DNA of 64,000 nt. Origin: Agromyces sp. Root81 (GTDB lineage: Bacteria > Actinomycetota > Actinomycetes > Actinomycetales > Microbacteriaceae). Of this stretch, positions 1 to 64,000 are shown piece after piece. Positions within the stretch are counted from its first letter, which is position 1; each line of letters opens with the position of its first letter. The stretch covers positions 916,661 through 980,660 of the forward strand of contig NZ_LMIR01000002.1 in NCBI RefSeq assembly GCF_001429165.1, read 5' to 3'. Both the position numbers and the translations under genes were made by a program. The notes beneath the pieces were generated by a model. It was not told the origin of the DNA. It searched no databases and was given only the letters and a program-made list of their open reading frames with translations.

Positions 1-2
1 TG

Positions 3-59
3 AGCGCCGCCGAGATTCGCTCCGTGTCTCCGACTGCTCCCGTCGGGAGTTCGCGATGA
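3..59 (+). CDS. C-terminal tail of an upstream ORF, probably Mrp antiporter subunit F (partial)
   Basis: An open frame enters the window and ends at a TGA that overlaps the ATG of mnhG by 4 bases (ATGA). Only about 18 residues are visible (SAAEIRSVSPTAPVGSSR), so the family cannot be read from the protein. The subunit F assignment rests on the usual F-then-G gene order of Mrp operons and on the start/stop coupling. This tail contains the same SAAEI stretch that begins MnhG, because a 16-base segment is repeated 56 bases apart. Confidence 0.45.
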   Translation, partial: SAAEIRSVSPTAPVGSSR

Positions 60-409
60 GCGCCGCCGAGATCGCCGTCGGACTGCTCATCCTGGTGAGC
101 GCGTTCCTGTCGATGGCCGCGGGCATCGGCATCGTGCGGTTCCCCGACGTGCTGACCCGGCTGCACGCCGCGACGAAGCCCCAGGTGCTGGGCCTTGCGA
201 CCGTGCTCGTCGCGATCGTCGTGCAGGTGCCGACGTGGGGCGTGCTCACGACCGTCGTGCTCGTGATGACGTTCCAGCTGCTCACCCAGCCGATGACCGC
301 GCACATGCTCGGCCGCTCCGCCTACCGCAGCGACCACGTGCGCCGCGACCTGCTGATCGAGGACGACCTCGATCGCGACATCACCGAGCACGACCAGACC
401 GGGCGCTGA
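56..409 (+). CDS. mnhG: Na+/H+ antiporter subunit G (Mrp/Mnh complex)
   Basis: This 117-residue membrane subunit belongs to the multi-subunit Mrp monovalent cation/proton antiporter, which exports Na+ for pH and salt homeostasis. Three hydrophobic segments are visible (about residues 5-25, 42-62 and 64-82). The family motif GIGIVRFPDVLTRLHAATKP lies between the first two, as in MnhG/PhaG proteins. The length is normal and the C-terminus is a charged cytoplasmic tail. The ATG overlaps the stop of the preceding ORF, so this is the last gene of an operon lying mostly outside the window. The next gene converges 18 bases downstream. Confidence 0.92.
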   Translation: MSAAEIAVGLLILVSAFLSMAAGIGIVRFPDVLTRLHAATKPQVLGLATVLVAIVVQVPTWGVLTTVVLVMTFQLLTQPMTAHMLGRSAYRSDHVRRDLLIEDDLDRDITEHDQTGR

Positions 410-427
410 GCTCCGAAGCTTCCGGCG

Positions 428-907
428 CTACCCGACCCCGGCGGATGCCAGGCCCTGGCCGATGAGCACCCAGAGCACGATGCCGCCCATGGCGAGCAAT
501 GGAATGCCGAACGCGAGCCGCCGTTCACGCAGACGCTTGATCGCGTAGACGAAGCCGAGAACACCGATGGCGATGGCGCCGGCCGTCGAGAGCAGCGCGC
601 CGGCCGCGACCAACCCGGGCGTGCAGGACGAAGCGCATGAACCGGCCATCAGCATGATCGCTCCGAACAGCATGCCCACCAGCGTGGCGAGTCCCAAGGG
701 GATCAGCAGCACGATCGTGGCGATGAGGTCGCCGACGTTCAGGCGCACTCCGACTGGAAGGGTGCGTCGGGTGGTGATCACGACAGAGTAGCGGCCACCC
801 TCGATCGGCTCGCGGGGCGGCGAATCGGCCGTACGCATCTCCGAAGCCTCACTCTGCGACTGGGATGACTCGTCGTCTCGATGACTGTTCGATTGTTCTC
901 CGCTCAT
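428..907 (-). CDS. Small multi-spanning membrane protein, last gene of the WXG/hydrolase operon
   Basis: This 159-residue protein is not recognised. The first 55 residues are polar, Ser/Glu-rich and probably cytoplasmic. Three hydrophobic segments follow at about 61-89, 98-122 and 132-154, with a Cys-Ala-Ser-Ser-Cys pair in the first loop. Its ATG overlaps the stop of the lipoprotein gene upstream by 4 bases (ATGA), so it is cotranscribed and translationally coupled with the three genes before it. A role at the membrane alongside the lipoprotein, for example protecting the cell from or anchoring the WXG-hydrolase product, is inference from position only. Confidence 0.7.
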   Translation of the reverse strand: MSGEQSNSHRDDESSQSQSEASEMRTADSPPREPIEGGRYSVVITTRRTLPVGVRLNVGDLIATIVLLIPLGLATLVGMLFGAIMLMAGSCASSCTPGLVAAGALLSTAGAIAIGVLGFVYAIKRLRERRLAFGIPLLAMGGIVLWVLIGQGLASAGVG

Positions 908-1380
908 TCGATGCCCTCTGGCGCTTGGCTGCAGCGCGCAAACACCATGATCTCGACGTACGGGACGTCGTCCACATCCTCATCGAATGAGACCCCGACG
1001 AGCGGGGCCTCTTCGTCGCCACCTCGTCGAGATCCGAATCGGTCATCGCGATTGTCGAGGAGTTCGTCTTCAACGAACCCCGCAGCTGCGGCATCCCGAC
1101 GCAGGCCTTCGACGGCGGCCTCCGCATCCCCCGGTTCCTTGAGGTAGACCAACCAGCGACCCGTGTACTTCGTGCCACCAGCGCATGAGACGAACCCCGC
1201 CGGAATCGGGTCCTCGATGTGATCGACGGCGTCTTCGGGCAAGAGGTCGACGATTTCCTGCATCTCGCCGCGCGCTTCATCCCGTGCGGTATCGAACGGA
1301 GGCAGCTGCGCGCATCCAGCGAACACAAGGAGCACGGGCACAACAATGGCGGCCACGGCTGCACGATGACGTCGCATCAT
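904..1380 (-). CDS. Lipoprotein of the WXG/hydrolase operon
   Basis: The 158-residue product starts with a lipoprotein signal: Arg-rich start, hydrophobic core at about 7-20 and lipobox FAGC with Cys23. The mature part is acidic and of unknown fold. It contains a Cys-Ala-Gly-Gly segment and a later Cys that could form a disulfide. The start at 1380 is chosen because its ATG overlaps the upstream TGA (ATGA) and places the signal peptide at the N-terminus; a longer frame to 1482 only adds Arg-rich residues read inside the previous gene. The distal membrane protein gene overlaps its stop in turn. Confidence 0.77.
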   Translation of the reverse strand: MMRRHRAAVAAIVVPVLLVFAGCAQLPPFDTARDEARGEMQEIVDLLPEDAVDHIEDPIPAGFVSCAGGTKYTGRWLVYLKEPGDAEAAVEGLRRDAAAAGFVEDELLDNRDDRFGSRRGGDEEAPLVGVSFDEDVDDVPYVEIMVFARCSQAPEGIE

Positions 1381-3164
1381 TCGACGCCGTTGAGTAGATC
1401 GGCCACGCCGTAGAGCACTGGGTCGTTGCCAGTCGACGAGATGATCTGGTTGTGATGCGCGACCGAATCGCTCACCGTCCAAATGGCGCCCACGAGCCCG
1501 CCAGTCAGAGTCTTCCAGACTTGGTTCTCGGCGTCGATCCCGCTCTCGCGTACCTCGAGTGCCCCACCGGAACTCGGCGCGGCGCCGTAGCCGAGCCCAT
1601 CGAGCACCGGAACGGGGATATGGATGTCATAGAAGAGCTTGTTGATGTCGTCCTCGGCCGCGTACACGTAGTACTCCGTTCCGTCGATCGCCTTCCACCC
1701 TTCCTTCATCCCGATGGGGGCCAAGAGCACCCGAGTCTCGAACTCGACCTTCCCCTCCGTCTCCGCCTCGCCTGCGGCAGAAGAACCGAAACTGTGCTCG
1801 ACACTGACGACGGGGAGCGCACCGATGCCCGTCGCATCGAGCCCATGATGGAACGCGGCGTAGTTCGCTCCGATTCGATCGGCAGCGGCGTTGAGCTGGG
1901 GGCCGTTCCACGCCAATTCGTCGAGTTGCGGGAACGTGCCGTCTTTGAAGACGAAAGCGAGCACATCGCCGCCGCCGTTCGCCGCCTGCCATGCCGCGAA
2001 TTCCTGCTGCGAGCCTCTGCGGTACGGATCATTCGGATTCAGCACCCCGTCGTACATCATCTCGAGGCTCGCGTTCGTGCCCGGCATGAACGACATCACG
2101 TTCTTCGCCTTCGTCGGGTCGCCGATCATCTCGATGATGCGGTCGTTCTCAGGCTGGTACAGGTAGAGCTGGATGTCGCCGTCAACGACCTGCTCGAGGT
2201 ACTCGATCTGCTTCTCGAGAAGCGTCCGCTCCTCGCTCCGCCCACCCTCGGGCACTCGTCCTCGCAGCTCCCGACGTTCCTCGATCGCGCCGAGACGGTC
2301 CTTCGCCTCGGCGAGGATCACCTCGGCGTTGCGCCGGTTCGCCGCGACCCGAACCAGGATCGGCAGGCCGTTCAACGCGCCGAGCAACGCTGGCGCACCC
2401 GCGAAGAGCGCCGTGCGCTGTCCGTCGTCGAGTGAGCCCCACCATTCGGCGACACCCTCGGGGTCGCCGGATTCGGCCAACGTGAGCAAATCGGGATGCG
2501 CGTCGAACAGGATCTCGAGCTCGGTCGCCGACAGCGTCGAGAGCCGTTCGAGCAGGCGATCGGCCGAGACGACGTCGCCCGAACCGCGGCCGAACTCCGA
2601 GAGCCCGCCGAGCACCTCGGCCGACTGGAGGCCCGCGACCGCACGTGCATCGATGTCTTCGCGGTCTGCCACGAGCCGACTCCAGCTCGCCTCGAGCTCA
2701 GTGCGCCGGGACTCGACCTTGTCGATGCGCCCCTCCACGTCGTCACGGTTGCGCTCCCAGCGGGCGTGGAGCTCGGGATCCTTCATCACCAGGGATTCGT
2801 TGGCCGACGCCTGCTCGAGGTCGACCATCAGACCTTCGAGGTCTTCCTGCGCGCCTGCAAGGTCGCTCTCAAGCGCCGCCTGTCGGGTGCGCAGCGCTTC
2901 GAGATCGTCGGCGTACTGGTCGAGCACGTCCGACTGCTCACGCAGACCCACGGCGAGCAACGTCAACTCTGGGACGATGAGCGCAGCCCGAGCCTGGAAC
3001 GCCGTCTTCGCGGCGCCGGTCCAGTCATCGTCGGCGACGTCATCGGCCGATCTGACGCTCCTCCGCGATTCGCGCACGTCGGCCGCGGCGTCGGAACGCA
3101 CACCGGCATCCTCGCGGATGCGTTCCAGCGATCCCGCTCCGGGATCGTCCCACGACCATGCCAT
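1377..3164 (-). CDS. WXG100-like/alpha-beta hydrolase fusion protein (DUF1023 type)
   Basis: The 595-residue protein has a type VII-secretion-style N-terminus: helical, with W48-T49-G50 in the WXG position, then coiled coil to about 175. A WWGSL...QRTALFAG linker at 241-256 and a GALNGLPILVRVAANR segment (262-277) are typical of actinobacterial WXG-hydrolase proteins of the DUF1023 group. A serine-hydrolase elbow E-H-S-F-G follows with Ser458, departing from the usual G-H-S-x-G at its first residue. No signal peptide is seen, so export, if any, would be by a type VII route. The substrate is unknown. It overlaps the small helical gene upstream by one base and the lipoprotein downstream by four. 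Confidence 0.8.
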   Translation of the reverse strand: MAWSWDDPGAGSLERIREDAGVRSDAAADVRESRRSVRSADDVADDDWTGAAKTAFQARAALIVPELTLLAVGLREQSDVLDQYADDLEALRTRQAALESDLAGAQEDLEGLMVDLEQASANESLVMKDPELHARWERNRDDVEGRIDKVESRRTELEASWSRLVADREDIDARAVAGLQSAEVLGGLSEFGRGSGDVVSADRLLERLSTLSATELEILFDAHPDLLTLAESGDPEGVAEWWGSLDDGQRTALFAGAPALLGALNGLPILVRVAANRRNAEVILAEAKDRLGAIEERRELRGRVPEGGRSEERTLLEKQIEYLEQVVDGDIQLYLYQPENDRIIEMIGDPTKAKNVMSFMPGTNASLEMMYDGVLNPNDPYRRGSQQEFAAWQAANGGGDVLAFVFKDGTFPQLDELAWNGPQLNAAADRIGANYAAFHHGLDATGIGALPVVSVEHSFGSSAAGEAETEGKVEFETRVLLAPIGMKEGWKAIDGTEYYVYAAEDDINKLFYDIHIPVPVLDGLGYGAAPSSGGALEVRESGIDAENQVWKTLTGGLVGAIWTVSDSVAHHNQIISSTGNDPVLYGVADLLNGVE

Positions 3165-3436
3165 CAGACGCCCGCCGCGATCGCCGCGTCGAGATCGCTG
3201 AAGTCGTCGAGCGCGGCGGTCGGATGCTTCGCCAGAGCGTCGACCTCACGCTCCACGATCGCCCGCCGCGCCTCGAGCAGGGCGACGGTCTCGACGAGCG
3301 CCGCCTCCACGAGGGGCGACCCTAATGCGGTGCCGTCACACTGTGCGACCTCGCGACGGGATTCGAGCAGCCGCGCTGCACTGCGCAGATCAGAGGCAAG
3401 CGCCGACAGTGCGGAACGCTCGATGACCAGATCCAC
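3164..3436 (-). CDS. Small helical protein, likely WXG-type partner
   Basis: This 90-residue, almost wholly helical, Ala/Leu/Glu-rich protein has no cysteine-rich or membrane features. The GTG at 3436 is preferred because GAGGGGAG sits 6-7 bases before it; a longer frame to 3487 lacks this. Its stop shares one base with the ATG of the WXG-hydrolase gene (TGATG). Small helical proteins just upstream of WXG-hydrolase genes are commonly ESX-like partners or chaperones. That role is inferred from size, helicity and position; no WXG motif is visible in this one. Confidence 0.7.
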   Translation of the reverse strand: MDLVIERSALSALASDLRSAARLLESRREVAQCDGTALGSPLVEAALVETVALLEARRAIVEREVDALAKHPTAALDDFSDLDAAIAAGV

Positions 3437-3719
3437 GGCAACTCCCCTCAGCGCTGTACAGGTGATCGACAGCATAACCCGCCGCACGAGCCCCGAGATT
3501 CGCCCTGTGGACTACCCGACGCCGACGGACGTCAGCCCGTACCCGATGAGCCAGAGGCTCGACAACGCAACCGGCACGGGTCGCCATCCGATGAGTTGCG
3601 CATCCTCTTCAGCGCAGTTCGCGTAGGGTATCGTCCATGTGCCGCGCAGCCGTGTTCAACGGAGCCTCGACTCCGGGCAGCTGACGCGCGGGCGCCTGAG
3701 AACGAATGGAACGATCACA

Positions 3720-4364
3720 ATGAATTCCGTTTCTCGTGTGTTGGCGGCCACCCTCGTCGCGTCGCTGGCGTTGGTCGCGTCCGGCTGCGCTGCCATCTCT
3801 CCCCCGCCGACGATGGCTGACACCCGCACTCGAGCACATGAACTCGTAGACGGGCTCATCGCGCAGATCCCCGAGGATCAGATCCTCAGCGTCACCGTCA
3901 CCGCCGACCGGCCGTTCCACATGATCGACGGCTTCAACCCTGATGCGACGCCGGAACGAGCTCGTTGGATGTACTACGTCGATGTGGCGCTGCGACAGGA
4001 CGGCCAGTACGACGACGAACTCACGTTCCGAGAGACGGCGTTCAAGCCGTATGTCGAGGGGCTCATCGGGGCCGGCCAAGGCTGGAAGGCCGAACCCGAC
4101 AGCGAGTACGTTGCCTCCTACCTTCTGCCCCGGTACGGTCCGGATTGGGTGTTCTCGTCCAGCGGTCTGAGCAGTGGAGAGTATCCGATCGACGGAGAGA
4201 CCTTCGTGTCCATCCAGGTGTTCGCAGAACCTGCAGTCTGGGACCAGTCGCTGTGGGACGATTCGATCAAGATCTCGCAGACATGGCCCAGCAACGGCAT
4301 GCCCGAAGGCGCAACTCAGATCGAGAACCCTCACAGCACACCCCAACCGGAGCCCCAGGGCTGA
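3720..4364 (+). CDS. Putative lipoprotein of unknown function
   Basis: The 214-residue product begins with a clear lipoprotein signal: MNSVSR, hydrophobic core LAATLVASLALV, lipobox VASGC. The mature domain is not recognised. It has alternating strands and aromatic residues, including a WMYYVDVAL strand and a GQGWKAEPDSEYV loop. It resembles small actinobacterial lipoproteins only in general style. The ATG at 3720 places the signal peptide correctly; the frame opens further upstream at 3639 but those residues are basic and not signal-like. It is divergent from the WXG operon and monocistronic. Confidence 0.78.
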   Translation: MNSVSRVLAATLVASLALVASGCAAISPPPTMADTRTRAHELVDGLIAQIPEDQILSVTVTADRPFHMIDGFNPDATPERARWMYYVDVALRQDGQYDDELTFRETAFKPYVEGLIGAGQGWKAEPDSEYVASYLLPRYGPDWVFSSSGLSSGEYPIDGETFVSIQVFAEPAVWDQSLWDDSIKISQTWPSNGMPEGATQIENPHSTPQPEPQG

Positions 4365-4392
4365 GACGCCGACCGATCCGCCCGCTCAGACC

Positions 4393-5178
4393 TCAGCCGC
4401 GACCGGTGAACTCGGGCTTCCGCTTCTCCTGGAACGCGGCGAAGCCCTCGCGGTAGTCGGCGGTGTCGCAGAGCGCGGCCTGCGCGCGGTTCTCCTCGGC
4501 CATGGACGCCCAGAGCCCGAGACGGTCGTCGCGGAGTGCGGCGACGAGGCGCTTCGAGGCGACGAACGCCTGGGTGGCGCCGGATGCCGCGGCGCGGGCC
4601 GCAGCGCGGGTGGCATCCGTCACCTCGTCGGCCGAGAAGACCTGCGAGAACAGGCCGGCCGCGACCGCCTCGGCGCCCGACATGAGCCGGCCGGTGACGA
4701 TGAGGTCCATGGTGCGGTGCGCGCCGAGGCGCTCGACGAAGAGGGCGTGGCCACCCGAGTCGAGTGTCGCCCCGAGGTTCGCGAAGGGCGAGCCGATCTT
4801 CGCGGTGTCGGCGACGTAGACGATGTCGGAGGCGATGAGCAGGCCGAGGCCGACGCCGAGGCACGCGCCGTGCGCGACCGCGAACGTCGGCACGGCGATG
4901 CCGGCCATGCGCTGCAGCAACGGCTCGACGAGTCCGCCGAGGTAGCCGAGCACGTCGTCCTCGCGCGGGTCGACACCCGAGATGTCGCGCCCCGCGCAGA
5001 AGGCGCGGCCCTCGCCGCGCAGCACGAGCGCACGGATGTCGCCGGTCTGCGCCATCCGCTCGGCCTCGATGTAAGCGGCGGCCAGCTCGCCGATCGCCGG
5101 TTCGTCGAGGGCGTTGAGCTTCTCGGGTGCGTTCAGCACGACCTCGGCGACGCCGTCGGCCACGTTCAGTTCGATCAT
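4393..5178 (-). CDS. paaG: PaaG-type enoyl-CoA hydratase/isomerase (ring-epoxide to oxepin-CoA isomerase)
   Basis: The 261-residue crotonase-fold enzyme has the CoA/oxyanion motif GEGRAFCAGRD near 58-68. The active-site stretch reads FANLGATLDSGG: the first catalytic Glu of hydratases is absent and an Asp precedes Ser-Gly-Gly, as in E. coli PaaG. The C-terminus TADYREGFAAFQEKRKPEF also matches PaaG. It would convert 1,2-epoxyphenylacetyl-CoA to oxepin-CoA, directly after PaaABCE. The ATG at 5178 has an ACGGAGC ribosome site. It is the last gene of the minus-strand paaABCDE operon, 52 bases after paaE. Assignment to PaaG rather than PaaF is from these residues and gene order. Confidence 0.82.
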   Translation of the reverse strand: MIELNVADGVAEVVLNAPEKLNALDEPAIGELAAAYIEAERMAQTGDIRALVLRGEGRAFCAGRDISGVDPREDDVLGYLGGLVEPLLQRMAGIAVPTFAVAHGACLGVGLGLLIASDIVYVADTAKIGSPFANLGATLDSGGHALFVERLGAHRTMDLIVTGRLMSGAEAVAAGLFSQVFSADEVTDATRAAARAAASGATQAFVASKRLVAALRDDRLGLWASMAEENRAQAALCDTADYREGFAAFQEKRKPEFTGRG

Positions 5179-5230
5179 GATGATGCTCCGTTCCGCAGGT
5201 CGTCGTCGACCCGTTCGCAGGGTATCGGCG

Positions 5231-6418
5231 TCAGACGTCGTAGTCGACGACGACGCGGTCGGACTTGGGGTGCGACTGGCACGTGAGCACGTAGCCGCGT
5301 TCGAGCTCATCGGGTTCGAGGGCGTAGTTCTCGGTCATGGCGACGCTGCCCTCGATGATGCGTGCACGGCAGGTGCCGCACACTCCCCCGGCGCAGGCGA
5401 ACGGCACGTCGGCCCGCACGCGCAGCGCCGCATTCAGGATCGACTCGTTCGCGCTCACCGGGCTGTCGACGGTCGACGACAGGCCGTCGAGCGTGAACTC
5501 GATCGCGACGGTCGGTTCGCCGCGCTCGACCACCACCGGGCGGCCGTGGCGCGGCTCGACCCGGTCGGCATCGGTCGTGAAGAGCTCGTAGCGCACGTGC
5601 TTGGTCGGGACGCCGCGCGTCTCGAGGGTGTCGCGAGCGAGCTGCACGAGTTCGAACGGCCCGCAGAGGAACCACTCGTCGACCGTCTCGGGGCGGATCA
5701 GCACGTCGAGCATGCGGTCGAGCTTCTCGCCGTCGATACGTCCAGACAGGAGCGGCGCGGTGCGCTGCTCGCGCGAGAGCACGTGGTGCAGGGCGAGGCG
5801 CGACGGATAGCGGTCCTTCAGCTCGGCGAGCTCCTCGAGGAACATCACGTCGAGCGTCGAACGGTTCGTGTAGACGAGCTCGAACTCGGATGTCGCGGAG
5901 CGAGCCAGCACCGTGTGGGCGAGCGCCATGAGCGGGGTGATGCCCGACCCGGCGGCGATGCCGACGATGTGCTTGCCGTCGAGCTCGTCGAGGCTCGAGG
6001 TGAAGGTGCCCTGCGGGCTCATCACGTCGAGGGTGTCGCCCGCGACGAGTTCGGTGTTCGCCCACGTCGAGAAGAGGCCGCCGAGGTCGCGCTTGATGGC
6101 GACCGAGACGCTGCCCCGCACGGGCGGCCGGCAGATCGAGTAGCTGCGGCGCAGCTGGTGGCCGTCGAAGTCCTTGCGGAGCGCGACGTACTGGCCGGGC
6201 AGGTACGTGTAGTCGTCGGCGAGTGCGTCGGGCACGGCGAAGGTGACCTCGACGGCGTCGGCGGTGAGCGGACGCACCTCGGCGACCTCGAGCGAGTGGA
6301 AGCGCGCGCGGTGGCGCTTCGCGACGTGCTCGCCTCCCACGGTGCTCTGCAGGAATGCCGAGGCGACCGCGGCATCGGGCGTCGGGGTCGCCGTCGACCC
6401 CAGGTTGCGGGCAGCCAT
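5231..6418 (-). CDS. paaE: Phenylacetyl-CoA epoxidase reductase subunit PaaE
   Basis: The 395-residue electron-transfer subunit moves electrons from NAD(P)H through flavin and a 2Fe-2S centre to the PaaA di-iron site. The N-terminal FAD/NAD(P) oxidoreductase part shows LPGQYVALR, RRSYSICRPP (flavin binding) and GIAAGSGITPLMAL plus FLCGPFELV (nicotinamide binding). The C-terminal plant-type ferredoxin domain has CAGGVCGTC and a distal Cys in VLTCQSHP. The ATG overlaps the paaD stop by one base (TGATG). Length is slightly above the E. coli enzyme because of an N-terminal extension of about 30 residues. Confidence 0.94.
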   Translation of the reverse strand: MAARNLGSTATPTPDAAVASAFLQSTVGGEHVAKRHRARFHSLEVAEVRPLTADAVEVTFAVPDALADDYTYLPGQYVALRKDFDGHQLRRSYSICRPPVRGSVSVAIKRDLGGLFSTWANTELVAGDTLDVMSPQGTFTSSLDELDGKHIVGIAAGSGITPLMALAHTVLARSATSEFELVYTNRSTLDVMFLEELAELKDRYPSRLALHHVLSREQRTAPLLSGRIDGEKLDRMLDVLIRPETVDEWFLCGPFELVQLARDTLETRGVPTKHVRYELFTTDADRVEPRHGRPVVVERGEPTVAIEFTLDGLSSTVDSPVSANESILNAALRVRADVPFACAGGVCGTCRARIIEGSVAMTENYALEPDELERGYVLTCQSHPKSDRVVVDYDV

Positions 6419-6978
6419 CAGAGCACCTTGAAGTAGTCGAAGGGCTCGAGGCAGTCGCGGCACTCGTAGAGGGCCTTGCACGACGTCGAGCCGAAGCGGG
6501 CGAGTTCGCGGGTGTTGAGCGAGTCGCAGCGCGGGCACTTCACGGCGAGCTGCACGCGCACGGGGCCCGAACCCCGGGCTGCGGCGTTGCCGGTCGGCGC
6601 CTGGATGCCGTAGGTGCGGAGCTTCTGCTTGCCTGCGTCGCTCATCCAGTCGGTGGTCCACGCGGGGGCGAGCACGAGGTCGACGCGCACCTCGTCGTAG
6701 CCGGCGTGCGTGAGCGCGAGCAGCACGTCGTCGCGCATGGCCTCGAGCGCGGGGCATCCGCTGTACGTGGGCGTCAGCTGCACGCGCACGGCGCCGTCGT
6801 CGCCGATCTCGACCGAGCGGAGCACGCCGAGGTCCTCGATCGTGAGCACCGGGATCTCGGGGTCGGTCACGGTCGCCGCCACCGCCCAGGCACGCGCGGC
6901 CGCGGGGTCGCTCGGCACCGGTCGGGCGACCGATGCCTCGGGTGCCCCGGCGCGCTGCGCCACCGCCGCGGTCACCAT
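6418..6978 (-). CDS. paaD: PaaD, Fe-S assembly/maturation factor for the epoxidase
   Basis: The 186-residue protein has a DUF59/MIP18 domain (WAVAATVTDPEIPVLTIEDLGVL and TPTYSGCPALEAM) with the conserved Cys75. A C-terminal zinc-ribbon-like region follows, with Cys148, 151, 167, 173 and 176. PaaD is needed to mature the phenylacetyl-CoA epoxidase. The ATG at 6978 overlaps the end of paaC by 7 bases and has a CGGAGC site upstream. The N-terminal 25 residues are an Ala/Pro-rich extension. Confidence 0.94.
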   Translation of the reverse strand: MVTAAVAQRAGAPEASVARPVPSDPAAARAWAVAATVTDPEIPVLTIEDLGVLRSVEIGDDGAVRVQLTPTYSGCPALEAMRDDVLLALTHAGYDEVRVDLVLAPAWTTDWMSDAGKQKLRTYGIQAPTGNAAARGSGPVRVQLAVKCPRCDSLNTRELARFGSTSCKALYECRDCLEPFDYFKVL

Positions 6979-7841
6979 GATGCTCCGGGGTGCGCGCGGG
7001 CGAGCACCTGCATCTCGGCGAGGAGCGGCCCGAGGTGCTCGGTGTGACGGCCCTCGCGGCCGCCGCCCGAGGCGATGAACGCGGTGCGGCCGGCCGGCCG
7101 CTCGAGCACGGCCTCCGCGAACACCTCGTCGATGACGGCGTCGAACGCCGGTCGCAGGCTCGACGGCAGCACCGCGACCCCCGTCGCGGCGAGCCGCTCG
7201 ACGAGCGCGTCGTCGACGAACAGCTCGTCGACGTAGGGCCAGGTGTCGGCGATCGCGAGGAGCATGCGACGGCGCGACTCCTCGGTGCCGCCCGCGAGCC
7301 GCAGCACCCACTGGGTCGCGTGATCGCGGTGGTAGTCGACCTCCTTCACCGACTTCGCGGCGATCGCCGCGAGTGTCGGATCGCTCGAGTCGACGAGCCG
7401 CGAGTACAGCTCGAACAGGTACGCGGATGCCGCGAGCTGACGCGCGATCGTGTGGGCGAAGTCGCCGTTCGGCTGCTCGAAGAGCCAGGCGTTGCGGAAC
7501 TCGGGTTCGCCCCGCCAGTAGGCGAGGTCGTCTTCGCTGCGGCCGCTCGCGGTGCCGGCGTAGTGCAGCAGCGAGCGGGCGTGCCCGATGAGGTCGAGGG
7601 CGATGTTGCCGAGCGCCACGTCTTCTTCCAGCTCGGGCGCGCGGGCGATCCACATGCCGAGCTGCTGGGCGAGCACGAGGGCGTCGTCGCCGAGGCGCAG
7701 CGCGTAGTCCGCGGCATCCGGTGAGGCGACCGCCGTGGTGCCGTCGGCCGCGGTGCCCGCGAGCTCTTCGGTGAGCGCGAGCCGGTCGACGGAGACGTCG
7801 CCGTGGAGGTCGCCGTGCGGGTCGAGGTCGGCGCCGCTCAC
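6972..7841 (-). CDS. paaC: Phenylacetyl-CoA epoxidase structural subunit PaaC
   Basis: The 289-residue ferritin-like subunit forms the catalytic core with PaaA but lacks a functional di-iron site in known complexes. Visible family features include LGDDALVLAQQLGMWI, GNIALDLIGHAR, DFAHTIARQ and VKEVDYHRDHATQWVLRLAGGTEES. The N-terminal 40 residues are an actinobacterial-style polar extension. It starts with GTG, whose GTGA overlaps the paaB stop by four bases. Confidence 0.94.
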   Translation of the reverse strand: MSGADLDPHGDLHGDVSVDRLALTEELAGTAADGTTAVASPDAADYALRLGDDALVLAQQLGMWIARAPELEEDVALGNIALDLIGHARSLLHYAGTASGRSEDDLAYWRGEPEFRNAWLFEQPNGDFAHTIARQLAASAYLFELYSRLVDSSDPTLAAIAAKSVKEVDYHRDHATQWVLRLAGGTEESRRRMLLAIADTWPYVDELFVDDALVERLAATGVAVLPSSLRPAFDAVIDEVFAEAVLERPAGRTAFIASGGGREGRHTEHLGPLLAEMQVLARAHPGASW

Positions 7842-8143
7842 AGGTGCTTCACCCCTTCGCTCTTGGTGTAGTAGACCGCGTGGCGGTAGTTCTTGCCTGC
7901 GGGGCTCTCGAAGAAGGCGCCCTTCGCGTCGGGGTCGCTCGTCGTAACCGCGTCGGCGGGCACGACCCAGATCGAGACGCCCTCGTTGCGACGGGTGTAG
8001 AGGTCGCGCGCGTTGCGCACGGCCATGTCGGCGTCGGGCGCGTGCAGCGATCCGACGTGCACGTGCGAGAGGCCGCGGTTGGCGCGCACGAAGACCTCCC
8101 AGAGGGGCCAGGCCTCTGTTCCGATCTCACCGGGTGTCGACAT
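7838..8143 (-). CDS. paaB: Phenylacetyl-CoA epoxidase subunit PaaB
   Basis: The small 101-residue subunit bridges PaaA-PaaC heterodimers in the epoxidase. It shows the typical WPLWEVFVRANRGLSHVHVG start and the NARDLYTRRNEGVSIWVVPA centre. Length is normal. The ATG shares one base with the paaA stop (TGATG), and its own stop overlaps the paaC GTG. Confidence 0.95.
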   Translation of the reverse strand: MSTPGEIGTEAWPLWEVFVRANRGLSHVHVGSLHAPDADMAVRNARDLYTRRNEGVSIWVVPADAVTTSDPDAKGAFFESPAGKNYRHAVYYTKSEGVKHL

Positions 8144-9132
8144 CACGCCACCGCCCCTGCTGCGGCGAGCGCGCGCTCTGACTGTTTGCGGGCGTACTCG
8201 TGCGCCGCCTCGCGCACCCAGGCGCCGTCTTCGTGGGCCTCGCGGCGACGCCGCAGGCGCTCGGCGTTGGCCGGACCGCGGCCGGCGAGCACCTCGTGGA
8301 ACTCGGTCCAGTCGATCTCGCTCATGTCGTACTCGCCGGTCTCCTCGTTGAAGCGCAGGTTCGGATCGGGCAGCGTCACGCCCATGACCTCGGCCTGCGG
8401 CACGAGCATGCCGACGAAGCGCTGGCGCAGTTCGTCGTTCGAGAATCGCTTGATGTTCCACGCCATCGACTGCGCCGAGTTCGGCGACTCGTCGTCGGGC
8501 GGGCCGAACATCATGAGCGAGGGCCAGTACCAGCGGTTCACCGCGTCCTGCGCCATCTCGCGCTGCGCCTCGGTTCCCTGCATGAGTTCGAGCAGGATCT
8601 CGAAGCCCTGCCGCTGGTGGAACGACTCCTCCTTGCAGATGCGCACCATCGCCCGGCCGTACGGCCCGTAGGAGGCGCGGCAGAGCGGCACCTGGTTGCA
8701 GATCGCCGCGCCGTCGACGAGCCATCCGATCGCGCCCATGTCGGCCCACGTCGGCGTCGTGTAGTTGAAGATCGAGGAGTAGCGGGCCTTGCCGGCGATG
8801 AGCTGGTCGGTCATCTCCTCGCGCGTGATGCCGAGGGTCTGCGCGGCGGAGTAGAGGTAGAGCCCGTGACCGGCCTCGTCCTGCACCTTGGCCATGAGGA
8901 TCGCCTTGCGCTTCAGGCTCGGCGCACGCGTGATCCAGTTCGACTCCGGCTGCATGCCGATGATCTCGGAGTTGGCGTGCTGCGAGATCTGCCGGATGAG
9001 CGTCTTGCGGTACGCGTCGGGCATCCAGTCGCGCGGCTCGATGCGGGAGTCGGCGGCGATGAGGTCGTTGAACCTGGCCTCCTCCACGGAGAGCTCCGGA
9101 TCGACCACGCTGAGGTCTGCTGGAGAGGTCAT
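8143..9132 (-). CDS. paaA: Phenylacetyl-CoA epoxidase catalytic subunit PaaA
   Basis: The 329-residue di-iron monooxygenase subunit epoxidises the ring of phenylacetyl-CoA. Iron-ligand motifs are present: [14 protein letters not shown] and [13 protein letters not shown] (ExxH pairs), plus SNWITRAP and [13 protein letters not shown]. The ATG at 9132 is chosen because AGGAG lies 6 bases upstream. The alternative ATG at 9162 has no ribosome site and abuts the operator. It is the first gene of the operon paaABCDE-paaG, divergent from paaI. Confidence 0.95.
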
Positions 9133-9163
9133 CGTCGACTCCTGTGTCTCTGGATTCGGCATT

Positions 9164-9185
9164 ACTAACCGATCGTTCAGTTAGT
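9164..9185. promoter_or_regulatory. PaaR-type operator in the paaA/paaI divergent promoter
   Basis: A 22-base imperfect palindrome has arms ACTAAC and GTTAGT and centre CGATCG. From memory it matches the Corynebacterium PaaR motif (ACTNACCG, central CG, CGGTNAGT) at all but one specified base. It overlaps a minus-strand -10-like TATACT (9188-9183), so a bound repressor would block paaA transcription directly. It is about 65 bases from the paaI start. A second copy of the core precedes paaJ at 25614-25635. Confidence 0.75.
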
Positions 9186-9249
9186 ATATGCTCATCCCGA
9201 GCGCTGCGGCAACGCTGCGCGAACGGATGAACTCGATGAGGAGCTTCAC

Positions 9250-9660
9250 ATGACGGATGCCTCGACCACTTCCACCCGCGCCATGATGCAGCGCGACCAG
9301 GCCTCCGCGGCGCTCGGCATGGTCGTCGAACTCGACGAGCCCGGCCACGCCGTCGTCTCGATGCAGGTTCGCGACGACATGACCAACGGCTTCCACATCA
9401 CGCACGGCGGGTTCGTCTTCACGCTCGCCGACACCGCATTCGCGATCGCCTGCAACGAAGACCACACGATCACCGTCGCCGCAGGAGCCGACATCACCTT
9501 CCTGAAGTCCACGGTCGTCGGGCAGACGCTCACCGCCACCGCCCTCCGCCGTGCACGCAGCGGCCGCACCGGCCTCTACGACGTCACGGTCGTCGACGAG
9601 CAGGGCGACGCGGTCGCCGAGTTCCGCGGCCGCTCCATCTCCACCAACCGCACCATCTGA
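9250..9660 (+). CDS. paaI: PaaI hotdog-fold acyl-CoA thioesterase
   Basis: The 136-residue hotdog thioesterase hydrolyses phenylacetyl- and hydroxyphenylacetyl-CoA, releasing CoA from dead-end intermediates. The motif NGFHITHGGFVFTLADTAFA carries the HGG...D catalytic signature, followed by DITFLKSTVVGQTLTATA. GAGGAG lies 6 bases before the ATG. It is the first gene of the plus-strand unit paaI-paaK-paaR, sharing the operator region with paaA. Confidence 0.92.
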   Translation: MTDASTTSTRAMMQRDQASAALGMVVELDEPGHAVVSMQVRDDMTNGFHITHGGFVFTLADTAFAIACNEDHTITVAAGADITFLKSTVVGQTLTATALRRARSGRTGLYDVTVVDEQGDAVAEFRGRSISTNRTI

Positions 9661-9680
9661 CCCAGCCTCCAGGAGCCCCA

Positions 9681-11018
9681 GTGTCGACGACGACCAACTC
9701 CCCCTCCATCTCCGGCCTCACCCCGGCGGCACTCGAAGACCTCGACCCCGAAGAGCGGATGACCCGCGCCGAGGTCGAGGTGCTCCAACTCGAGCGCCTC
9801 CAGCAGACCGTCCAGCACGCCTACGACAACGTGCCCCTCTATACGAAGAAGTTCGACGAGGCGGGCGTGCACCCCCGCGACATCCGCTCGCTCGCCGACG
9901 TCGTGAAGCTCCCCTTCACGACCAAGGAGGACCTGCGCCAGACCTACCCGTTCGGCATGTTCGCTGTGCCCATGGAGCAGGTCGCGCGCATCCACGCCTC
10001 GAGCGGCACCACGGGCCGGCCGACCGTCGTGGGCTACACGAAGGGCGACCTCGACAACTGGGCGACGCTCATCGCCCGCTCGCTGCGGGCCAGCGGCATC
10101 CGCCCTGGCATGAAGGTGCACAACGCCTACGGCTACGGACTCTTCACCGGCGGCCTCGGCGCGCACGGCGGCATCGAGAAGCTCGGTGCCACCGTCATCC
10201 CGATGTCGGGCGGGCAGACCGCGCGGCAGGTGCAGCTCATCATCGACTTCGAGCCCGACGCGATCCTCTGCACGCCGAGCTACCTGCTGACGATCGCCGA
10301 CTGCATGGTCGAGCAGGGCATCGACCCCCGTTCGACCTCGCTGAAGGTCGCCGTGCTCGGCGCAGAGCCGTGGACGAACGAGATGCGGCACGAGCTCGAG
10401 CAGCGCCTCGGCATCGACGCGCTCGACATCTACGGCCTCAGCGAGGTGATGGGCCCGGGCGTCGGCAACGAGTGCCTCGAGACGAAGGACGGGCCGCACA
10501 TCTGGGAGGACCACTTCCTGCCCGAGATCATCGACGGCGACACGGGCGCGCAGCTCGCCGACGGCGAGATGGGCGAGCTCGTCTTCACCTCGCTGACCAA
10601 AGAGGCGTTCCCGGTCATCCGCTACCGCACGCGCGACCTGACGCGACTGCTGCCCGGCACCGCCCGGCCCGGCATGCGCCGCATCGAGAAGATCACCGGC
10701 CGCAACGACGACATGATCATCCTGCGCGGCGTGAACCTCTTCCCGACGCAGATCGAGGAGATCGTGCTCGGCATCGAGCAGCTCACCCCGCACTTCATCC
10801 TCGAGCTGCGCCGCACGGGCACCATGGACGACATGACCGTGCGCATCGAGCGGCACCCCGACCTCTCGGTCGAGGTCTGCCAGGCCGCCACCGTCGTGCT
10901 CGCCAAGCGCATCAAGGAGGGCATCGGATCGACCGTCGCCGTGCAGCTCGAAGAGCCCGGCACGCTCCCCCGCAGCGAGGGCAAGTACAAGCGGGTCTAC
11001 GACCTCCGCGGCGCGTGA
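9681..11018 (+). CDS. paaK: Phenylacetate-CoA ligase
   Basis: The 445-residue AMP-forming ligase activates phenylacetate with ATP and CoA, the first step of the pathway. The adenylation motif ASSGTTGRPTVVGYTKGD is clear, with YGLSEVMGPGV and the C-terminal hinge ITGRNDDMIILRGVNLFP; EGKYKRV near the end carries a conserved basic position. It starts with GTG at 9681 behind CAGGAGC, 20 bases after paaI. Confidence 0.95.
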   Translation: MSTTTNSPSISGLTPAALEDLDPEERMTRAEVEVLQLERLQQTVQHAYDNVPLYTKKFDEAGVHPRDIRSLADVVKLPFTTKEDLRQTYPFGMFAVPMEQVARIHASSGTTGRPTVVGYTKGDLDNWATLIARSLRASGIRPGMKVHNAYGYGLFTGGLGAHGGIEKLGATVIPMSGGQTARQVQLIIDFEPDAILCTPSYLLTIADCMVEQGIDPRSTSLKVAVLGAEPWTNEMRHELEQRLGIDALDIYGLSEVMGPGVGNECLETKDGPHIWEDHFLPEIIDGDTGAQLADGEMGELVFTSLTKEAFPVIRYRTRDLTRLLPGTARPGMRRIEKITGRNDDMIILRGVNLFPTQIEEIVLGIEQLTPHFILELRRTGTMDDMTVRIERHPDLSVEVCQAATVVLAKRIKEGIGSTVAVQLEEPGTLPRSEGKYKRVYDLRGA

Positions 11019-11064
11019 GCGGATGTCGCGTGGCTCCTGCAGCCCGCAGTGAGCACCGGGTGCG

Positions 11065-11706
11065 ATGATGATGGCGATGTCTGAGAACGGTTCACTTCGA
11101 CGCGGGCGCCCCGGGTACGACCAGCAGGGGATCCTCGAGGTCGCCATCGCCGCGTTCAACCAGTACGGCTACGACGCGACCTCGATGGGCGTGCTCGCCG
11201 ACCGGCTCGGCCTGTCGAAGTCGGCGATCTACCACCACTTCGCCTCGAAGGACGAGATCCTCGAGCGCGCACTCGACGACGCCCTCAGCGCCCTCGAAGG
11301 GGTGCTCGGGGAATCGGGCGCCACGCAGGGCCGCGCCGCCGACCGTCTCGAGGCGGTGCTCGCCGGCGCCGTGCATGTGCTCGTCGAGAAGCTGCCGTCG
11401 GTCACGCTCCTGCTCCGCGTTCGGGGCAACACCGAGGTCGAGCGGCGCGCCCTCGCCCGACGCCGCGCGTTCGACCGGGCGGTCACCTCGCTCGTCGAGG
11501 AGGCGCAGGCCGAGGGCAGCCTCCGGTCCGACATCGACCCGAGCGTCGTCGCACGCCTCGCCTTCGGCATGATCAACTCGATCGTCGAGTGGTACCGCCC
11601 CGGCGGCAAGGAGGACGCGGACCGGCTCGCCGGCGACGTGATCGCCATCGCCCTCGACGGCCTGCGCATGCCCACGTCGAACCGCGTGGACGAACTGCTC
11701 GGCTGA
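11065..11706 (+). CDS. paaR: TetR-family repressor PaaR
   Basis: The 213-residue TetR-type regulator has its helix-turn-helix at about 28-60 (AAFNQYGYDATSMGVLADRLGLSKSAIYHHFASKDEIL). The C-terminal ligand domain is expected to bind phenylacetyl-CoA. It lies directly downstream of paaK. The TetR-type palindromes before paaA/paaI and paaJ are its probable targets. The exact start among clustered ATG codons (11065-11077) is uncertain because no strong ribosome site is present. Confidence 0.88.
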   Translation: MMMAMSENGSLRRGRPGYDQQGILEVAIAAFNQYGYDATSMGVLADRLGLSKSAIYHHFASKDEILERALDDALSALEGVLGESGATQGRAADRLEAVLAGAVHVLVEKLPSVTLLLRVRGNTEVERRALARRRAFDRAVTSLVEEAQAEGSLRSDIDPSVVARLAFGMINSIVEWYRPGGKEDADRLAGDVIAIALDGLRMPTSNRVDELLG

Positions 11707-11725
11707 CGCGGGTCAGTGCACCACT

Positions 11726-11770
11726 GACTCAGTCGACGACGACTCAGCAGACGCTGATTCAGTCGACGCT
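11726..11770. repeat. Three tandem 15-base repeats at the end of a membrane protein gene
   Basis: Three near-identical units with core GAYTCAGYMGACG follow each other at 11726, 11741 and 11756. The third covers the stop and last codons (Ser-Val-Asp-stop) of the minus-strand membrane gene, so the others look like duplications of its 3' end. They fill the short gap between the convergent paaR and membrane genes. No strong hairpin is evident. Confidence 0.7.
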
Positions 11771-12136
11771 GCGCATGCGGTCGCTGCGGGCGAGGAACGT
11801 CGCGGCGACGATCGTCACGATGCACAGCACCGCCGGGACGATGGTCTTGCCCACGTCGCCCTGCAGCGCGCCGATGAACGAGTCGACGCCCTGCACGATG
11901 GTCATCGCCACCGCGATGATGAGCAGGCCCGCATCGGACCGGAACATCGGCGAGACGAGCGCCATCACGACGAGTGCGACGCTGCGCGAGGTCGCGTACA
12001 GCGCGTCGCTCTCGAGTCCGCCGTCGATCACGGCGAGCACCGAGTAGGTGGCGCTCACCCCCGCGCTGATGACCGTGACCGCGTAGCAGATCCAGAAGGC
12101 CGCACCACGGGCGGCGGTGCGCGTCGTTTCGCTCAT
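11759..12136 (-). CDS. Conserved small membrane protein, four TM segments
   Basis: The 125-residue protein is not recognised. Four hydrophobic segments can be seen: about 12-38 (AFWICYAVTVISAGVSATYSVLAV fold), 50-62, 68-85 and 96-115. A short charged tail (ARSDRMRSVD) follows. The ATG at 12136 fits the start of the first membrane segment; the frame upstream of it is His/Arg/Pro-rich and not protein-like. It is convergent with paaR. Confidence 0.65.
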   Translation of the reverse strand: MSETTRTAARGAAFWICYAVTVISAGVSATYSVLAVIDGGLESDALYATSRSVALVVMALVSPMFRSDAGLLIIAVAMTIVQGVDSFIGALQGDVGKTIVPAVLCIVTIVAATFLARSDRMRSVD

Positions 12137-12176
12137 GGGTTCAGGGTGGTGGGCGCGGGAGGCCGCCGTCAAGCGA

Positions 12177-12413
12177 TCAGGCCGCGGGGCGCGGCATCCG
12201 GTGCGTCTGGTGGCGGCGGGATGCCGCGTGGCGCGGCGCTCGACCGGCCGTCGCGGCGGGGACAACTGCGGGGGCCGCGCCGAGCGCGGCGGCTTCGGTC
12301 GCCGCCGATTCGGCCCGGCGTTCGAGCGCCACCCTGCGGCGCTCGAGCTCGAGGGCGACGCGCTCGTCGTTCGCGGCGACGAGGTGTGGGAAGGCGATTT
12401 CCGAGATCAACAT
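12177..12413 (-). CDS. Small hypothetical protein
   Basis: The 78-residue protein begins MLISEIAFPHLVAANDERVALELERRR, an amphipathic helix rich in Glu and Arg, and ends in a disordered Ala/Arg/His tail. An ideal AGGAG lies 5 bases before the ATG, the main support for expression. It resembles short Microbacteriaceae proteins of this style, but no family is assigned. Confidence 0.55.
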   Translation of the reverse strand: MLISEIAFPHLVAANDERVALELERRRVALERRAESAATEAAALGAAPAVVPAATAGRAPRHAASRRHQTHRMPRPAA

Positions 12414-12567
12414 GTCTGCTCCTGTGGTGTCTGGTTCGAGACTCCTCGCTAAGGAGGGCCCGAGACATCCGGAGATCGCCCTATTCGTCGGATCAGTCGC
12501 CTTATTCCTCGGATGGGTCGCCGTACGCGACCGCGCAGTCGGTTCGCGGCCGCTCGGCCGACGACGC

Positions 12568-13332
12568 TCAGCGATCGAGCTGCAGGCGCGACCATGCCAG
12601 CGCGGTGAACGCCCCGAAGACGGCCGGCACGGTCGGCACGACGGCGAGGCTCCCGATCGGCACGGTTGCGGGATCGATCGCCCAGAGCGCCGGCGCCACG
12701 ATCGGCACCCAGGCGCCGATGCCGAAGACCGCCATGACCTGGGCCAGCACCAGCAGCACCACGGTGGCCGCGATGCCCGGCAGCAACCCGCGTCCGAGGG
12801 TGGCGGCCCAGGCTGCCGGCACGGCGATGAGCGCGGTCAGGATCGCGAGCACGGGAACACGCAGGAGTTCGACGGCGCCGGATGCGTCCGTCGCGCCGTA
12901 GCCGAAGGCCAGCCCGAGGATCGCGACGGCTGCGGCGAGCAGCACCGCTGCTCCGATGGCCCACACGAGGTAGACCGCGAGCTTGGCGAGCGCGATGGTC
13001 GAGCGGCGCACGGGCAGCGCGAACAGCCCGCCGACCGTGCCGTCGGAGAACTCACGACCGTAGAGCCAACTGAGCGCCACCCCGAACGCGAGCAGGCCGC
13101 CTGCCGAGGTGATCTGCGACACGATGCCGACGAGCCCGGCCCAGCCGTCGAGCCGCGCGAGCGGTCCGAGCTTGGCCAGGAGCAGTTCGTCGCTCGAGCC
13201 CGCCGCTATCAGCATGCCGAGCGCGAGCACGGCGACGCCGATCACGAGGAGCACCGTGATCGAGGCCATCACGCGCGACGCCGCGGCCTTTCGGGCCTCG
13301 ACCGCCACGGCCGTGCGGAAACCGGAGTTCAT
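12568..13332 (-). CDS. ABC-2 type transporter permease
   Basis: The 254-residue integral membrane protein has about six TM segments, from ITVLLVIGVAVLALGMLIAA to the C-terminal VPAVFGAFTALAW. The LYGREFSDGTVGGLFALPVRRSTIALAKL segment after the second helix is typical of ABC-2 permeases of the bacitracin/antibiotic exporter type. It overlaps the ATPase gene by 4 bases, giving a TetR-ATPase-permease operon. The substrate is unknown; a toxic compound sensed by the TetR is likely. Confidence 0.85.
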   Translation of the reverse strand: MNSGFRTAVAVEARKAAASRVMASITVLLVIGVAVLALGMLIAAGSSDELLLAKLGPLARLDGWAGLVGIVSQITSAGGLLAFGVALSWLYGREFSDGTVGGLFALPVRRSTIALAKLAVYLVWAIGAAVLLAAAVAILGLAFGYGATDASGAVELLRVPVLAILTALIAVPAAWAATLGRGLLPGIAATVVLLVLAQVMAVFGIGAWVPIVAPALWAIDPATVPIGSLAVVPTVPAVFGAFTALAWSRLQLDR

Positions 13333-14072
13333 GCGATCTCCTCGCGTTCACTGTCGTCGGCATGCAGCATCGCGAAGAAGGCCCGCTCGAGATCGACGCC
13401 CGCGGGGTCGAGCGAGCCGATCGTGCGACCCGCGTTGACGACGGTGATACGGTCGGCGATTCGCGCGACTTCGTCGAGGTGGTGACTCGAGACGAGGATG
13501 CCGGCCCCCGCGCCGGCGCGGCGGAGGAGCGCTTCGCGAAGCAGGATCACCCCGGCCGGATCGAGCGCGTTCGTCGGCTCGTCGAGCACGATGAGCGCCG
13601 GATCGTGCTGCAGCGCCGCGGCGAGACCGAGCCGCTGGCGATTGCCGAGCGAGAGGCGGCTCGCCCGAACCGTCGAGTAGCGGGCGAGATCGAACTCGGC
13701 GATCGCCCGGTCGACGAGTGCGCCGGCGGTGCGGCGTTCGATGCCGTGCAGACGGGCGGCGACGATGAGGTTCGACCTCCCGTCGAGCTCGGAGTAGGCG
13801 AGCGGATGCTCCACCAGCTGACCCACTCCCGCCCAGATGGACGACGGACCTTCCCCGATCTCGATGCCGTCGATCCGCGCAGTGCCCGCCTGCGGGCGGA
13901 GCATGCCGAGCAGCAGGCGCATCAGGGTCGTCTTGCCCGCGCCGTTGAGCCCGACGATGGCGTGGATCTCGCCGGGCCGGACCAGGAGGTCGATGCCGTG
14001 CACGCCGGCACCGCCCGGGAACCGGCGCACGAGACCGAGCGCCTCGAGCCGCGGCAGCTCCGCCTCAGTCAT
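13329..14072 (-). CDS. ABC transporter ATP-binding protein
   Basis: The 247-residue ABC ATPase has Walker A GLNGAGKT, signature LSLGNRQR (a variant of LSGGQ common in this exporter group), Walker B LIVLDEPTNALDPAG and the switch His in LVSSHHLDE. It powers the ABC-2 permease encoded next. It overlaps the TetR gene by 8 bases and the permease by 4, consistent with a single transcript. Confidence 0.9.
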   Translation of the reverse strand: MTEAELPRLEALGLVRRFPGGAGVHGIDLLVRPGEIHAIVGLNGAGKTTLMRLLLGMLRPQAGTARIDGIEIGEGPSSIWAGVGQLVEHPLAYSELDGRSNLIVAARLHGIERRTAGALVDRAIAEFDLARYSTVRASRLSLGNRQRLGLAAALQHDPALIVLDEPTNALDPAGVILLREALLRRAGAGAGILVSSHHLDEVARIADRITVVNAGRTIGSLDPAGVDLERAFFAMLHADDSEREEIA

Positions 14073-14649
14073 GGCGCACGTCGATCACGTCGAGCGCGTC
14101 GTCGATCGCATCGGTCAGCGTGCCGGTGTCACGTTCGGCCCACGAGTACAGTCCGGCCACGAGTGCCGCGAGCACGGATGCCGCGGCGACACGAGCCGCC
14201 TCGGGCGCGGCGCCGTCGGCCACCAGCTGCTCGACGATCGACCGCTCGGTCTCGCCGGTCGATCGCCACATCTCACCGCGGAGCGATGGAGTGCGGGCGA
14301 CGATCCGCACCCGGCGGCGGATGGCCGGCTCCTCGGGTTCGGGCAGCGCCCGCCACGCGGCGCGCACGCCGTTCACGGCACGCAGGAACGGCCGTTCGGC
14401 GCGTGGCCGCGCCGCAACGGCGGCGATGAGCACCGGGTCGTACGGATCATCGAGCAGCAGATGAGCCTTCGTCGGGAAATGACGGAAGAAGGTCATCTCG
14501 GTGACCCCTGCCGTACGGGCGATCTGGGCGGCAGTGGTCGCTTCGTAGCCCTGCCGTTCGAACAGGTCGAGCCCGGCACCGATGAGCGCCGCGAGCGTGC
14601 GCTCCCGTTTCGAACGGGGACGGAAGCTGCCATCGGGCGATGTCGTCAT
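14065..14649 (-). CDS. TetR-family repressor of the ABC exporter
   Basis: The 194-residue regulator has its HTH at about 20-60 (AALIGAGLDLFERQGYEATTAAQIARTAGVTEMTFFRHFPTKAHLL). It is the first gene of the exporter operon and ends inside the ATPase gene. A perfect 17-base palindrome 7 bases before its ATG is its likely operator, so it should repress its own operon until a ligand binds. Confidence 0.88.
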   Translation of the reverse strand: MTTSPDGSFRPRSKRERTLAALIGAGLDLFERQGYEATTAAQIARTAGVTEMTFFRHFPTKAHLLLDDPYDPVLIAAVAARPRAERPFLRAVNGVRAAWRALPEPEEPAIRRRVRIVARTPSLRGEMWRSTGETERSIVEQLVADGAAPEAARVAAASVLAALVAGLYSWAERDTGTLTDAIDDALDVIDVRHD

Positions 14650-14655
14650 GGCTTC

Positions 14656-14672
14656 ATGTTAGTCACTAACAT
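14656..14672. promoter_or_regulatory. TetR operator, perfect palindrome
   Basis: ATGTTAGT-C-ACTAACAT is a perfect inverted repeat with 8-base arms and one central base. It lies immediately upstream of the TetR start and 80 bases upstream of the divergent recQ-like gene. Position and symmetry fit autorepression of the exporter operon. Confidence 0.75.
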
Positions 14673-14752
14673 TTCTGAATGGAAGGCTCGCTTCGGATCA
14701 CGCCGCCGCGGCCCCTCAGCACCTTGTCGGTCGCGTGCGCCAGAGTGGGGGG

Positions 14753-16888
14753 ATGACCCTCGCAGCGCCGCCCTCCGACACCAGATCCGCTGCGCTCGCC
14801 GCCTTGCGAGAGCTCGTCGGGCGCGACGACGCCGAGTTCCACGACGGGCAGTTCGATGCGATCGAGGCACTGGTCGAGGGGCGCCGGCGCGCGCTCGTCG
14901 TGCAGCGCACCGGCTGGGGCAAGTCGGCGGTGTACTTCGTCGCGACCCTGCTGCTGCGCCGACAGGGCGCGGGGCCGACGGTGCTCGTCTCGCCGCTCCT
15001 CGCCCTCATGCGCGACCAGATCGCGGCCGCCGAGCGTGCCGGCGTGCGCGCCGTCGCCATCAACTCGACGAACGCGCACGAGTGGGGGGACGTGCTCGCA
15101 CAACTCGACCGCGACGAGGTCGACGTGCTGCTCGTCTCCCCCGAGCGGCTCAACAACCCGGCGTTCCGCGAAGAGCAGCTGCCCGCGCTCGTGCGCCGCA
15201 TCGGCATGCTCGTCGTCGACGAGGCGCACTGCATCAGCGACTGGGGCCACGACTTCCGGCCCGACTACCGGCGGCTCCGCGACCTCATCTCGCAGATGCC
15301 CGCCGAAGTGCCGGTGCTCGCGACGACGGCGACCGCGAACAGCCGGGTGGTGGCGGATGTCGCGGAGCAGCTCAGCACGGGCGCGGCCGACGGCGCGGCC
15401 GACGGCGCAGCCGGACCCGAGGTGCTCACGATCCGCGGGCCGCTCGCCAGGGCGTCGCTCCGTCTCGGCGTGCTGCGGCTGCCCGATTCGCCGAGCCGAC
15501 TGGCCTGGCTGCTCAGCCACCTCGACGACCTGCCGGGCTCGGGCATCATCTATACGCTGACCGTCGCGGCCGCCAACGACACCGCCCGGCTGCTGCGCGA
15601 GCGCGGCCACGAGGTGCGCGCCTACACGGGCCAGACCGACACCGACGAGCGCACCGAGTCCGAGGGCATGCTGAAGCGCAATGAGGTGAAGGCGCTCGTC
15701 GCCACGAGCGCCCTCGGCATGGGCTTTGACAAGCCCGACCTCGGATTCGTGCTGCACCTCGGCGCCCCGTCGTCGCCCGTGGCCTACTACCAGCAGGTCG
15801 GCCGTGCCGGCCGTGCCAGCGAGAGCGCCGACGTGCTCCTGCTCCCCGGCACGGAGGACGCCGCCATCTGGCACTACTTCGCGACCGCGTCGATGCCCGA
15901 CCAGGAGCGGGCCGAGCGCGTCATCGGCGCGCTCGGCGACGTGCCGGTCTCCACACCCGCCCTCGAGGCGATGGTCGACATCCGCCGCACCCCGCTCGAG
16001 CTGCTGCTGAAGGTGCTCGACGTCGACGGAGCGGTGCGCCGGGTGCAGGGCGGCTGGGTCGCGACCGGCACGCCGTGGGTCTACGACGCCGAGCGCTACG
16101 AGCGCATCGCCGCCGAGCGTCTCGCAGAGCAGCAGCACATGATCGACTACGAGCAGACCGACGGATGCCGCATGGAGTTCCTCCAGCGATCGCTCGACGA
16201 CGACACGGCCGCGCCCTGCGGGCGGTGCGACAACTGCGCGGGCGTCTGGTATCCGCGTGAGATCGCGGCATCCGCCACGGCCACCGCCGCCGAATCGCTC
16301 GACCGCGTCGGCGTGCCGATCGAACCGCGCCGCGCGTGGCCGACTGGAGCCGATCGTCTCGGCGTGCCCGTCAAGGGTCGCATCGCGCCCGCCGAGCAGG
16401 CGAGCGAGGGCCGGGCGCTCGCGCGACTGACCGATCTCGGGTGGGGCGGCACGCTGCGCGAGCTGTTCGCGCCCGGCACCGCCGACGGGCCCGTCTCGCC
16501 GCAGGTGCTCGCCGCCTGCGTACGCGTGCTGTCCGATTGGGGCTGGGCCGAGCGCCCGGTCGCGGTCGTGGCGATGCCGTCGCGCTCGCGCCCGCTGCTC
16601 GTCGACTCGCTCGCCCGCGGCCTCGCCGAGGTCGGGCGGCTCCCGTACCTCGGCGCGCTCGAAGCCCGGAACGGCGGGCCGACCGGTCAGCCCGGCGGCA
16701 ACAGCGCGTTCCGGCTCGCCGGGCTGTGGGACCGATTCGCGGCCGACGGGCTCGACGTGCCCGCCGGCGGGGTGCTGCTCGTCGACGACCAGGCCGACAG
16801 CCGGTGGACCCTCACGATCGCCGCGAAAGAGCTCCGCCAGGCGGGCGCGACCGAGGTGCTGCCCTTCGTGCTCGCACTGCGGGGCTGA
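14753..16888 (+). CDS. recQ: RecQ-family ATP-dependent DNA helicase
   Basis: The 711-residue superfamily 2 helicase has motif I RTGWGKS at about 52-58, motif II VVDEAHCISDWGHDFRPDYRRL, motif III LATTATAN, motif V GMGFDKPDLGFVLH and motif VI QQVGRAGRASE. A RecQ zinc-binding set follows (Cys in DGCRMEF, then CGRCDNC). No HRDC domain is evident; the C-terminal 200 residues are a family-specific extension. It probably unwinds recombination or stalled-fork intermediates. The start is ambiguous between GTG 14735 and ATG 14753. No partner genes are nearby. Confidence 0.87.
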   Translation: MTLAAPPSDTRSAALAALRELVGRDDAEFHDGQFDAIEALVEGRRRALVVQRTGWGKSAVYFVATLLLRRQGAGPTVLVSPLLALMRDQIAAAERAGVRAVAINSTNAHEWGDVLAQLDRDEVDVLLVSPERLNNPAFREEQLPALVRRIGMLVVDEAHCISDWGHDFRPDYRRLRDLISQMPAEVPVLATTATANSRVVADVAEQLSTGAADGAADGAAGPEVLTIRGPLARASLRLGVLRLPDSPSRLAWLLSHLDDLPGSGIIYTLTVAAANDTARLLRERGHEVRAYTGQTDTDERTESEGMLKRNEVKALVATSALGMGFDKPDLGFVLHLGAPSSPVAYYQQVGRAGRASESADVLLLPGTEDAAIWHYFATASMPDQERAERVIGALGDVPVSTPALEAMVDIRRTPLELLLKVLDVDGAVRRVQGGWVATGTPWVYDAERYERIAAERLAEQQHMIDYEQTDGCRMEFLQRSLDDDTAAPCGRCDNCAGVWYPREIAASATATAAESLDRVGVPIEPRRAWPTGADRLGVPVKGRIAPAEQASEGRALARLTDLGWGGTLRELFAPGTADGPVSPQVLAACVRVLSDWGWAERPVAVVAMPSRSRPLLVDSLARGLAEVGRLPYLGALEARNGGPTGQPGGNSAFRLAGLWDRFAADGLDVPAGGVLLVDDQADSRWTLTIAAKELRQAGATEVLPFVLALRG

Positions 16889-16912
16889 GCGCGCCTGATC
16901 GGAGCTGAAGCG

Positions 16913-16955
16913 CCCGGAGGCCGGGCCGCGTTGCCCACGCGACCCGGCCTCCGGG
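16913..16955. terminator. Bidirectional terminator hairpin
   Basis: A perfect 13-base stem (CCCGGAGGCCGGG with CCCGGCCTCCGGG) encloses a 17-base loop. It sits between the convergent recQ-like gene and the surface-protein gene. There is no long T-tract, as is common in high-GC genomes. Confidence 0.75.
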
Positions 16956-16991
16956 ACGGCGCGGCGCCCGTCGACGCCGCGCCGGTACTCG

Positions 16992-19900
16992 CTACGCCCG
17001 GCGGCGGGCCGCTGCCACGACGAGCACGAGCGCACCGAGGACGAGCGCGAGGCCGCCGACCGCCACGGCCGCCGCGAGGCCTGAGACACCCGTCGACGCC
17101 AGTCCGGCGTCCGGTCGCTCGAGCGTGTTCGTGAGCACGACGTCGGTGACCGTGCCGTCGCCGATCTCGATCACGTCGACGCTGAATACGGGCGCCTTCC
17201 AGTCGGCGCCCGCGACGGCCTCGGGAGCGACCTCGGTGAGGGTCACGACCGCGCCGTACGGGATCGCGCCGCTCGTCGCGGTACCGTCCGCGGCGACACT
17301 GAGCATGCCCGAGCCCGCCTCGAAGCCGACCCCGGCCGGGTAGGCGTACCGCACCGTGAACGTCGCGCCCTTCGGCAGCAGCGACGCCCCCGATCCGGCG
17401 AGCTCCTTGCGCACCGAGAAGTACCCGGAGTTCAGCTCGAGCGTGTTGACCGCGAGCACCTCGACCCGCTGGTCGGCGCCGACGACGAAGGTGTTCGACT
17501 CTGTGTACCGCGGCGCCGCCCATGTGCCGCCGACGACGGGATCAGGGCGGAGCTCCGTGATCGTCACGACCGCGCCCGCGGGCACATCGTCGATCGTGAC
17601 GGCACTGCCGTCACCGGGCACCGACATCTCGGTCGGCTCGAGCTTCTCGAAGGCCGCGCCCGCCGGGTACTCATAGGTGAACGTGTACTCGCGGTCGGGC
17701 GACACGAGGTGCGCCCCGGTACCCTCGACCCGCTTCTGCAGGCTGAACGAGCCGAGATCGCGCGTGATCGAGTTCGTCAGCGTGACCTCGACCGTCGTGC
17801 CGTCGCCGATCTTCACGGTCGACGGCGAGAAGGTGTGCTTCTCGTCCCACGTCGCGCCGATCACGGGCGGGGGCGTCAGCTCGGCGAGTTCGAGCACCGC
17901 ACCGTACGGAAGCGGCGCACTCGTCGCCGTCGAGCCGTCGGCCCGCACCACGAGCTCGCCCTCGCCGGCCTCGAAGCCGATGCCGGCGCCGTAGCGGTAG
18001 TGGATCGTGAACGAGTCGGTGGCGGGCACGAGCGCTGCGCCGGTGCCGTCGATGACCTTGACCGCCGAGAAGTACCCGGCGTCGAGCGCGAGCTCGTTGT
18101 CGAGGTCGATCGCGATGCGGTTGTCCTTCACGACCGTGAACGTCTTCGCGCTGAACACCGGCTCCTGCCAGGTGCCGCCCTCGACCTCGTCGAGCACCTC
18201 CTCCAGCGTCACCGTCGCCCCGGCCGGCAGCTGCTCGACCACGGCGGCCTCGCCACCGGCCGTGACCTGGACCTCGCCGGCTCCGGCTGTGTACACGCCT
18301 CGCTCCGGGTCAGCCGGGTACGACCACTTCACGAGGAAGGTGGGGTCGTCGACGAGCCCGGCGGCGTTGCCGTCGAGCCGCTTGAGGATCTCGAACGATC
18401 CGAGGTCGCGCGTCAGGGTGTTCGTGACCGCCACCTCGACGCCGGCGCTGTCGGCGCCCACGGTGACGCGACTCGGCTCGATCACCGGCGCCTGCCACGT
18501 CGCGCCGGGCACGGCTGCAGGGGCGCTCTCGGAGAAGTCCACGACGGCACCGACCGGGAGGTCGGCGACCTCGACCCGACTGCCGTCGAGCGGCAGGGCG
18601 ACGGAGCCTCCACCCTGTTGGATGCCCTTGGCGGGGTCGGCTGCCCAGCGGTAGTCGAGGGTGAAGCTCGTGTCAGCGGGGATGCGCATCCCGTCGTCGT
18701 TCACGACGGTCTTGGCCGCACCGAGCGAGGCCCGCTCGAGCGTCGCCCGGTTCTTCAGGCGGATCTCGGTGAGCCTGCCGAGGTTGCGATCCGCCGACGA
18801 GAACGTCAGCTCGAGGCGCTCGCTCTCGGTGCCGTCGGGCAGCACGAACACAGGGTCGGCCCACGTCACGTTCGACGGTTCCGTCGGCACGATCTCGTCG
18901 AGCGTGATCGTGGTGCCCTTGATCAGCTCGTTGCTGAGGAACGGCACACCGGCGCGGATCGAGATGGTGCGCTGGTCGGTGACCACGCCGTCGAGGGTCG
19001 CCGTGTAGTTCACGGCGAACTCGGGTGTCAGCGAAGTGTCGCCCGCGAGCTCCTTCATGAGCTGGAACTTGCCGAAGTTGCGGCCGACGACGGTGCCCGA
19101 GCCCGAGGTCCGCGTCGCGGTGCCGGTCGCAGCGCCCGAGCCGGCGCCCTCGATCGCCCAGCGCGCCGTGTTCTCGTAGTCCTTCGCCGCGCCCCCGTCG
19201 AGCACCTTCACGGTCCAGACGACCTCGTAGATCGAACCGCCGATGCCCTGCTGCCCTGCGGGAGCCGCACGGCCGAGGCCGGCGACCGAGGTGAGCTCGA
19301 CGCGGGTGCCGCCGTGCGACACCGTGTACTCCGAAGCGGGCTTCCACGCGAAGTGCGGATTCTGGTTTCCGCGCGAGTCGTACGAGAGCGAGCGCGCCTC
19401 GAGCACGCGGGGTTCACCGACGAGCTCGTACCGCTCGGTGTCGAGCTGGTCCTCGACCGCGATCCGGGTCCTGGCCGGGATGCCATCCGCTCCGGCCGGC
19501 ACGGCGACCCGCCAGACGATCGTGTCGTCGACGTTCTGGTAGGAGCCGCTCTTCCGGGCCTCCGCGCCATCGAACGCGCAGTCCTGCGTGCACCCGCTGG
19601 GGCGCGGGGTCACCGTCACCGGCACCTGGACGCTGCCGAAGTCGAAGACGTGCTTCTCCGTCGTCGTGTTGCCGAGCGAGACCTCCACTCCGAAGGTGAA
19701 CGATCCGCTCATCTCGAGCTCGTGGCCCTCGACGTAGGCCGGATCGACGGTGCACGTGATGCTCGAAGCACCGACGATGCACTGCCCAGCAGGCTTCCCG
19801 TCCGGGTCGAGCATCGGGAACTTGTCGTTGTACCCGGTGAGTCCGGCGGGGAGATTCATCGTCACCGCCACCGGGTTCACGGCGTCGCCGGGCACGCTCC

Positions 19901-20123
19901 AGTCGACAGTGAGGTCCTGCCGGCTGCCATCCGGGATCTCGCTGGTGGCGAACTTCACGCCGTCGATGGAGATCTGCGTGCCGGTGGCCGCGTTCGCGGC
20001 GGTTCCGGTCGCGAGCACGCTCGCGGCGACCCCGAGCACGAGGCAGATGAGGAATGCGATCACCGCCCGCACACCTCGGAGACGGCCGGGGGCTGGCCCG
20101 CTGGAAACACTGCTCGACATCAC
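16992..20123 (-). CDS. Sortase-anchored surface protein with six DUF5979-type repeats
   Basis: The 1043-residue exported protein has a signal peptide with hydrophobic core 19-40 and likely cleavage near ANAA. A beta-rich N-terminal adhesin-like region (about 48-345) carries two disulfide-type Cys pairs (115/124, 178/182). Six repeats of about 108 residues start near 351, 467, 575, 683, 791 and 900, each opening with a G-x-F-x-x-x-K type strand. The C-terminus is an LASTG sorting signal (1008-1012), a hydrophobic segment and Arg-rich tail, typical of class E sortase substrates. It is probably cell-wall-attached adhesin or stalk material. No sortase gene is in the window. Confidence 0.87.
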   Translation of the reverse strand: MMSSSVSSGPAPGRLRGVRAVIAFLICLVLGVAASVLATGTAANAATGTQISIDGVKFATSEIPDGSRQDLTVDWSVPGDAVNPVAVTMNLPAGLTGYNDKFPMLDPDGKPAGQCIVGASSITCTVDPAYVEGHELEMSGSFTFGVEVSLGNTTTEKHVFDFGSVQVPVTVTPRPSGCTQDCAFDGAEARKSGSYQNVDDTIVWRVAVPAGADGIPARTRIAVEDQLDTERYELVGEPRVLEARSLSYDSRGNQNPHFAWKPASEYTVSHGGTRVELTSVAGLGRAAPAGQQGIGGSIYEVVWTVKVLDGGAAKDYENTARWAIEGAGSGAATGTATRTSGSGTVVGRNFGKFQLMKELAGDTSLTPEFAVNYTATLDGVVTDQRTISIRAGVPFLSNELIKGTTITLDEIVPTEPSNVTWADPVFVLPDGTESERLELTFSSADRNLGRLTEIRLKNRATLERASLGAAKTVVNDDGMRIPADTSFTLDYRWAADPAKGIQQGGGSVALPLDGSRVEVADLPVGAVVDFSESAPAAVPGATWQAPVIEPSRVTVGADSAGVEVAVTNTLTRDLGSFEILKRLDGNAAGLVDDPTFLVKWSYPADPERGVYTAGAGEVQVTAGGEAAVVEQLPAGATVTLEEVLDEVEGGTWQEPVFSAKTFTVVKDNRIAIDLDNELALDAGYFSAVKVIDGTGAALVPATDSFTIHYRYGAGIGFEAGEGELVVRADGSTATSAPLPYGAVLELAELTPPPVIGATWDEKHTFSPSTVKIGDGTTVEVTLTNSITRDLGSFSLQKRVEGTGAHLVSPDREYTFTYEYPAGAAFEKLEPTEMSVPGDGSAVTIDDVPAGAVVTITELRPDPVVGGTWAAPRYTESNTFVVGADQRVEVLAVNTLELNSGYFSVRKELAGSGASLLPKGATFTVRYAYPAGVGFEAGSGMLSVAADGTATSGAIPYGAVVTLTEVAPEAVAGADWKAPVFSVDVIEIGDGTVTDVVLTNTLERPDAGLASTGVSGLAAAVAVGGLALVLGALVLVVAAARRRA

Positions 20124-20379
20124 TTCATCCCTTCATTCACGGACGTCCGGAAACGGGATGCAGCGAAACGATGGGTGCTCCCCATGCCCGGGAAGACGAA
20201 GTGGGAAACGCGGTGCGACCGCGCGCAGCAGCTGGCCGCGAAGAACGCGGCCAGAAGAGCGCACAGCCGCTGAGGTGCGGTGTGCCGGCGCATCGGCCGG
20301 CGTTCGGGTGCCGGCTGACGCACGTCCTCTCGGGTCAGGACGGGCGGCTGACGCTGCCGCCATAGAAGGGACGCGCGAA

Positions 20380-20424
20380 CCCGGGAATCATGACGCAGGT
20401 TGGGGGCGGATCATGAATCCCGGG
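20380..20424. repeat. 14-base inverted repeat in the gap between paaZ and the surface protein
   Basis: Arms CCCGGGAATCATGA and TCATGAATCCCGGG pair with one mismatch across a 17-base spacer. It lies 64 bases beyond the paaZ stop and 257 bases before the surface-protein start. It could terminate paaZ transcription, though no T-tract follows, or act as a regulator site. The rest of the 364-base gap (20124-20487) shows no convincing gene; one 67-codon frame ending at 20120 lacks support. Confidence 0.6.
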
Positions 20425-20487
20425 CGTGTCGATGCGGCATCGCGCCGACCGAGATCGCCGGCGCGATGCCGCTCGTCGCGGCGCAGC

Positions 20488-22578
20488 TCAGACGGTGGTG
20501 AGCTCCTTCGCCACGAGCGTGAGCACGTCGTACGACGCCACGAGCTCGTCGTTCTGGTTGCGCAGCACCGCGTCCCAGCGCACCTCGCCGTACTCATCGG
20601 TCTCGCGCGGCGTGATCTGCTTCGCCGTGAGCTCGACGCGGATCGAGTCGCCCGGCGACACGGGCGTCACGAACCGCAGGTTCTCGAGACCGGAGTTCGC
20701 GAGCACCGGCCCGGGCGCCGCATCGACGAAGAGACCGGCGGCCCACGACACGAGCAGGTAGCCGTGCGCGACCCGCCCGGGGAAGAACGGGTTGGCGGAT
20801 GCCGCGGCCTCGTCCATGTGCGCGTAGAACGTGTCGCCGGTGAAATGCGCGAACGTCTCGATATCCTCCAAGGTCACCGTGCGCGACGCGCTCACGACCT
20901 GGTCGCCGATCTTCAGCTCGGCGAGCGACTTGCGGAACGGGTGCACGCCGCCCGGCTGCGACGAGGCGCCCGCGTGCCAGACGCCGGTGAGGGCGGTGAG
21001 CATCTCGGGCGAGCCCTGCACGGCGGTGCGCTGCATGTGGTGCAGCACCGCGCGGATGCCGCCGAGCTCCTCGCCGCCGCCGGCGCGGCCGGGCCCGCCG
21101 TGCACGAGGTTCGGCAACGGCGAGCCGTGGCCGGTCGACGAGCGGGCGTCGTCGCGGTCGAGGAAGAGCACGCGGCCGTTGTACGCCGCGATGCCCGTCG
21201 CGAGCGCCACGGCGACCTCGGGGTCGTGGGTCGCGACGCTCGTCACGAGCGATCCGCCGCCACGGGCCACGAGGGCGGCCGCCTCGGCGACGGTGTCGTA
21301 GCCGACGATCGACGAGACCGGGCCGAACGCCTCCACCTCGTGGAGCGCGGGGCTCGCGGCATCCGCGAACCGGAGCAGCATGGGTGCCACGAAGGCCCCG
21401 TCGGATGCCTCGCCGGTGGCGCCGTCGGCGAGCGTGACCGCCGGGGCATCCGTCGAACCGATGACGAGCTCGCCGCCCGCGGCCTCGAGGCGCCCGACCT
21501 GGCGGAGCACCTCGTCGCGCTGCGCGATCGAGGCGAGCGGCCCCATCGTGACGCCCTCGGCACGCGGGTCGCCGAGCACGACGCGCTCGGCGATGCGAGC
21601 GCGCACGGCGTCGATCACGGCGTCGACGGATGCCGCGGGCACGATCGCCCGGCGGATCGCCGTGCACTTCTGGCCCGCCTTCGTCGTCATCTCGGCGACG
21701 AGCTGCTTGACGTAGGCGTCGAACTCGGGGGTGCCCGAGACCGCATCGGTGCCGAGCACGCTCGCGTTGATCGAGTCGGTCTCGCTCGTGAACCGCACGC
21801 CGCCGGTCTGCACCGCATCGTTGGCGCGCAGCTTCTCGGCCGTCGACGCCGATCCGGTGAAGGCGACGAGGTCGCCGAGGCGCAGGTGGTCGAAGAGCGT
21901 CGGTACGCCGCCCGAGACGAGCTGCAGCGACCCCTCGGGCAGCAGCCCCGACTCGACGAGGATGCGCACGAACGCCTCGGCGAGGTAGCCCGTGGGCGTC
22001 GCGGGCTTCACGAGCGTCGGCACGCCGGCGAGGAAGGCCGGAGCGAACTTCTCGAGCGAGCCCCACACCGGGAAGTTGAAGGCGTTGATCTGCACGGCCA
22101 CGCCGGGCAGGCGCGTGTAGATGTGGCGGCCGAGGAAGGAGCCGTCCTTCGAGAGCTGCTCCACCGCGCCGTCGACGTAGACCTTCGAGTTCGGCATCTC
22201 GCGACGCCCCTTCGAGGAGTACGTGAAGAGCACGCCGATGCCGCCGTCGATGTCGACCCACGAGTCCTGCTTGGTCGCGCCGGTGCGCGCCGAGAGCTCG
22301 TAGAGCTCGGCCTTGCGTTCGGTCAGCGCGAGCGCCATCTGTTTGAGGAGCACCGCGCGCTGGTGGAAGGTGAGCTCGCCGAGCGAGGCCTGCCCCGCGG
22401 TGCGGGCGTACTCGAGCGCGGCGCCGAGGTCGAGCCCCTCGGTCGAGACGCGGGTGACGACCTCGCCGGTCGAGGCGTCGCGGACCTCGGCGGCTGACGC
22501 GGCGGCCGCGGCGTTCGAAACCGGCGTCGTCGGGGTCCACCACTGGCCGTTCACGTAGCTCGGCAGGATCGTGTTCAT
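20488..22578 (-). CDS. paaZ: PaaZ bifunctional oxepin-CoA hydrolase / 3-oxo-5,6-dehydrosuberyl-CoA semialdehyde dehydrogenase
   Basis: The 696-residue fusion enzyme opens the oxepin-CoA ring and oxidises the resulting aldehyde with NADP+. The N-terminal aldehyde dehydrogenase has NAFNFPVWGSLEKFAPA, catalytic Glu266 in FTSETDS and nucleophile Cys305 in KAGQKCTAIRRA. The C-terminal MaoC/R-hydratase domain (about 545-696) shows FAHFTGDTFYAHMDE, with its Asp/His dyad, and GRVAHGYLL. Length matches the E. coli enzyme. AAGGAG lies before the ATG. It is downstream of paaH but separated by a long repeat, so it may be transcribed separately. Confidence 0.94.
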   Translation of the reverse strand: MNTILPSYVNGQWWTPTTPVSNAAAAASAAEVRDASTGEVVTRVSTEGLDLGAALEYARTAGQASLGELTFHQRAVLLKQMALALTERKAELYELSARTGATKQDSWVDIDGGIGVLFTYSSKGRREMPNSKVYVDGAVEQLSKDGSFLGRHIYTRLPGVAVQINAFNFPVWGSLEKFAPAFLAGVPTLVKPATPTGYLAEAFVRILVESGLLPEGSLQLVSGGVPTLFDHLRLGDLVAFTGSASTAEKLRANDAVQTGGVRFTSETDSINASVLGTDAVSGTPEFDAYVKQLVAEMTTKAGQKCTAIRRAIVPAASVDAVIDAVRARIAERVVLGDPRAEGVTMGPLASIAQRDEVLRQVGRLEAAGGELVIGSTDAPAVTLADGATGEASDGAFVAPMLLRFADAASPALHEVEAFGPVSSIVGYDTVAEAAALVARGGGSLVTSVATHDPEVAVALATGIAAYNGRVLFLDRDDARSSTGHGSPLPNLVHGGPGRAGGGEELGGIRAVLHHMQRTAVQGSPEMLTALTGVWHAGASSQPGGVHPFRKSLAELKIGDQVVSASRTVTLEDIETFAHFTGDTFYAHMDEAAASANPFFPGRVAHGYLLVSWAAGLFVDAAPGPVLANSGLENLRFVTPVSPGDSIRVELTAKQITPRETDEYGEVRWDAVLRNQNDELVASYDVLTLVAKELTTV

Positions 22579-22605
22579 CGGGGGTTCTCCTTGTTCGAGG
22601 CCGCT

Positions 22606-22714
22606 GGTTGAGGAGCGAGCGCATCCGTGGGTTGAGGAGGCGCGCCAGCGCCGTCTCGAAACCTCGTGTTTCGAGTGGCGGTTTCGAGACGGTCGCTTCG
22701 CTCGCTCCTCACCC
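22606..22714. repeat. Intergenic repeat cluster with large hairpin between paaH and paaZ
   Basis: A truncated unit starts at 22606 (GGTTGAGGAGCGAGCG). A complete unit runs 22630-22663, from GGTTGAGG to CGTCTCGAAACC, and an inverted unit runs 22680-22714. The last two face each other and can fold into a long stem. I know this repeat type as common between genes in Microbacteriaceae. Here it may act as terminator or attenuator between paaH and paaZ. A diverged copy lies in the paaF start region. Confidence 0.75.
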
Positions 22715-22729
22715 CACGGGAGGGGCCGC

Positions 22730-23599
22730 TCACGGGGCGTCCCAGAGGTAGAAGCCCTCGCCGGTCTTGCGGCCGAGCTTGCCCTCGGCGACCATGCGGC
22801 GCAGCAGCGCGGGCGGGGCGAAGCGCTCGCCGAGCGTCGAGGAGAGGTACTCGGCGATGCCGAGTCGCACGTCGAGGCCGACGATGTCGGTCAGGCGCAG
22901 CGGGCCGATCGGATGCTTGTAGCCGAGCGTCATCGCCGCGTCGATGTCTTCAGCGGAGGCGACGCCGTCTTCGAGCATGCGGATCGCCTCGAGCCCGAGC
23001 ATGACGCCGAGCCGCGAGGAGGCGAATCCCGGGGCATCCGCGACGACGATCGGGGTCTTGCCGATCGCGCGCACCCAGGCGCGGGCCTGCTCGACGAGCG
23101 GCCCCTCGGTCGCGTCGCCGCGAACGATCTCGACGAGCGTCGACGCGGGCACGGGGTTGAAGAAATGCGTGCCGAGGAACCGCGACGGGCGCTCGAGCAG
23201 CGCGGCGAGCTGGTCGATCGAGATCGACGAGGTGTTCGACGCGAGCGCGGCGCCCGGCGCGATCACGGCTTCGACGCGGGTGAGGGCGTCGATCTTCAAC
23301 TCGAGGTCTTCGGGCACGGCCTCGACGACGAGGTCGCAGCGGGCGAAGTCGGCGATGTCGGTCGAGGCGGCGAAGCGGGCGGCGATCGCCGCCTCATCGT
23401 CGTCGGCGGTGCCGCGTGCGACGGATGCCGCGACGGAGTCGAGCACGCGTTTCGAGGCGGCCGCTGCGGCCTCGGCGTCGCGTTCGACGACGGTGACCCG
23501 CGATCCCGCGAGCAGGAAGGCGTGCGCGATGCCGGCGCCCATGCGCCCGCCGCCGAGCACGCCGACGTCGGCCGGAGCCCCGGTGTCGGTCTCGTTCAC
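22730..23599 (-). CDS. paaH: 3-hydroxyacyl-CoA dehydrogenase PaaH
   Basis: The 289-residue enzyme oxidises 3-hydroxyadipyl-CoA to 3-oxoadipyl-CoA with NAD+. The Rossmann motif GVLGGGRMGAGIAHAFLLAGSRV is N-terminal; the SSISIDQLA and FLGTHFFNPVPA segments carry the catalytic His. The C-terminal helical domain ends with LGRKTGEGFYLW. It starts with GTG, overlapping the paaF stop by 4 bases (GTGA). Its size is that of short single-domain 3-hydroxybutyryl-CoA dehydrogenases. Confidence 0.92.
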   Translation of the reverse strand: MNETDTGAPADVGVLGGGRMGAGIAHAFLLAGSRVTVVERDAEAAAAASKRVLDSVAASVARGTADDDEAAIAARFAASTDIADFARCDLVVEAVPEDLELKIDALTRVEAVIAPGAALASNTSSISIDQLAALLERPSRFLGTHFFNPVPASTLVEIVRGDATEGPLVEQARAWVRAIGKTPIVVADAPGFASSRLGVMLGLEAIRMLEDGVASAEDIDAAMTLGYKHPIGPLRLTDIVGLDVRLGIAEYLSSTLGERFAPPALLRRMVAEGKLGRKTGEGFYLWDAP

Positions 23600-24378
23600 T
23601 TCTGCTTCCTCTCGAGGAACTCGGTCATGCGGCGGAACTTCTCAGGGCTCTCGAAGAGCACGGCCTGCTCCTCGAGGTCGACGGCCGGGTGCGCATCGCG
23701 CGGCGCGCGGAACACGCGCTTCGTCGCGATCGTCGCCGCGCGGTCGTTGCGTGCGATGCGATCGGCGATCACGTGCGCGGCGGGGAGCAGCTCGTCGGCG
23801 GGGTGGAGCTCGCTGACGAGCCCGATCTCGAGCGCCTCGGCCGCGGTGACCGTTCGCCCCGTCAGCAGCAGCTCGATCGCCCGGGCGTCTCCGACGATCT
23901 CCTTCAGCCGCCAGCTCGCACCGGCTGCCGCGATGATGCCGAGGCCCGTCTCGGGGTTGCCGATCTTCAGCGCGGGCGTCGCGATGCGGATGTCGGCCGC
24001 GTACGCGAGCTCGGCGCCGCCGCCGAGCGCGTACCCGTCGAGCGCTGCGATGACGGGCATCGGCAGCAGTGCGAGGCGCACGAAGGCGTTCGCGTTGATG
24101 CCGGCGCGCGCGTCATCCGCTCGCCGCTCGCGGAGCTGTGCGATGTCGGCGCCCGAGGCGAAGACGCCGCCGGCACCGGTGAGGATGAGGGTGCGCGGCA
24201 CCGCCTCGAGCTCGGCGCACAGCAGGTGCAGGGCGTCGATCGTGGCCTGGTCGATCGCGTTGCGCTTCTCTGGCCGGTTGAGCGTGGCGATCACCCGATC
24301 GTCACGGCGCTCGACGAGGAGCGGCCCGCCGCCGTCGGTCGAGGAGGAGCGGAGCGACGTCTCGAGACCCCCGGGCAT
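23596..24378 (-). CDS. paaF: PaaF-type enoyl-CoA hydratase
   Basis: The 260-residue crotonase hydrates 2,3-dehydroadipyl-CoA. FASGADIAQL forms the CoA/oxyanion site and ALGGGAELAYAADI and NPETGLGIIAAAG follow, the latter with the expected catalytic Glu in the PET position. It starts on an ATG overlapping the thiolase stop (TGATG). Residues 4-14 of the N-terminus (GLETSLRSSST) are encoded by a copy of the intergenic repeat at 24337-24369, so the ancestral start may have been further in (near LLVERRDD). Confidence 0.87.
   Translation of the reverse strand: MPGGLETSLRSSSTDGGGPLLVERRDDRVIATLNRPEKRNAIDQATIDALHLLCAELEAVPRTLILTGAGGVFASGADIAQLRERRADDARAGINANAFVRLALLPMPVIAALDGYALGGGAELAYAADIRIATPALKIGNPETGLGIIAAAGASWRLKEIVGDARAIELLLTGRTVTAAEALEIGLVSELHPADELLPAAHVIADRIARNDRAATIATKRVFRAPRDAHPAVDLEEQAVLFESPEKFRRMTEFLERKQK
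24337..24369. repeat. Intergenic repeat copy inside the paaF start region
   Basis: The 33-base stretch from GGTCGAGGAGGAGC to CGTCTCGAGACC matches the repeat units at 22606-22714 with few changes and has self-complementary ends. It falls within the first codons of paaF, in frame, adding about 11 residues not needed by the crotonase fold. Confidence 0.65.
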
Positions 24379-25574
24379 CAGACCCGCTCCACGATGAGGG
24401 CGCTGCCCTGGCCGACGCCGACGCACATCGTGGCGAGTCCGTAGCGCGAGTCCTCGCGCTCCATGCGGCCGAGCAGGGTCACCACGAGGCGCGACCCCGA
24501 CGAGCCGAGCGGATGCCCCAGGGCGATCGCTCCCCCGTCGGTGTTCACGCGCTCGGGGTCGAGGCCGAGACGGCGCATCGACGCGATCGACTGGGTGGCG
24601 AAGGCCTCGTTGAGCTCCACCGAGCCGATGTCGTCGAGGTCGATGCCCGAGCGTTCGAGGGCCTTCTCGGTCGCGGGCACCGGACCGAGGCCCATGATCT
24701 CGGGCGGCAGGCCGGCCGACGAACCCACGACGACGCGGGCCCGCGGGATGAGTCCGTAGCGCTCGACGGCGGCGGCGCTCGCGACGAGGATCGCCGAGGC
24801 GCCGTCGTTCAGTGCGCTCGAGTTGCCGGCCGTCACGACCGAGCCGCCGTGCACGACCGGGCGCAGCCCGGCGAGCGCCTCGAGCGTCGTCTCGGGCCGG
24901 GGTCCCTCGTCGACGAGCACCTCGCCGCGATGGGTCTGCACCCCCACGATCTCGGCCTCGAAACGGCCAGCGGCGATCGCCGCCGCGGCGCGCTGCTGCG
25001 AGCGGAGCGCGAAGGCGTCGGCCTCGTCGCGCGTGATGCCGTCGACGCGAGCGACCTCTTCGGCCGTCTCGGGCATCGAGAAGGTCGCCTTGTCGCGGGC
25101 GACGAGCTTCGGGTTCGGGAAGCGCCAGCCGATCGAGGTGTCGTAGGCCGCGCCGGGCTTGGCCCACGCGCGATCGGGCTTGGCCTGCACCCAGGGGGCG
25201 CGGGTCATCGACTCCACACCGCCGGCGATGATGAGGTCGGAATCGCCCGCCCTGATCGCCTGCGCGGCCATCGTGATCGCCGACATGCCCGAGGCGCAGA
25301 GCCGGTTCACGGTGATGCCGGGCACCTCGTCGGGAAGGCCCGCGAGCAGCACCGACATGCGCGCGACGTTGCGGTTGTCTTCGCCGGCCTGATTGGCGCC
25401 GCCGAGGATGACCTCGTCGATCGCGCCGAGCTCGCCGGCCTGGTCGAGTCGGGTGCGCCGCACGAGCTCGCCGACGACGAGCGCGGCGAGATCATCTGGC
25501 CGCACTCCGGCGAGCGCTCCGCCGTAGCGTCCGACCGGCGTGCGCACGCCGCCGACGAGGTAGGCCTCAGCCAT
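24378..25574 (-). CDS. paaJ: 3-oxoadipyl-CoA thiolase PaaJ
   Basis: The 398-residue thiolase cleaves 3-oxoadipyl-CoA to succinyl-CoA and acetyl-CoA. The nucleophile Cys lies in NRLCASGMSAI (about residue 92), His in GGAIALGHPLGSSGSR and the second Cys in ATMCVGVGQG. VELNEAFA is also conserved. AGGAG lies upstream of the ATG at 25574. It is the first gene of paaJ-paaF-paaH and carries a PaaR-like operator 40-61 bases upstream. Confidence 0.92.
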   Translation of the reverse strand: MAEAYLVGGVRTPVGRYGGALAGVRPDDLAALVVGELVRRTRLDQAGELGAIDEVILGGANQAGEDNRNVARMSVLLAGLPDEVPGITVNRLCASGMSAITMAAQAIRAGDSDLIIAGGVESMTRAPWVQAKPDRAWAKPGAAYDTSIGWRFPNPKLVARDKATFSMPETAEEVARVDGITRDEADAFALRSQQRAAAAIAAGRFEAEIVGVQTHRGEVLVDEGPRPETTLEALAGLRPVVHGGSVVTAGNSSALNDGASAILVASAAAVERYGLIPRARVVVGSSAGLPPEIMGLGPVPATEKALERSGIDLDDIGSVELNEAFATQSIASMRRLGLDPERVNTDGGAIALGHPLGSSGSRLVVTLLGRMEREDSRYGLATMCVGVGQGSALIVERV

Positions 25575-25613
25575 GGTCCACTCCTGACTGCACTGTCATC
25601 ACCGGCCGCATTT

Positions 25614-25635
25614 CCCGACCGAACGTTCAGGAAGT
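25614..25635. promoter_or_regulatory. Second PaaR-type operator, upstream of paaJ
   Basis: The core ACCGAACGTTCAG differs by one base from the core of the paaA/paaI operator (ACCGATCGTTCAG), within a similar degenerate 22-base palindrome. A minus-strand CATACT (25642-25637) directly precedes it, the same arrangement as TATACT at the paaA operator. This suggests joint repression of both paa blocks by PaaR. Confidence 0.65.
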
Positions 25636-25689
25636 AAGTATGGCAAACGGATGACCCGCCCGCCACCCACTCGCCCAGCCGACGATGCG

Positions 25690-26790
25690 TCAGCGGATCT
25701 GCGCGAGCACCGCCTCGGCGACCGCCGTCGCTCCGTCCTTGCTGAAGATCATGTACACGGAGTCGCCGACCCGCATCAGCACGGGCGCGGCCGGGCCATC
25801 GGTCACCTGTGCGCGGAGGGCGACATCGCCGTCGGCGTACCCTGCCGCAGTCGACAGGTCGAGCGGTGCGAACGCCGTCGAGACGTCGGCCTGTCCGAGC
25901 AGGTCGAAGAAGGATCCTGCCCCGTACACGACCGAGATGTGCGGCCCGCGCAGGCTGTCGCTGAGATAGTCGCACGAGTAGGACCGCGCAGCAGCCGCGA
26001 CGGCCTCCCCGAACGACCGCGGAGCGCTCGTCGTCGGGTCGTAGACCTCGGTCTCGGTGAAGGTCGTGTCGAGCGCCATGCCGATGCCCTGCGGGTCGAG
26101 GCCGCCGTTGCAGACCGCATCGCCCTGTCGTTGCGACGTCGCCGCCGGCCAGGCGAGCTGCTCGGGTGTCGCGCCCTGCACGGCCTCGAACGTCGCCTCG
26201 GCGACGTCGCCGAGACGGGACAGCATCTCGTCGGGTGCGATGCCGTCGTAGCGGCTGCCCGTCGTACCGAGCCCGGACGCGGTCAGGCGCATGGCGATCC
26301 AGGCATCGCCGACCGGTGCGGTGAGCTGCCAGCCGGATTCGCCCACGGCGGTCGACGCCTCGATGGCACCGACGGCGAGCGTGTCCTCGGAGGGCGCGTC
26401 ACCCGCCCACGCCGGCTGCCACTGCGCTGCTGCCCCCGGCAGCACCTCGATGGAGAGGTACGCGAGGTCGTCGCCCTCGGCGTAGGTCGTCGTCGGCGCC
26501 ACTCCGACGCGCCATGAGCACCCGAGGCCGCCCGCTGCGGCGAGTTCCACCGCATCGAATGCGTCGTTCGGCCGGATCGCCCGCACCGGGTCGGGCACGA
26601 CGCCGTCGCTGCCGGTCATCACGGCGGCGAGGTTCACGTCCGCGACCAGATCACCGCACAATAGCGGCCCCGCCGGCGCGGATTCCTCCGGCGTCGGCTC
26701 GGCGACGGGCGTCGCGACCGGAGCAGGTGCAGTGCAACCACTGAGCAGCAGGACGAGGGCGGCGGCGATCCCGCCGGTCATGAGGCGCAT
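25690..26790 (-). CDS. Lipoprotein of unknown function
   Basis: The 366-residue protein has a classical lipoprotein signal (hydrophobic IAAALVLLL, lipobox LLSGC near 19), then a Pro/Ala/Glu linker. The mature region appears to be two similar halves with paired cysteines (LLCGDL...LGCSW and DAVCNGG...YSCDYL), suggesting a duplicated domain each with one disulfide. No enzymatic motif is seen. It is monocistronic, separated from the DEAD-box gene by a terminator hairpin. Confidence 0.78.
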   Translation of the reverse strand: MRLMTGGIAAALVLLLSGCTAPAPVATPVAEPTPEESAPAGPLLCGDLVADVNLAAVMTGSDGVVPDPVRAIRPNDAFDAVELAAAGGLGCSWRVGVAPTTTYAEGDDLAYLSIEVLPGAAAQWQPAWAGDAPSEDTLAVGAIEASTAVGESGWQLTAPVGDAWIAMRLTASGLGTTGSRYDGIAPDEMLSRLGDVAEATFEAVQGATPEQLAWPAATSQRQGDAVCNGGLDPQGIGMALDTTFTETEVYDPTTSAPRSFGEAVAAAARSYSCDYLSDSLRGPHISVVYGAGSFFDLLGQADVSTAFAPLDLSTAAGYADGDVALRAQVTDGPAAPVLMRVGDSVYMIFSKDGATAVAEAVLAQIR

Positions 26791-26844
26791 GGCGCGAGCC
26801 TAGCGGGCGCGCGGCCGCCCGGAATTCAGGGCTGCCCCGGACGA

Positions 26845-26877
26845 CGAAGGCCCGCGTCCACCGGACGCGGGCCTTCG
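26845..26877. terminator. Terminator hairpin downstream of the DEAD-box helicase
   Basis: A perfect 15-base stem (CGAAGGCCCGCGTCC / GGACGCGGGCCTTCG) has a 3-base loop and lies 21 bases beyond the helicase stop. There is no T-tract, as expected at this base composition. Confidence 0.85.
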
Positions 26878-26897
26878 ATCGTTCAGGTCTCGAGCAC

Positions 26898-29339
26898 TCA
26901 GCCGGCGAGTTCCTCATCGGCTGCGGCCGATTCGATCTCGACGATCTCGATGGTCTCCTCGACCTCGATGATCTCGACGACCTCGACGGTCTCTTCGACC
27001 GCGTCGAGCGTGTCGACCGCCGCATCGGCCTCGACCGCGGCTGCGCCGCGCTCGAGCTCGCCGGCGAAGTCGTCGCCGAGGCGCATGTCGACGAAGTCGA
27101 CGTCGATCTCGGCCCGGTCGAGCAGTTCGACCATGCGACGCTGGCGGTTGCGCGGGATGAGCGTGACGACCTGACCAGTCTTGCCCGCGCGGCCGGTGCG
27201 GCCCGAGCGGTGCAGGTAGGTCTTGTACTCGTCGGGCGCGTCGGCCTGGATGACGAGGTCGATGTCGTCGACGTGGATGCCGCGTGCCGCGACATCCGTC
27301 GCAACGAGCACGTTGACCCGGCCGCTCGTGAGCTGCTGGAGGTTGCGCGTACGACGCGACTGGTTCAGGTCGCCGTGCAGGGCGACGGCACGGATGCCGT
27401 AGTCCTCGAGGTGCTCGGTGAGGTCTTCGGCGAACGCACGGGTGCGCGAGAAGACGAGCGTCTTGCCCGGGCGGTTCGCGAGCTCGGCGACGATGTCGCG
27501 CTTCTCGTGGTTGCCGATGACGAACACGCGGTGCTCGATCGTCGAGGAGGCCTGGTCCTCACCGGCGACCTCGTGCACGGCGGGGTCGACGAGGAACTCG
27601 TCGACGAGCGCCGCGACGCCCTTGTCGAGGGTGGCCGAGAAGAGGAGCTTCTGGCCGCCGTTCGCGGTGTGACGGATGATGCGCTGCACCGGCTCGAGGA
27701 ACCCGAGGTCGCACATGTGGTCGGCCTCGTCGAGCACGGTGATGACGACCTCGGAGAGATCGAGTCGACGCTGCTCGATGAGGTCCTCGATGCGGCCGGG
27801 CGTGCCGATCACGATGTCGACACCGCGCTGGAGCGCGCCCACCTGGCGCTGCTGCGGCACGCCGCCGTAGATCTGCGTGGTGAAGAGGCCGACGCTCTGC
27901 GCGATGGGCTGCACCGTGCGGTCGATCTGCAGGGCGAGCTCACGGGTCGGGGCGAGGATGAGCGCGCGGGGCTTGCGACCCATCTGGCGCTTGCCGCCCG
28001 CCTTGCCGGACTCGGCCCAGAGCTTCATGAGGCGCTCGACGGTCGGGGCGCCGAAGGCGATGGTCTTGCCCGAGCCGGTCTTGCCGCGGCCGAGCACGTC
28101 GCGACCCTCGAGCACGACCGGAATGGTCGCGGCCTGGATCGGGAACGGCGACTCGGCGCCGAGCTGCTTGAGCGCGCTCACGACGTTGCCGCCGAGACCG
28201 AGGTCGGCGAAGCTCACGCCGTCGGCGTCGGTCGCCTGGATGGCCTGGGCCTCGAGGCGCTCGAGCACGACGTCGTCGTTCGGTGCGAAGCGGTTGCCCT
28301 GTTCCTTGGCCGGGTAGAAGCTCGAGTCGCGGCGACCGGACTCCTTGAAGCCCGGGCGGTCGACATCGCGGCGGGGTGCACGGTCGTCACGGTCGTAGGA
28401 ACGGGCCGGACGGTCGGCGCGGTCGAAGGAGCGCGCCGGGCGGTCTCTGCGGTCGAACGAACGCGCCGGGCGGTCGTTGCGATCGTTCCGGTCGAACGAA
28501 CGCGCCGGGCGGTCGTTGCGATCGAACGAACGCGGTGCACGGTCATCACGGTCGAACGAACGGGCCGGACGGTCTTTGCGGTAGCTCGGACGAGCCGGGC
28601 GGTCGGTGCGATCGAACGAGCGCGCGGGGCGGTCGTTGCGGTCGCTCGAGCGGGGCGCACGGTCGTCACGGTCGAACGAACGCGCAGGCCGGTCGTTGCG
28701 ATCGAACGAACGCGGTGCACGGTCATCACGGTCGTAGGAGCGAGCCGGACGGTCGGTGCGGTCGTTCCGGTCGAACGAACGGGCCGGGCGATCGTTGCGA
28801 TCGAACGAACGCGGTGCACGGTCATCACGGTCGTAGGAGCGAGCCGGACGGTCGGTGCGGTCGTTGCGGTCATTCCGGTCGAACGAACGGGCCGGGCGAT
28901 CGTTGCGGTCGTTCCGGTCGAAGGAGCGGGCCGGACGGTCGCTGCGGTCGTTCCGGTCGAAGGAGCGGGCCGGACGGTCGGTGCGGTCGAACGAACGCGG
29001 TGCGCGGTCGTTGCGGTCGCCCGAGCGGGGCGCACGGTCGTCACGGTCGTACGAACGCGCGGGGCGGTCGTTGCGATCGTACGAGCGGGGTGCGCGCTCG
29101 TCGCGGCCGTCGCGGTCGGAGCGGTGCGGGGCGCGGCCGGTGGCGACGCGCTCGTCGCGCGACCAGCGTTCCTTGCGAGGCGCGTCGGCCTCGGGGCGGT
29201 AGCCGCGGTGGCCTTCGCTGCGCGAGCCGGGCTTGGACGATCCGGCGCGCGCCGGGCCGCCCTTCGAGCCGCCCTTCGCGTACGAGGGATCGAAGTTCTT
29301 GGCGGGCCTGCCGCCTTGGGGCTTCTTGTTCTTGGGCAT
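26898..29339 (-). CDS. DEAD-box RNA helicase with long Arg/Asp repeat N-terminus and acidic tail
   Basis: This 813-residue protein has an ATPase/helicase core at about 378-760: Q-motif (FADLGLGGNVV...FPIQAATIP), motif I GKTGSGKT (419-426), Ia APTRELALQ, II DEAD (537-540), III SAT, V ATDVAARGIHV and VI HRSGRTGRAGKTG. Residues 86-321 are decapeptide-like repeats (SFDRNDRPAR variants), a disordered RNA-binding tail placed before the core rather than after it. The last 45 residues are acidic (VEVVEIIEVEE). AGGAAG precedes the ATG at 29339. It is a probable RNA-remodelling or cold-adaptation helicase. Confidence 0.91.
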   Translation of the reverse strand: MPKNKKPQGGRPAKNFDPSYAKGGSKGGPARAGSSKPGSRSEGHRGYRPEADAPRKERWSRDERVATGRAPHRSDRDGRDERAPRSYDRNDRPARSYDRDDRAPRSGDRNDRAPRSFDRTDRPARSFDRNDRSDRPARSFDRNDRNDRPARSFDRNDRNDRTDRPARSYDRDDRAPRSFDRNDRPARSFDRNDRTDRPARSYDRDDRAPRSFDRNDRPARSFDRDDRAPRSSDRNDRPARSFDRTDRPARPSYRKDRPARSFDRDDRAPRSFDRNDRPARSFDRNDRNDRPARSFDRRDRPARSFDRADRPARSYDRDDRAPRRDVDRPGFKESGRRDSSFYPAKEQGNRFAPNDDVVLERLEAQAIQATDADGVSFADLGLGGNVVSALKQLGAESPFPIQAATIPVVLEGRDVLGRGKTGSGKTIAFGAPTVERLMKLWAESGKAGGKRQMGRKPRALILAPTRELALQIDRTVQPIAQSVGLFTTQIYGGVPQQRQVGALQRGVDIVIGTPGRIEDLIEQRRLDLSEVVITVLDEADHMCDLGFLEPVQRIIRHTANGGQKLLFSATLDKGVAALVDEFLVDPAVHEVAGEDQASSTIEHRVFVIGNHEKRDIVAELANRPGKTLVFSRTRAFAEDLTEHLEDYGIRAVALHGDLNQSRRTRNLQQLTSGRVNVLVATDVAARGIHVDDIDLVIQADAPDEYKTYLHRSGRTGRAGKTGQVVTLIPRNRQRRMVELLDRAEIDVDFVDMRLGDDFAGELERGAAAVEADAAVDTLDAVEETVEVVEIIEVEETIEIVEIESAAADEELAG
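28377..29084 (-). repeat. About 700 bases of in-frame 30-base tandem repeats
   Basis: The region encodes about 24 units of the type (S-Y/F-D-R-N/D-D-R-P/A-A/P-R), with occasional extra NDR or TDR triplets, inside the DEAD-box gene. Units are near-identical at DNA level, so copy number should vary between strains and be prone to assembly collapse. Confidence 0.9.
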
Positions 29340-29588
29340 GGTGACTTCCTGGGTTGTACTCATGTACATGGCAGCGCCACTGCAGGCGCAGCACACTGAG
29401 AACCCGGAGCATCGTCGACCGGGGCCGTTCACATACGGTGACTATCCGAGGCCTGATGCCTCGAAACCGGCCCTTTGGACTCACAAACCCATCCGCGCAC
29501 GGCGCGGTGTCCAGAACCGACTCGGCCACGATACCCGAATCGTCTGGGAAAGTCCCGCACGGGGCATCCGCCGTGCCGTCGCGACCGG

Positions 29589-30104
29589 TCAGCCCTCGGG
29601 AGCCGGCGTCGCTTCGGCGTCCCCGGTGGCGCCGGAGAGCTGCCACGCTCCACCGGTGCACTCGTAGAACGTCACCGTCTCGGTGTCGATGAAGATGTCG
29701 CCGTCGGCCGTGCAGGTCTCGGGGGCCGGAACGCCGACACCCAGCACGACCTGCGTACCGGGCTCGCCCGGTGCACCGGTCTCGCCGGGCGCACCGGTCT
29801 CGCCGGTCTTCCCGGTGTCGCCCGTCGCGCCCGTCTCGCCCGTGAGGTTCTCCGCCGCCGAGGTGCGGATGTTGCCGACGAGCACCCAGTCGCCGTCCGT
29901 GAACAGGTAGACGTCGGCCGTGGCGATGTCGATGTAGACGTCGCCGTCGTAGCCCTTGCCGGACTCGGGCACCCCCGAGCCCGCGCGCACGGCGGATCCC
30001 GCCGGGAGGATCTCGGCGAGCGCCTCCTCATAGGCGGCCTCGTCGATCTCGGCGGTGCGTCCTGCGGGTTCCGGTCGTCGCTCATGTCGCGCGCCCCTCA
30101 CCAT
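29589..30104 (-). CDS. Collagen-like repeat protein, start uncertain (possible frameshift)
   Basis: The product is about 171 residues. A folded acidic segment (YDGDVYIDIATADVYLFTDG) is followed by nine or so Gly-X-Y triplets (GETGATGDTGKTGETGAPG...) and a second strand-rich segment (DGDIFIDTETVTFYECTGG). Such proteins form short collagen-like triple helices. No signal peptide is visible. An alternative ATG at 30085, with GAGGGG upstream, reads MSDDRNPQDAPP, a more natural N-terminus, but in another frame. One base insertion near 30050 would join it to the long frame. Confidence 0.6.
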   Translation of the reverse strand: MVRGARHERRPEPAGRTAEIDEAAYEEALAEILPAGSAVRAGSGVPESGKGYDGDVYIDIATADVYLFTDGDWVLVGNIRTSAAENLTGETGATGDTGKTGETGAPGETGAPGEPGTQVVLGVGVPAPETCTADGDIFIDTETVTFYECTGGAWQLSGATGDAEATPAPEG

Positions 30105-30172
30105 CGCTGCCACACGGCGAAGCGATCGAAGTCCGAAATCGCCGCGAAACACCCGCGACGTAGGCTCACCGC

Positions 30173-30688
30173 ATGCCACAGCACCCCGGTCCCGTGACCG
30201 TCAGCATCGAAGCGCCCCGCCAGCCCGAGGTCGAGCGGCTGCTCGACGGCAGCACCGCCTTCGCGCAGAGCCTGTACCCGCCCGAGAGCAACTTCCTGCT
30301 CGACATCGCGACCCTCGAGCGACCCGAGGTCGCCTTCTACGTCGCGCGCGACGGCGAGCGCGCCGTCGGCATCGCGGCGCTCGTCGCCGAAGCGGATGCC
30401 TCGCGCGGCGAGTTGAAGCGCATGTTCGTCGACCCGGCAGCCCGCGGACGCGGCGTCGCCGCCGCCCTGCTCGAGCGCATCGAGGCGGATGCCGCGGCAC
30501 GCGGGCTCCCCGAGATCGTGCTCGAGACCGGCGACCTCCACGACGCGGCGCAGGCGCTGTACACGCGCCACGGCTACCGCGAGATCCCGCAGTTCGGCCA
30601 GTACGTCGGCGAGGCCCACTCGGTGTGCTTCGCGAAGCAGCTGGCCGCCTCACGGGAAGCGTTTCCACCCGCGCAGAACGTGAGGTAG
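30173..30688 (+). CDS. GNAT-family N-acetyltransferase
   Basis: The 171-residue acetyl-CoA-dependent transferase has the acetyl-CoA binding motif A (LKRMFVDPAARGRGVAAALLERIEAD) and motif B (LYTRHGYREIPQF). The substrate is unknown. It is divergent from the collagen-like gene and precedes the esterase by 31 bases on the same strand. Confidence 0.88.
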   Translation: MPQHPGPVTVSIEAPRQPEVERLLDGSTAFAQSLYPPESNFLLDIATLERPEVAFYVARDGERAVGIAALVAEADASRGELKRMFVDPAARGRGVAAALLERIEADAAARGLPEIVLETGDLHDAAQALYTRHGYREIPQFGQYVGEAHSVCFAKQLAASREAFPPAQNVR

Positions 30689-30719
30689 CATCACTCCACC
30701 CCTGAACCCGGAGCCCGGT

Positions 30720-31736
30720 GTGACCTCGACCCGACGCACAGGCGGCTCCGGCACCCGCGTTCGGCGGGTGGTGTGGGCCGTCGCGGCCACTGCAGCCGCC
30801 ATCGCGAGCGTGAGCGCGCTTTCGGGCTTCCATCTACCACTGCGGGAGATCGAGCCGCGAGGCGCCGACGCCGCGAGCGAGGTGGCCGGCACCGAGGTCA
30901 TCGGCATCCGCACCTTCACGGCGCCGCCGCACATCGGCGTCGAGCCCGACCTCGAGTACGGCGTCCGTGAAGACGGCACGCTGCTCACCCTCGACATCTG
31001 CACGCCGCCCGGAGCCGAGCTCACCGACGAGCCGCTGCCCGCGGTGGTGTCCATCCACGGTGGCAGCTGGGCTCGTGGCGACAAGGCCAACGACGACTGG
31101 CGGGGCACCTGCCTGTGGCTCGCCAGCGAGGGGTTCGTCGCGGCATCCGTCGACTATCGGCTCGTGCCGAGCGCGACCTTCCCTGCGGCGATCGACGACG
31201 TCGCGCTCGCGGTCGAGTGGCTGCGGGCACCCGAACAGGCCGATCGGTTCGGCATCGACCCCAACCGCATCGGCGCGTTCGGCGGCTCGGCCGGCGGCAG
31301 TCTCGCGGCGCTCCTCGGCACGACCGGCGACGGGCCGCTCGGCGATGGATCGCGAGTGGCGGCCGTCGCCGAGCTCTCGGGCCCCGTCGCGCTCGGGGCA
31401 GCCGAACTCGAGGCCGACGGGGCATCCGAGTGGCTCGGCCGCATCGTGGGCGAGTACCTCGACTGCCGGCCGGGCGCGAGCGACGAGGAGTGCCCGCAGG
31501 CCGCGGATGCCTCGGCGGGCACCCACGCCGACCCGAGCGACCCGCCGTTCTTCATCGGCCACGCCGAGGCCGAGGTCGTGCCGCTCGGCCAGTCGCAGCG
31601 CTTCGCGGCGACGCTCGCGGCCGCAGGGGTCCCCGTCGAGCTCGCGATCGTGCCGGGCGCCGACCACTCCGTCGGCATCCTCGATGCCGCGATGCGAGTC
31701 CGCGTCGCCGCGTTCCTGCACGCGCACCTCGACTGA
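30720..31736 (+). CDS. Alpha/beta hydrolase of the hormone-sensitive lipase/BD-FAE type, membrane-anchored or exported
   Basis: The 338-residue esterase has a hydrophobic N-terminal segment (about 17-35) that could be a signal or anchor. The oxyanion motif SIHGGSWARGD, nucleophile elbow GAFGGSAGGSLAALL and terminal GADHSVG with the catalytic His are all present. A Cys pair (CRPGASDEEC) suggests it folds outside the cytoplasm. It starts with GTG behind CCCGGAG. The substrate is not predictable. Confidence 0.83.
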   Translation: MTSTRRTGGSGTRVRRVVWAVAATAAAIASVSALSGFHLPLREIEPRGADAASEVAGTEVIGIRTFTAPPHIGVEPDLEYGVREDGTLLTLDICTPPGAELTDEPLPAVVSIHGGSWARGDKANDDWRGTCLWLASEGFVAASVDYRLVPSATFPAAIDDVALAVEWLRAPEQADRFGIDPNRIGAFGGSAGGSLAALLGTTGDGPLGDGSRVAAVAELSGPVALGAAELEADGASEWLGRIVGEYLDCRPGASDEECPQAADASAGTHADPSDPPFFIGHAEAEVVPLGQSQRFAATLAAAGVPVELAIVPGADHSVGILDAAMRVRVAAFLHAHLD

Positions 31737-31875
31737 GGAAGGCCGCCCCTTCACTACACGGCTCGAATCCGATGGACTGGGCGACGAATGTTGCACATCT
31801 GTCGATGCGGGCACCCTCGAGTTCGTCGCTCAAGTAGGCGAGCCCATCGGGGCTCCACATGAGGGGATGGACGTC

Positions 31876-32232
31876 ATGACGAAGTATCTGATTCTCATCT
31901 ACGGCGACGAGCAGGAGTGGGCCGCCATGTCCGACGAGGAGCGCCGAGCGCTCGGCGAGGGTCATCGGAGGTTCGTCGCAGCCGCAGGATCGGCGGTCCT
32001 CGGGACGCACGAGCTGGAGCCTGCGGAGGTCGCAACCACCCTGCGCACCGACTCCGCCGGTCGGGCGGTGAGGATGGACGGGCCGTTCCTCGAGGCCAAG
32101 GAGGCGGTCGGCGGCTACTACCTGGTGGATGTCCCCGACCTCGACGAGGTGATGGACCTGGCGGCGCTGCTCTACGAGGCGTCGGCCGGCCACAGCGGCG
32201 TGGAGATCCGCCCGGTGGTGGCCCCAGGATGA
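31876..32232 (+). CDS. YCII/DGPF-domain protein paired with an ECF42 sigma factor
   Basis: The 118-residue protein has the family start KYLILIYGDEQEWAAMSDEE and the DGPFLEAKEAVGGYYLVDVPD signature. DGPF proteins are characteristically encoded directly before ECF42 sigma factors. The ATG at 31876 is preferred over 31867 because GAGGGG is then at normal distance. Its stop overlaps the sigma factor start by 4 bases (ATGA). A biochemical role is not established in what I know. Confidence 0.87.
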   Translation: MTKYLILIYGDEQEWAAMSDEERRALGEGHRRFVAAAGSAVLGTHELEPAEVATTLRTDSAGRAVRMDGPFLEAKEAVGGYYLVDVPDLDEVMDLAALLYEASAGHSGVEIRPVVAPG

Positions 32233-33467
32233 ACGACGCGGTCGCCGCGGCGGTCGAGCAGGCTCATCGCAGCGAATGGTCCCGGGTGTTCGCGGCCACC
32301 GTCTCCGTGACGAGGGACCTCGACCTCGCCGAGGAGTGCGTCCAGGACGCCTACGCGCAGGCGATGGAGAGCTGGGCGTCTTCGGGCGTCCCCGATCGAC
32401 CCGGTGCCTGGCTGACGACGACCGCGCGCAATCGGGCCAGGGACGCCCTGCGCCGTCACGCGGTGATGCGACGTGCGCTGCCGTACCTCGTCGCGAACGA
32501 CGAGGTGCTCGACCCCGAGGACCCGCTCGATGACGACCGGCTCCGACTCGTGTTCACCTGCTGTCACCCCGCCTTGTCCCGAGACGCCCGAATCGCGCTC
32601 ACGCTGCGAGTGGTCTGCGGGCTGTCGACGGCCGAGGTGGCGCGGGCGTTCCTGGTGCCCGAGTCCACGATGGCCGCTCGAGTCACCCGTGCCAAGAAGA
32701 AGATCGCGGTGGCCGGGATCCCGTATCGCGTGCCGTCACCGGACCAGCTCGCCGAACGAGTGGATGCCGTCCTCGACGTCGTCTACCTGATCTTCACCAC
32801 CGGCCATACCGCTCCGGCCGCCGACCGCCTCGTGCGCCGGGACCTGCTGGACGTCGCGATGCGTCTCGGGCGGATGCTGCATCTGCTCATGCCGAACGAC
32901 GCCGCGGTGAGCACGCTGCTCGCACTCATGCTGCTCATCGAGGCGCGTGCGGACACCAGGGTGTCGGCCACCGGCCGGCTGCTGCTGCTCTCGGAGCAGG
33001 ATCGAACGCGTTGGGATCCTCGGCAGATCGAGGAGGGCATCAGCCTGCTGGTGCCGGGACTGCGCCGCCGTCCGCCGTCGAGATTCGCCGTCGAGGCCGC
33101 GATCGCGGCTGTGCACGCCGAGGCGCCGACGTGGCAGGACACCGATTGGAGCGAGATCGTCGGGTTGTACGACGTGCTGCTGCAACTCTGGCCGTCACCG
33201 GTGGTCGAACTCAATCGAGCGGTGGCCGTGGGCATGCGCGACGGACCGGAAGCCGGGCTCGAAGCGCTGGCCCCGCTGTCGTCCGAGCCGGCGCTGGCGT
33301 CCTACAGCTACCTCAGCACCGCCCGCGCCGACTTCCTGCGTCGCCTGCACCGATGGGCACCGGCCATCGAGGCGTACCGACACGCGTTGGCGTTGAGCGA
33401 GAACGACGTCGAACGCGCCTTCCTCGCCGAGCGACTCGAGGAGATCCGGCTTCTCCGGCGAGGATGA
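32229..33467 (+). CDS. ECF42-type sigma factor with C-terminal TPR-like domain
   Basis: The 412-residue protein has sigma region 2 (LAEECVQDAYAQAMESW...PGAWLTTTARNRARD) and region 4 (ARIALTLRVVCGLSTAEVARAFLVPESTMAARVTRAKKKI). A helical C-terminal extension of about 230 residues ends in TPR-like repeats (LSTARADFLRRLHRWAPAIEAYRHAL). This layout with an upstream DGPF gene defines ECF42; no anti-sigma factor is adjacent, consistent with that group. Confidence 0.9.
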   Translation: MNDAVAAAVEQAHRSEWSRVFAATVSVTRDLDLAEECVQDAYAQAMESWASSGVPDRPGAWLTTTARNRARDALRRHAVMRRALPYLVANDEVLDPEDPLDDDRLRLVFTCCHPALSRDARIALTLRVVCGLSTAEVARAFLVPESTMAARVTRAKKKIAVAGIPYRVPSPDQLAERVDAVLDVVYLIFTTGHTAPAADRLVRRDLLDVAMRLGRMLHLLMPNDAAVSTLLALMLLIEARADTRVSATGRLLLLSEQDRTRWDPRQIEEGISLLVPGLRRRPPSRFAVEAAIAAVHAEAPTWQDTDWSEIVGLYDVLLQLWPSPVVELNRAVAVGMRDGPEAGLEALAPLSSEPALASYSYLSTARADFLRRLHRWAPAIEAYRHALALSENDVERAFLAERLEEIRLLRRG

Positions 33468-33542
33468 ATCGCCGCTCGGCAACCCCCTGTGCCGACGGCG
33501 CCCGTCCCCATAGGCTCGGGGCGTCCGCACGGGAGGCATCTC

Positions 33543-34616
33543 ATGCCCGAACACGATCCATCCGACCGCGATCCATCGACGCCGGCCGACCACGACTCGC
33601 CGGTGCAACTGTCTCGCGCCGACTGGCGCGTCATCGTCACGCGCACGGTGCACGAGTACCGCATCAACCAGGCGCACGACATCGGGGCGGCCCTCACGTT
33701 CTACGGGCTGCTCACGGTCTTCCCCGCGCTGCTCACCGCGCTCGCGCTGCTCGGCATCTTCGGCAGCGCCGAGGCGGTGGTGGCCGATGCGCTGCAGGTC
33801 GTGGAGGAGCTCGGCGGGGCGTCCGTCGTCGATGCCCTCCGCGAGCCGCTCGACCAGCTGCTGGACGCGTCGCACGCCGGCCTCGCATTCGCGACGGGCC
33901 TCGTCGCCACGCTCTGGGCGGCATCGGGCTTCGTCGGCGCATTCGGCCGCGGCATGAACCGCATCTACGGGGTCGAGGAGGGCCGTCCGTTCTGGGAGAT
34001 GCGGCCCGCGATGCTCGCGGTCTCCGCCGTGCTCGTCGTGCTCGGCGCGATCGCCGCGGTCGGGCTCGTGGTGACCGGCCCAGTGGCCGAGGCGGCGGCC
34101 CGCGTGCTCGGCCTCGACGAGGGCGTCGCCTTCTGGTGGGACATCGGCAAGGTGCCTGTGCTCGCCGCGATCGGCATCCTCGTGATGGCACTGCTCTACT
34201 GGGCGGCGCCGAACGTGCGGCGGCGCCACCTGCGCTGGTTCAGCGTCGGTGCGGTCGGCGCCCTGCTCGCGTGGGTCGTGACGACGACCCTCTTCGCCCT
34301 CTACGTCTTCGGAGTCGGCAGCTACGTCCGCGTCTACGGCGTCCTCGGCGGGGTCGTCGCCTTCCTGCTGTGGGTCTGGCTGTCGAACCTCGCGATGCTC
34401 TTCGGCGCGGTGCTCGATACCGAGGTCGAACGGGCTCGCCAGCTGCGCGCCGGCATCCCCGCCGAGGAGCAGGTGCGGCTGCCGCTCCGCGACGACCGCG
34501 TCATCGCCACGAACCGCGCCCAGCGCCTGCGCGACGTGCGCGCCTCGGAGGGAATGCGCCCGGATGCGGTGGTCGACGGCGTCACCCCGCCGGCGCGGCG
34601 ACCACCGCACGGCTGA
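33543..34616 (+). CDS. YihY/BrkB-family membrane protein
   Basis: The 357-residue protein has a polar N-terminus, an entry motif (RINQAHDIGAALTFYGLLTVFPALL) and six hydrophobic segments, including LLYWAAPNVRRRHLRWFSVGAV and a YVRVYGVLGGVVAFLLWVWLSNLAMLFGAVLD pair, which is the family hallmark. Despite the historical RNase BN name, the family is membrane-embedded with no proven function. The ATG at 33543 has GGGAGG 6 bases upstream. It appears monocistronic. Confidence 0.88.
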   Translation: MPEHDPSDRDPSTPADHDSPVQLSRADWRVIVTRTVHEYRINQAHDIGAALTFYGLLTVFPALLTALALLGIFGSAEAVVADALQVVEELGGASVVDALREPLDQLLDASHAGLAFATGLVATLWAASGFVGAFGRGMNRIYGVEEGRPFWEMRPAMLAVSAVLVVLGAIAAVGLVVTGPVAEAAARVLGLDEGVAFWWDIGKVPVLAAIGILVMALLYWAAPNVRRRHLRWFSVGAVGALLAWVVTTTLFALYVFGVGSYVRVYGVLGGVVAFLLWVWLSNLAMLFGAVLDTEVERARQLRAGIPAEEQVRLPLRDDRVIATNRAQRLRDVRASEGMRPDAVVDGVTPPARRPPHG

Positions 34617-34698
34617 CGGCACAGTACCCGCGTAGGGGCGGCGAATCGTCCCCGAGAGGGATGCAGCGCCGGCCGCCGCGTGGTTGAGTACTGGCATC

Positions 34699-36033
34699 AT
34701 GGCGCAGATCCATCACCCCGAACATCCCGCGACGGATGCCGCGGCGCAGGTGCCGCCGCCGGCACCGCCGCGCCCGCCCGCCCCACCGGCACCGCCGGCC
34801 CCGCCTGCCGCGCCTGCCGCGTCGGCACCGTCGATCCCCGCTGCGCCCGCGCGCCTCGCGCGCATCACGGCCGACGAGCGGCAGTTCCGGGCATGGATGC
34901 TCGTGTCGACCTCGCTCGTCGCGATCATCCTCTTCGCGGTGTCGGTGCCGCTCGCGGCCACCATCTACGACGTCAACCTGCTCGCCGCATTCGGCACGAG
35001 CCTCGCGCTCGCCGGCGCACTGCCCCTCGCGGTGCGATGGCCCTGGGTCGCCGCGAGCTTCTCCGCGGCCGGGCTGCTCGTCTTCGCGCTGCTCTCCATC
35101 GGCTCGGACGTGGCGCCATGGCCTTGGCCGGTCACGTCCATCGTCAGCCAGGGCGTGCTGCTCATCGTGCTCGGCCTCATGTGGGAATGGCGGCTGGGGC
35201 TCATCGCGTGGGGCATGGGAGTCGTGGTGACCTTCCCGTTCGCGTTCGTCGACGCCGGCGCGGCCGCCAACATGATCACGGGCGCGGCCGTCACTGCGCT
35301 CGCCTGCGCCATCTCCGTGCTGCTCGCGCAGCGCCGTGTGATCGGCGTCGAGCTCTTCCGCGAACGCGCCCACTCCGCGTCCGAGCAGCAGCGACGCGTG
35401 CTCGTGGAGGAGCGCAACCGCATCGCCCGCGAGCTGCACGATGTCGTCGCCCACGGACTGTCGATCATCCACGTGCAGGCCACGAGCGCGCCGTACCGGG
35501 TCGAGGGGCTCAGCGACGACGCCAAGACGGAGTTCGCCGAGATCGCGGTATCCGCCCGCTCGGCGATGACCGAGATGCGGCAGCTGCTCGGCGTGCTCCG
35601 CAGTGCCGACACCGCGGCGGAGACCGCGCCGCAGCCCGGACTCGCCCAGCTGCCCGAGCTCGCGGCATCCGTCGAGCGCGCCGGCGTGCCGGTGACGCTC
35701 ACCGTCGCCGAATCGCTTCCCGACGGCGGGCTCGCCGCGACCGCGGCGTACCGCATCGTGCAGGAGGCGCTCAGCAACGTCGTGCGGCACGCCCCCGGCG
35801 CACCCACTTTCGTCTCGGTCGAGGTGCTCGCCGACGACCTCGTCGTCTGCATCGACAACGAGGCCGCGACGGATGCCCCGGCGCCCGACGCGAAGGGCGG
35901 TGGCCACGGGCTCGTGGGCATCGGCGAGCGCGCGGCACTGCTCGGCGGGCGCGCCGAGTTCAGCGAGCGGCCCGATGGCGGATACCGTGTTCTCGCGACC
36001 CTTCCGATCGGGTCGGACGGAGGCACGGTGTGA
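34699..36033 (+). CDS. NarL-type sensor histidine kinase
   Basis: The 444-residue kinase opens with a Pro/Ala-rich cytoplasmic segment (about 12-50), then five or six TM segments with short loops. The HisKA_3 dimerisation helix follows with the phospho-acceptor His in ARELHDVVAHGLS. HATPase motifs are YRIVQEALSNVVRHA (N box) and GGHGLVGIGERAALL (G box). The signal must be sensed in or near the membrane because there is no extracellular domain. GTGA coupling to the response regulator marks one operon. The start is uncertain (TTG at 34684 also possible). Confidence 0.9.
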   Translation: MAQIHHPEHPATDAAAQVPPPAPPRPPAPPAPPAPPAAPAASAPSIPAAPARLARITADERQFRAWMLVSTSLVAIILFAVSVPLAATIYDVNLLAAFGTSLALAGALPLAVRWPWVAASFSAAGLLVFALLSIGSDVAPWPWPVTSIVSQGVLLIVLGLMWEWRLGLIAWGMGVVVTFPFAFVDAGAAANMITGAAVTALACAISVLLAQRRVIGVELFRERAHSASEQQRRVLVEERNRIARELHDVVAHGLSIIHVQATSAPYRVEGLSDDAKTEFAEIAVSARSAMTEMRQLLGVLRSADTAAETAPQPGLAQLPELAASVERAGVPVTLTVAESLPDGGLAATAAYRIVQEALSNVVRHAPGAPTFVSVEVLADDLVVCIDNEAATDAPAPDAKGGGHGLVGIGERAALLGGRAEFSERPDGGYRVLATLPIGSDGGTV

Positions 36034-36701
36034 CGATCTCGGTGCTCATCGCCGACGACCAGGCGATGGTGCGAGCCGGTTTCGCGGCGGTGCTCGCCGC
36101 CCAGACCGGCATCGAGGTCGTCGGGCAGGCGGCCGACGGCGACGAAGCCGTCGCCATGGCGCACGAACTGCGACCCGACGTGGTCGTGATGGACGTGCGC
36201 ATGCCCGGCCGCAACGGCCTCGAGGCGACTCGCGCCCTGCAGACGCCGCCGAGGTCGAGCGACTACGTGCCGCGCGTGCTCATGCTGACGACGTTCGACA
36301 TCGACGACTACGTCTACGAGGCGCTGCGAGCCGGGGCGAGCGGGTTCCTCCTGAAGGACGCGACGCCCGAGGAACTCGTCGCCGCCGTGCGCATCGTCGC
36401 ATCCGGCGACGCCCTGCTCGCACCGAGCGTGACCCGGCGCCTCATCGAGGATTTCGCCCGATCGGCGCCGCCGCCGCGCATCGACAGCTCGCGCTTGTCG
36501 GAGCTCACCGAACGCGAGCGCGAAGTGCTCACGCTCGTCGGCCGCGGGTTCTCGAACACCGAGATCGCCGCAGCCCTCTTCATCGCCGAGCAGACGGTGA
36601 AGACGCACGTGTCGAAGATCCTCTCGAAGCTCGGCCTCCGCGACCGCGTGCACGCCGTCGTACTGGCGTATGACACCGGGCTCGTGCAGCCCGGTTCCTG
36701 A
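36030..36701 (+). CDS. NarL/LuxR-type response regulator
   Basis: The 223-residue protein has a receiver domain with the acidic pair DD (9-10), phospho-acceptor Asp55 in VVMDVRMPG and Lys in GFLLKDATPEEL. The C-terminal LuxR HTH is LTEREREVLTLVGRGFSNTEIAAALFIAEQTVKTHVSKIL. It starts with GTG inside the kinase stop (GTGA). Its targets are unknown; the adjacent acyltransferase gene 107 bases downstream is a candidate. Confidence 0.92.
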   Translation: MTISVLIADDQAMVRAGFAAVLAAQTGIEVVGQAADGDEAVAMAHELRPDVVVMDVRMPGRNGLEATRALQTPPRSSDYVPRVLMLTTFDIDDYVYEALRAGASGFLLKDATPEELVAAVRIVASGDALLAPSVTRRLIEDFARSAPPPRIDSSRLSELTEREREVLTLVGRGFSNTEIAAALFIAEQTVKTHVSKILSKLGLRDRVHAVVLAYDTGLVQPGS

Positions 36702-36808
36702 CCGTACGCCCGTATGAGCCGGAACGGCTCCGCAGGGTGATGATCACCGCGGCATCGCGTCCATAGCCTGCCTGCGTGGGCGGAGATGCCGCCCGGATGG
36801 AGGCGGTC

Positions 36809-38248
36809 ATGACCGACGTACTCGCACCAGCGACCGGGGCGGAAGGCCCGACCGGTGTCGGTCGAGTCGATCCGGCGGCGCGCGCCGCAGCATCCGCTCG
36901 TCGTTCGCCGACCGCCCAGCGCGACTCGAGCGTCGATGCGATCCGGGTGGTCCTGCTCGTGGTCGTCTTCGCCCTGCACGCGATGATGGTCGGCGTGAGC
37001 GTCGGGCCGGACGGCCCGGTGCTCGAGAACGCGCTCGAGGGCCAGGGATGGTTCGCCGCGGTGAGCTGGGTCGTGCAGATCATGCCGCTGTTCTTCATCG
37101 CCGGCGGGTTCTCGAGCTTCCTCCACTGGCGTTCGATGCGAGCGCGCGGAGCGAGCGGCGCCGACTACGTGCGGGCACGGCTCGAGCGGCTCGTGCGGCC
37201 GGCCGTCGTGCTCGTCGCCGTCGTGGCCGCCGCACTCGTGGCGCTCTCGCTCGCCGGCCTCGCGCCCGAGCTCGTGGCGACGGCGGGTTTCCGCATCGGC
37301 CAGCCGCTGTGGTTCCTCGGCGTCTACATCGCGACCTCGGCGCTCGTGCCGGTCATGGTGCGCGCGCACGAGCGGGCGCGAGTGCTGACCCCGCTCGCCC
37401 TGCTCGCCGGTGTCGTCGCGGTCGACGTACTCCGGCTCTCGACGGGACTCGAGGGCATCGGCTTCCTGAACCTCCTCCTCGTGTGGCTGCTCGTGCAGCA
37501 ACTCGGCTTCCATCTCGCCGACGGCTCGCTCGACCGCCTCTCCCCCGCCGCCCTCTGGTCGATCGCCGCCGGTGCACTCGCGCTGCTCGCCGTGATCACG
37601 CTCGCCGGGCCGTACTCGGCCGACATGTACGAGAACCTCAACCCGCCGAACGTCTGCCTCGTGGTGCTCGGCGTCGCCCAGCTCGCGCTCTTCCAGCTGG
37701 CACGCCCGCACATCAGGGCGTGGGTCGAGCGAGCGGATGCCTCGCGGCTCGTCTCGGCCGTCGGCGAGCGCGCGATGACGGTCTACCTCTGGCACATGCC
37801 AGTGCTCGTCGGGCTCGCCGGCGCCCTGCTCGTCGCGAACGCCGCCGGGTTCGGTGCTGCACTGCCCGAGCCGATGACCGCCGCGTGGTGGACGACGCGT
37901 CCGCTGTGGCTGGGCGTGGCCGGCGTCGCCGTCGCCGGTGTGACGATCGTGTTCGCGCGATTCGAGCGGGCACGTCGCGCGCCGCGGGCCTCGGCTGCGC
38001 CGACCGGTCGTGCCGCGGCGTTCGATGCCGTCTGCGGGGTGGCCGGCGTCGCCGTCGTGCTCGTCACCGGGTTCGGCCCGGTGCAGGCGGTCATCTCGCT
38101 CGCCCTGCTGACGGTCGCGCTCCGCGGCAGCGCGACCGTGCGAGCGTCGCTGGCGCGAGCGTACGCCGAGACCGTGGTCACGCCGGCTCAGCGCAGGTCG
38201 CGGCGCAACGGGATCGCGATGGCGAGCCAGGCCGCCAACGCCGCGTAG
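36809..38248 (+). CDS. Acyltransferase-3 family membrane protein
   Basis: The 479-residue integral membrane acyltransferase has about ten to twelve TM segments. The first helix contains the R-x10-H motif of the family (AIRVVLLVVVFALHAMM). FFIAGGFSSFLHW and VYLWHMPVL are also typical. It likely O-acylates a cell-envelope glycan or lipid. GGAGGCGG precedes the ATG at 36809. The last 61 bases overlap the convergent ABC permease gene, so the two share sequence at their 3' ends. Confidence 0.82.
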   Translation: MTDVLAPATGAEGPTGVGRVDPAARAAASARRSPTAQRDSSVDAIRVVLLVVVFALHAMMVGVSVGPDGPVLENALEGQGWFAAVSWVVQIMPLFFIAGGFSSFLHWRSMRARGASGADYVRARLERLVRPAVVLVAVVAAALVALSLAGLAPELVATAGFRIGQPLWFLGVYIATSALVPVMVRAHERARVLTPLALLAGVVAVDVLRLSTGLEGIGFLNLLLVWLLVQQLGFHLADGSLDRLSPAALWSIAAGALALLAVITLAGPYSADMYENLNPPNVCLVVLGVAQLALFQLARPHIRAWVERADASRLVSAVGERAMTVYLWHMPVLVGLAGALLVANAAGFGAALPEPMTAAWWTTRPLWLGVAGVAVAGVTIVFARFERARRAPRASAAPTGRAAAFDAVCGVAGVAVVLVTGFGPVQAVISLALLTVALRGSATVRASLARAYAETVVTPAQRRSRRNGIAMASQAANAA

Positions 38249-38985
38249 CCGAGCAGCACGAGGGCGCCCACGAGCGGAGTGGTCGTCGACGCGGCAGCGA
38301 TCGGCAGCTGCTCGGCGATCGCGTCGCTGAGGAACGTGAAGTCCGTCAGCGCCGCGGTCGCCCCGCCGGGCAGGAACGGGTGGATCACATTGACCCCGGG
38401 GACGATCATGAGCACGTGCTCGAGGAAGTAGAAGTAGCCGAGCACGATGCCGACCGCGAGCAGCTGGTTGCGGGCGAGCGCTCCGATGGCGACGCCGAGC
38501 ACCATGTAGACGGCTGCCGCCAGGGCGAGTCTCGCGAGGAGCGCCGCGAGGTCGCCGAGCGGCACCCCGAGTTCGCTCCCCCGTGCCGCAGCTCCGGCCA
38601 CGACCGCGAGTCCGGCGAAGAGCGAGGAGACGAGTCCGTACACGGCGCCGAGGGCACCGAACACGACGAGCTTCGCCGCGAGCACCCGCCCGCGCTTCGG
38701 CACCGTGAGGAACGTCGTGCCGATCGTGCGGTGGCGATACTCGCCCGTGACGGCGATCGTGCCGATGAGCGCAGGCACGAAGAGCAGCAGGCCGCTCATG
38801 CCGACGACGATGCCGACTCCCTCCGGCGTGTCGAGTCCGGGCAGCGGCGGCGTCGCGTTCTCGGGACCGATGAGGGCGAGGAGTCCCGTCAGGCCACCGC
38901 CGCAGAGCGCGGCGCTGACGAGGGTCCAGAGCGGGAGCCGGGTGGCGAGGAGTTTCGTGAACTCCCCGCGGAGCAGTCGGATCAT
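38188..38985 (-). CDS. ABC-2 type transporter permease
   Basis: The 265-residue protein has six TM segments, from LWTLVSAALCGGGLTGLLAL to LVGALVLLGYAALAAWLAIAIP. It has the short N-terminal RGEFTKLLATR stretch and GEYRHRTIGTTFLTVPKRGRVLAAKL loop of ABC-2 permeases, which suggests NatB-like or antibiotic export subunits. It overlaps the ATPase gene by 4 bases (ATGA) and the convergent acyltransferase gene by 61. Confidence 0.86.
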   Translation of the reverse strand: MIRLLRGEFTKLLATRLPLWTLVSAALCGGGLTGLLALIGPENATPPLPGLDTPEGVGIVVGMSGLLLFVPALIGTIAVTGEYRHRTIGTTFLTVPKRGRVLAAKLVVFGALGAVYGLVSSLFAGLAVVAGAAARGSELGVPLGDLAALLARLALAAAVYMVLGVAIGALARNQLLAVGIVLGYFYFLEHVLMIVPGVNVIHPFLPGGATAALTDFTFLSDAIAEQLPIAAASTTTPLVGALVLLGYAALAAWLAIAIPLRRDLR

Positions 38986-39731
38986 GCGCGGATCCCTTCG
39001 GTGTCGGAGATGACGGAGGCGGTTGCGGCGGAGGTGAGGTCGAGGAATGCGGCTTCGAGACTCGTGCCGCGCTCGGTGAACTCGGCGAGAGGCCCCGTCC
39101 AGGTGGTGCGCCCGCGGTCGATCAGCACGAGGTCGTCGATGCCGTGCTGCAGCTCGGTGAGCACGTGGCTCGAGAGGAGCACCGTGCCGCCGTTCGCCGC
39201 GAATCCGCGAAGGAAGGTGCGCAGCCACACGATGCCGGCCGGATCGAGTCCGTTCGAGGGCTCGTCGAGCACCAGCACGCGCGGGTCGCCGAGCAAGGCG
39301 GTCGCGAGCGCGAGCCGCTGCCGCATGCCGGTGGAGTAGGAACCGACGCGGCGATCGAGGTACTCCGAGATGCCGGTGAGCTCGGCGACCTGTTCGACGC
39401 GTTCGACATGGTGGGCGCCGAGTGCGCAGTAGCTGCGCAGGTGACCGCGAGCGGTCATCGCCGGGTGGGCGCCGGCGAGATCGAGCACTGCGCCGACGGT
39501 GCCCGTCGGGTCGGCGAGATCGCGGTACCGGCGACCGCCGACGAGCGCCGTGCCCGCGTCGGGACGGGTGAGGCCCAGCAGCATCCGCATGGTGGTCGAC
39601 TTGCCGGCGCCGTTCGGGCCGAGCAGGCCGGTGACCCGGCCGGGCGCGGCCACGAAACTCACGTCGCGTACGGCCTCGACGGAGCCGAGGCGTTTGGCGA
39701 GGCCGGAGACCTCGATCTGGGCGGTGATCAT
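38982..39731 (-). CDS. ABC transporter ATP-binding protein
   Basis: The 249-residue ATPase has Walker A GLLGPNGAGKST, signature YSTGMRQRL, Walker B VLVLDEPSNGLDPAG and switch His in LLSSHVLTELQ. It pairs with the downstream permease. The ATG at 39731 has AAGGGATC upstream. About 24 bases around this start are repeated around the permease start. Its regulator is probably the divergent HTH gene, since the intergenic region holds overlapping palindromes. Confidence 0.9.
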   Translation of the reverse strand: MITAQIEVSGLAKRLGSVEAVRDVSFVAAPGRVTGLLGPNGAGKSTTMRMLLGLTRPDAGTALVGGRRYRDLADPTGTVGAVLDLAGAHPAMTARGHLRSYCALGAHHVERVEQVAELTGISEYLDRRVGSYSTGMRQRLALATALLGDPRVLVLDEPSNGLDPAGIVWLRTFLRGFAANGGTVLLSSHVLTELQHGIDDLVLIDRGRTTWTGPLAEFTERGTSLEAAFLDLTSAATASVISDTEGIRA

Positions 39732-39770
39732 GGAGCGGATCCCTTCGGTGGCATACTCGAACGAGAGCAA

Positions 39771-39793
39771 TGAGAATGTTCTCACCGTGAGAA
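39771..39793. promoter_or_regulatory. Overlapping palindromes in the HTH/ABC divergent promoter
   Basis: TGAGAA-TG-TTCTCA is followed without break by a second inverted repeat, TTCTCAC-C-GTGAGAA, sharing its middle arm. Three TGAGAA half-sites in alternating orientation fit cooperative binding by the dimeric regulator encoded 18 bases downstream. Confidence 0.7.
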
Positions 39794-39811
39794 TAATCAT
39801 CCGGAGGACCG

Positions 39812-40357
39812 ATGCGCAAGCCGTCGCCCATCGCCGACGTCGTCATGCACCCCGTACGTCTGCGCATCATCCAGCAGGTGGGCACGCGCGAAGTCACCAC
39901 GGCGAGCCTGCGAAGCGCCCTGCCCGACGTCGCACAGGCCACGCTCTACCGGCACATCGCCGCACTCGTCGATGCCGACGTGCTCACCGTCGTCGAGGAA
40001 CGACGGGTGCGCGGCGCGGTCGAGCGCACCTTCGCGCTCGGTGAGCGCATGGCTCACGTCGATCACGACGAGTTGCTCGAGATGGGCACTCGAGAGCTGC
40101 AGCAGGCGTTCCTCGCGTTCCTCGCCCACCTCGGCGAGAGCTTCGATCGGGCGAGCGCCGCCGACGACCCCGGCTTCCGCGACTTCCTCGGATTCGGCGC
40201 GACGACCCTGCACGTGACGACCGACGACCTCGCCGCGATCCAGGCAGGACTCGGCGAACTGCTCACCCCGTATCTGACCGCCGAAGGCGGCGAGCGCCGC
40301 ACGGTGACGCTCGCGACGGCGCTCATCCCGACCGACGGCGCCGCTCCTCGAGGCTGA
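39812..40357 (+). CDS. ArsR/PadR-like winged-helix regulator of the ABC exporter
   Basis: The 181-residue protein has an N-terminal winged helix (VVMHPVRLRIIQQV...TTASLRSALPDVAQATLYRHIAALVDADVLTVVEERRVRGAVERTF) and a C-terminal helical effector domain of about 100 residues. The helix-turn-helix pattern is that of ArsR-like HTH_20 proteins. CCGGAGG lies before the ATG. It is divergent from the ABC operon and probably controls both through the palindromes at 39771-39793. Confidence 0.84.
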   Translation: MRKPSPIADVVMHPVRLRIIQQVGTREVTTASLRSALPDVAQATLYRHIAALVDADVLTVVEERRVRGAVERTFALGERMAHVDHDELLEMGTRELQQAFLAFLAHLGESFDRASAADDPGFRDFLGFGATTLHVTTDDLAAIQAGLGELLTPYLTAEGGERRTVTLATALIPTDGAAPRG

Positions 40358-40395
40358 GCCGCTCGACGTACACCGCGACTCGTCGCCGCCCCGCG

Positions 40396-41460
40396 TCAGC
40401 CGACGGCGACGACCCCGGCGAGCGCGACGCCGGTCACGATGAGCGTCGACGCCCCCGCGAGCGCGAACGGCCGCACGCCGACCCGCCGGAACATGCTGAA
40501 CCGCACACCCGTGCCGAGCGCGAACATCGCCGCCGCGAGCAGCACCGTCTGCGCGACACCTGCGCCGGCGACGACGACGTCGGGCACCCAGCCGAGCGAG
40601 CGCACCGCGACCATCGCGATGAACCCCACGACGAACAGCGGGATGATCGGCGGCCGCTTGCCGGAGCTCGCGCCCGGGGTCGCTGCGAGCGAGCGGCGAC
40701 GCTGGACGCTGATCACCGCGAGCACGGGCGCGAGCATGAGCACGCGGGCGAGCTTCACCACCACGGCCACCGCGAGTCCGGTGCCGCCGAGGGCACCGCC
40801 CACGGCGACGACCTGTGCGACTTCGTGGATCGAGCCGCCCGCCCACATGCCCGCCTGCTGTGCACTGAGGCCGAGGAGCGAGGCGGCGAGTGGGATGAGC
40901 GGGATCATGAGCGTGCCGAAGACGACGACGAGGGCGACCGCGGTCACGACCTCCTCCTCCTCGGCCTCGACCACGCCGTCGACGGCAGCGACCGCTGCGG
41001 CGCCGCAGATCGAGAAGCCGCACGCGATGAGCAGGCGCTGCGTCGCCGAGATGCCGAGCAGGCGTCCGATCAGGAGCGTCGAGGCGATGCCGATCACGAC
41101 GATCGCCACGACGACCACGATCACCCCCGCGCCGAGGTCGAGGATGTCGCCGAGCACGAGCTGCAGGCCGAGCAGCACGACGCCGAGCCGAAGCAGCGGC
41201 TTCGCGGCGAACGCGAGTCCGGCCTCGAACCGCGGCGACAGCGGCACGGTGTTGCGCAGCAGCACGCCGAGCACGATCGCGATGAGCAGCGCGCTCATGC
41301 CCGGCAGGAGGAACGCTGCGGTCATCGAGGCCGCGACCCCGGCTGCGGCGAGCCCGAGGCCGGGGGCGAGGTCGGCGAGGCGCGTGCGGAGCCTCGCCGC
41401 CCGCCTGCGCGGAGGCTCCGGTGCGCGGGGCGATGCGGGGGTCGGTGCGGTGCGGGTCAT
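40396..41460 (-). CDS. YeiH/UPF0324-family membrane protein (putative sulfate exporter)
   Basis: The 354-residue protein has about ten TM helices in two repeats. Family motifs are IAIVLGVLLRNT, LLRLGVVLLGLQL, CGFSICGAAAVAAV, the acidic EAEEEEVVTAVALV and MWAGGSIHEVAQVVA. YeiH proteins are annotated as sulfate or related anion exporters on limited evidence. It is divergent from a LysR gene, as is typical for this family. Confidence 0.87.
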   Translation of the reverse strand: MTRTAPTPASPRAPEPPRRRAARLRTRLADLAPGLGLAAAGVAASMTAAFLLPGMSALLIAIVLGVLLRNTVPLSPRFEAGLAFAAKPLLRLGVVLLGLQLVLGDILDLGAGVIVVVVAIVVIGIASTLLIGRLLGISATQRLLIACGFSICGAAAVAAVDGVVEAEEEEVVTAVALVVVFGTLMIPLIPLAASLLGLSAQQAGMWAGGSIHEVAQVVAVGGALGGTGLAVAVVVKLARVLMLAPVLAVISVQRRRSLAATPGASSGKRPPIIPLFVVGFIAMVAVRSLGWVPDVVVAGAGVAQTVLLAAAMFALGTGVRFSMFRRVGVRPFALAGASTLIVTGVALAGVVAVG

Positions 41461-41514
41461 GATTCAACGATCGCGATCGGATGCCGCGGGCAGTAGTCGC
41501 CCGTTCAGCATCGA

Positions 41515-41535
41515 GGCATATCATGCTGATATGCC
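41515..41535. promoter_or_regulatory. Perfect palindrome overlapping the LysR start codon
   Basis: GGCATATCA-TGC-TGATATGCC has 9-base perfect arms and a 3-base spacer. The LysR ATG (41531-41533) lies within the right arm. Binding here would block its own translation start region and promoter, and lies 55 bases from the yeiH start. Confidence 0.75.
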
Positions 41536-42442
41536 CACACGCTGGCCGGACCTCGCAGTGCTCGAGTTGCTGGTCGCGGTCGGCCGGCACGGCAGCCTCG
41601 GCGGCGCCGCCCGCTCCGTCGACATGGCCCAGCCGAATGCGAGCCGGGCGATCACCGGGCTCGAGCGCTCGCTCGGCCTCACGCTCATCGAGCGCCACGC
41701 CCGGGGCTCGCGACTCACCGCCGACGGCGAGGCGATCGCCGAGCTCGCGGCGCGGCTCCTCGCCGGCGCCGACGACCTGCTCGCGGCCGCGCGGGCGCGA
41801 CGGGAGCACCACGAGGCGAGGCTCGACCTCGCGGCGAGCCTCACGGTCGCGGAGTACCTGCTGCCCGCCTGGATCACCGGCCTTCGGAGCAGCCGCCCCG
41901 AGCTCGACGTGCGCATGCGGGTGGAGAACTCCTCGCGGGTGTTCGAACTGCTCGAGGCGCGCGAGATCGAGCTCGGCTTCGTCGAGTCGCCGGCCGTGCG
42001 GCGCGGCCTGCACAGCCGCACGGTCGCGACCGACCGGCTCGTGGTGGTGGCGTCGCCGACGCATCCGTGGGCGCGCCGATTGCACGTCACGCTCGACGAG
42101 CTCGCCGCCACCCCGCTCGTGACGCGCGAGGCGGGCTCGGGTACGCGGTCGACCCTCGCCGACGCGCTCGACGGCCGAACGCCCGCCGAGCCGGCGATGG
42201 TCGTGGCCAGCAATGCGGCCGTGCTCATCGCCGCGGCATCCGGAGCCGGTCCCGCCGTGCTCAGTGACCTCGCGACCCGCCCCTGGGTCGCCCGCGGCGA
42301 ACTCGTCGAGGTCGCCGTCGAGGGGCTCGAACTCGCCCGGCGCCTCCGAGCGGTGTGGCGACGTGGCGACGTGCTCTCGACCCCCGCCGCCACGCTGCTC
42401 GGCGAGCTGTCGCGACGCCGTGCGAGCGGGAACCTAGACTGA
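41531..42442 (+). CDS. LysR-family transcriptional regulator
   Basis: The 303-residue regulator has the N-terminal winged HTH (LELLVAVGRHGSLGGAARSVDMAQPNASRAITGLERSLGLTLIERHARGSRLTADGE) and a periplasmic-binding-like effector domain. It is divergent from yeiH, as in CysB/YeiE-like pairs, and probably controls it. The ATG is close to the palindrome at 41515-41535. The alternative effector is unknown. Confidence 0.9.
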   Translation: MPTRWPDLAVLELLVAVGRHGSLGGAARSVDMAQPNASRAITGLERSLGLTLIERHARGSRLTADGEAIAELAARLLAGADDLLAAARARREHHEARLDLAASLTVAEYLLPAWITGLRSSRPELDVRMRVENSSRVFELLEAREIELGFVESPAVRRGLHSRTVATDRLVVVASPTHPWARRLHVTLDELAATPLVTREAGSGTRSTLADALDGRTPAEPAMVVASNAAVLIAAASGAGPAVLSDLATRPWVARGELVEVAVEGLELARRLRAVWRRGDVLSTPAATLLGELSRRRASGNLD

Positions 42443-42566
42443 TTCGCGGGGGAACGGCCGGCGACGCGGGAGGGTTCGCGTCCGGCACGGTGCGTCTGAC
42501 GCGGTTGCGGCAGCGTGCCCGGCGTCCGCTCCGCACCGACCGACGCATGGCACTTGGGGGAATCTG

Positions 42567-43958
42567 TTGTCCACTTCGATCAACACGCACGACGGCGTCA
42601 CCGTCTTCCTGACGTCGGCCACCGAAGCCGACGTGCACGCCGACGGCGCGGTCATCGCCGTCCAGGCCGTCGACGGCGACGCACTGCGCGATCGCGTCGT
42701 GGCCTTCGTGCAGGAACGCGCGCAGCGCCTCGGGATCCCGGCGACCGCCGCGCTCATCGACGACTCCTCGCACTGGACCCTGACCGTCGAGCCCGACGGC
42801 CGCGTCACCGAGGCGCCGACGGGTCTCGTGACCGAGAGCTTCGAACCACGACCGAGCTCGACCGCGCCGATCCCGACGATCGCGGCTGCCGTGTCGGCGC
42901 CTGCCGCCGCGGTGGTCGCACCGGTCGCACCGGTGCCTCCCGCCGTACCGGTGGCTCCCGCCGCACCGGTGGCATCGCCGGTGGCGGCCGCCACCGCGAC
43001 GCCGCCGACCGACACCAGGCCCCACCGCCCCACCGTCGAGGACCTGCTCTCGAGCCGGCCTCGTCAGCGTCCGCTGAAGGCGACCACCGGCTGGCAGGGC
43101 CGGGTGCGCCGCATGAGCGGCGGCCTCATCTCGCCGAAGCCGAGCTCGGCCGAGCAGACCCGCCACGACCTGACGAACCGCGTGCAGAAGCGTCTCGACG
43201 GCCCCCGCACGATCGTGGTGTTGAACCCGAAGGGCGGTGCGCACAAGACCACGAGCACGCTCCTGCTCGCCGCGACGTTCGGCCGTCTCCGCGGCGGCTC
43301 GACCCTCGCATGGGACAACAACGAGACGCGCGGCACGCTCGGCTGGCGCGCGCAGCACACGCCCCACCACCGCACCGCGGTCGACCTGCTCAACGACCTC
43401 GAGCGGTTCGAGAACCCGAGCGTCGCGAGCCTCAGCCAGCTCGACGACTACGTGCGCACGCAGGTCGACGCCCGCTTCGACGTGCTGGCCTCCGATGAGG
43501 ATGCCGCAGCGACATCCACCATCGACGATGCCGCGTTCGACCGGCTGCACCGCACCCTGTCGCGGTACTACCGCCTGCTGATCGTCGACACCGGCAACAA
43601 CATGCGTGCCTCGAACTGGGTCGCCGCCGTGGCCGCGGCCGACCAGCTCGTCATCGTCTCGACGGTGCGCGAGGACACCGCGGCGAGCGCCGCCTGGCTC
43701 CTCGACGGCCTCGCCGAGAAGGGCTTCGGCGACAAGGTCGATCGGGCCGTCACGATCCTGACCTCGCCGTCGGAGAAGCCCGACCGCGAACTCGAGCAGC
43801 GCCTGGCCGACCACTTCGGCGCCCTGACCGCGGCGGTCACGACGATCCCCTACGACGCCGCACTCGTCGACGGCGGCACGATCGACTTCGACGCGCTCTC
43901 GCCTGAAACGAACGACGCGTGGCTGAACGCCGCCGCGGTGGTCGCCGACCAGCTCTGA
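42567..43958 (+). CDS. ParA/MinD-like ATPase with Ala/Pro-rich linker (EspI-like architecture)
   Basis: The 463-residue protein has a small N-terminal domain (1-92), a disordered Ala/Pro/Val linker (about 98-150) and a ParA/MinD ATPase domain. Its Walker A is PKGGAHKTTS (221-230), with Ala-His where most members have Val-Gly. LAWDNNETRGTLGWR follows as the switch region. Length and layout resemble EspI and other ATPases encoded near type VII secretion loci, but no ESX core genes are in view. The start is TTG at 42567, with GGGGGAA upstream. A role in septum/secretion positioning is inference. Confidence 0.83.
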   Translation: MSTSINTHDGVTVFLTSATEADVHADGAVIAVQAVDGDALRDRVVAFVQERAQRLGIPATAALIDDSSHWTLTVEPDGRVTEAPTGLVTESFEPRPSSTAPIPTIAAAVSAPAAAVVAPVAPVPPAVPVAPAAPVASPVAAATATPPTDTRPHRPTVEDLLSSRPRQRPLKATTGWQGRVRRMSGGLISPKPSSAEQTRHDLTNRVQKRLDGPRTIVVLNPKGGAHKTTSTLLLAATFGRLRGGSTLAWDNNETRGTLGWRAQHTPHHRTAVDLLNDLERFENPSVASLSQLDDYVRTQVDARFDVLASDEDAAATSTIDDAAFDRLHRTLSRYYRLLIVDTGNNMRASNWVAAVAAADQLVIVSTVREDTAASAAWLLDGLAEKGFGDKVDRAVTILTSPSEKPDRELEQRLADHFGALTAAVTTIPYDAALVDGGTIDFDALSPETNDAWLNAAAVVADQL

Positions 43959-43973
43959 CGCGCGGCAGCCCCG

Positions 43974-44852
43974 TCAGTCGGTCGCGCCGACCCACTCGGC
44001 CGGCGCCGGGTCCCGATCGAACGAGAGGAAGGTGCTCCGCTCGTCTCCGGGGCGAGTCGGGTCGGAGAGCACTTCGACCCCGCTGAGCAACGGCACGAGG
44101 TCGCGCCGGCGCACGAGCCTCGTCACTCGACGCTCGACGCCATCTGCATCGACGAACGCGACCACGACCGTTGCGCCGATGACCGTGCGCTGCCCGACGT
44201 CGTTCGTCGCGGTCCGGGGTGCAACACTCCGGATCACGCCTCGGACTCGGTATCCGTCGCGCAGCAGGCGGGTTCGCAGCATCCGCTGTTCGCGAAGGCG
44301 CCGGCTGTGCAGCACGGCGAAGACGATGCCGGCGGCGGCCACGACGACCAGCAGGATCGGGACCCAGATGTTCGCGGCATAGGCGACCCACGAGCCCGCA
44401 TCCCACGTCTCGTCGTGGTGGAACTCGGGGTCGACTCGTGTGCCGACCCGGAGGGGCTCGAGCCACGTCGTGGCATCGACGGTGACGACCGCCGCCACGA
44501 CGAGGGCGATCGCCGGGGGGAGGATGAACGGCACCGGCTCACCGCCGCGGTACCCGTCGATCAGCCACGACGCGCCGGCCCCCGAGGCCAGGAGCCCGAA
44601 CGTGCCCATGATCCAGAGGTACGCCGGGGTCGCGACGCCCCAGAACACCGGACCGCCGTCGCGGTCGTCGAAGACGCTGTCGATGATCGAATGCCGGATG
44701 TCCTCAGCGGTGGCGCCGATCATGATGCCGAGCGCGACCGCGCAGACGGCGGTTGCGAGGCATGCCGCGACGGCGGCGACCAGTACGATCGGTCGCCCCT
44801 CGAGTCGCCGGCGCCGTTCGCGCTTCTTCGCTTCCTGGTTCGCGTCGCTCAT
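43974..44852 (-). CDS. Membrane protein with C-terminal DUF3592-like domain
   Basis: The 292-residue protein has four TM segments (about 23-45, 71-91, 105-125, 156-180) and a cytoplasmic beta-rich tail from about 195 (DGYRVRGVIRSVAPRT...VVVAFVDADGVERRVTRLV), similar in style to DUF3592 domains. The ATG at 44852 is preferred (GAGGCG upstream); the longer frame is Arg-rich. It converges with the ParA-like gene. Confidence 0.72.
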   Translation of the reverse strand: MSDANQEAKKRERRRRLEGRPIVLVAAVAACLATAVCAVALGIMIGATAEDIRHSIIDSVFDDRDGGPVFWGVATPAYLWIMGTFGLLASGAGASWLIDGYRGGEPVPFILPPAIALVVAAVVTVDATTWLEPLRVGTRVDPEFHHDETWDAGSWVAYAANIWVPILLVVVAAAGIVFAVLHSRRLREQRMLRTRLLRDGYRVRGVIRSVAPRTATNDVGQRTVIGATVVVAFVDADGVERRVTRLVRRRDLVPLLSGVEVLSDPTRPGDERSTFLSFDRDPAPAEWVGATD

Positions 44853-44905
44853 CAGCGCCTCTCTTGCGTGCCGTGCAAGGCCCGCTGTCGTGTCGCGCTC
44901 AGCGT

Positions 44906-45472
44906 TCAGACCGGTTCGACGATCATCGGGGCGATGGGGGTGCCCGAGGCTTCGAAGAGCTCTCGCTCGCAGGAGTTGCACTCCCCCTCATCGGGCTGCG
45001 GTGAGTCGGTCGGGAGCTGCCAGATGTTCATCCCGCCGCACGGGCAGTCGATGATGTACAGGAATTCCTGCGCCGGTCGGTCCAGCCCCCATGCCTCGAC
45101 CGAGGCCTCGGTTCGAGGCATGACGCCGACCCAGTAGGCGTCATCACCTCGTCGCAACTCGCCGAGCGCGACATCCGTCGCCCCGAGCGCCTCATCGATG
45201 GCGCGAAGGACCACCGGCACGTGCTCACCGCGCTCCAGGTCGGATTCGGCGGTCGCGTCCGCCGCCGCGTGGACGGCGTCGATGGTGCCGGGCTCGACGC
45301 CGAAGACGGCCAGCCGGCGTGCCACGAACTGCACGATCTGCCCGGGCTCGCTCTCGCCGGACCAATCGACCACCTCGACGATCCCGTGGCGATGCAGTTC
45401 TGCCGCAGGGTCGCTCGTGCCGAGGTCGATGCCGTGCTCTGCCGGTGCCAGGAAGTTGCGGTAGGTCTCCAT
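44906..45472 (-). CDS. Hypothetical protein with a C-terminal zinc-binding knuckle
   Basis: The 188-residue acidic protein has an alpha/beta body (HGIVEVVDWSGESEPGQIVQFVARRLAVFGVEPGTIDAVH) and a C-terminal Cys set CPCGGMNIW...CNSCERELFE that may bind zinc. The ATG at 45472 is used since earlier residues are unlikely coding. It is 53 bases upstream of the membrane gene on the same strand; cotranscription is possible. No family is assigned. Confidence 0.65.
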   Translation of the reverse strand: METYRNFLAPAEHGIDLGTSDPAAELHRHGIVEVVDWSGESEPGQIVQFVARRLAVFGVEPGTIDAVHAAADATAESDLERGEHVPVVLRAIDEALGATDVALGELRRGDDAYWVGVMPRTEASVEAWGLDRPAQEFLYIIDCPCGGMNIWQLPTDSPQPDEGECNSCERELFEASGTPIAPMIVEPV

Positions 45473-45538
45473 GGGCCCATTATGCGTTGTGGTGCCCACG
45501 CGCCGGCGAGCATCATGCACGAGTCGAGCGTCGAGGCT

Positions 45539-46006
45539 TCAGTCGAGTCGCTTGCCCATCCGCATCGATGCGGTCTCGTAGCCGAGCGATTCGTAGAGTC
45601 CGCGGGCCGCGGCGTTGAACGCGAAGACGTTGAGGCCGATCGAGTGGGCGCCCTGCGCTCGAGCGAACTCCTCGGCGAGACGCATCGCCTCGCGTCCGAG
45701 GCCTCGGCCCCGGTGGTCGGGCTCGATCAGCACGTCCCAGATCCACCACGAACCGTCGTCACCGCTCGCGTCGGGTCCGATCCAGAGGTAGCCGACGGCC
45801 GCGCCCGCGTCGACGACCTCGAAGACCTCGTGCCCGGGCGACGGCGCCCCGCCAGGGAACGATTCGGTCATCCCCTCCTCGGCATGCCGGCGGGCGGACT
45901 CCTCCGACCGGCCCGTCGCGACGAGGTCGCGGGCGTACTCGACGGCACTGCGATCGATCCACTCCGGAAGACGGTCGCGGTCGAGCGGTCGGAGCGAGGC
46001 GGTCAT
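45539..46006 (-). CDS. GNAT-family N-acetyltransferase
   Basis: The 155-residue enzyme has motif A (WIWDVLIEPDHRGRGLGREAMRLAEEFARAQG) and motif B (GLNVFAFNAAARGLYESLGYE), the standard acetyl-CoA site. The substrate is unknown. The start at ATG 46006 removes an N-terminal RE-dipeptide stretch caused by the CCGCTC hexamer run upstream. Confidence 0.85.
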   Translation of the reverse strand: MTASLRPLDRDRLPEWIDRSAVEYARDLVATGRSEESARRHAEEGMTESFPGGAPSPGHEVFEVVDAGAAVGYLWIGPDASGDDGSWWIWDVLIEPDHRGRGLGREAMRLAEEFARAQGAHSIGLNVFAFNAAARGLYESLGYETASMRMGKRLD

Positions 46007-46096
46007 GAGCGAAGCCTGACACAGGCTCGGTTCGGCCGCTCGCCAGAAGCGGATGACTCGTCTCGGTGTGACCGCGAGCCTCGAGGCCGGTCCCGG

Positions 46097-46126
46097 CCGC
46101 TCCCGCTCCCGCTCCCGCTCCCGCTC
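46097..46126. repeat. Five CCGCTC hexamer repeats
   Basis: Perfect CCGCTC units lie between the divergent GNAT and VanY genes. In-frame length change cannot alter a protein because the tract is upstream of both starts. It could alter promoter spacing if slippage occurs. Confidence 0.85.
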
Positions 46127-46224
46127 CCGTATCAGGAGCATATGCAATTCGTCATACGCCGTGGCGACAGCCCGCTTGGTGCACTGGATGACGTGCCACA
46201 TCCACGACCTGAAGGGCGGCCAGC

Positions 46225-46881
46225 ATGACCATCCAACGAACCAGTGACCGATCGATGACGGTGCAGCCGGGCCGACTCCGCCGGCGGAGACTTCTCGCAG
46301 CTGCCATCGTCGTCATCACGCTCACCGCACTGCTGATCGGCGCGCTGGCGGGACTCGGAGCCATCGACGCAGACGGACGGCCCGGTGACACTCCGGTCGA
46401 CGCTCACGGAGGTGCCGACCCCGACCCGGAAACGGGGTTCAGCGTCGATGACGGGTACATCGAGGAAGGCGAGTCCGTGTCACCCTTCGCTGACGAGCTG
46501 CCGGCGATCGCCCAGCTGGAACCGGAGTTGCGCACGGCCATGCAGGACGCGGCCCGTGCGGCGATCGCAGACGGCTACGAGTTCGTCGTGACGAACGGGT
46601 GGCGCAGCGCCGCCTACCAGCAGTCGCTCTTCGACGCCGCCATCGCCGAGTACGGCAGCGAGGAGGAAGCCAGGAGGTTCGTCGCCGGACCCGAGAGGTC
46701 CAAGCACGTCACCGGGGAAGCAGTCGACATCGGACGGACCGACGCGAACAGCTGGCTGAGCCAGCACGGATCCGACTACGGCCTCTGCCAGACCTACGCG
46801 AACGAGATGTGGCACTTCGAACTGTCGACCGAACCCGGCGGAGAATGCCCGGCACAGCTGAGTGACGCGAGCGCCGGATGA
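46225..46881 (+). CDS. VanY-type D-alanyl-D-alanine carboxypeptidase
   Basis: The 218-residue zinc peptidase has a TM anchor (about 25-45), an acidic linker and the catalytic domain. Conserved motifs are NGWRSAAYQQSLF, SKHVTGEAVDIG (zinc His and Asp) and EMWHFE (zinc His). It would trim peptidoglycan stem peptides outside the cell. No vanR/S or other vancomycin-resistance genes are adjacent, so a cell-wall maintenance role is more likely than resistance. Confidence 0.89.
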   Translation: MTIQRTSDRSMTVQPGRLRRRRLLAAAIVVITLTALLIGALAGLGAIDADGRPGDTPVDAHGGADPDPETGFSVDDGYIEEGESVSPFADELPAIAQLEPELRTAMQDAARAAIADGYEFVVTNGWRSAAYQQSLFDAAIAEYGSEEEARRFVAGPERSKHVTGEAVDIGRTDANSWLSQHGSDYGLCQTYANEMWHFELSTEPGGECPAQLSDASAG

Positions 46882-47057
46882 CCGCCCGATCCGATATGCA
46901 CGTCGACGGCCCCCGTGGCGTCGAGGTGGTCGGGCTCTTGGTGGCCCTCTTCGCCGCTTCCGCCGCGGCGATGGGGCTCGCGATCGCGCTCGGCTGCCTC
47001 CTTCTCGCGCCTTCGGCCGGAGTCCTCGGGGGCGTCGCCTCCCGGCTCCTCACGTGA
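46878..47057 (+). CDS. 59-residue hydrophobic membrane protein coupled to vanY
   Basis: The ATG overlaps the vanY stop by four bases (ATGA). The product (start MTARSDMHVDG) has hydrophobic segments at about 15-40 and 42-52 and ends in SRLLT. It may modify or localise VanY, or simply be a short inner-membrane protein. The coupling is the main support. Confidence 0.6.
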   Translation: MTARSDMHVDGPRGVEVVGLLVALFAASAAAMGLAIALGCLLLAPSAGVLGGVASRLLT

Positions 47058-47386
47058 GGATTCGGCTCGAAGCAATCTCGAAACACGGCCCGGCTACACT
47101 CGCATCTGGCCTGGACCAGCCCGCCACAAGCGACACGGCCGAATCATCCACGATTTTCGCGGGCACGAACCCGCGGGAGACGAGAGCGCCCTGGGGGGTC
47201 ACTCGCGAAACTCCCTTCCCCTACTCCCCCAAGGCGCCCGTCACGCCCGTCACGCCCGTTTCCTTTGCTAAGGGAGCGGATTTCCTTTTGCTCACATGTC
47301 TCTGATCTCGGGTCGACCGCCCCTTTGCGGGCACCACCCGACTGCCTTCTGAATCAATCCATCCGTGCTTGATCTTGGAGGTTTGC
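47058..47386. other. 329-base non-coding stretch at the left edge of the island
   Basis: No gene is seen. It contains a weak hairpin at 47158-47175 (CGCGGG...CCCGCG) that could end the vanY unit, and two tandem CGTCACGCC units near 47240. Base composition becomes less GC-rich from about here. No tRNA, integrase or clear attachment repeat was recognised. Confidence 0.5.
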
Positions 47387-47587
47387 ATGCTCGCCATGCG
47401 TTTGTATTTCATGTCTTTGTGGGTGCTCGTTGGAGTGTTCTTCGTTCTCGTTGGCAACGAGATCATCGCCGCCGGTCGCTGGGCCGGGTGGGTGATTCTG
47501 CCTGTCGGAGGAGCGATGGTTGTCGTCGCCGTTGTCTGGACTGCATACGACCTGTGGAGAGACCGTCAGGACGGAGTCGATGACTAG
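47387..47587 (+). CDS. Small two-TM membrane protein
   Basis: The 66-residue protein has two hydrophobic helices (about 5-27 and 36-57) and a charged tail DLWRDRQDGVDD. A near-consensus GGAGG lies five bases before the ATG at 47387. Its stop codon region overlaps that of the convergent membrane gene by 4 bases. Function unknown. Confidence 0.65.
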   Translation: MLAMRLYFMSLWVLVGVFFVLVGNEIIAAGRWAGWVILPVGGAMVVVAVVWTAYDLWRDRQDGVDD

Positions 47588-48672
47588 AGCGCCGCGTGTT
47601 TCCCTCGTCGTTTCCGTCCCCAAACCTCTGTCGTGAGCGGTACGGCCACTCCCGCCGAAATCACCAGCCCTATCCAAAGACCAGCCAACGTTTGAAGGCT
47701 GGCCGCGGTCTGTTCGACGCGCTCAGATGCAAATTGGTCTTCGACGATGATGCTCCAACTCTGGTAGCCCGAGTCGAACTGGCTCGTTTCTTCAGGTGTC
47801 CGAAAGCCGCTCGCGTAGCTTTCAAGCCCACCGACGTCGCCTTGGAGATGGAGCCAATTCGGAGGCAGCACGATATCGACGGTTGAACGATTTGCGCCTC
47901 GCTGGCGCACCTCAACGCTCGGAACTTGGATCTCTCGGACCTGCTCATCAATGAGGGGGTACGGGTCTTGAAGCCTGAACTCCGCGAGTACGCCTGGGAG
48001 GTCGCGCGCGATTTCGGCCGCCGTAGGGACCTCCGCCGAGGCTGGGACTTGCTTGCACTCCACACCAGCCAGAGATTCAAAATCAGTGCTGGTGGGCGTG
48101 TCGTCCCGCCCACTCGTGAGGAGTTTCTCGACTTCGGCGCTGAGTTCGGCGGCGGGGTAGAGCGTGATTTGGTAACGCCAGTCTCGGCCGTCGTTGAACG
48201 CCGGAGTCGACACAAGCGAATGGTCACGGAAGCGCTGCATCCCTGCCAGGGAGGCGCCTGACATCGAGCTCTTCCCGTCGACCCAGGTAGCACGAGCGGC
48301 ATAGTTTGGCACACACGCCCAGTCGGACGCTTCGATGGTCGCGTAGATCGTGATGGCCGTAAACCCGTGCAACTCGTCCATGGACTGTGTGACGCGAGCT
48401 TCGAACCTTGAGCCAGTTCGCCAGTTCGCCTGGCGAAGCAACTCGGTTTCAGACGTCGCCGACTCCGGCGGTGCCTCGAGCTCGACTCGGAACGATGGAG
48501 CTGGGTGCGTTTCCAGATCTGGTTCGCCGGGCATCGATTCAAAGAAACTCAGCAAGGTGAACCCGCTGAGCGCGATTGCGACAAAGACGAGACCCCATCG
48601 CATTCGTTCGCCTGAGAACTGCAACTGCTTGAAGACGCTTTTGCGCGTCGCGCCCCGTCGTGTCAGGTTCAC
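47584..48672 (-). CDS. Two-TM membrane protein with extracytoplasmic domain
   Basis: The 362-residue protein has an N-terminal TM (about 25-45) and C-terminal TM (about 327-348), so residues 46-326 should lie outside. The external region is Ser/Glu-rich and contains Cys pairs (ACVPNY, VECKQ). It ends with a basic EVWGRKRRGKH tail. No domain is recognised. The start is GTG; an ATG at 48603 just before the first TM is also possible. Confidence 0.66.
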   Translation of the reverse strand: MNLTRRGATRKSVFKQLQFSGERMRWGLVFVAIALSGFTLLSFFESMPGEPDLETHPAPSFRVELEAPPESATSETELLRQANWRTGSRFEARVTQSMDELHGFTAITIYATIEASDWACVPNYAARATWVDGKSSMSGASLAGMQRFRDHSLVSTPAFNDGRDWRYQITLYPAAELSAEVEKLLTSGRDDTPTSTDFESLAGVECKQVPASAEVPTAAEIARDLPGVLAEFRLQDPYPLIDEQVREIQVPSVEVRQRGANRSTVDIVLPPNWLHLQGDVGGLESYASGFRTPEETSQFDSGYQSWSIIVEDQFASERVEQTAASLQTLAGLWIGLVISAGVAVPLTTEVWGRKRRGKHAAL

Positions 48673-48752
48673 CCATGCCCCCGGTCAATTTGCGCCACTG
48701 TCGCGATGCCCCCACCGCAACCAGCCAATTTGCATGACCGGCAGCTAAAACT

Positions 48753-48764
48753 GTACGTCCGTAC
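48753..48764. promoter_or_regulatory. Candidate TetR operator
   Basis: GTACG-TC-CGTAC is an inverted repeat with 5-base arms, 28 bases before the TetR start and within its probable promoter (a -10-like TACTAAAT follows). It may mediate autoregulation. Confidence 0.5.
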
Positions 48765-48792
48765 TAAATAGAGGCGAGTCACCACCCGCACC

Positions 48793-49431
48793 GTGTCGCG
48801 CTCCCGATACCCTTCGTACGTGCCTCGCAGCCAGGAACGCTCCCGTGCCTCGGAGGAGGCGGTGCTGGTCGCGGCCGCGCAGGAGTTCGCCGAACGCGGT
48901 TATGCCGGCGCAAGCTATGCGGGCGTCGCAGCTCGTGCCGGGGTGGGCAAGAGCCGGGTGCAGTACTACGCGGCGACGAAGGCCGAGCTCGCTGCGTTGG
49001 TCGCGCGACGCGCATTCACAGGAGCCGCGCTGGCAGCCGACCACGTCGCCGTCGAGACTCAGGGCATCGAGGCAGTTCTGGCCTCTGTTGCACAGGTTGC
49101 GCGCGCCACAGAACATGATCCATTCACACGCGCAGCAGGTCGCCTGACCGTCGAGGCGCAGGGTGCCGGGCTGGATCTTCCAACCCCGTACGTCGGCTGG
49201 ATCGCGCGAATCACCACGCATCTCGATGAAGCAGTGCGCGCCGGCGAGCTCCCCGCCTCCATCGACACACCTGCGGAGGCGCGCCGCCTCGTTGCGGCGT
49301 TCACCGGTGTCAAGAGCGTGCTCGCAGTGCTCGAACCCCCTGGCGTGTCACTCGCCGAGGAGGCGGGCCTGGTCATTGCGAGGTTGCTTGATGCGCTGAG
49401 GGCGACGGGGCGAGGAACGGACCGTCAGTAG
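48793..49431 (+). CDS. TetR-family transcriptional regulator
   Basis: The 212-residue protein has an N-terminal HTH (AAAQEFAERGYAGASYAGVAARAGVGKSRVQYYAATKAELA), with overall similarity to the ArpA/ScbR style of signal receptor but not clearly assigned. The start is GTG. It is divergent from the two-TM membrane gene and may control it. It is the first of the island-type genes with mixed codon use. Confidence 0.82.
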   Translation: MSRSRYPSYVPRSQERSRASEEAVLVAAAQEFAERGYAGASYAGVAARAGVGKSRVQYYAATKAELAALVARRAFTGAALAADHVAVETQGIEAVLASVAQVARATEHDPFTRAAGRLTVEAQGAGLDLPTPYVGWIARITTHLDEAVRAGELPASIDTPAEARRLVAAFTGVKSVLAVLEPPGVSLAEEAGLVIARLLDALRATGRGTDRQ

Positions 49432-49645
49432 CGGGCTTCCGCATGCGCACGCACGCACTCCAGCCGCCTCGCAACCACAAACCGCAAGGCGACGCTCAGC
49501 CAGGTCAGTCTCCCAGCGGGGGCCATTACGGAGCGGTCACGCTTCCCGGACAGACCGAATGTGTAGGCAACGCCGAGTCCGCACCTTCCTCTGCGCAGCG
49601 GTGCGCCTCCGCTCTGCCACGACTCCGCTCAGCGACGATATCGAG

Positions 49646-51718
49646 GTGACCCAGACCTCCGCCCCAAAGCCCGCCGTCGCGCACTGGGTCCCCGCCCGCG
49701 AAGATTCGGCGGCAAGGATATCCGACGTCATCGCTCTTGCGAAGAAGCATCGGCAGACGCTCGGCTTCCTTCCTGACGCAGCGTTTCAGTCGGCTGCTGA
49801 GGCCGGCAACCTCGTTCTTGCGCATCGAGATGGCGCACTTGTCGGCTACGCCTTGTACCGAGTAACCAGGTCGACCATCAAGTTGACGCATGTCTGTGTG
49901 GACACGATGGCACGCGGGCAGAATCTTGGGCAGGCACTCATCCTGCATGTCATAGGCGCTCACCCAGAAGCCCAGGCAATCTCAGCGCGGTGCCGCCGAG
50001 ATTACAACCTGAACTCGTTCTGGGAAGCAGCAGGACTGACACCATCTTCGGAGATCGCCGGCCGGAACGCGAAGGGCCTGCCTCTTACGCTGTGGCGTCG
50101 GGATCTTGGGGAGCCAGACCTGTTGTCGGCTGGAGTGCTTGAGTCTGACCTCCCCCTCGCGGTGCTCGACTCAAACGTCGTGATCGACTTGAACGCGTCT
50201 GCAGAGATAGAACGCCCGTTCCGGCTGGAATCGCAGGCGCTGATGGCTGACTGGCTCGCTGATGAGGTCACGTTCGCGGTGTCGAAGCAACTCGATCATG
50301 AACTGAACGAGAACAACAACGACGGCGAACGGGTGCGTCAGGTCGCCGGGTCACAGGACCTCGTAAGACTGCCGACGACGAGACCCTATGACACCACGCT
50401 GGAAGACACGCTGCTTGCGGACTTCGGTGCAGCCGCTCACGTTCGTGATCGAAGCTTGAGTAAGGACGTCAAACACCTCGCGGACGCGATCCGCGCAGGA
50501 GCTCGCTACTTCGTCACGAATGATGCGGGCGTGATTGGCGCTGGCTCGTGGCTGCGCGAACGCTACAGTCTCACGACAGTCAGCCCCCACGAGTTGATCA
50601 GTGATGTGTTGGACGAGTCGGGTGCGTATCAGCCGTACGCCGCGGGAGTTTTCGAGAGCATTGACTTGCACTGGTTGGCGGCACGGGAGTTCACGGGAGC
50701 CGATCTGGAGCGCGCGTTCATGAACTTCGGCGAGCACGAGCAAGGAGCAGCCTTCCGTGCGCAGCTGCGGACCGCCCTCGCCCATGACGCAGCCCGCCTA
50801 CTTGTGGACCATAAGGGCGCGTTGCTCGCGCTGGTGACGATGGAGCCCGATACGGAGACCCTCCGGGTGCCGATGCTGCGTGTGGCTGGTGGTCAGTATT
50901 CCAGCTCGATTGCTTTGCAGCTTGCCCGCCAGCTTCGCATCGATGCACTTCGCGGTGGCCACGCTGCCGTCGTAGTCACGGATGAGCGGCTGCCTCGACG
51001 ATTGCTCGGCGCCCTTCGGGAGGACGGATTCACACGACGACCTGACGGTCAGCTGTTTTCGACACCGGTGGATAGGCACGTCAGTCTCAGCGACGGACAG
51101 GACCTCAGCCGCGTCCTTGACGGCATTGCAGCTACCCCAGAGGCGATCAGTCCGGCGCTCTCACGCGATCTGGAGTGGCAGTTCTGGCCGCTAAAAGTCT
51201 GGGACGAGACGCCGTGCTATGTGGTGCCGATCAAGCCGAACTTCTCCATGAGTTTGTTCGGATACCCGTTGAACCTCCTGCCACAACGACGAGCGCTTGG
51301 GCTGTCACGTCGTCACGTGTACTTCCGGAGCGGACACAACAATCCGTTCCGCGAGCTTCCAGCGCGGGTGCTTTGGTACGCATCGACACACCAGGACGCC
51401 AACGTGCAAGAGTTCTTCGCACTCTCACTGGGCGTTGGAGCCCACGTGCTTCCTGCTGAAGAGGCACACGAGCGATTCAATGCACTGGGCGTGTACCGTC
51501 GGAAGGATGTACTGGCGGCAGCCAGTAAAGACGGCAACGTAACTGTGCTCGTGATGGAGGACACCGAAATCCTGACGAAACCGATCAGCCTCGACGAGTT
51601 CCGTTCTCGAGCGGCAACGTATGGGGTCACTGCCGAGTTCCAAGCGCCGCGGAGAATCCCGCCCAGCCTGTTCCGAGAACTGATGCACGAGTTCAACGCG
51701 TCCGGTCGTGGTCGATGA
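49646..51718 (+). CDS. GNAT acetyltransferase-PIN nuclease fusion protein
   Basis: The 690-residue protein has three parts. Residues about 15-155 are GNAT-like (LVGYALYRVTRSTIKLTHVCVDTMARGQNLGQALI). Residues about 170-340 are a PIN RNase domain with acidic residues in VLDSNVVIDLN, DHELNEN, SKDVKHLADAI and FVTNDAGV. The C-terminal 350 residues are not assigned and include an ARR-like GNAT segment (RVPMLRVAGGQYSSSIALQLARQLRID). It is followed with 4-base overlap by an ASCH gene. PIN and GNAT domains are both toxin folds, so a toxin or defence function is plausible. GTG 49646 is preferred since upstream residues are Arg-rich. Confidence 0.78.
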   Translation: MTQTSAPKPAVAHWVPAREDSAARISDVIALAKKHRQTLGFLPDAAFQSAAEAGNLVLAHRDGALVGYALYRVTRSTIKLTHVCVDTMARGQNLGQALILHVIGAHPEAQAISARCRRDYNLNSFWEAAGLTPSSEIAGRNAKGLPLTLWRRDLGEPDLLSAGVLESDLPLAVLDSNVVIDLNASAEIERPFRLESQALMADWLADEVTFAVSKQLDHELNENNNDGERVRQVAGSQDLVRLPTTRPYDTTLEDTLLADFGAAAHVRDRSLSKDVKHLADAIRAGARYFVTNDAGVIGAGSWLRERYSLTTVSPHELISDVLDESGAYQPYAAGVFESIDLHWLAAREFTGADLERAFMNFGEHEQGAAFRAQLRTALAHDAARLLVDHKGALLALVTMEPDTETLRVPMLRVAGGQYSSSIALQLARQLRIDALRGGHAAVVVTDERLPRRLLGALREDGFTRRPDGQLFSTPVDRHVSLSDGQDLSRVLDGIAATPEAISPALSRDLEWQFWPLKVWDETPCYVVPIKPNFSMSLFGYPLNLLPQRRALGLSRRHVYFRSGHNNPFRELPARVLWYASTHQDANVQEFFALSLGVGAHVLPAEEAHERFNALGVYRRKDVLAAASKDGNVTVLVMEDTEILTKPISLDEFRSRAATYGVTAEFQAPRRIPPSLFRELMHEFNASGRGR

Positions 51719-52164
51719 CAGACTACGTCCTAATTTCGATCCAACCGAGGTTCGCCGACGCGATCTTCCACGGAGCGAAAACGCACGAGTTACGTCGACG
51801 GTTTCCGGAGAATCTCACTGGCGCAAAGGCCTATGTGTATTCGTCGACGCCGGCCCGAGCGGTCGTCGGGTCATTCCGGATAGCCACGGTCAACCGGCAC
51901 CCGCGCTGGTGGCTTGCACGGATGCGACGTCGAGCCACAACGCTTTCCGCTCAAGAGATCAACACCTACCTCGATGGGCAGCACCACGGCACGCTCGTCG
52001 AGGTGTCGGAACAGCTTCAATTCCCGCGCCCGGTCCCCCTAGCTCACCTGCGAAACCTAGGCCTCGAGCCCCCGCAGAGCTACCGCTTCCTTTCGCCCGC
52101 CCTCAGCCTGGAGCTCGAGGATGCAGCGGGACTCAGGGGCACACTGCACTCAAGCAACGCTTGA
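51715..52164 (+). CDS. ASCH-domain (PUA-like) protein, copy 1
   Basis: The 149-residue protein has the ASCH motif start (VLISIQPRFADAIFHGAKTHELRRRFPE) and strand/loop pattern (AYVYSSTPARAVVGSFRI). ASCH domains bind RNA or modified nucleobases and often accompany toxin or helicase genes. Its ATG overlaps the PIN-fusion stop (ATGA). A paralogue lies after the DruA-family gene at 55637-56044. Confidence 0.82.
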   Translation: MTDYVLISIQPRFADAIFHGAKTHELRRRFPENLTGAKAYVYSSTPARAVVGSFRIATVNRHPRWWLARMRRRATTLSAQEINTYLDGQHHGTLVEVSEQLQFPRPVPLAHLRNLGLEPPQSYRFLSPALSLELEDAAGLRGTLHSSNA

Positions 52165-52347
52165 GGGGGCACGTCTCAGGCGTGCTGGTACTGCTGTGCT
52201 CGGTAGTCGGCGCACCTTACGGCGGGTCCCATGGCGCGACACCGACGCCTTTGCACCCGCGGGCGCGAGAGGAAGCATCCGGGGGGTATGAAGGGGTAAC
52301 CGCGAGCGAGCGCACCACCGTGAGAACTCGCCTCGGGAACTCTTGCG

Positions 52348-52689
52348 CTACCGCCCAAGCCTCGAACGCACCTGCGCGATTGAGCCCGCCGAGACCAACC
52401 GCTCACGTGCGTTGCGAGCCGAGTTGCCCGATCCGGGGTCAGGCGCAGGCCGGCTGACCTCAGCCCAAACCGCATCGAGGGAGAGGCCGAGGACCTCGGT
52501 GATCGCAGCGATGGTGGAGAAGGCGGGCGTCGCAACGCGACCCGTCTCGATCTTCCGCAGCGTCTCGGGTGAGACACCTGCATCGAGCGCGACCTCGAGC
52601 ATCGAGCGCTCTCCCCGAGCGCGACGCAAGAGGGCACCGAGCCGTTCTCCGCGCTCGAGCTCCGCGAGCGTATGCGGCAACCTGACCAT
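52348..52689 (-). CDS. XRE-family transcriptional regulator
   Basis: The 113-residue protein has one XRE HTH (LGALLRRARGERSMLEVALDAGVSPETLRKIETGRVATPAFSTIAAITEVLGLSL) and a short basic tail. It is divergent from the methionine aminopeptidase gene. Nested palindromes between the genes are the probable operator. Confidence 0.83.
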   Translation of the reverse strand: MVRLPHTLAELERGERLGALLRRARGERSMLEVALDAGVSPETLRKIETGRVATPAFSTIAAITEVLGLSLDAVWAEVSRPAPDPGSGNSARNARERLVSAGSIAQVRSRLGR

Positions 52690-52691
52690 GT

Positions 52692-52737
52692 TGCCAATTG
52701 TAGTACCGGGATACTATTACCGGTATAGTTATTGGCA
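52692..52737. promoter_or_regulatory. Nested palindromic operator between XRE and map genes
   Basis: An outer inverted repeat TGCCAAT (52692-52698)/ATTGGCA (52731-52737) encloses TAGTA-N6-TACTA (52701-52716) and ACTAT-N7-ATAGT (52713-52729), the latter centred on TACCGGTA. ACCGG occurs twice, 14 bases apart. A TATAGT -10-like box for map lies inside, so XRE binding should block it. Confidence 0.7.
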
Positions 52738-52754
52738 CCACAGAGAGGCGTCCC

Positions 52755-53525
52755 TTGATCGAGATCCTGAACACCACCGAGCTCGCCCAAGCGCGGGAGA
52801 CCGGCGCCCTCGTGGCCCACATCCTGCAGACGCTCAAGATCCGCAGCACGGTCGGCACGAACCTCCTCGACATCGACCGGTGGGCCGAGATCATGATCAT
52901 CGAGGCCGGAGCCCAGTCGTGCTACGTCGACTACGCGCCGTCGTTCGGTCGCGGACCGTTCGGACACTCCATCTGCACAGCCGTCAACGATGCAGTGCTT
53001 CACGCATTGCCGTATGACTACACGCTCGCCGACGGCGACCTTCTGACCCTCGACCTCGCCGTCTCCAAGGGCGGAATCGCTGCAGACTCCGCCATCAGCT
53101 TCGTCGTGGGCGGATCCAAGCCCCCGGAGAGCATCGCCATGATCAGCGCAACCGAACTCGCGTTGACCGCAGGGATCGCCGCCGCCCGGCCTGGGGCTCG
53201 TATCGGCGACCTCTCCCATGCCATCGGCTCGGTCCTCAGTGAAGCGGGATACTCGGTCAACACCGAGTTCGGAGGGCACGGCATCGGGTCGACGATGCAC
53301 CAGGACCCGCACGTCTCGAACACCGGACGGCCCGGCCGTGGGTACAAACTGCGCCCCGGGCTGCTGCTCGCACTCGAACCGTGGGTCATGTCGGACACCG
53401 CCGAGCTCGTTACCGACGCCGACGGGTGGACGCTTCGAAGTGCAACAGGCTGCCGGACAGCGCACAGTGAGCACACGATAGCGATCACCGATGACGGAGC
53501 GGAAGTCCTCACCTTGCCGCGTTGA
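52755..53525 (+). CDS. map: Type I methionine aminopeptidase (M24 family), accessory copy
   Basis: The 256-residue metalloprotease has the five metal ligands in order: Asp in LTLDLAVSKGG, Asp in AADSAISF, His in GGHGIGSTMHQDPH, Glu in LALEPWVM and Glu in SEHTIAI, plus an active-site His in FGHSICTAVN. It starts with TTG behind GAGAGGCG. An accessory Map paired with a dedicated XRE regulator suggests conditional use, for example resistance to a Map inhibitor. That role is an inference. Confidence 0.88.
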   Translation: MIEILNTTELAQARETGALVAHILQTLKIRSTVGTNLLDIDRWAEIMIIEAGAQSCYVDYAPSFGRGPFGHSICTAVNDAVLHALPYDYTLADGDLLTLDLAVSKGGIAADSAISFVVGGSKPPESIAMISATELALTAGIAAARPGARIGDLSHAIGSVLSEAGYSVNTEFGGHGIGSTMHQDPHVSNTGRPGRGYKLRPGLLLALEPWVMSDTAELVTDADGWTLRSATGCRTAHSEHTIAITDDGAEVLTLPR

Positions 53526-53541
53526 GTTCGACACGGCTCGC

Positions 53542-53823
53542 TCAATCGGTTGGGTCGACGCGCCCCTCCGGCGTGATGAACCATTCCCCGCGGTGGAAGC
53601 CTGAAGACCAGGTCTCGGTGACCTTGACGCGGGTCCCGCTGTCTTCCGATGTAGCGTCGCCGACCTCGCACTCGAGCGTCTTGTCACGTTCACCGATCAG
53701 GGTCTCCGCGGCCGCGCGGGCGTCATCAGCAACGAGACGCTGCTCAACCGACCACACCCGAATCCAGAACAGATCCCGCGAAGCTTCCTCAGCGCTCTGA
53801 TCGCCGTGTTGCGTCGACTGCAC
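53542..53823 (-). CDS. Hypothetical protein, coupled to a small membrane protein
   Basis: The 93-residue polar protein (start VQSTQHGDQSAEEASRD) has a helical first half and a strand-rich second half (GTRVKVTETWSSGFHRGEWFITPEG). GTG at 53823 has AGGAG 7 bases upstream and lies 35 bases inside the preceding membrane gene. Function is unknown. Confidence 0.6.
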   Translation of the reverse strand: MQSTQHGDQSAEEASRDLFWIRVWSVEQRLVADDARAAAETLIGERDKTLECEVGDATSEDSGTRVKVTETWSSGFHRGEWFITPEGRVDPTD

Positions 53824-54040
53824 TGGCGGCTCCTGCCTGTCGTCGCGGCCACAAGTTGACCGCAGAACTGATGAACAACGTAGCGAGCACCACCGAACTG
53901 ATCAGCGCCCACCAGAACCCGTCCGTCACATCACGGAGCCGACCGTTGACGACGAAGACGCCGACCGAGAACAGGTTCACCGCGAGCGAGACGCCGTGCA
54001 GGACGGCGAACACGGCACTCGCAGGAAACCGGTTCGTCAT
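53789..54040 (-). CDS. Small two-TM membrane protein
   Basis: The 83-residue protein from ATG 54040 has hydrophobic segments at about 7-30 and 40-62 and an Arg/Ser tail. A longer frame to GTG 54169 is open and contains a 30-base direct repeat coding twice for PRPWWR, so the start is uncertain. It precedes and overlaps the 93-residue hypothetical gene. Confidence 0.58.
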   Translation of the reverse strand: MTNRFPASAVFAVLHGVSLAVNLFSVGVFVVNGRLRDVTDGFWWALISSVVLATLFISSAVNLWPRRQAGAASAVDATRRSER

Positions 54041-54426
54041 CCGCCACCACGGCCGCGGGCTAAACGTCGCACGCCACCATGGCCGCGGTGGGGCGAGCTG
54101 TTCGACAGGGGTGCGTAGGCAGTGGGCAACCACCTCACACCAGGCGAGGCACAACTTGTCGGCGCCCACAGTAGTGACGGCTCACGAGGGAAGGTCGGTT
54201 GGATCGGCGTAGCAGGATTCCCGCATCCGATACGAGGCCGACACGGGTACAACAGGCCCTCGTCAGACCGCGCATAGCTATGGCATGTCAGGACTAGATG
54301 CGGTGCTTCGCACCAGGTATCGGCGGCGACGGCCTGGGTACGCGACCCCTGGATGTTGGGTATTGGGTTACTCGTGCCCTTCTGGCATGGGAGAGTTGAC
54401 AGGCCGCCTTGATAGAAGGGTTTGGG
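54041..54426. repeat. Gap with a 30-base-spaced direct repeat
   Basis: GCCACCACGGCCGCGG (54043-54058) recurs as GCCACCATGGCCGCGG (54073-54088), one base different, with the in-frame spacing of ten codons. The rest of the 386-base gap up to the DruA-family start shows no convincing gene, although a TTG/ATG choice for that gene lies near 54409-54427. Confidence 0.55.
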
Positions 54427-55692
54427 ATGCCGACGCAGTGGCCTCTTTCTGAGCCTGACCTTCCGCGGAACCCGGACCTTCAGGAGCTTCGGGCACTCGT
54501 TCTAGAGCACCTCCGCGAACAGGGTTTCAGATTCAATGAGGCCGGCCTTCTTAGCCCTGTGCCGCAGGACAAGATCGCCGTCCGACGGCTGCACGAGCAT
54601 GCCGTTGCGGCCCAGAGGGACCGGGCGCGACCGGCCCTCGCTTCGCACGATGCACGGTTCGCGCTTCGACTCGTTCGCGGTGAGCAGCTTGACCCTGCAC
54701 GGATCAAGCCCCGCATGATCATTCTGCCGCCAGGACGGTCTGACCTCGCTCTCTTGTGGCGATGGTGTTCGTTGCACTGGTCCATCCCAGTCTCGAGCGG
54801 CTACGGACGTCGGATCCGAGCTCTCGTAGTCGACGATGGTCACGAAGGAGCTGTTATGGGTCTCATTGGTCTGGCCGACCCAGTCTTCTCACTGCGCGTT
54901 CGTGACGACGCAATCGGCTGGGACCCGCAACGGCGGTCGGAGAAGCTGACGAGCGTAATGGACGCATTCGTCCTTGGCGCCGTCGAGCCCTACAACCGCT
55001 TGATCGGAGGCAAGCTCGTTGCGATGCTGCTACAAAGCGACCAGCTGCGAGACGAGTTCGAGGCCAGGTACGGTCACCGGCGGACGCTGATCAATGGGCG
55101 AGATCCGCACGCTCAGCTGGCCCTCATCACAACGACATCTGCGCTCGGAACCTCGTCGATTTACAACCGCGTACTCCGTGAAGACGGCCAGCGCGCGATG
55201 ACGCCCGTGGGCTTCACGAAAGGGACCGGGGATTTCCATCTCTCGGGTGAAATCTATGACCAGCTGGTCCGCGTTGCGCTGGCCGCAACCCCTGACGGCA
55301 TCTCACACCGGCATGAAAGTTGGGGCACGGGTTTCCGGAACCGCCGAGAGGTCGTACAGCGGGCACTGACTGCGCTCGGCTTCAGCCCAAGCCGGATGCG
55401 CATGCATGGGGTGGCCCGAGAGGTCTACACGGCACCGCTCGCGAGCAACTCTTTCGCCTGGTTGCGCGGAGACGAAGCTGCGCTTGAGTGGAATACGGTC
55501 ACGTCGGAAGAGATCGGTAGGTGGTGGCGGCAGCGTTGGGCAATGCCGCGATCCGAACGCGATCAGTCATGGCGCACATTCGACCCCGCGACTTGGCGGA
55601 TGTACGGCCCAGCTTCGACGATGGAAGAGAAGTCCAATGGTGATGCCGATTCTGCTTTCAGTCAAACCTCGCTTCGCGGCGAAACTGCTTGA
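54427..55692 (+). CDS. DruA-family (DUF4338) protein, Druantia-type defence gene
   Basis: The 421-residue protein resembles DruA proteins. Recognisable pieces are GLIGLADPVFSLRVRDDAIGW, MDAFVLGAVEPYNRLIGGKLVAMLLQS and ALITTTSALGTSSIYNRV. No other Druantia gene (druB-E helicase set) is adjacent; instead an ASCH gene overlaps its end by 56 bases. A stand-alone DruA homologue may be a remnant or a separate system. The ATG at 54427 has GAAGGG upstream. Confidence 0.78.
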   Translation: MPTQWPLSEPDLPRNPDLQELRALVLEHLREQGFRFNEAGLLSPVPQDKIAVRRLHEHAVAAQRDRARPALASHDARFALRLVRGEQLDPARIKPRMIILPPGRSDLALLWRWCSLHWSIPVSSGYGRRIRALVVDDGHEGAVMGLIGLADPVFSLRVRDDAIGWDPQRRSEKLTSVMDAFVLGAVEPYNRLIGGKLVAMLLQSDQLRDEFEARYGHRRTLINGRDPHAQLALITTTSALGTSSIYNRVLREDGQRAMTPVGFTKGTGDFHLSGEIYDQLVRVALAATPDGISHRHESWGTGFRNRREVVQRALTALGFSPSRMRMHGVAREVYTAPLASNSFAWLRGDEAALEWNTVTSEEIGRWWRQRWAMPRSERDQSWRTFDPATWRMYGPASTMEEKSNGDADSAFSQTSLRGETA

Positions 55693-56044
55693 CGGCACGA
55701 AGGCCGTTGAACTTCGACGGTCATTTCCGACACTCGACGGGACGGAGGCATTCATCTACGCTTCCACCCCGGTCCGGGCAGTCATTGGCGTGCTCCAGAT
55801 TGTCGAAGTTCAGGTATCGCCTGTGGAAGAGATCTGGGATGCTCACAACCAGCACATGGCCCTGCAACGGCACGAATTCGACTCGTACTTAGCGGGAAGG
55901 ACTCGGGCGTGCGCACTCCTGGTCCAGTCCCACCGCAGGTTTGAGCAGCCTGTGTCCCTCGCGGAACTGCGTCACGCAGGGCTCACCCCACCTCAGAGTT
56001 TTCGCTACATCAGACCGGGTGATCTTCTGCACGGGAAGCAATAG
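55637..56044 (+). CDS. ASCH-domain (PUA-like) protein, copy 2
   Basis: The 135-residue protein (start MVMPILLSVKPRFAAKLL) has the same ASCH layout as the 51715 gene: KPRFAAKLLDGTKAVELRRSFP, AFIYASTPVRAVIG and AELRHAGLTPPQSFRYI. It starts inside the DruA-family gene. Pairs of ASCH genes following different defence-type genes suggest they travel as accessory factors. Confidence 0.8.
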   Translation: MVMPILLSVKPRFAAKLLDGTKAVELRRSFPTLDGTEAFIYASTPVRAVIGVLQIVEVQVSPVEEIWDAHNQHMALQRHEFDSYLAGRTRACALLVQSHRRFEQPVSLAELRHAGLTPPQSFRYIRPGDLLHGKQ

Positions 56045-56190
56045 TCTTAGTGTTCATCGGCCACCCCCGATGCCGCGCTGATGATCATGTGAGTCGGTGT
56101 CTGATCCATCCATGCGCAGCTGGCAGTATCTAGTTAAAGGTGTCGGTGGTTGCGGCTATCGTCATCGCAAGAGGAGAGAAGGGGACCGCA

Positions 56191-56661
56191 GTGATTCGTG
56201 TACCCGACAGCGTTCAACCAGTATCCGAGATCGACCAGGCGACCCGGCAGGAAATCGTCGATCTGCTGTATTTCCTCCCGGTCCTTTACCCAGGTGGCGC
56301 GGAATGGCTCACGAAAAGGCTGATCGATGTTGAGCGGGGTCGCGCTTGGGCCGACTTGGTTCGCGTCAATGGAGAACTCGTGGGCATCTCTATTGCCCTG
56401 AAGAAGCCCTCCGGCAGGCTGAAGATTTCGACGCTGTTCATAGCCCCTGAGGCCCGCTCACACGGTTATGGTTCGGCCCTCCTCGACAGAATGCTGAAAC
56501 GTGCAGCGGAGAGTGGTGCGCCCGAGGTGTACATCACTGGGGCATCAACCGTTCGCGCACAGTTGGAACCATTGCTCTCCTCGCGCGACTTTGAACGCGT
56601 TGCATTGGAGCAAGGCCGCTACGGCCCCGGGCGCGACGAGGACATCTACGTTCGCCGCTGA
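56191..56661 (+). CDS. GNAT-family N-acetyltransferase
   Basis: The 156-residue enzyme has motif A LFIAPEARSHGYGSALLDRMLKRAAESG and a preceding GELVGISIALKKP. GTG at 56191 has AGAAGGGG upstream; a longer frame to 56140 is less likely. It converges with the membrane protein of the kinase system 12 bases away. Confidence 0.8.
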   Translation: MIRVPDSVQPVSEIDQATRQEIVDLLYFLPVLYPGGAEWLTKRLIDVERGRAWADLVRVNGELVGISIALKKPSGRLKISTLFIAPEARSHGYGSALLDRMLKRAAESGAPEVYITGASTVRAQLEPLLSSRDFERVALEQGRYGPGRDEDIYVRR

Positions 56662-56672
56662 GCGAACGCAGC

Positions 56673-57986
56673 TCAGTCGCGAGGGCCGATGACACGGATG
56701 AGGCGGAACAGCCAGCCTTCGAACCGGTGATACGTGTCACGCACCCAGCGGGCCGCGCTCTGCAATGCACCAGTCCACTCGAGCACGTAACCGATGGCTG
56801 TCACAAGCACAGCGAAGCTGATGTACGGAACGAGGCTGAGGAGCCACGTTCCGAATCCCGTGGCTATGTCGATCAACTCCGCGCGAGGCGTGAGGTCGAA
56901 CAGGAACCAGCTGAGGCCGACCGTCAGAAGCGCGGCGAGGATGGCCGTCGGCAGCGCCCAAGGACGCGTGTCAATCTTGAAATCGGTGAAGATCCGGGTC
57001 GGTTTATTAATCGTCACCCAGCCGGCGTACGGGTCGCGAGTCGGCTGATCGGGTTCCGACAATGCTGGCGGACCATTCGTTGTGACTCGCTTCGTCGTTG
57101 TGGTCGACGATGACGTACGTTCGTTGTTCGTGGCGCTGGTCGACTCAGTCGCTGAGACTGTCTCGGTCGTTTCCGAAGTCACGACTGCCTCAGCGGGCGC
57201 GGTCGCTGCACCGTTCGCTGACTTGAAACGCCAGTAGTAGACGACAAGGCGTGACCGACGGGAAAGCTCAGGTGCCCGATCCAGATAGTCCGCCCACACA
57301 CGCCCTTCCAATAAACGGATGTACCGCGGGTCCGGATGCGTGGTCCGGCCGTGCAGCCAGATCGGTGCCATTACGAACGCAGCAATGGACTCGATGGGAC
57401 GGACACGGTCGATGAGCTCGGTACCGCCTGGAACTTTCTTCGAACTACGCAAGTCGGAGATGCGGAAATCGAGAACAGCACCAGTCCGTTTGAGCCTCGT
57501 CTTCGTCCACTGCCAGGTTCGCCCCGTGCTGCTCACCGGGAACCTGAGTCGAACGTATGCTTCCTGGCCGGGTTCGATCCGCGCGGCTAGTGGAACATCC
57601 CACAGCGAGAAACCTGGGGACGTGTACTCGTCTGCACGCGTAGCCGCTTTCGCACGTACGTCGATCACTTTGAAAGGGCCGTTCTCGTAGTCGAGCGTGC
57701 TGTCGTTTATGGCCGTGATCTGTGAATCGAAGATGAGCGCAGCGATCCGTGGGTCCATGACCTTGTCGAAAAGACTCTCCGGCTCGAGAGTGTCGAATGG
57801 GAGTGCGAGCGAGATCTTGCTGACCGGTTCCTGCGTCGCCTTGATCCGGATTCCGACATCGAATACGAACATCCGGCGGTGCACACCGATTGCGGCGAGG
57901 GACCACAGGTTCAGATGAAGCCGGGTCACCTCGAAACCGGTGCGTTGCTCAAGGTCGGCGGCATCGAGGACGGCGAAGAAGGTCAA
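56673..57986 (-). CDS. Membrane protein, third gene of the kinase-ATPase system
   Basis: The 437-residue protein has a soluble N-terminal domain (1-255), a Thr/Ser/Glu-rich disordered linker (263-308) and two TM segments near 343-365 and 380-403, then a short basic tail. TTG is the start: GGAGG lies 5 bases before it and it follows directly after the TAG of the previous gene. Its placement last in a kinase/ATPase operon and membrane character suggest an effector role, by analogy with abortive systems that end in a membrane protein. No enzymatic motif is seen. Confidence 0.72.
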   Translation of the reverse strand: MTFFAVLDAADLEQRTGFEVTRLHLNLWSLAAIGVHRRMFVFDVGIRIKATQEPVSKISLALPFDTLEPESLFDKVMDPRIAALIFDSQITAINDSTLDYENGPFKVIDVRAKAATRADEYTSPGFSLWDVPLAARIEPGQEAYVRLRFPVSSTGRTWQWTKTRLKRTGAVLDFRISDLRSSKKVPGGTELIDRVRPIESIAAFVMAPIWLHGRTTHPDPRYIRLLEGRVWADYLDRAPELSRRSRLVVYYWRFKSANGAATAPAEAVVTSETTETVSATESTSATNNERTSSSTTTTKRVTTNGPPALSEPDQPTRDPYAGWVTINKPTRIFTDFKIDTRPWALPTAILAALLTVGLSWFLFDLTPRAELIDIATGFGTWLLSLVPYISFAVLVTAIGYVLEWTGALQSAARWVRDTYHRFEGWLFRLIRVIGPRD

Positions 57987-59189
57987 CTAGGCCTCCAATT
58001 CATAGGACACACGGACCGAAACGGCCGGGTTCCGGGGGCGATTATGCGCCGCCTCGCTGAGATCGACAGAACCAATCTTGGCGAGCGCGTCGGAGATCTC
58101 AGACAGATCACCCAGCGGGAGCAGGTGGGTTTGCCTGATTCCGCGAGAATACTCAACCCCACGGTAGTGGGTTGGAGCGAGCATCTGGACTCGTACGTCC
58201 GGATGAGCTTCGCAGAATAGTGCAACGGCGATGGACTGCATCTTCGAGCCGAATGGCAGGACTGTGAGCCTGTATCGATGTTCGGCCCGTTCGTACTCTG
58301 CTTCGAGAACCCCAAGGGTCTCCTCGTAATTCAGGGTTGAAGTGATCTTCGGCTGGATGGGGTGGTCGGCGTCACCTGCCGAGTTGATTCGAATCATGGC
58401 GTCCAGGCGCCATTCGTCCTCTTCGCGTGGGGGCCGGCCCGCGACGTAAGTCACGGACGGGTGGGGCACGTCGACGTTGAATGAGGTATCGATCCGGTCG
58501 AGGGAGGCGCGCACTCTGTCGGCGTTGAAGCCACAGATAACAAGCGCGCGTTCGGGAGCTGGGTCGATCTGTTGTCCGGGACGTTCGATGAGGTGGGTCT
58601 CGTCGTCCGCATCGAAGTCCAAGCCCAGCGTTGTCGCGACAGGTTCGCCGTTGCTTGCATCGGCGATGAGCTTCTCAGCCACAGCTGGAGTTGGGGCGTA
58701 GTCCATGGCTTGGGTGTAGAACACGTCAAGTCGCAACCGTCGCGAAGATCGGCTGAGTTCGAACAGCACGCGGAGCACACGAAGGATGAAACGTCCGCTG
58801 CAGCCACTGACATCGAGTACGACGGACACCTGGTTAACGTCACCCACCTGCCCGATGAGACGGGCTAGCGACTGGTCGAAAACATGGTCAGCGCATCCGC
58901 CGTCCAGCGAGATACTTGTACCCCCGAGGCGGATGATCGCCTCATCGAGTTCGGCCCTTCGGGCCGCGTTGTTCTCCTTGTTCGTCGTGAACTCGAGCAC
59001 GATGGTGAGGTCGACCGTCGCGCCCGCGCCTGCAAGCCGTTGCGCAACACTTGATGCCCGATCCTCGAAACCGTTCGCGACGATGAGGACGTTCCATGCT
59101 TGGCCAAGTAGTGCCGAGTCGTCGCCAACCGGTTGCAGCCGAGGGAGCTGCGCGATGACGTTGGTAGCGGTGATCTCCTGGATTCGCAT
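57987..59189 (-). CDS. Protein of unknown fold, second gene of the kinase-ATPase system
   Basis: This 400-residue protein is not recognised. It is alpha/beta-rich, with a Rossmann-style first strand (WNVLIVANGFEDRASSVAQRL). Other notable stretches are VVLDVSGCSGRFILRVLRVLFEL, DVFYTQAMDYAPTP, ALVICGFNADRV, and VLPFGSKMQSIAVALFCEAHPDVRVQMLAPTHYRG. The repeated strand-helix units suggest a nucleotide- or ligand-binding sensor. ATG 59189 lies two bases after the ATPase stop; a GTG at 59216 overlaps it. It is probably translated with its neighbours. Confidence 0.75.
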   Translation of the reverse strand: MRIQEITATNVIAQLPRLQPVGDDSALLGQAWNVLIVANGFEDRASSVAQRLAGAGATVDLTIVLEFTTNKENNAARRAELDEAIIRLGGTSISLDGGCADHVFDQSLARLIGQVGDVNQVSVVLDVSGCSGRFILRVLRVLFELSRSSRRLRLDVFYTQAMDYAPTPAVAEKLIADASNGEPVATTLGLDFDADDETHLIERPGQQIDPAPERALVICGFNADRVRASLDRIDTSFNVDVPHPSVTYVAGRPPREEDEWRLDAMIRINSAGDADHPIQPKITSTLNYEETLGVLEAEYERAEHRYRLTVLPFGSKMQSIAVALFCEAHPDVRVQMLAPTHYRGVEYSRGIRQTHLLPLGDLSEISDALAKIGSVDLSEAAHNRPRNPAVSVRVSYELEA

Positions 59190-59191
59190 GC

Positions 59192-61690
59192 CTAGGCTTC
59201 CTCTCCGGGACTCCACAGTTCCAGGTGGGGCGGAGCCGTCGTCTTCGTGCGCCGCGCTCGGTAGTCATCGAGGAAGAGCTTCGGGTCGGAAAGGAATGAC
59301 CCGAATCCGGCCGGGTCGGTCTTGACCGCGTCGTTCTTCCCGAGCCCTGCGCGGAATGCGGGCAAATAGATGCGGCGGAAATGCCAGCGGAGCGTTGTGA
59401 GACGCTCATGGCGGCTGCGGCCCACATCCAATTCGATGAAGACAGCTCGCCGCAGTAGTTCGCGGGTGAAGCGAATCTGAGCCGGAGTGAGCAGCGCGCT
59501 CACGCTACCTTCGTCGTCCACTTCGATCCTCGGGATCTGCACGGGAACGTCCACCCCGGCTTCGCGGTTCGTCGCTTCAGCGAGCATCTGACTCACGAAC
59601 GTGCCGAACGCGGTTGCATGAAAGTGCATTTCTTTGCCTAGCGGGCGATGATGAGTGACCACGCGCAGAAGGCGCCGACTGACGTCCTGAATCGCTCTGC
59701 TTTGCTCTGACGGGCTGACGCGGTTCCGGCTCTCTTCGTTTCGGTTCGCGAGAATGCTCCGGTACACCAGCAGCAATGTAGAGATGTCTCCAGAGCAGAG
59801 ACTCGCGATGGTCTCCATCCCGTGGTACGCCGAGGACGCACTACTACCCTTTTGGCTCAACTGCTCCGCAATTGCACCCAATGTGCTCGACCGACCGATC
59901 AGCTCGTCTGGGGTACCTTTCCAGCCCGCTGCGCTCAGCCGGTTGATGAGCAGGTCTTCAGCGAACTTGAGGTTCCGCTGGTCGTTGGCTCCGAGGAACT
60001 CTGTCCCGCAGTCGATTTCGATGCGCTCGCGTGCAAGGTCGACGGTGAGCTCGCCACCTTGATAGTCCTCGACCGAACCGTACTTCTCGCTTGAGACCTT
60101 GAACAGGTGGCTTGACCTGCGCTCCCAGACAATCGGAAGCAAGCATCGCTGCACTTCCTCCGACAGCCGGTGCGTGCTGAAGTCATCGAGGAGGAAAGCG
60201 ATGGGATGTTTCTTGAAAAAGGGTAGGAGACCAGCAATCTGCGACGTGATGTCGCCAAGAAAGCTGAGGCCGGTTACAGGTTCACTCGGCTTGGTCCCGT
60301 CATGAAGGCGCAGCTGCGAGGCGAAGATCGCGGCCTCGACCGTGTCGAACGCAGAACGGAGGGGGTCACCGCCGAAGATTACGTTCGCGTTCTGTGGCAG
60401 GTACTGGTGGAGAAGTTCAGCGATGGCTCGTGCCTGATTCTCCCCGAGACCGAACACACTGACGCTGTCATTGCGTTTACTCAGTGCCAACAGCGTCGCG
60501 AGCAGTTCACGCGCATGGATGAGGTTGAAGTAGTGGAGGATCTCGGCTCGGTGCTCAGTGACTTGGGCTTCCGTCCGGAACTCAGCGAACCGGTTCTGGA
60601 AGTCAGAAGTGCACGATACGTAAACGCCCGCAACATTCAATTGCTGCATCGGGACCGGCTCGTCGCGCCGAGCAGCATGGGCCCGGAGGCTGAGCCACCG
60701 CATCACCATGCTCTTGCCGCAGCCGCGCGGCCCGGTCAGCAGCAGGGGGTCCTTGGACGTGACCTTCTCGACCCAAGAAGCGTGTGCGAACAGCCGGAGG
60801 AGGAGATCGTCGCTCCCGATCTGTTCAGCACTGATGTACTCAAATGGGTTCGTCATCGGAGACGAACTGGTATCGCCGCCGTATTGCGCACGGGTGTACG
60901 CGTCGCGGAATCGGTCCGCGATGGCCGTGCCCCGCAGACTGCGGCTCGCGTCATCCTCGGTAAGGAACTGCAGTAGCTGTCGAACCTCACGAAGGAACCG
61001 ACGGTCAGCAAGCGTGAGATTCCGACGCGCATGCACGGCGTTGTGCATGAGAGCAATGTGATGGGCAAGGTGGTGAAGATCGTCCCACGGCTTGACCGTC
61101 GATGCCGTCGGTTTCATGCTGCCTGTGTCAACAATCACCGCTTGCTGCCGGACCTCATTGTCTGAGTACGATGCCTCGCCACGGTGAGCCGGGCGGATCA
61201 GAATGTTGTTCGCATGCAGATCGTCATGGGCGAGGTCCTTGGCATCTAGCGCGTCCAACGCCCTTGCCATCTGTTCGACGAACTCAAGGATCGTTCGCGT
61301 CGTAATGTGCTCGGTCTGAGTTTGTAGGAACTCGTGGAGCGTGACGGCGCCGTCGACCCATTCCTCAACGATGACAGTGAACTGGCGGCCGGAACGATGG
61401 GTCCACGCCTCAACGTCGACACATTGCGTGAACAACGGAACGGGAAGCCCCTGGCGAATCTTGAACTCGTGCTCTATCTCACGTCCGTCAAGGTCTTCGA
61501 TTGGAGTGAATTTGGCTGCGTACCGATTCTTGTAACGGTCCTCGACGAGCCACACGATCCCCTTCTGGCCATACGCAACGAACTCGACGGCGGTGTACTC
61601 ACGGCTGGCAGAGAACTTGCCGCTCTCAAATGCTGACGCGTCGCGAAGGAGATCGACGGTGGCTTCATCCAACTGCAGCGGCACTGACAT
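59192..61690 (-). CDS. Protein kinase fused to a P-loop ATPase, first gene of the kinase-ATPase system
   Basis: The 832-residue protein has two domains. Residues about 30-260 are a eukaryotic-like kinase: glycine loop GQKGIVW (41-47), Lys60 in YAAKF, catalytic loop HDDLHANN (155-162) and metal site DTG (188-190) in place of DFG. Residues about 285-830 are a P-loop ATPase with Walker A GPRGCGKS (320-327), Walker B FLLDDF (499-504) and ORC/Cdc6-style helical segments (CSGDISTLLLVYRSIL). It is suited to sense a trigger and phosphorylate or remodel a partner. ATG 61690 has AAGGA upstream. Confidence 0.83.
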   Translation of the reverse strand: MSVPLQLDEATVDLLRDASAFESGKFSASREYTAVEFVAYGQKGIVWLVEDRYKNRYAAKFTPIEDLDGREIEHEFKIRQGLPVPLFTQCVDVEAWTHRSGRQFTVIVEEWVDGAVTLHEFLQTQTEHITTRTILEFVEQMARALDALDAKDLAHDDLHANNILIRPAHRGEASYSDNEVRQQAVIVDTGSMKPTASTVKPWDDLHHLAHHIALMHNAVHARRNLTLADRRFLREVRQLLQFLTEDDASRSLRGTAIADRFRDAYTRAQYGGDTSSSPMTNPFEYISAEQIGSDDLLLRLFAHASWVEKVTSKDPLLLTGPRGCGKSMVMRWLSLRAHAARRDEPVPMQQLNVAGVYVSCTSDFQNRFAEFRTEAQVTEHRAEILHYFNLIHARELLATLLALSKRNDSVSVFGLGENQARAIAELLHQYLPQNANVIFGGDPLRSAFDTVEAAIFASQLRLHDGTKPSEPVTGLSFLGDITSQIAGLLPFFKKHPIAFLLDDFSTHRLSEEVQRCLLPIVWERRSSHLFKVSSEKYGSVEDYQGGELTVDLARERIEIDCGTEFLGANDQRNLKFAEDLLINRLSAAGWKGTPDELIGRSSTLGAIAEQLSQKGSSASSAYHGMETIASLCSGDISTLLLVYRSILANRNEESRNRVSPSEQSRAIQDVSRRLLRVVTHHRPLGKEMHFHATAFGTFVSQMLAEATNREAGVDVPVQIPRIEVDDEGSVSALLTPAQIRFTRELLRRAVFIELDVGRSRHERLTTLRWHFRRIYLPAFRAGLGKNDAVKTDPAGFGSFLSDPKLFLDDYRARRTKTTAPPHLELWSPGEEA

Positions 61691-61800
61691 GGTCAGTCCT
61701 TTATATACGTCCAAATGCTTCTTGTGGACTGCGCAGCAGGCGGGGCGTGGTTCTGAGCGAAAGATCGGAGACCGGGCGACTTCGTCGGAACTCACGCCCA

Positions 61801-62085
61801 CTAGGTGCACCGCCGCATCTTCGGAGGCTGGGCACGGAAGATCAGGAGTCGTCGGATCTGCTCGATGCCGCTGGAAATGTTCGGTTCATCGATTTTCGGC
61901 GTAGCCCAGGAGCGGAAGGTGACGTACCCGACGAGGATGCCCGTCACGACGCTGACGATGCCGATGAGACAACAATCGAGGGTGTTGAAGAGCCAGAGCC
62001 AGAGTGCAATCGCAACGAATGTGCTGCTGTTCCGCGCCGTGGACGTGGACACCACCGATGTTGTCCCGACCAGCTTCGATGTCAC
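61801..62085 (-). CDS. Small membrane protein upstream of the kinase-ATPase gene
   Basis: The 94-residue product has two hydrophobic segments (FVAIALWLWLFNTLDCC and IGIVSVVTGILVGYVTF) and a short soluble tail. It starts with GTG. An overlapping ATG at 62089 in another frame reads MSDIEAGRDNIGG, so a frameshift near 62060 could join the two. Function unknown. Confidence 0.55.
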   Translation of the reverse strand: MTSKLVGTTSVVSTSTARNSSTFVAIALWLWLFNTLDCCLIGIVSVVTGILVGYVTFRSWATPKIDEPNISSGIEQIRRLLIFRAQPPKMRRCT

Positions 62086-62238
62086 TCATGGGTTGAGCTT
62101 CCCGCCACCCGCGCATCTGTGCGTCGGTCGACGCACTGGACAGATGACTCAGGATTGGAGCCACCATGACGGTTGAGCCCGTGGTAGCGCCTGACGGCTT
62201 CAAGGACCTCCTAGCTTGGTACTCGAACTCCGGAAAGA

Positions 62239-62694
62239 TCAATTCATCGTCTGGCGACCCGATTGATCTCTGCCCGGCAGCGATCCTGGAGCTACTTGTT
62301 CCCCCGCAGTCGACGTCGCGCGGGCCTCGGCGAGCACCGCCGCAATGCGGCCGGCCATGAGAAGGTTTGCCGCAGTACCACCACCGAACACGGCCATTCG
62401 AGTGCACAGCCAGAGCGTCACGTCCCAGTCGACATCAGGGTCGCTGTTCGGGTTCAGTATGGCGAGCAGTGGCGACAGTCCCGGCAGGAGGGCACCATCG
62501 GGGGCGAACTGAAACGCGGGGAGAAACGTCTTGCCGCGAAATGAGACTTGAAGAATGTCGCCCATCGCCACAAGCTCGTCGAGGCGCTCCGCACTGATTC
62601 GCAAGTCGCGCATGACGGTTTCGCGGGTGTAGTACGGCCCGACCACTCGATTCCACATGGCGCCCGCCTGTTGTGCCGCTTCTTTGTCGACCAT
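62239..62694 (-). CDS. Antitoxin-like HTH protein (Xre/MbcA-ParS type)
   Basis: The 151-residue protein begins with a HTH-like segment (ETVMRDLRISAERLDELVAMGDILQV) and continues with a region typical of toxin-binding antitoxins paired with RES-domain toxins: KTFLPAFQFAPDGALLPGLSPLLAIL...DVTLWLCTRM. No RES or other toxin gene is visible next to it. GAGGAG lies before the ATG. Confidence 0.68.
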   Translation of the reverse strand: MVDKEAAQQAGAMWNRVVGPYYTRETVMRDLRISAERLDELVAMGDILQVSFRGKTFLPAFQFAPDGALLPGLSPLLAILNPNSDPDVDWDVTLWLCTRMAVFGGGTAANLLMAGRIAAVLAEARATSTAGEQVAPGSLPGRDQSGRQTMN

Positions 62695-62731
62695 GGTGGC
62701 TCCTCTTCTAAGTACAAGGCCTCGTCAGGCT

Positions 62732-63547
62732 TCAGCCGCCGCGGCCGGCCAGTGGTGGCCGTTCGATACTTGGCAGCGCGACCCATTCCCAGTTGAGGGT
62801 TCGGAGGTCGAGCACGGCAAGATTGCCGGCCCGGAACTCGTTCGCGAGCGAGTAGATGCGCCTCCCGTCGTCGAGCTGCCGTTCACCTTTCACGTGCATG
62901 TGCCCGTGGGCGAGGATCCGGGGACACACACCCTCCCAGACGGAGGTGACCCTCGCACGTGCGGCGGCTGAGTAGGCCTGTGCCTCAGCACCCCAATGGC
63001 CCCGTTTCATCTCCTCAGCTGCTTCGAGCGTTCCGCCGTCGACACAGTCGTGGGTGAGTAGGACGTCGACCCCGCCGCCCGACATCGCGTACGAGGCTTC
63101 GGCATCTGTCGGTGTCTCCTGCAGCCACCAGTCCCTGCCTGGCACGCGGGCTTCGAAATCCATCGAAGCCGCACCGCCGAACGAGAGGAACGACCGACCG
63201 TCGAGTTCGAACCGAAGGCCGCGCGGCAGCGCCCACACATGGTCACTCAGCGGCACCGCGTGGCTGGGCCGGGCCGCGAACGCAGCGTCCAACAAGGCCC
63301 AGTCGTCGTGGTTGCCGGGTGTGAGGAGCACCCGGTCGATGCCGGACCGGGCGCACCAGTAGTCGAGTGTGCCCAGGAACCCGGGCGGACGCTCCCCGGA
63401 CCAGATGCCGAGGTCCCCGAGATGGAGGATCGTACGGACGCCTGGGTGCTGGCGAGCCAGCGCCGGTATCGCACGCTGAACCCAGGAGACGTTGCCGTGC
63501 CAGTCCCCCGCCACCGCGACAACGTGCTCGTCGCCGGCCGATGTCAT
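62732..63547 (-). CDS. Calcineurin-like metallophosphoesterase
   Basis: The 271-residue enzyme has the five family motifs: D-x-H (AGDWHGN), GDLG, GNHDD, TH(D) in LLTHDCVDG and HGHMH. These bind two metals and hydrolyse phosphoesters, possibly nucleotides or nucleic acid ends. Its ATG overlaps the small upstream gene by 4 bases (ATGA). The substrate is unknown. Confidence 0.88.
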   Translation of the reverse strand: MTSAGDEHVVAVAGDWHGNVSWVQRAIPALARQHPGVRTILHLGDLGIWSGERPPGFLGTLDYWCARSGIDRVLLTPGNHDDWALLDAAFAARPSHAVPLSDHVWALPRGLRFELDGRSFLSFGGAASMDFEARVPGRDWWLQETPTDAEASYAMSGGGVDVLLTHDCVDGGTLEAAEEMKRGHWGAEAQAYSAAARARVTSVWEGVCPRILAHGHMHVKGERQLDDGRRIYSLANEFRAGNLAVLDLRTLNWEWVALPSIERPPLAGRGG

Positions 63548-63873
63548 TGCGGGCGCTCCTGATGCCCGTCGATCTCCTCGATGCTGACGACCGTGGACGA
63601 GAGCCGGTTCGAGACGAGATACTCGGCGTCAGCCAGTCGCTCAGCCTTGAAGAAGGTGAACCAGGCGCTCTGCCCGACTGTGAGGCGCTCAATCCTGCAT
63701 GGAATCGGCTCGCCATCGCGATACAGCGCACGCTCACCATCATCCGATTGGATCGGGGCCCGAAGCATCGCGACCTGCCCGCCCGGTCGTAGGTGCAGGA
63801 GGTAGATGCTCCCGCTCACGGTACGCACTCGGTACCAGCCGGCAGGCGAATCAGCATGGAGGCAGTCGATCAT
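63544..63873 (-). CDS. Small hypothetical protein coupled to the phosphoesterase
   Basis: The 109-residue, beta-rich protein (start MIDCLHADSPAGWYRVRTVSG) has a strand pattern of a small barrel-like domain and no recognised motif. Its stop overlaps the phosphoesterase start. ATG 63873 is used; a TTG at 63879 is also possible. Confidence 0.65.
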   Translation of the reverse strand: MIDCLHADSPAGWYRVRTVSGSIYLLHLRPGGQVAMLRAPIQSDDGERALYRDGEPIPCRIERLTVGQSAWFTFFKAERLADAEYLVSNRLSSTVVSIEEIDGHQERPQ

Positions 63874-63894
63874 GACCAACCGCCGCGAGAGAGC

Positions 63895-63999
63895 TCAGTT
63901 CTTGCTGTCTGTCCGTCCGGGCCAGAGGTCCACGCCAAGGCCACGTTCGAGCTTCGCGATGGTGTACAGGTCTGGCCATCCTCGTCCCGCGAGGAGCGC
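63895..63999 (-). CDS. C-terminal end of an XRE-like regulator (partial)
   Basis: An open frame enters from beyond the right edge and ends with AGRGWPDLYTIAKLERGLGV then DLWPGRTDSKN. The LYTIAKLERGLGVDLWP stretch is typical of the last helices of XRE-family HTH domains. It is 21 bases upstream of the 109-residue gene on the same strand and may regulate the operon. Confidence 0.6.
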   Translation of the reverse strand, partial: ALLAGRGWPDLYTIAKLERGLGVDLWPGRTDSKN

Positions 64000-64000
64000 A

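Follow-up and report, generated by a model that had tools for sequence, protein, structure and literature searches.

The window, i.e., the whole 64,000-nucleotide stretch of DNA analyzed here (Agromyces sp. Root81, contig NZ_LMIR01000002.1, positions 916,661 to 980,660), contains three intact open reading frames on the minus strand, in the order kinase-ATPase fusion (KA), predicted tandem CARF protein, and a protein with predicted membrane helices (TM protein). KA (832 aa; 59192..61690) starts with ATG at 61690 and has its stop codon at 59192-59194; the CARF protein (400 aa; 57987..59189) starts with ATG at 59189 and stops at 57987-57989; the TM protein (437 aa; 56673..57986) has a TTG start at 57986 and ends at 56673. 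The gaps are 2 bases between the KA and CARF genes and 0 bases between the CARF and TM genes, as a preliminary description of this locus had stated (three genes with 0-2 base spacing). A purine-rich sequence resembling a ribosome site lies upstream of each of the three starts, and the operon region is a low-GC island. The promoter and terminator scan returned 0 promoter-like and 4 terminator-like sites, with no excess over shuffled sequences, and no RNA family reached its gathering score in 44-64 kb of the window.

The kinase domain of KA spans residues about 29-209 (61064..61606, minus strand; K60, E75, D157, N162, D188). It is matched by Pfam PK_Tyr_Ser-Thr (1.4e-8, residues 103-167) and, in a sequence search of solved structures, by PknA (8.4e-6, residues 29-209); HDDLHANN, with the catalytic Asp157, occupies residues 155-162, and DTG residues 188-190. 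An ORC/CDC6-like ATPase lies at residues 281-600 (59891..60850, minus strand; PF24389, 2.6e-38), with the Walker A motif GPRGCGKS, which includes Lys326 and an Arg inside the P-loop, and the Walker B motif LLDDF, which includes Asp502/503. The kinase and ATPase motifs noted earlier are thus located and conserved: the named kinase and ATPase residues are kept in 21-22 of the 22 full-length KA sequences, and the GPRGCGKS-type loop with Arg in all 22. In PADLOC, KA matches PDLC01925 (CARF6--CARF_STK_AAA) at 2.5e-38 over residues 105-678, and its kinase resembles the PD-T4-6 and mad6 kinases and, weakly, PglW (0.002).

The middle protein had been described as an unrecognised alpha/beta protein; the profile matches and the predicted fold instead point to a recognisable tandem CARF with a double-sensor fold. 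Structure predictions were made for two proteins, CARF and TM, and the predicted structure of the former has the CARF-type Rossmann fold. A predicted N-terminal CARF domain at residues about 31-165 (58695..59099, minus strand) carries the GFEDR and DVSG loops, and a predicted C-terminal CARF-like domain at residues about 208-349 (58143..58568, minus strand) carries the PFGSKMQ loop. PADLOC lists 11 families up to an E of 1; all are CARF6, a name that reportedly goes back to Makarova and colleagues in 2020, and the best match (2.1e-9) is modest at 35 bits. Pfam gave nothing below 0.07, and NCBIfam nothing at all. Among the 10 Foldseek chains at E up to 0.001 (matches re-ranked by VIA-align), 5 are Csm6, with a TM-score of about 0.25, and 5 are unrelated Rossmann-type or transporter chains. 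A search of the CARF profile against solved-structure sequences up to 0.1 gave a single row, a light chain at 0.08.

Among 39 sequences of the CARF protein, conservation reaches at least 90% at 37 positions, many of them in loops that follow strands (GFE-R, D-S, GSKMQ). Loops after strands are where CARF proteins hold their ligand, and cyclic-oligonucleotide immunity relies on CARF domains as its sensors. It should be noted that GSKMQ was itself part of the search pattern used to retrieve the genome loci; P312, G314, S315, K316 and Q318 are invariant also in 16 CARF proteins found without it. No nuclease domain was found in the window's CARF protein in Pfam, PADLOC and profile searches. Rather than an adaptor of unknown kind, the middle gene appears to encode a ligand sensor.

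The TM protein combines a soluble beta domain (predicted beta-saddle fold; residues 4-255; 57222..57977), a Ser/Thr-rich linker predicted to be disordered (residues about 258-320; 57027..57215; low-confidence model at about 259-315) and a predicted two-helix membrane hairpin (residues about 342-405; 56772..56963), all on the minus strand. The hydrophobic helices occupy residues 345-363 and 381-399, in agreement with the earlier description of a two-TM protein with a disordered linker. Exactly two hydrophobic helices are found in 16 of 20 TM proteins (P0017-P0036, own included); of the other four, two carry three helices and two a single one. Basic residues weakly place both ends inside: the excess before helix 1 holds in 10 of the 16, including the window protein, and that after helix 2 in 12 of the 16, with a tie in the window protein. 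The beta domain resembles, in its predicted fold, the M1 aminopeptidase beta domain and an oligosaccharyltransferase subunit domain; the TM profile retrieved nothing up to 0.1 from solved-structure sequences. The linker is missing in TM relatives of 375-379 aa and is therefore no conserved kinase target, so that its phosphorylation as a conserved step was rejected. Among the Ser/Thr/Tyr positions of the window protein, only Ser127 is Ser/Thr in all 14 aligned sequences.

Homologues of all three genes exist elsewhere, which confirms the observation as a whole beyond chance. The compact KA-CARF-TM unit recurs in two other genomes (L002, L051), kept at KA identities of 51-59% to the window; the L002 TM protein is 44.7% identical to that of the window. 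Among five close loci, the TM gene is present in these two and the window, where it directly follows the CARF gene on the same strand (0, 3 and -1 bases), and is missing in L003 and L004. A genome scan with a single peptide pattern that includes GSKMQ gave 32 loci, and the TM gene was found in one of them; at least one of the others, L009, has sequence that stops just past CARF. The refuting condition named earlier, that the three genes occur together nowhere else, does not apply. Since the TM gene is missing from L003 and L004 and was not found in 31 of the 32 scan loci, KA-CARF can form a core that lacks it, and the TM gene is an add-on. Three further TM and CARF relatives come from contigs of matching length (11067, 9199 and 23001), a hint that they may be linked. 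KA adjoins CARF in 27/32 loci, and in 26 of the 29 with at least 400 bp upstream (exceptions L018, L023 and L031; the sequences of L025 and L026 start at the CARF gene or no more than about 120 bases from it); the pairing is seen across phyla. Outside Microbacteriaceae, 22 loci have 1 kb or more of upstream sequence, and in 19 of these KA is preceded by a DNA methyltransferase (family assigned by Pfam for 3 of them); L009, L031 and L033 have no adjacent homologous methyltransferase.

Within the family, strong matches were found in at least 2 of 398 genomes, own included. Pattern scans found no relatives in viral contigs. In plasmids, the TM protein had no match and the CARF protein a single one (29% of the query); dissemination on phages or plasmids was accordingly rejected. 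All counts are lower bounds, as protein searches scored the 7995-7999 candidates that share most words and genome searches few candidates per genome. Repeats (L001, L034-L040, L048-L050, L053) were dropped before counting, L041 (the same place as L003) was counted once, and the weak DruA matches L054-L057 were left out.

The surroundings bear out the earlier remark that the island has defense-type genes. On the plus strand lie DruA (54409..55692; PF14236, 2.1e-78; PADLOC DruA, 1.1e-96), an ASCH-like protein (55640..56044) and a GNAT acetyltransferase (56140..56661) convergent with the TM gene. The last two have homologues in 3/5 close loci each; the ASCH homologue in L002 has an ASCH match below cut-off (0.011). 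DruA lies within 5 kb of KA-CARF in 5/5 close loci, compared to 1 of 150 family genomes (the own), and is a conserved neighbor likely associated with the operon; against solved-structure sequences it gave nothing up to 0.1. The window KA is nearest that of L002 (58.7%), whereas the window DruA is nearest that of L003 (63.2%; L002, 53.3%), and a phosphoesterase is common to the window and L051 loci; because of these disagreeing rankings and the shared gene, some neighbors may be shared cargo. Relatives adjoin restriction-modification and BREX-type genes. These neighbors were picked by eye, so that the PADLOC matches of 9 out of 10 are no enrichment test. One related operon combines a D12 methyltransferase and a phosphatase with ATPase and CARF6.

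The preliminary description proposed an undescribed system. The combination of kinase, ATPase and CARF is known: passages of Makarova et al. 2014 (PMC4012209) already note fused proteins of this kind, with an N-terminal Zn ribbon and a wHTH after CARF, and PADLOC models them as PDLC01925. What is new is the arrangement in separate genes with a TM protein. The PDLC01925 architecture has the same order (kinase, ORC/CDC6-like ATPase with Arg in the P-loop, CARF last), whereas in the window a gene of its own encodes the tandem CARF protein and a two-TM gene joins it; a fused member, L045 (1236 aa in one polypeptide, 1503 bits to PDLC01925), is about 24% identical to KA. The middle protein matches the profile CARF6--CARF_CARF_CARF. 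The CARF_CARF_CARF_TM model includes a TM segment and is not listed for the window's CARF protein; in contrast to it, the membrane part in the window is encoded by a distinct gene and brings along a beta domain. The CARF protein of L042 matches PDLC01924, the CARF6 model with attached TM. The methyltransferase-KA-CARF units (L005-L033, L047) share homologous, adjacent KA and CARF, but a methyltransferase is usual there, and no TM or DruA homologue was found in their locus sequence. The accessible text of PMC12669027 nowhere mentions CARF6, STK or kinase, and no experimentally characterized kinase-linked CARF protein was found in the accessible parts of the open-licence literature.

Among the CARF effectors of type III CRISPR is the nuclease 6sce (Can1, a single chain containing two CARF domains), whereas the window's CARF protein showed no nuclease domain in the searches above. 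The Cas10 palm domain (PF22335) has 0 matches in the own genome and matches in 5 of 14 control genomes, and a type III CRISPR accessory was thus rejected; likewise, CBASS was rejected because the PF18144 search found no SMODS domain in the own genome, compared to 3/14 controls with matches, 2 of them over cut-off. Among these two domain families, no ligand-making cyclase was found in the genome. MADS and BREX share kinase, ATPase and, in relatives, methyltransferase with the operon; however, the window has a CARF component, which is not known from MADS or BREX, and KA matches only their mad6/PglW kinases, below family level. PglZ and BrxC define BREX, and neither model is among the matches listed for 6 window proteins at E up to 1 (for KA, the best 25 of 30). 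With Druantia the window shares the DruA neighbor; a full system was rejected, as no ORF listed in 40-64 kb exceeds that of KA itself (872 aa), versus DruE models 1460-2055 long.

Tentatively, with a probability just short of even, we interpret the operon as a ligand-controlled anti-phage switch in which CARF gates KA and the TM protein executes or localises the response. Infection would cause a nucleotide ligand to be made or released in the cell and to bind between the two CARF domains; the CARF protein, which in the fused homologue shares one chain with kinase and ATPase, would then switch KA. Switched KA may then phosphorylate partners, and the TM hairpin may disturb the membrane so that growth stops. 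Of the earlier scheme of sensor/switch, adaptor and membrane effector, the defense-like setting (DruA, restriction-modification and BREX-type neighbors) stands, while the adaptor gives way to a probable ligand sensor.

It is somewhat unlikely that the operon is instead a BREX- or restriction-like DNA sensor, whose ATPase recognises invading DNA, with the kinase as effector, CARF as regulator and the TM protein as a mere anchor that keeps the complex at the membrane, the site of DNA entry. The methyltransferase immediately upstream in most loci of relatives, the likeness of the kinase to PD-T4-6, mad6 and PglW, and the D12 methyltransferase operon all fit this reading; however, the locus sequence of 5/5 close loci contains no homologue of the relatives' methyltransferase, so that self-marking by that enzyme is unavailable there. 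That the TM protein senses envelope damage, with the kinase pathway downstream and CARF setting the threshold, would agree with the aminopeptidase and oligosaccharyltransferase likeness of its beta domain, but is improbable, given a charge distribution weakly favoring a cytosolic beta domain, no hydrophobic stretch found at its N-terminus, and the optional TM gene.

Slightly less probable still is a stress or RNA-repair signaling operon with RtcR-like use of CARF and no anti-phage role: passages of PMC4012209 and PMC11090510 describe CARF domains also in RtcR-type regulators, whereas the rare, patchy presence of the system, its low-GC island, DruA next door and the restriction-type neighbors of relatives speak against it. 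We consider it very improbable that KA and CARF alone make up the system, with an unrelated TM gene as passenger; the presence of the TM gene in only 3/5 close loci would allow this, but its position directly after CARF in those three speaks against it, though the L002 TM protein is only 44.7% identical, and the three additional TM and CARF relatives hint at linkage.

Returning to the ligand-controlled switch, sensor, kinase-ATPase and membrane protein are three separate genes here, each expressible and mutable alone; therefore, it becomes possible to test directly what CARF proteins outside CRISPR sense and switch. A further candidate defense system, with a broad distribution, is formed by the methyltransferase-kinase-CARF units, which occur in many phyla. 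A possible, rather doubtful history is that in Microbacteriaceae an ancestral methyltransferase, KA and CARF unit lost the methyltransferase and gained a kinase-controlled beta-saddle membrane effector and a DruA partner, giving a nucleotide-gated kinase defense. If true, a single anti-phage pathway distinct from CRISPR and CBASS would unite CARF signaling, phosphorylation and membrane attack.

Three minus-strand genes of the window (61690 down to 56673) specify proteins of 832, 400 and 437 aa, i.e., a kinase-ATPase fusion (KA), a tandem CARF protein (CARF) and a protein (TM) with a soluble beta-saddle domain and two membrane helices; folds and topology are model-based predictions. The intergenic gaps are 2 bases (KA/CARF) and 0 bases (CARF/TM). 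The G+C content is ~60% in this region vs ~70% over the window's first 45 kb, and the low-GC stretch extends roughly 8 kb past the window end, as in an acquired island. Another gene of the window (49559-51718) specifies a protein of 719 aa that has a GNAT domain at its N-terminus and hits the candidate defence family PDC-M11A; it is followed by a relative (51715-52164) of the ASCH-like gene at 55640-56044. The island includes a divergent pair, a helix-turn-helix-like gene recognized by eye (52348-52689, minus strand) and a type I methionine aminopeptidase copy (52755-53525, plus strand), and, ~3-6 kb beyond the window, a lanthionine synthetase-like gene (DUF4135 and LANC_like; locus L046, 4242-7055).

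In Pfam searches, KA residues 103-167 matched protein kinase (1.4e-8) and residues 281-600 matched PF24389, ORC-CDC6-like (2.6e-38). The top PADLOC family was CARF6--CARF_STK_AAA (2.5e-38), followed by PD-T4-6 and mad6 kinases. Among 22 full-length KA sequences (own included), D157, N162, D188, R322, K326, D502 and D503 are conserved in all, and K60 and E75 in 21. Because the catalytic residues are conserved, the kinase should, judging by sequence, be competent for ATP binding and phosphorylation. The window KA and three other Microbacteriaceae carry DTG; the remaining full-length sequences carry DFG (one DFR).

A pattern scan with the CARF alignment across 84,980 species, each represented by a single genome, yielded 32 loci; KA adjoins CARF in 27 of these, and in 26 of the 29 with at least 400 bp of upstream sequence. 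At locus L045, kinase, ATPase and CARF form a single 1236-aa polypeptide in unchanged order, with 1503 bits against the PADLOC fused family CARF6--CARF_STK_AAA; the joining of all parts in one polypeptide is an argument for direct action of CARF on the kinase-ATPase. In genome searches, where presence counts are lower bounds, CARF was found in 5/398 family genomes (own included; two strong, three weak), 2/297 order genomes (a weak fused protein besides our own) and 2/366 genomes from G038's genus (a strong and a weak match), and TM in 1/398 family genomes, our own. The same bacterial family has a second CARF6 operon, with a D12 methyltransferase, a calcineurin-like phosphatase with wHTH, an ORC-CDC6-like ATPase and CARF6 (L042, 5396-10549; L043, 1932-6675), in which the phosphatase takes the position of the KA kinase. 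All four genes are homologous between L042 and L043 (Pfam on L042; PADLOC); L044 has its methyltransferase and CARF genes, and L052 its ATPase-like and CARF genes.

DruA lies within 5 kb of KA-CARF in all five close loci (window, L002, L003, L004, L051), the KA identities of which are 45-59%. DruA was detected in 1/150 family genomes (own only) and, with the window DruA as query, in 3/297 order genomes, where the hits outside our own genome cover part of the protein with 33% identity; given this rarity, its presence beside five divergent KA-CARF pairs is unlikely to be due to chance. Two observations speak against a fixed partnership: DruA and KA identities order the close loci differently, and a calcineurin-like phosphoesterase near the unit is also common to the window (62732-63547) and L051 (1575-2459), so that these islands have more in common than their core genes; thus, DruA may be linked but separately exchanged cargo. 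Three of the five (window, L002, L051) carry TM, GNAT and ASCH-like genes; the CARF-TM gap is 3 bases in L002, and in L051 the TM start and CARF stop overlap by one base. The two close loci without TM, L003 (the same place as L041, from genome G559) and L004, have small homologous genes directly upstream of KA (6885-7439 and 6891-7373, respectively); that of L003 had no Pfam match.

A small family of single proteins containing a Zn ribbon, kinase, AAA+ ATPase, CARF and wHTH, with an arginine in the P-loop of the ATPase, is described in Makarova et al. 2014 (PMC4012209), where kinase-mediated signalling was proposed. The KA P-loop, GPRGCGKS, is of the same arginine-bearing type. Searches of open-licence literature turned up no description of separate KA and tandem-CARF genes, of the methyltransferase pairing or of the beta-saddle/two-TM gene; the operon is therefore regarded as a novel arrangement of an already known and, as far as seen, experimentally uncharacterised kind. 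The components and their linkage are established; as to ligand, signalling direction, substrate and outcome, we infer a scheme in which CARF would sense a nucleotide ligand, KA would be the switch and TM would act at the membrane. Domain searches found neither a Cas10 palm domain nor a SMODS domain in the genome; therefore, any CARF ligand would have a different origin.

In unrelated bacteria, genes for ThyX-like thymidylate synthases are repeatedly found next to KA-CARF or to CARF (L004, 5936-6793; L047, 8512-9435; L010, 826-2259; L031, 9400-10320). In L047, a Bradyrhizobium plasmid locus, KA is split into two genes (4637-7332) between a DNA methyltransferase and CARF, and a Mrr-type endonuclease gene lies upstream. 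An N6/N4 DNA methyltransferase precedes KA in 19 of the 22 non-Microbacteriaceae loci whose sequence extends 1 kb or more upstream (family assigned by Pfam for three), and likewise on the Bradyrhizobium plasmid; no homologue was found in the five close loci. Its presence in relatives points to an ancestral system that distinguished between self and foreign DNA.
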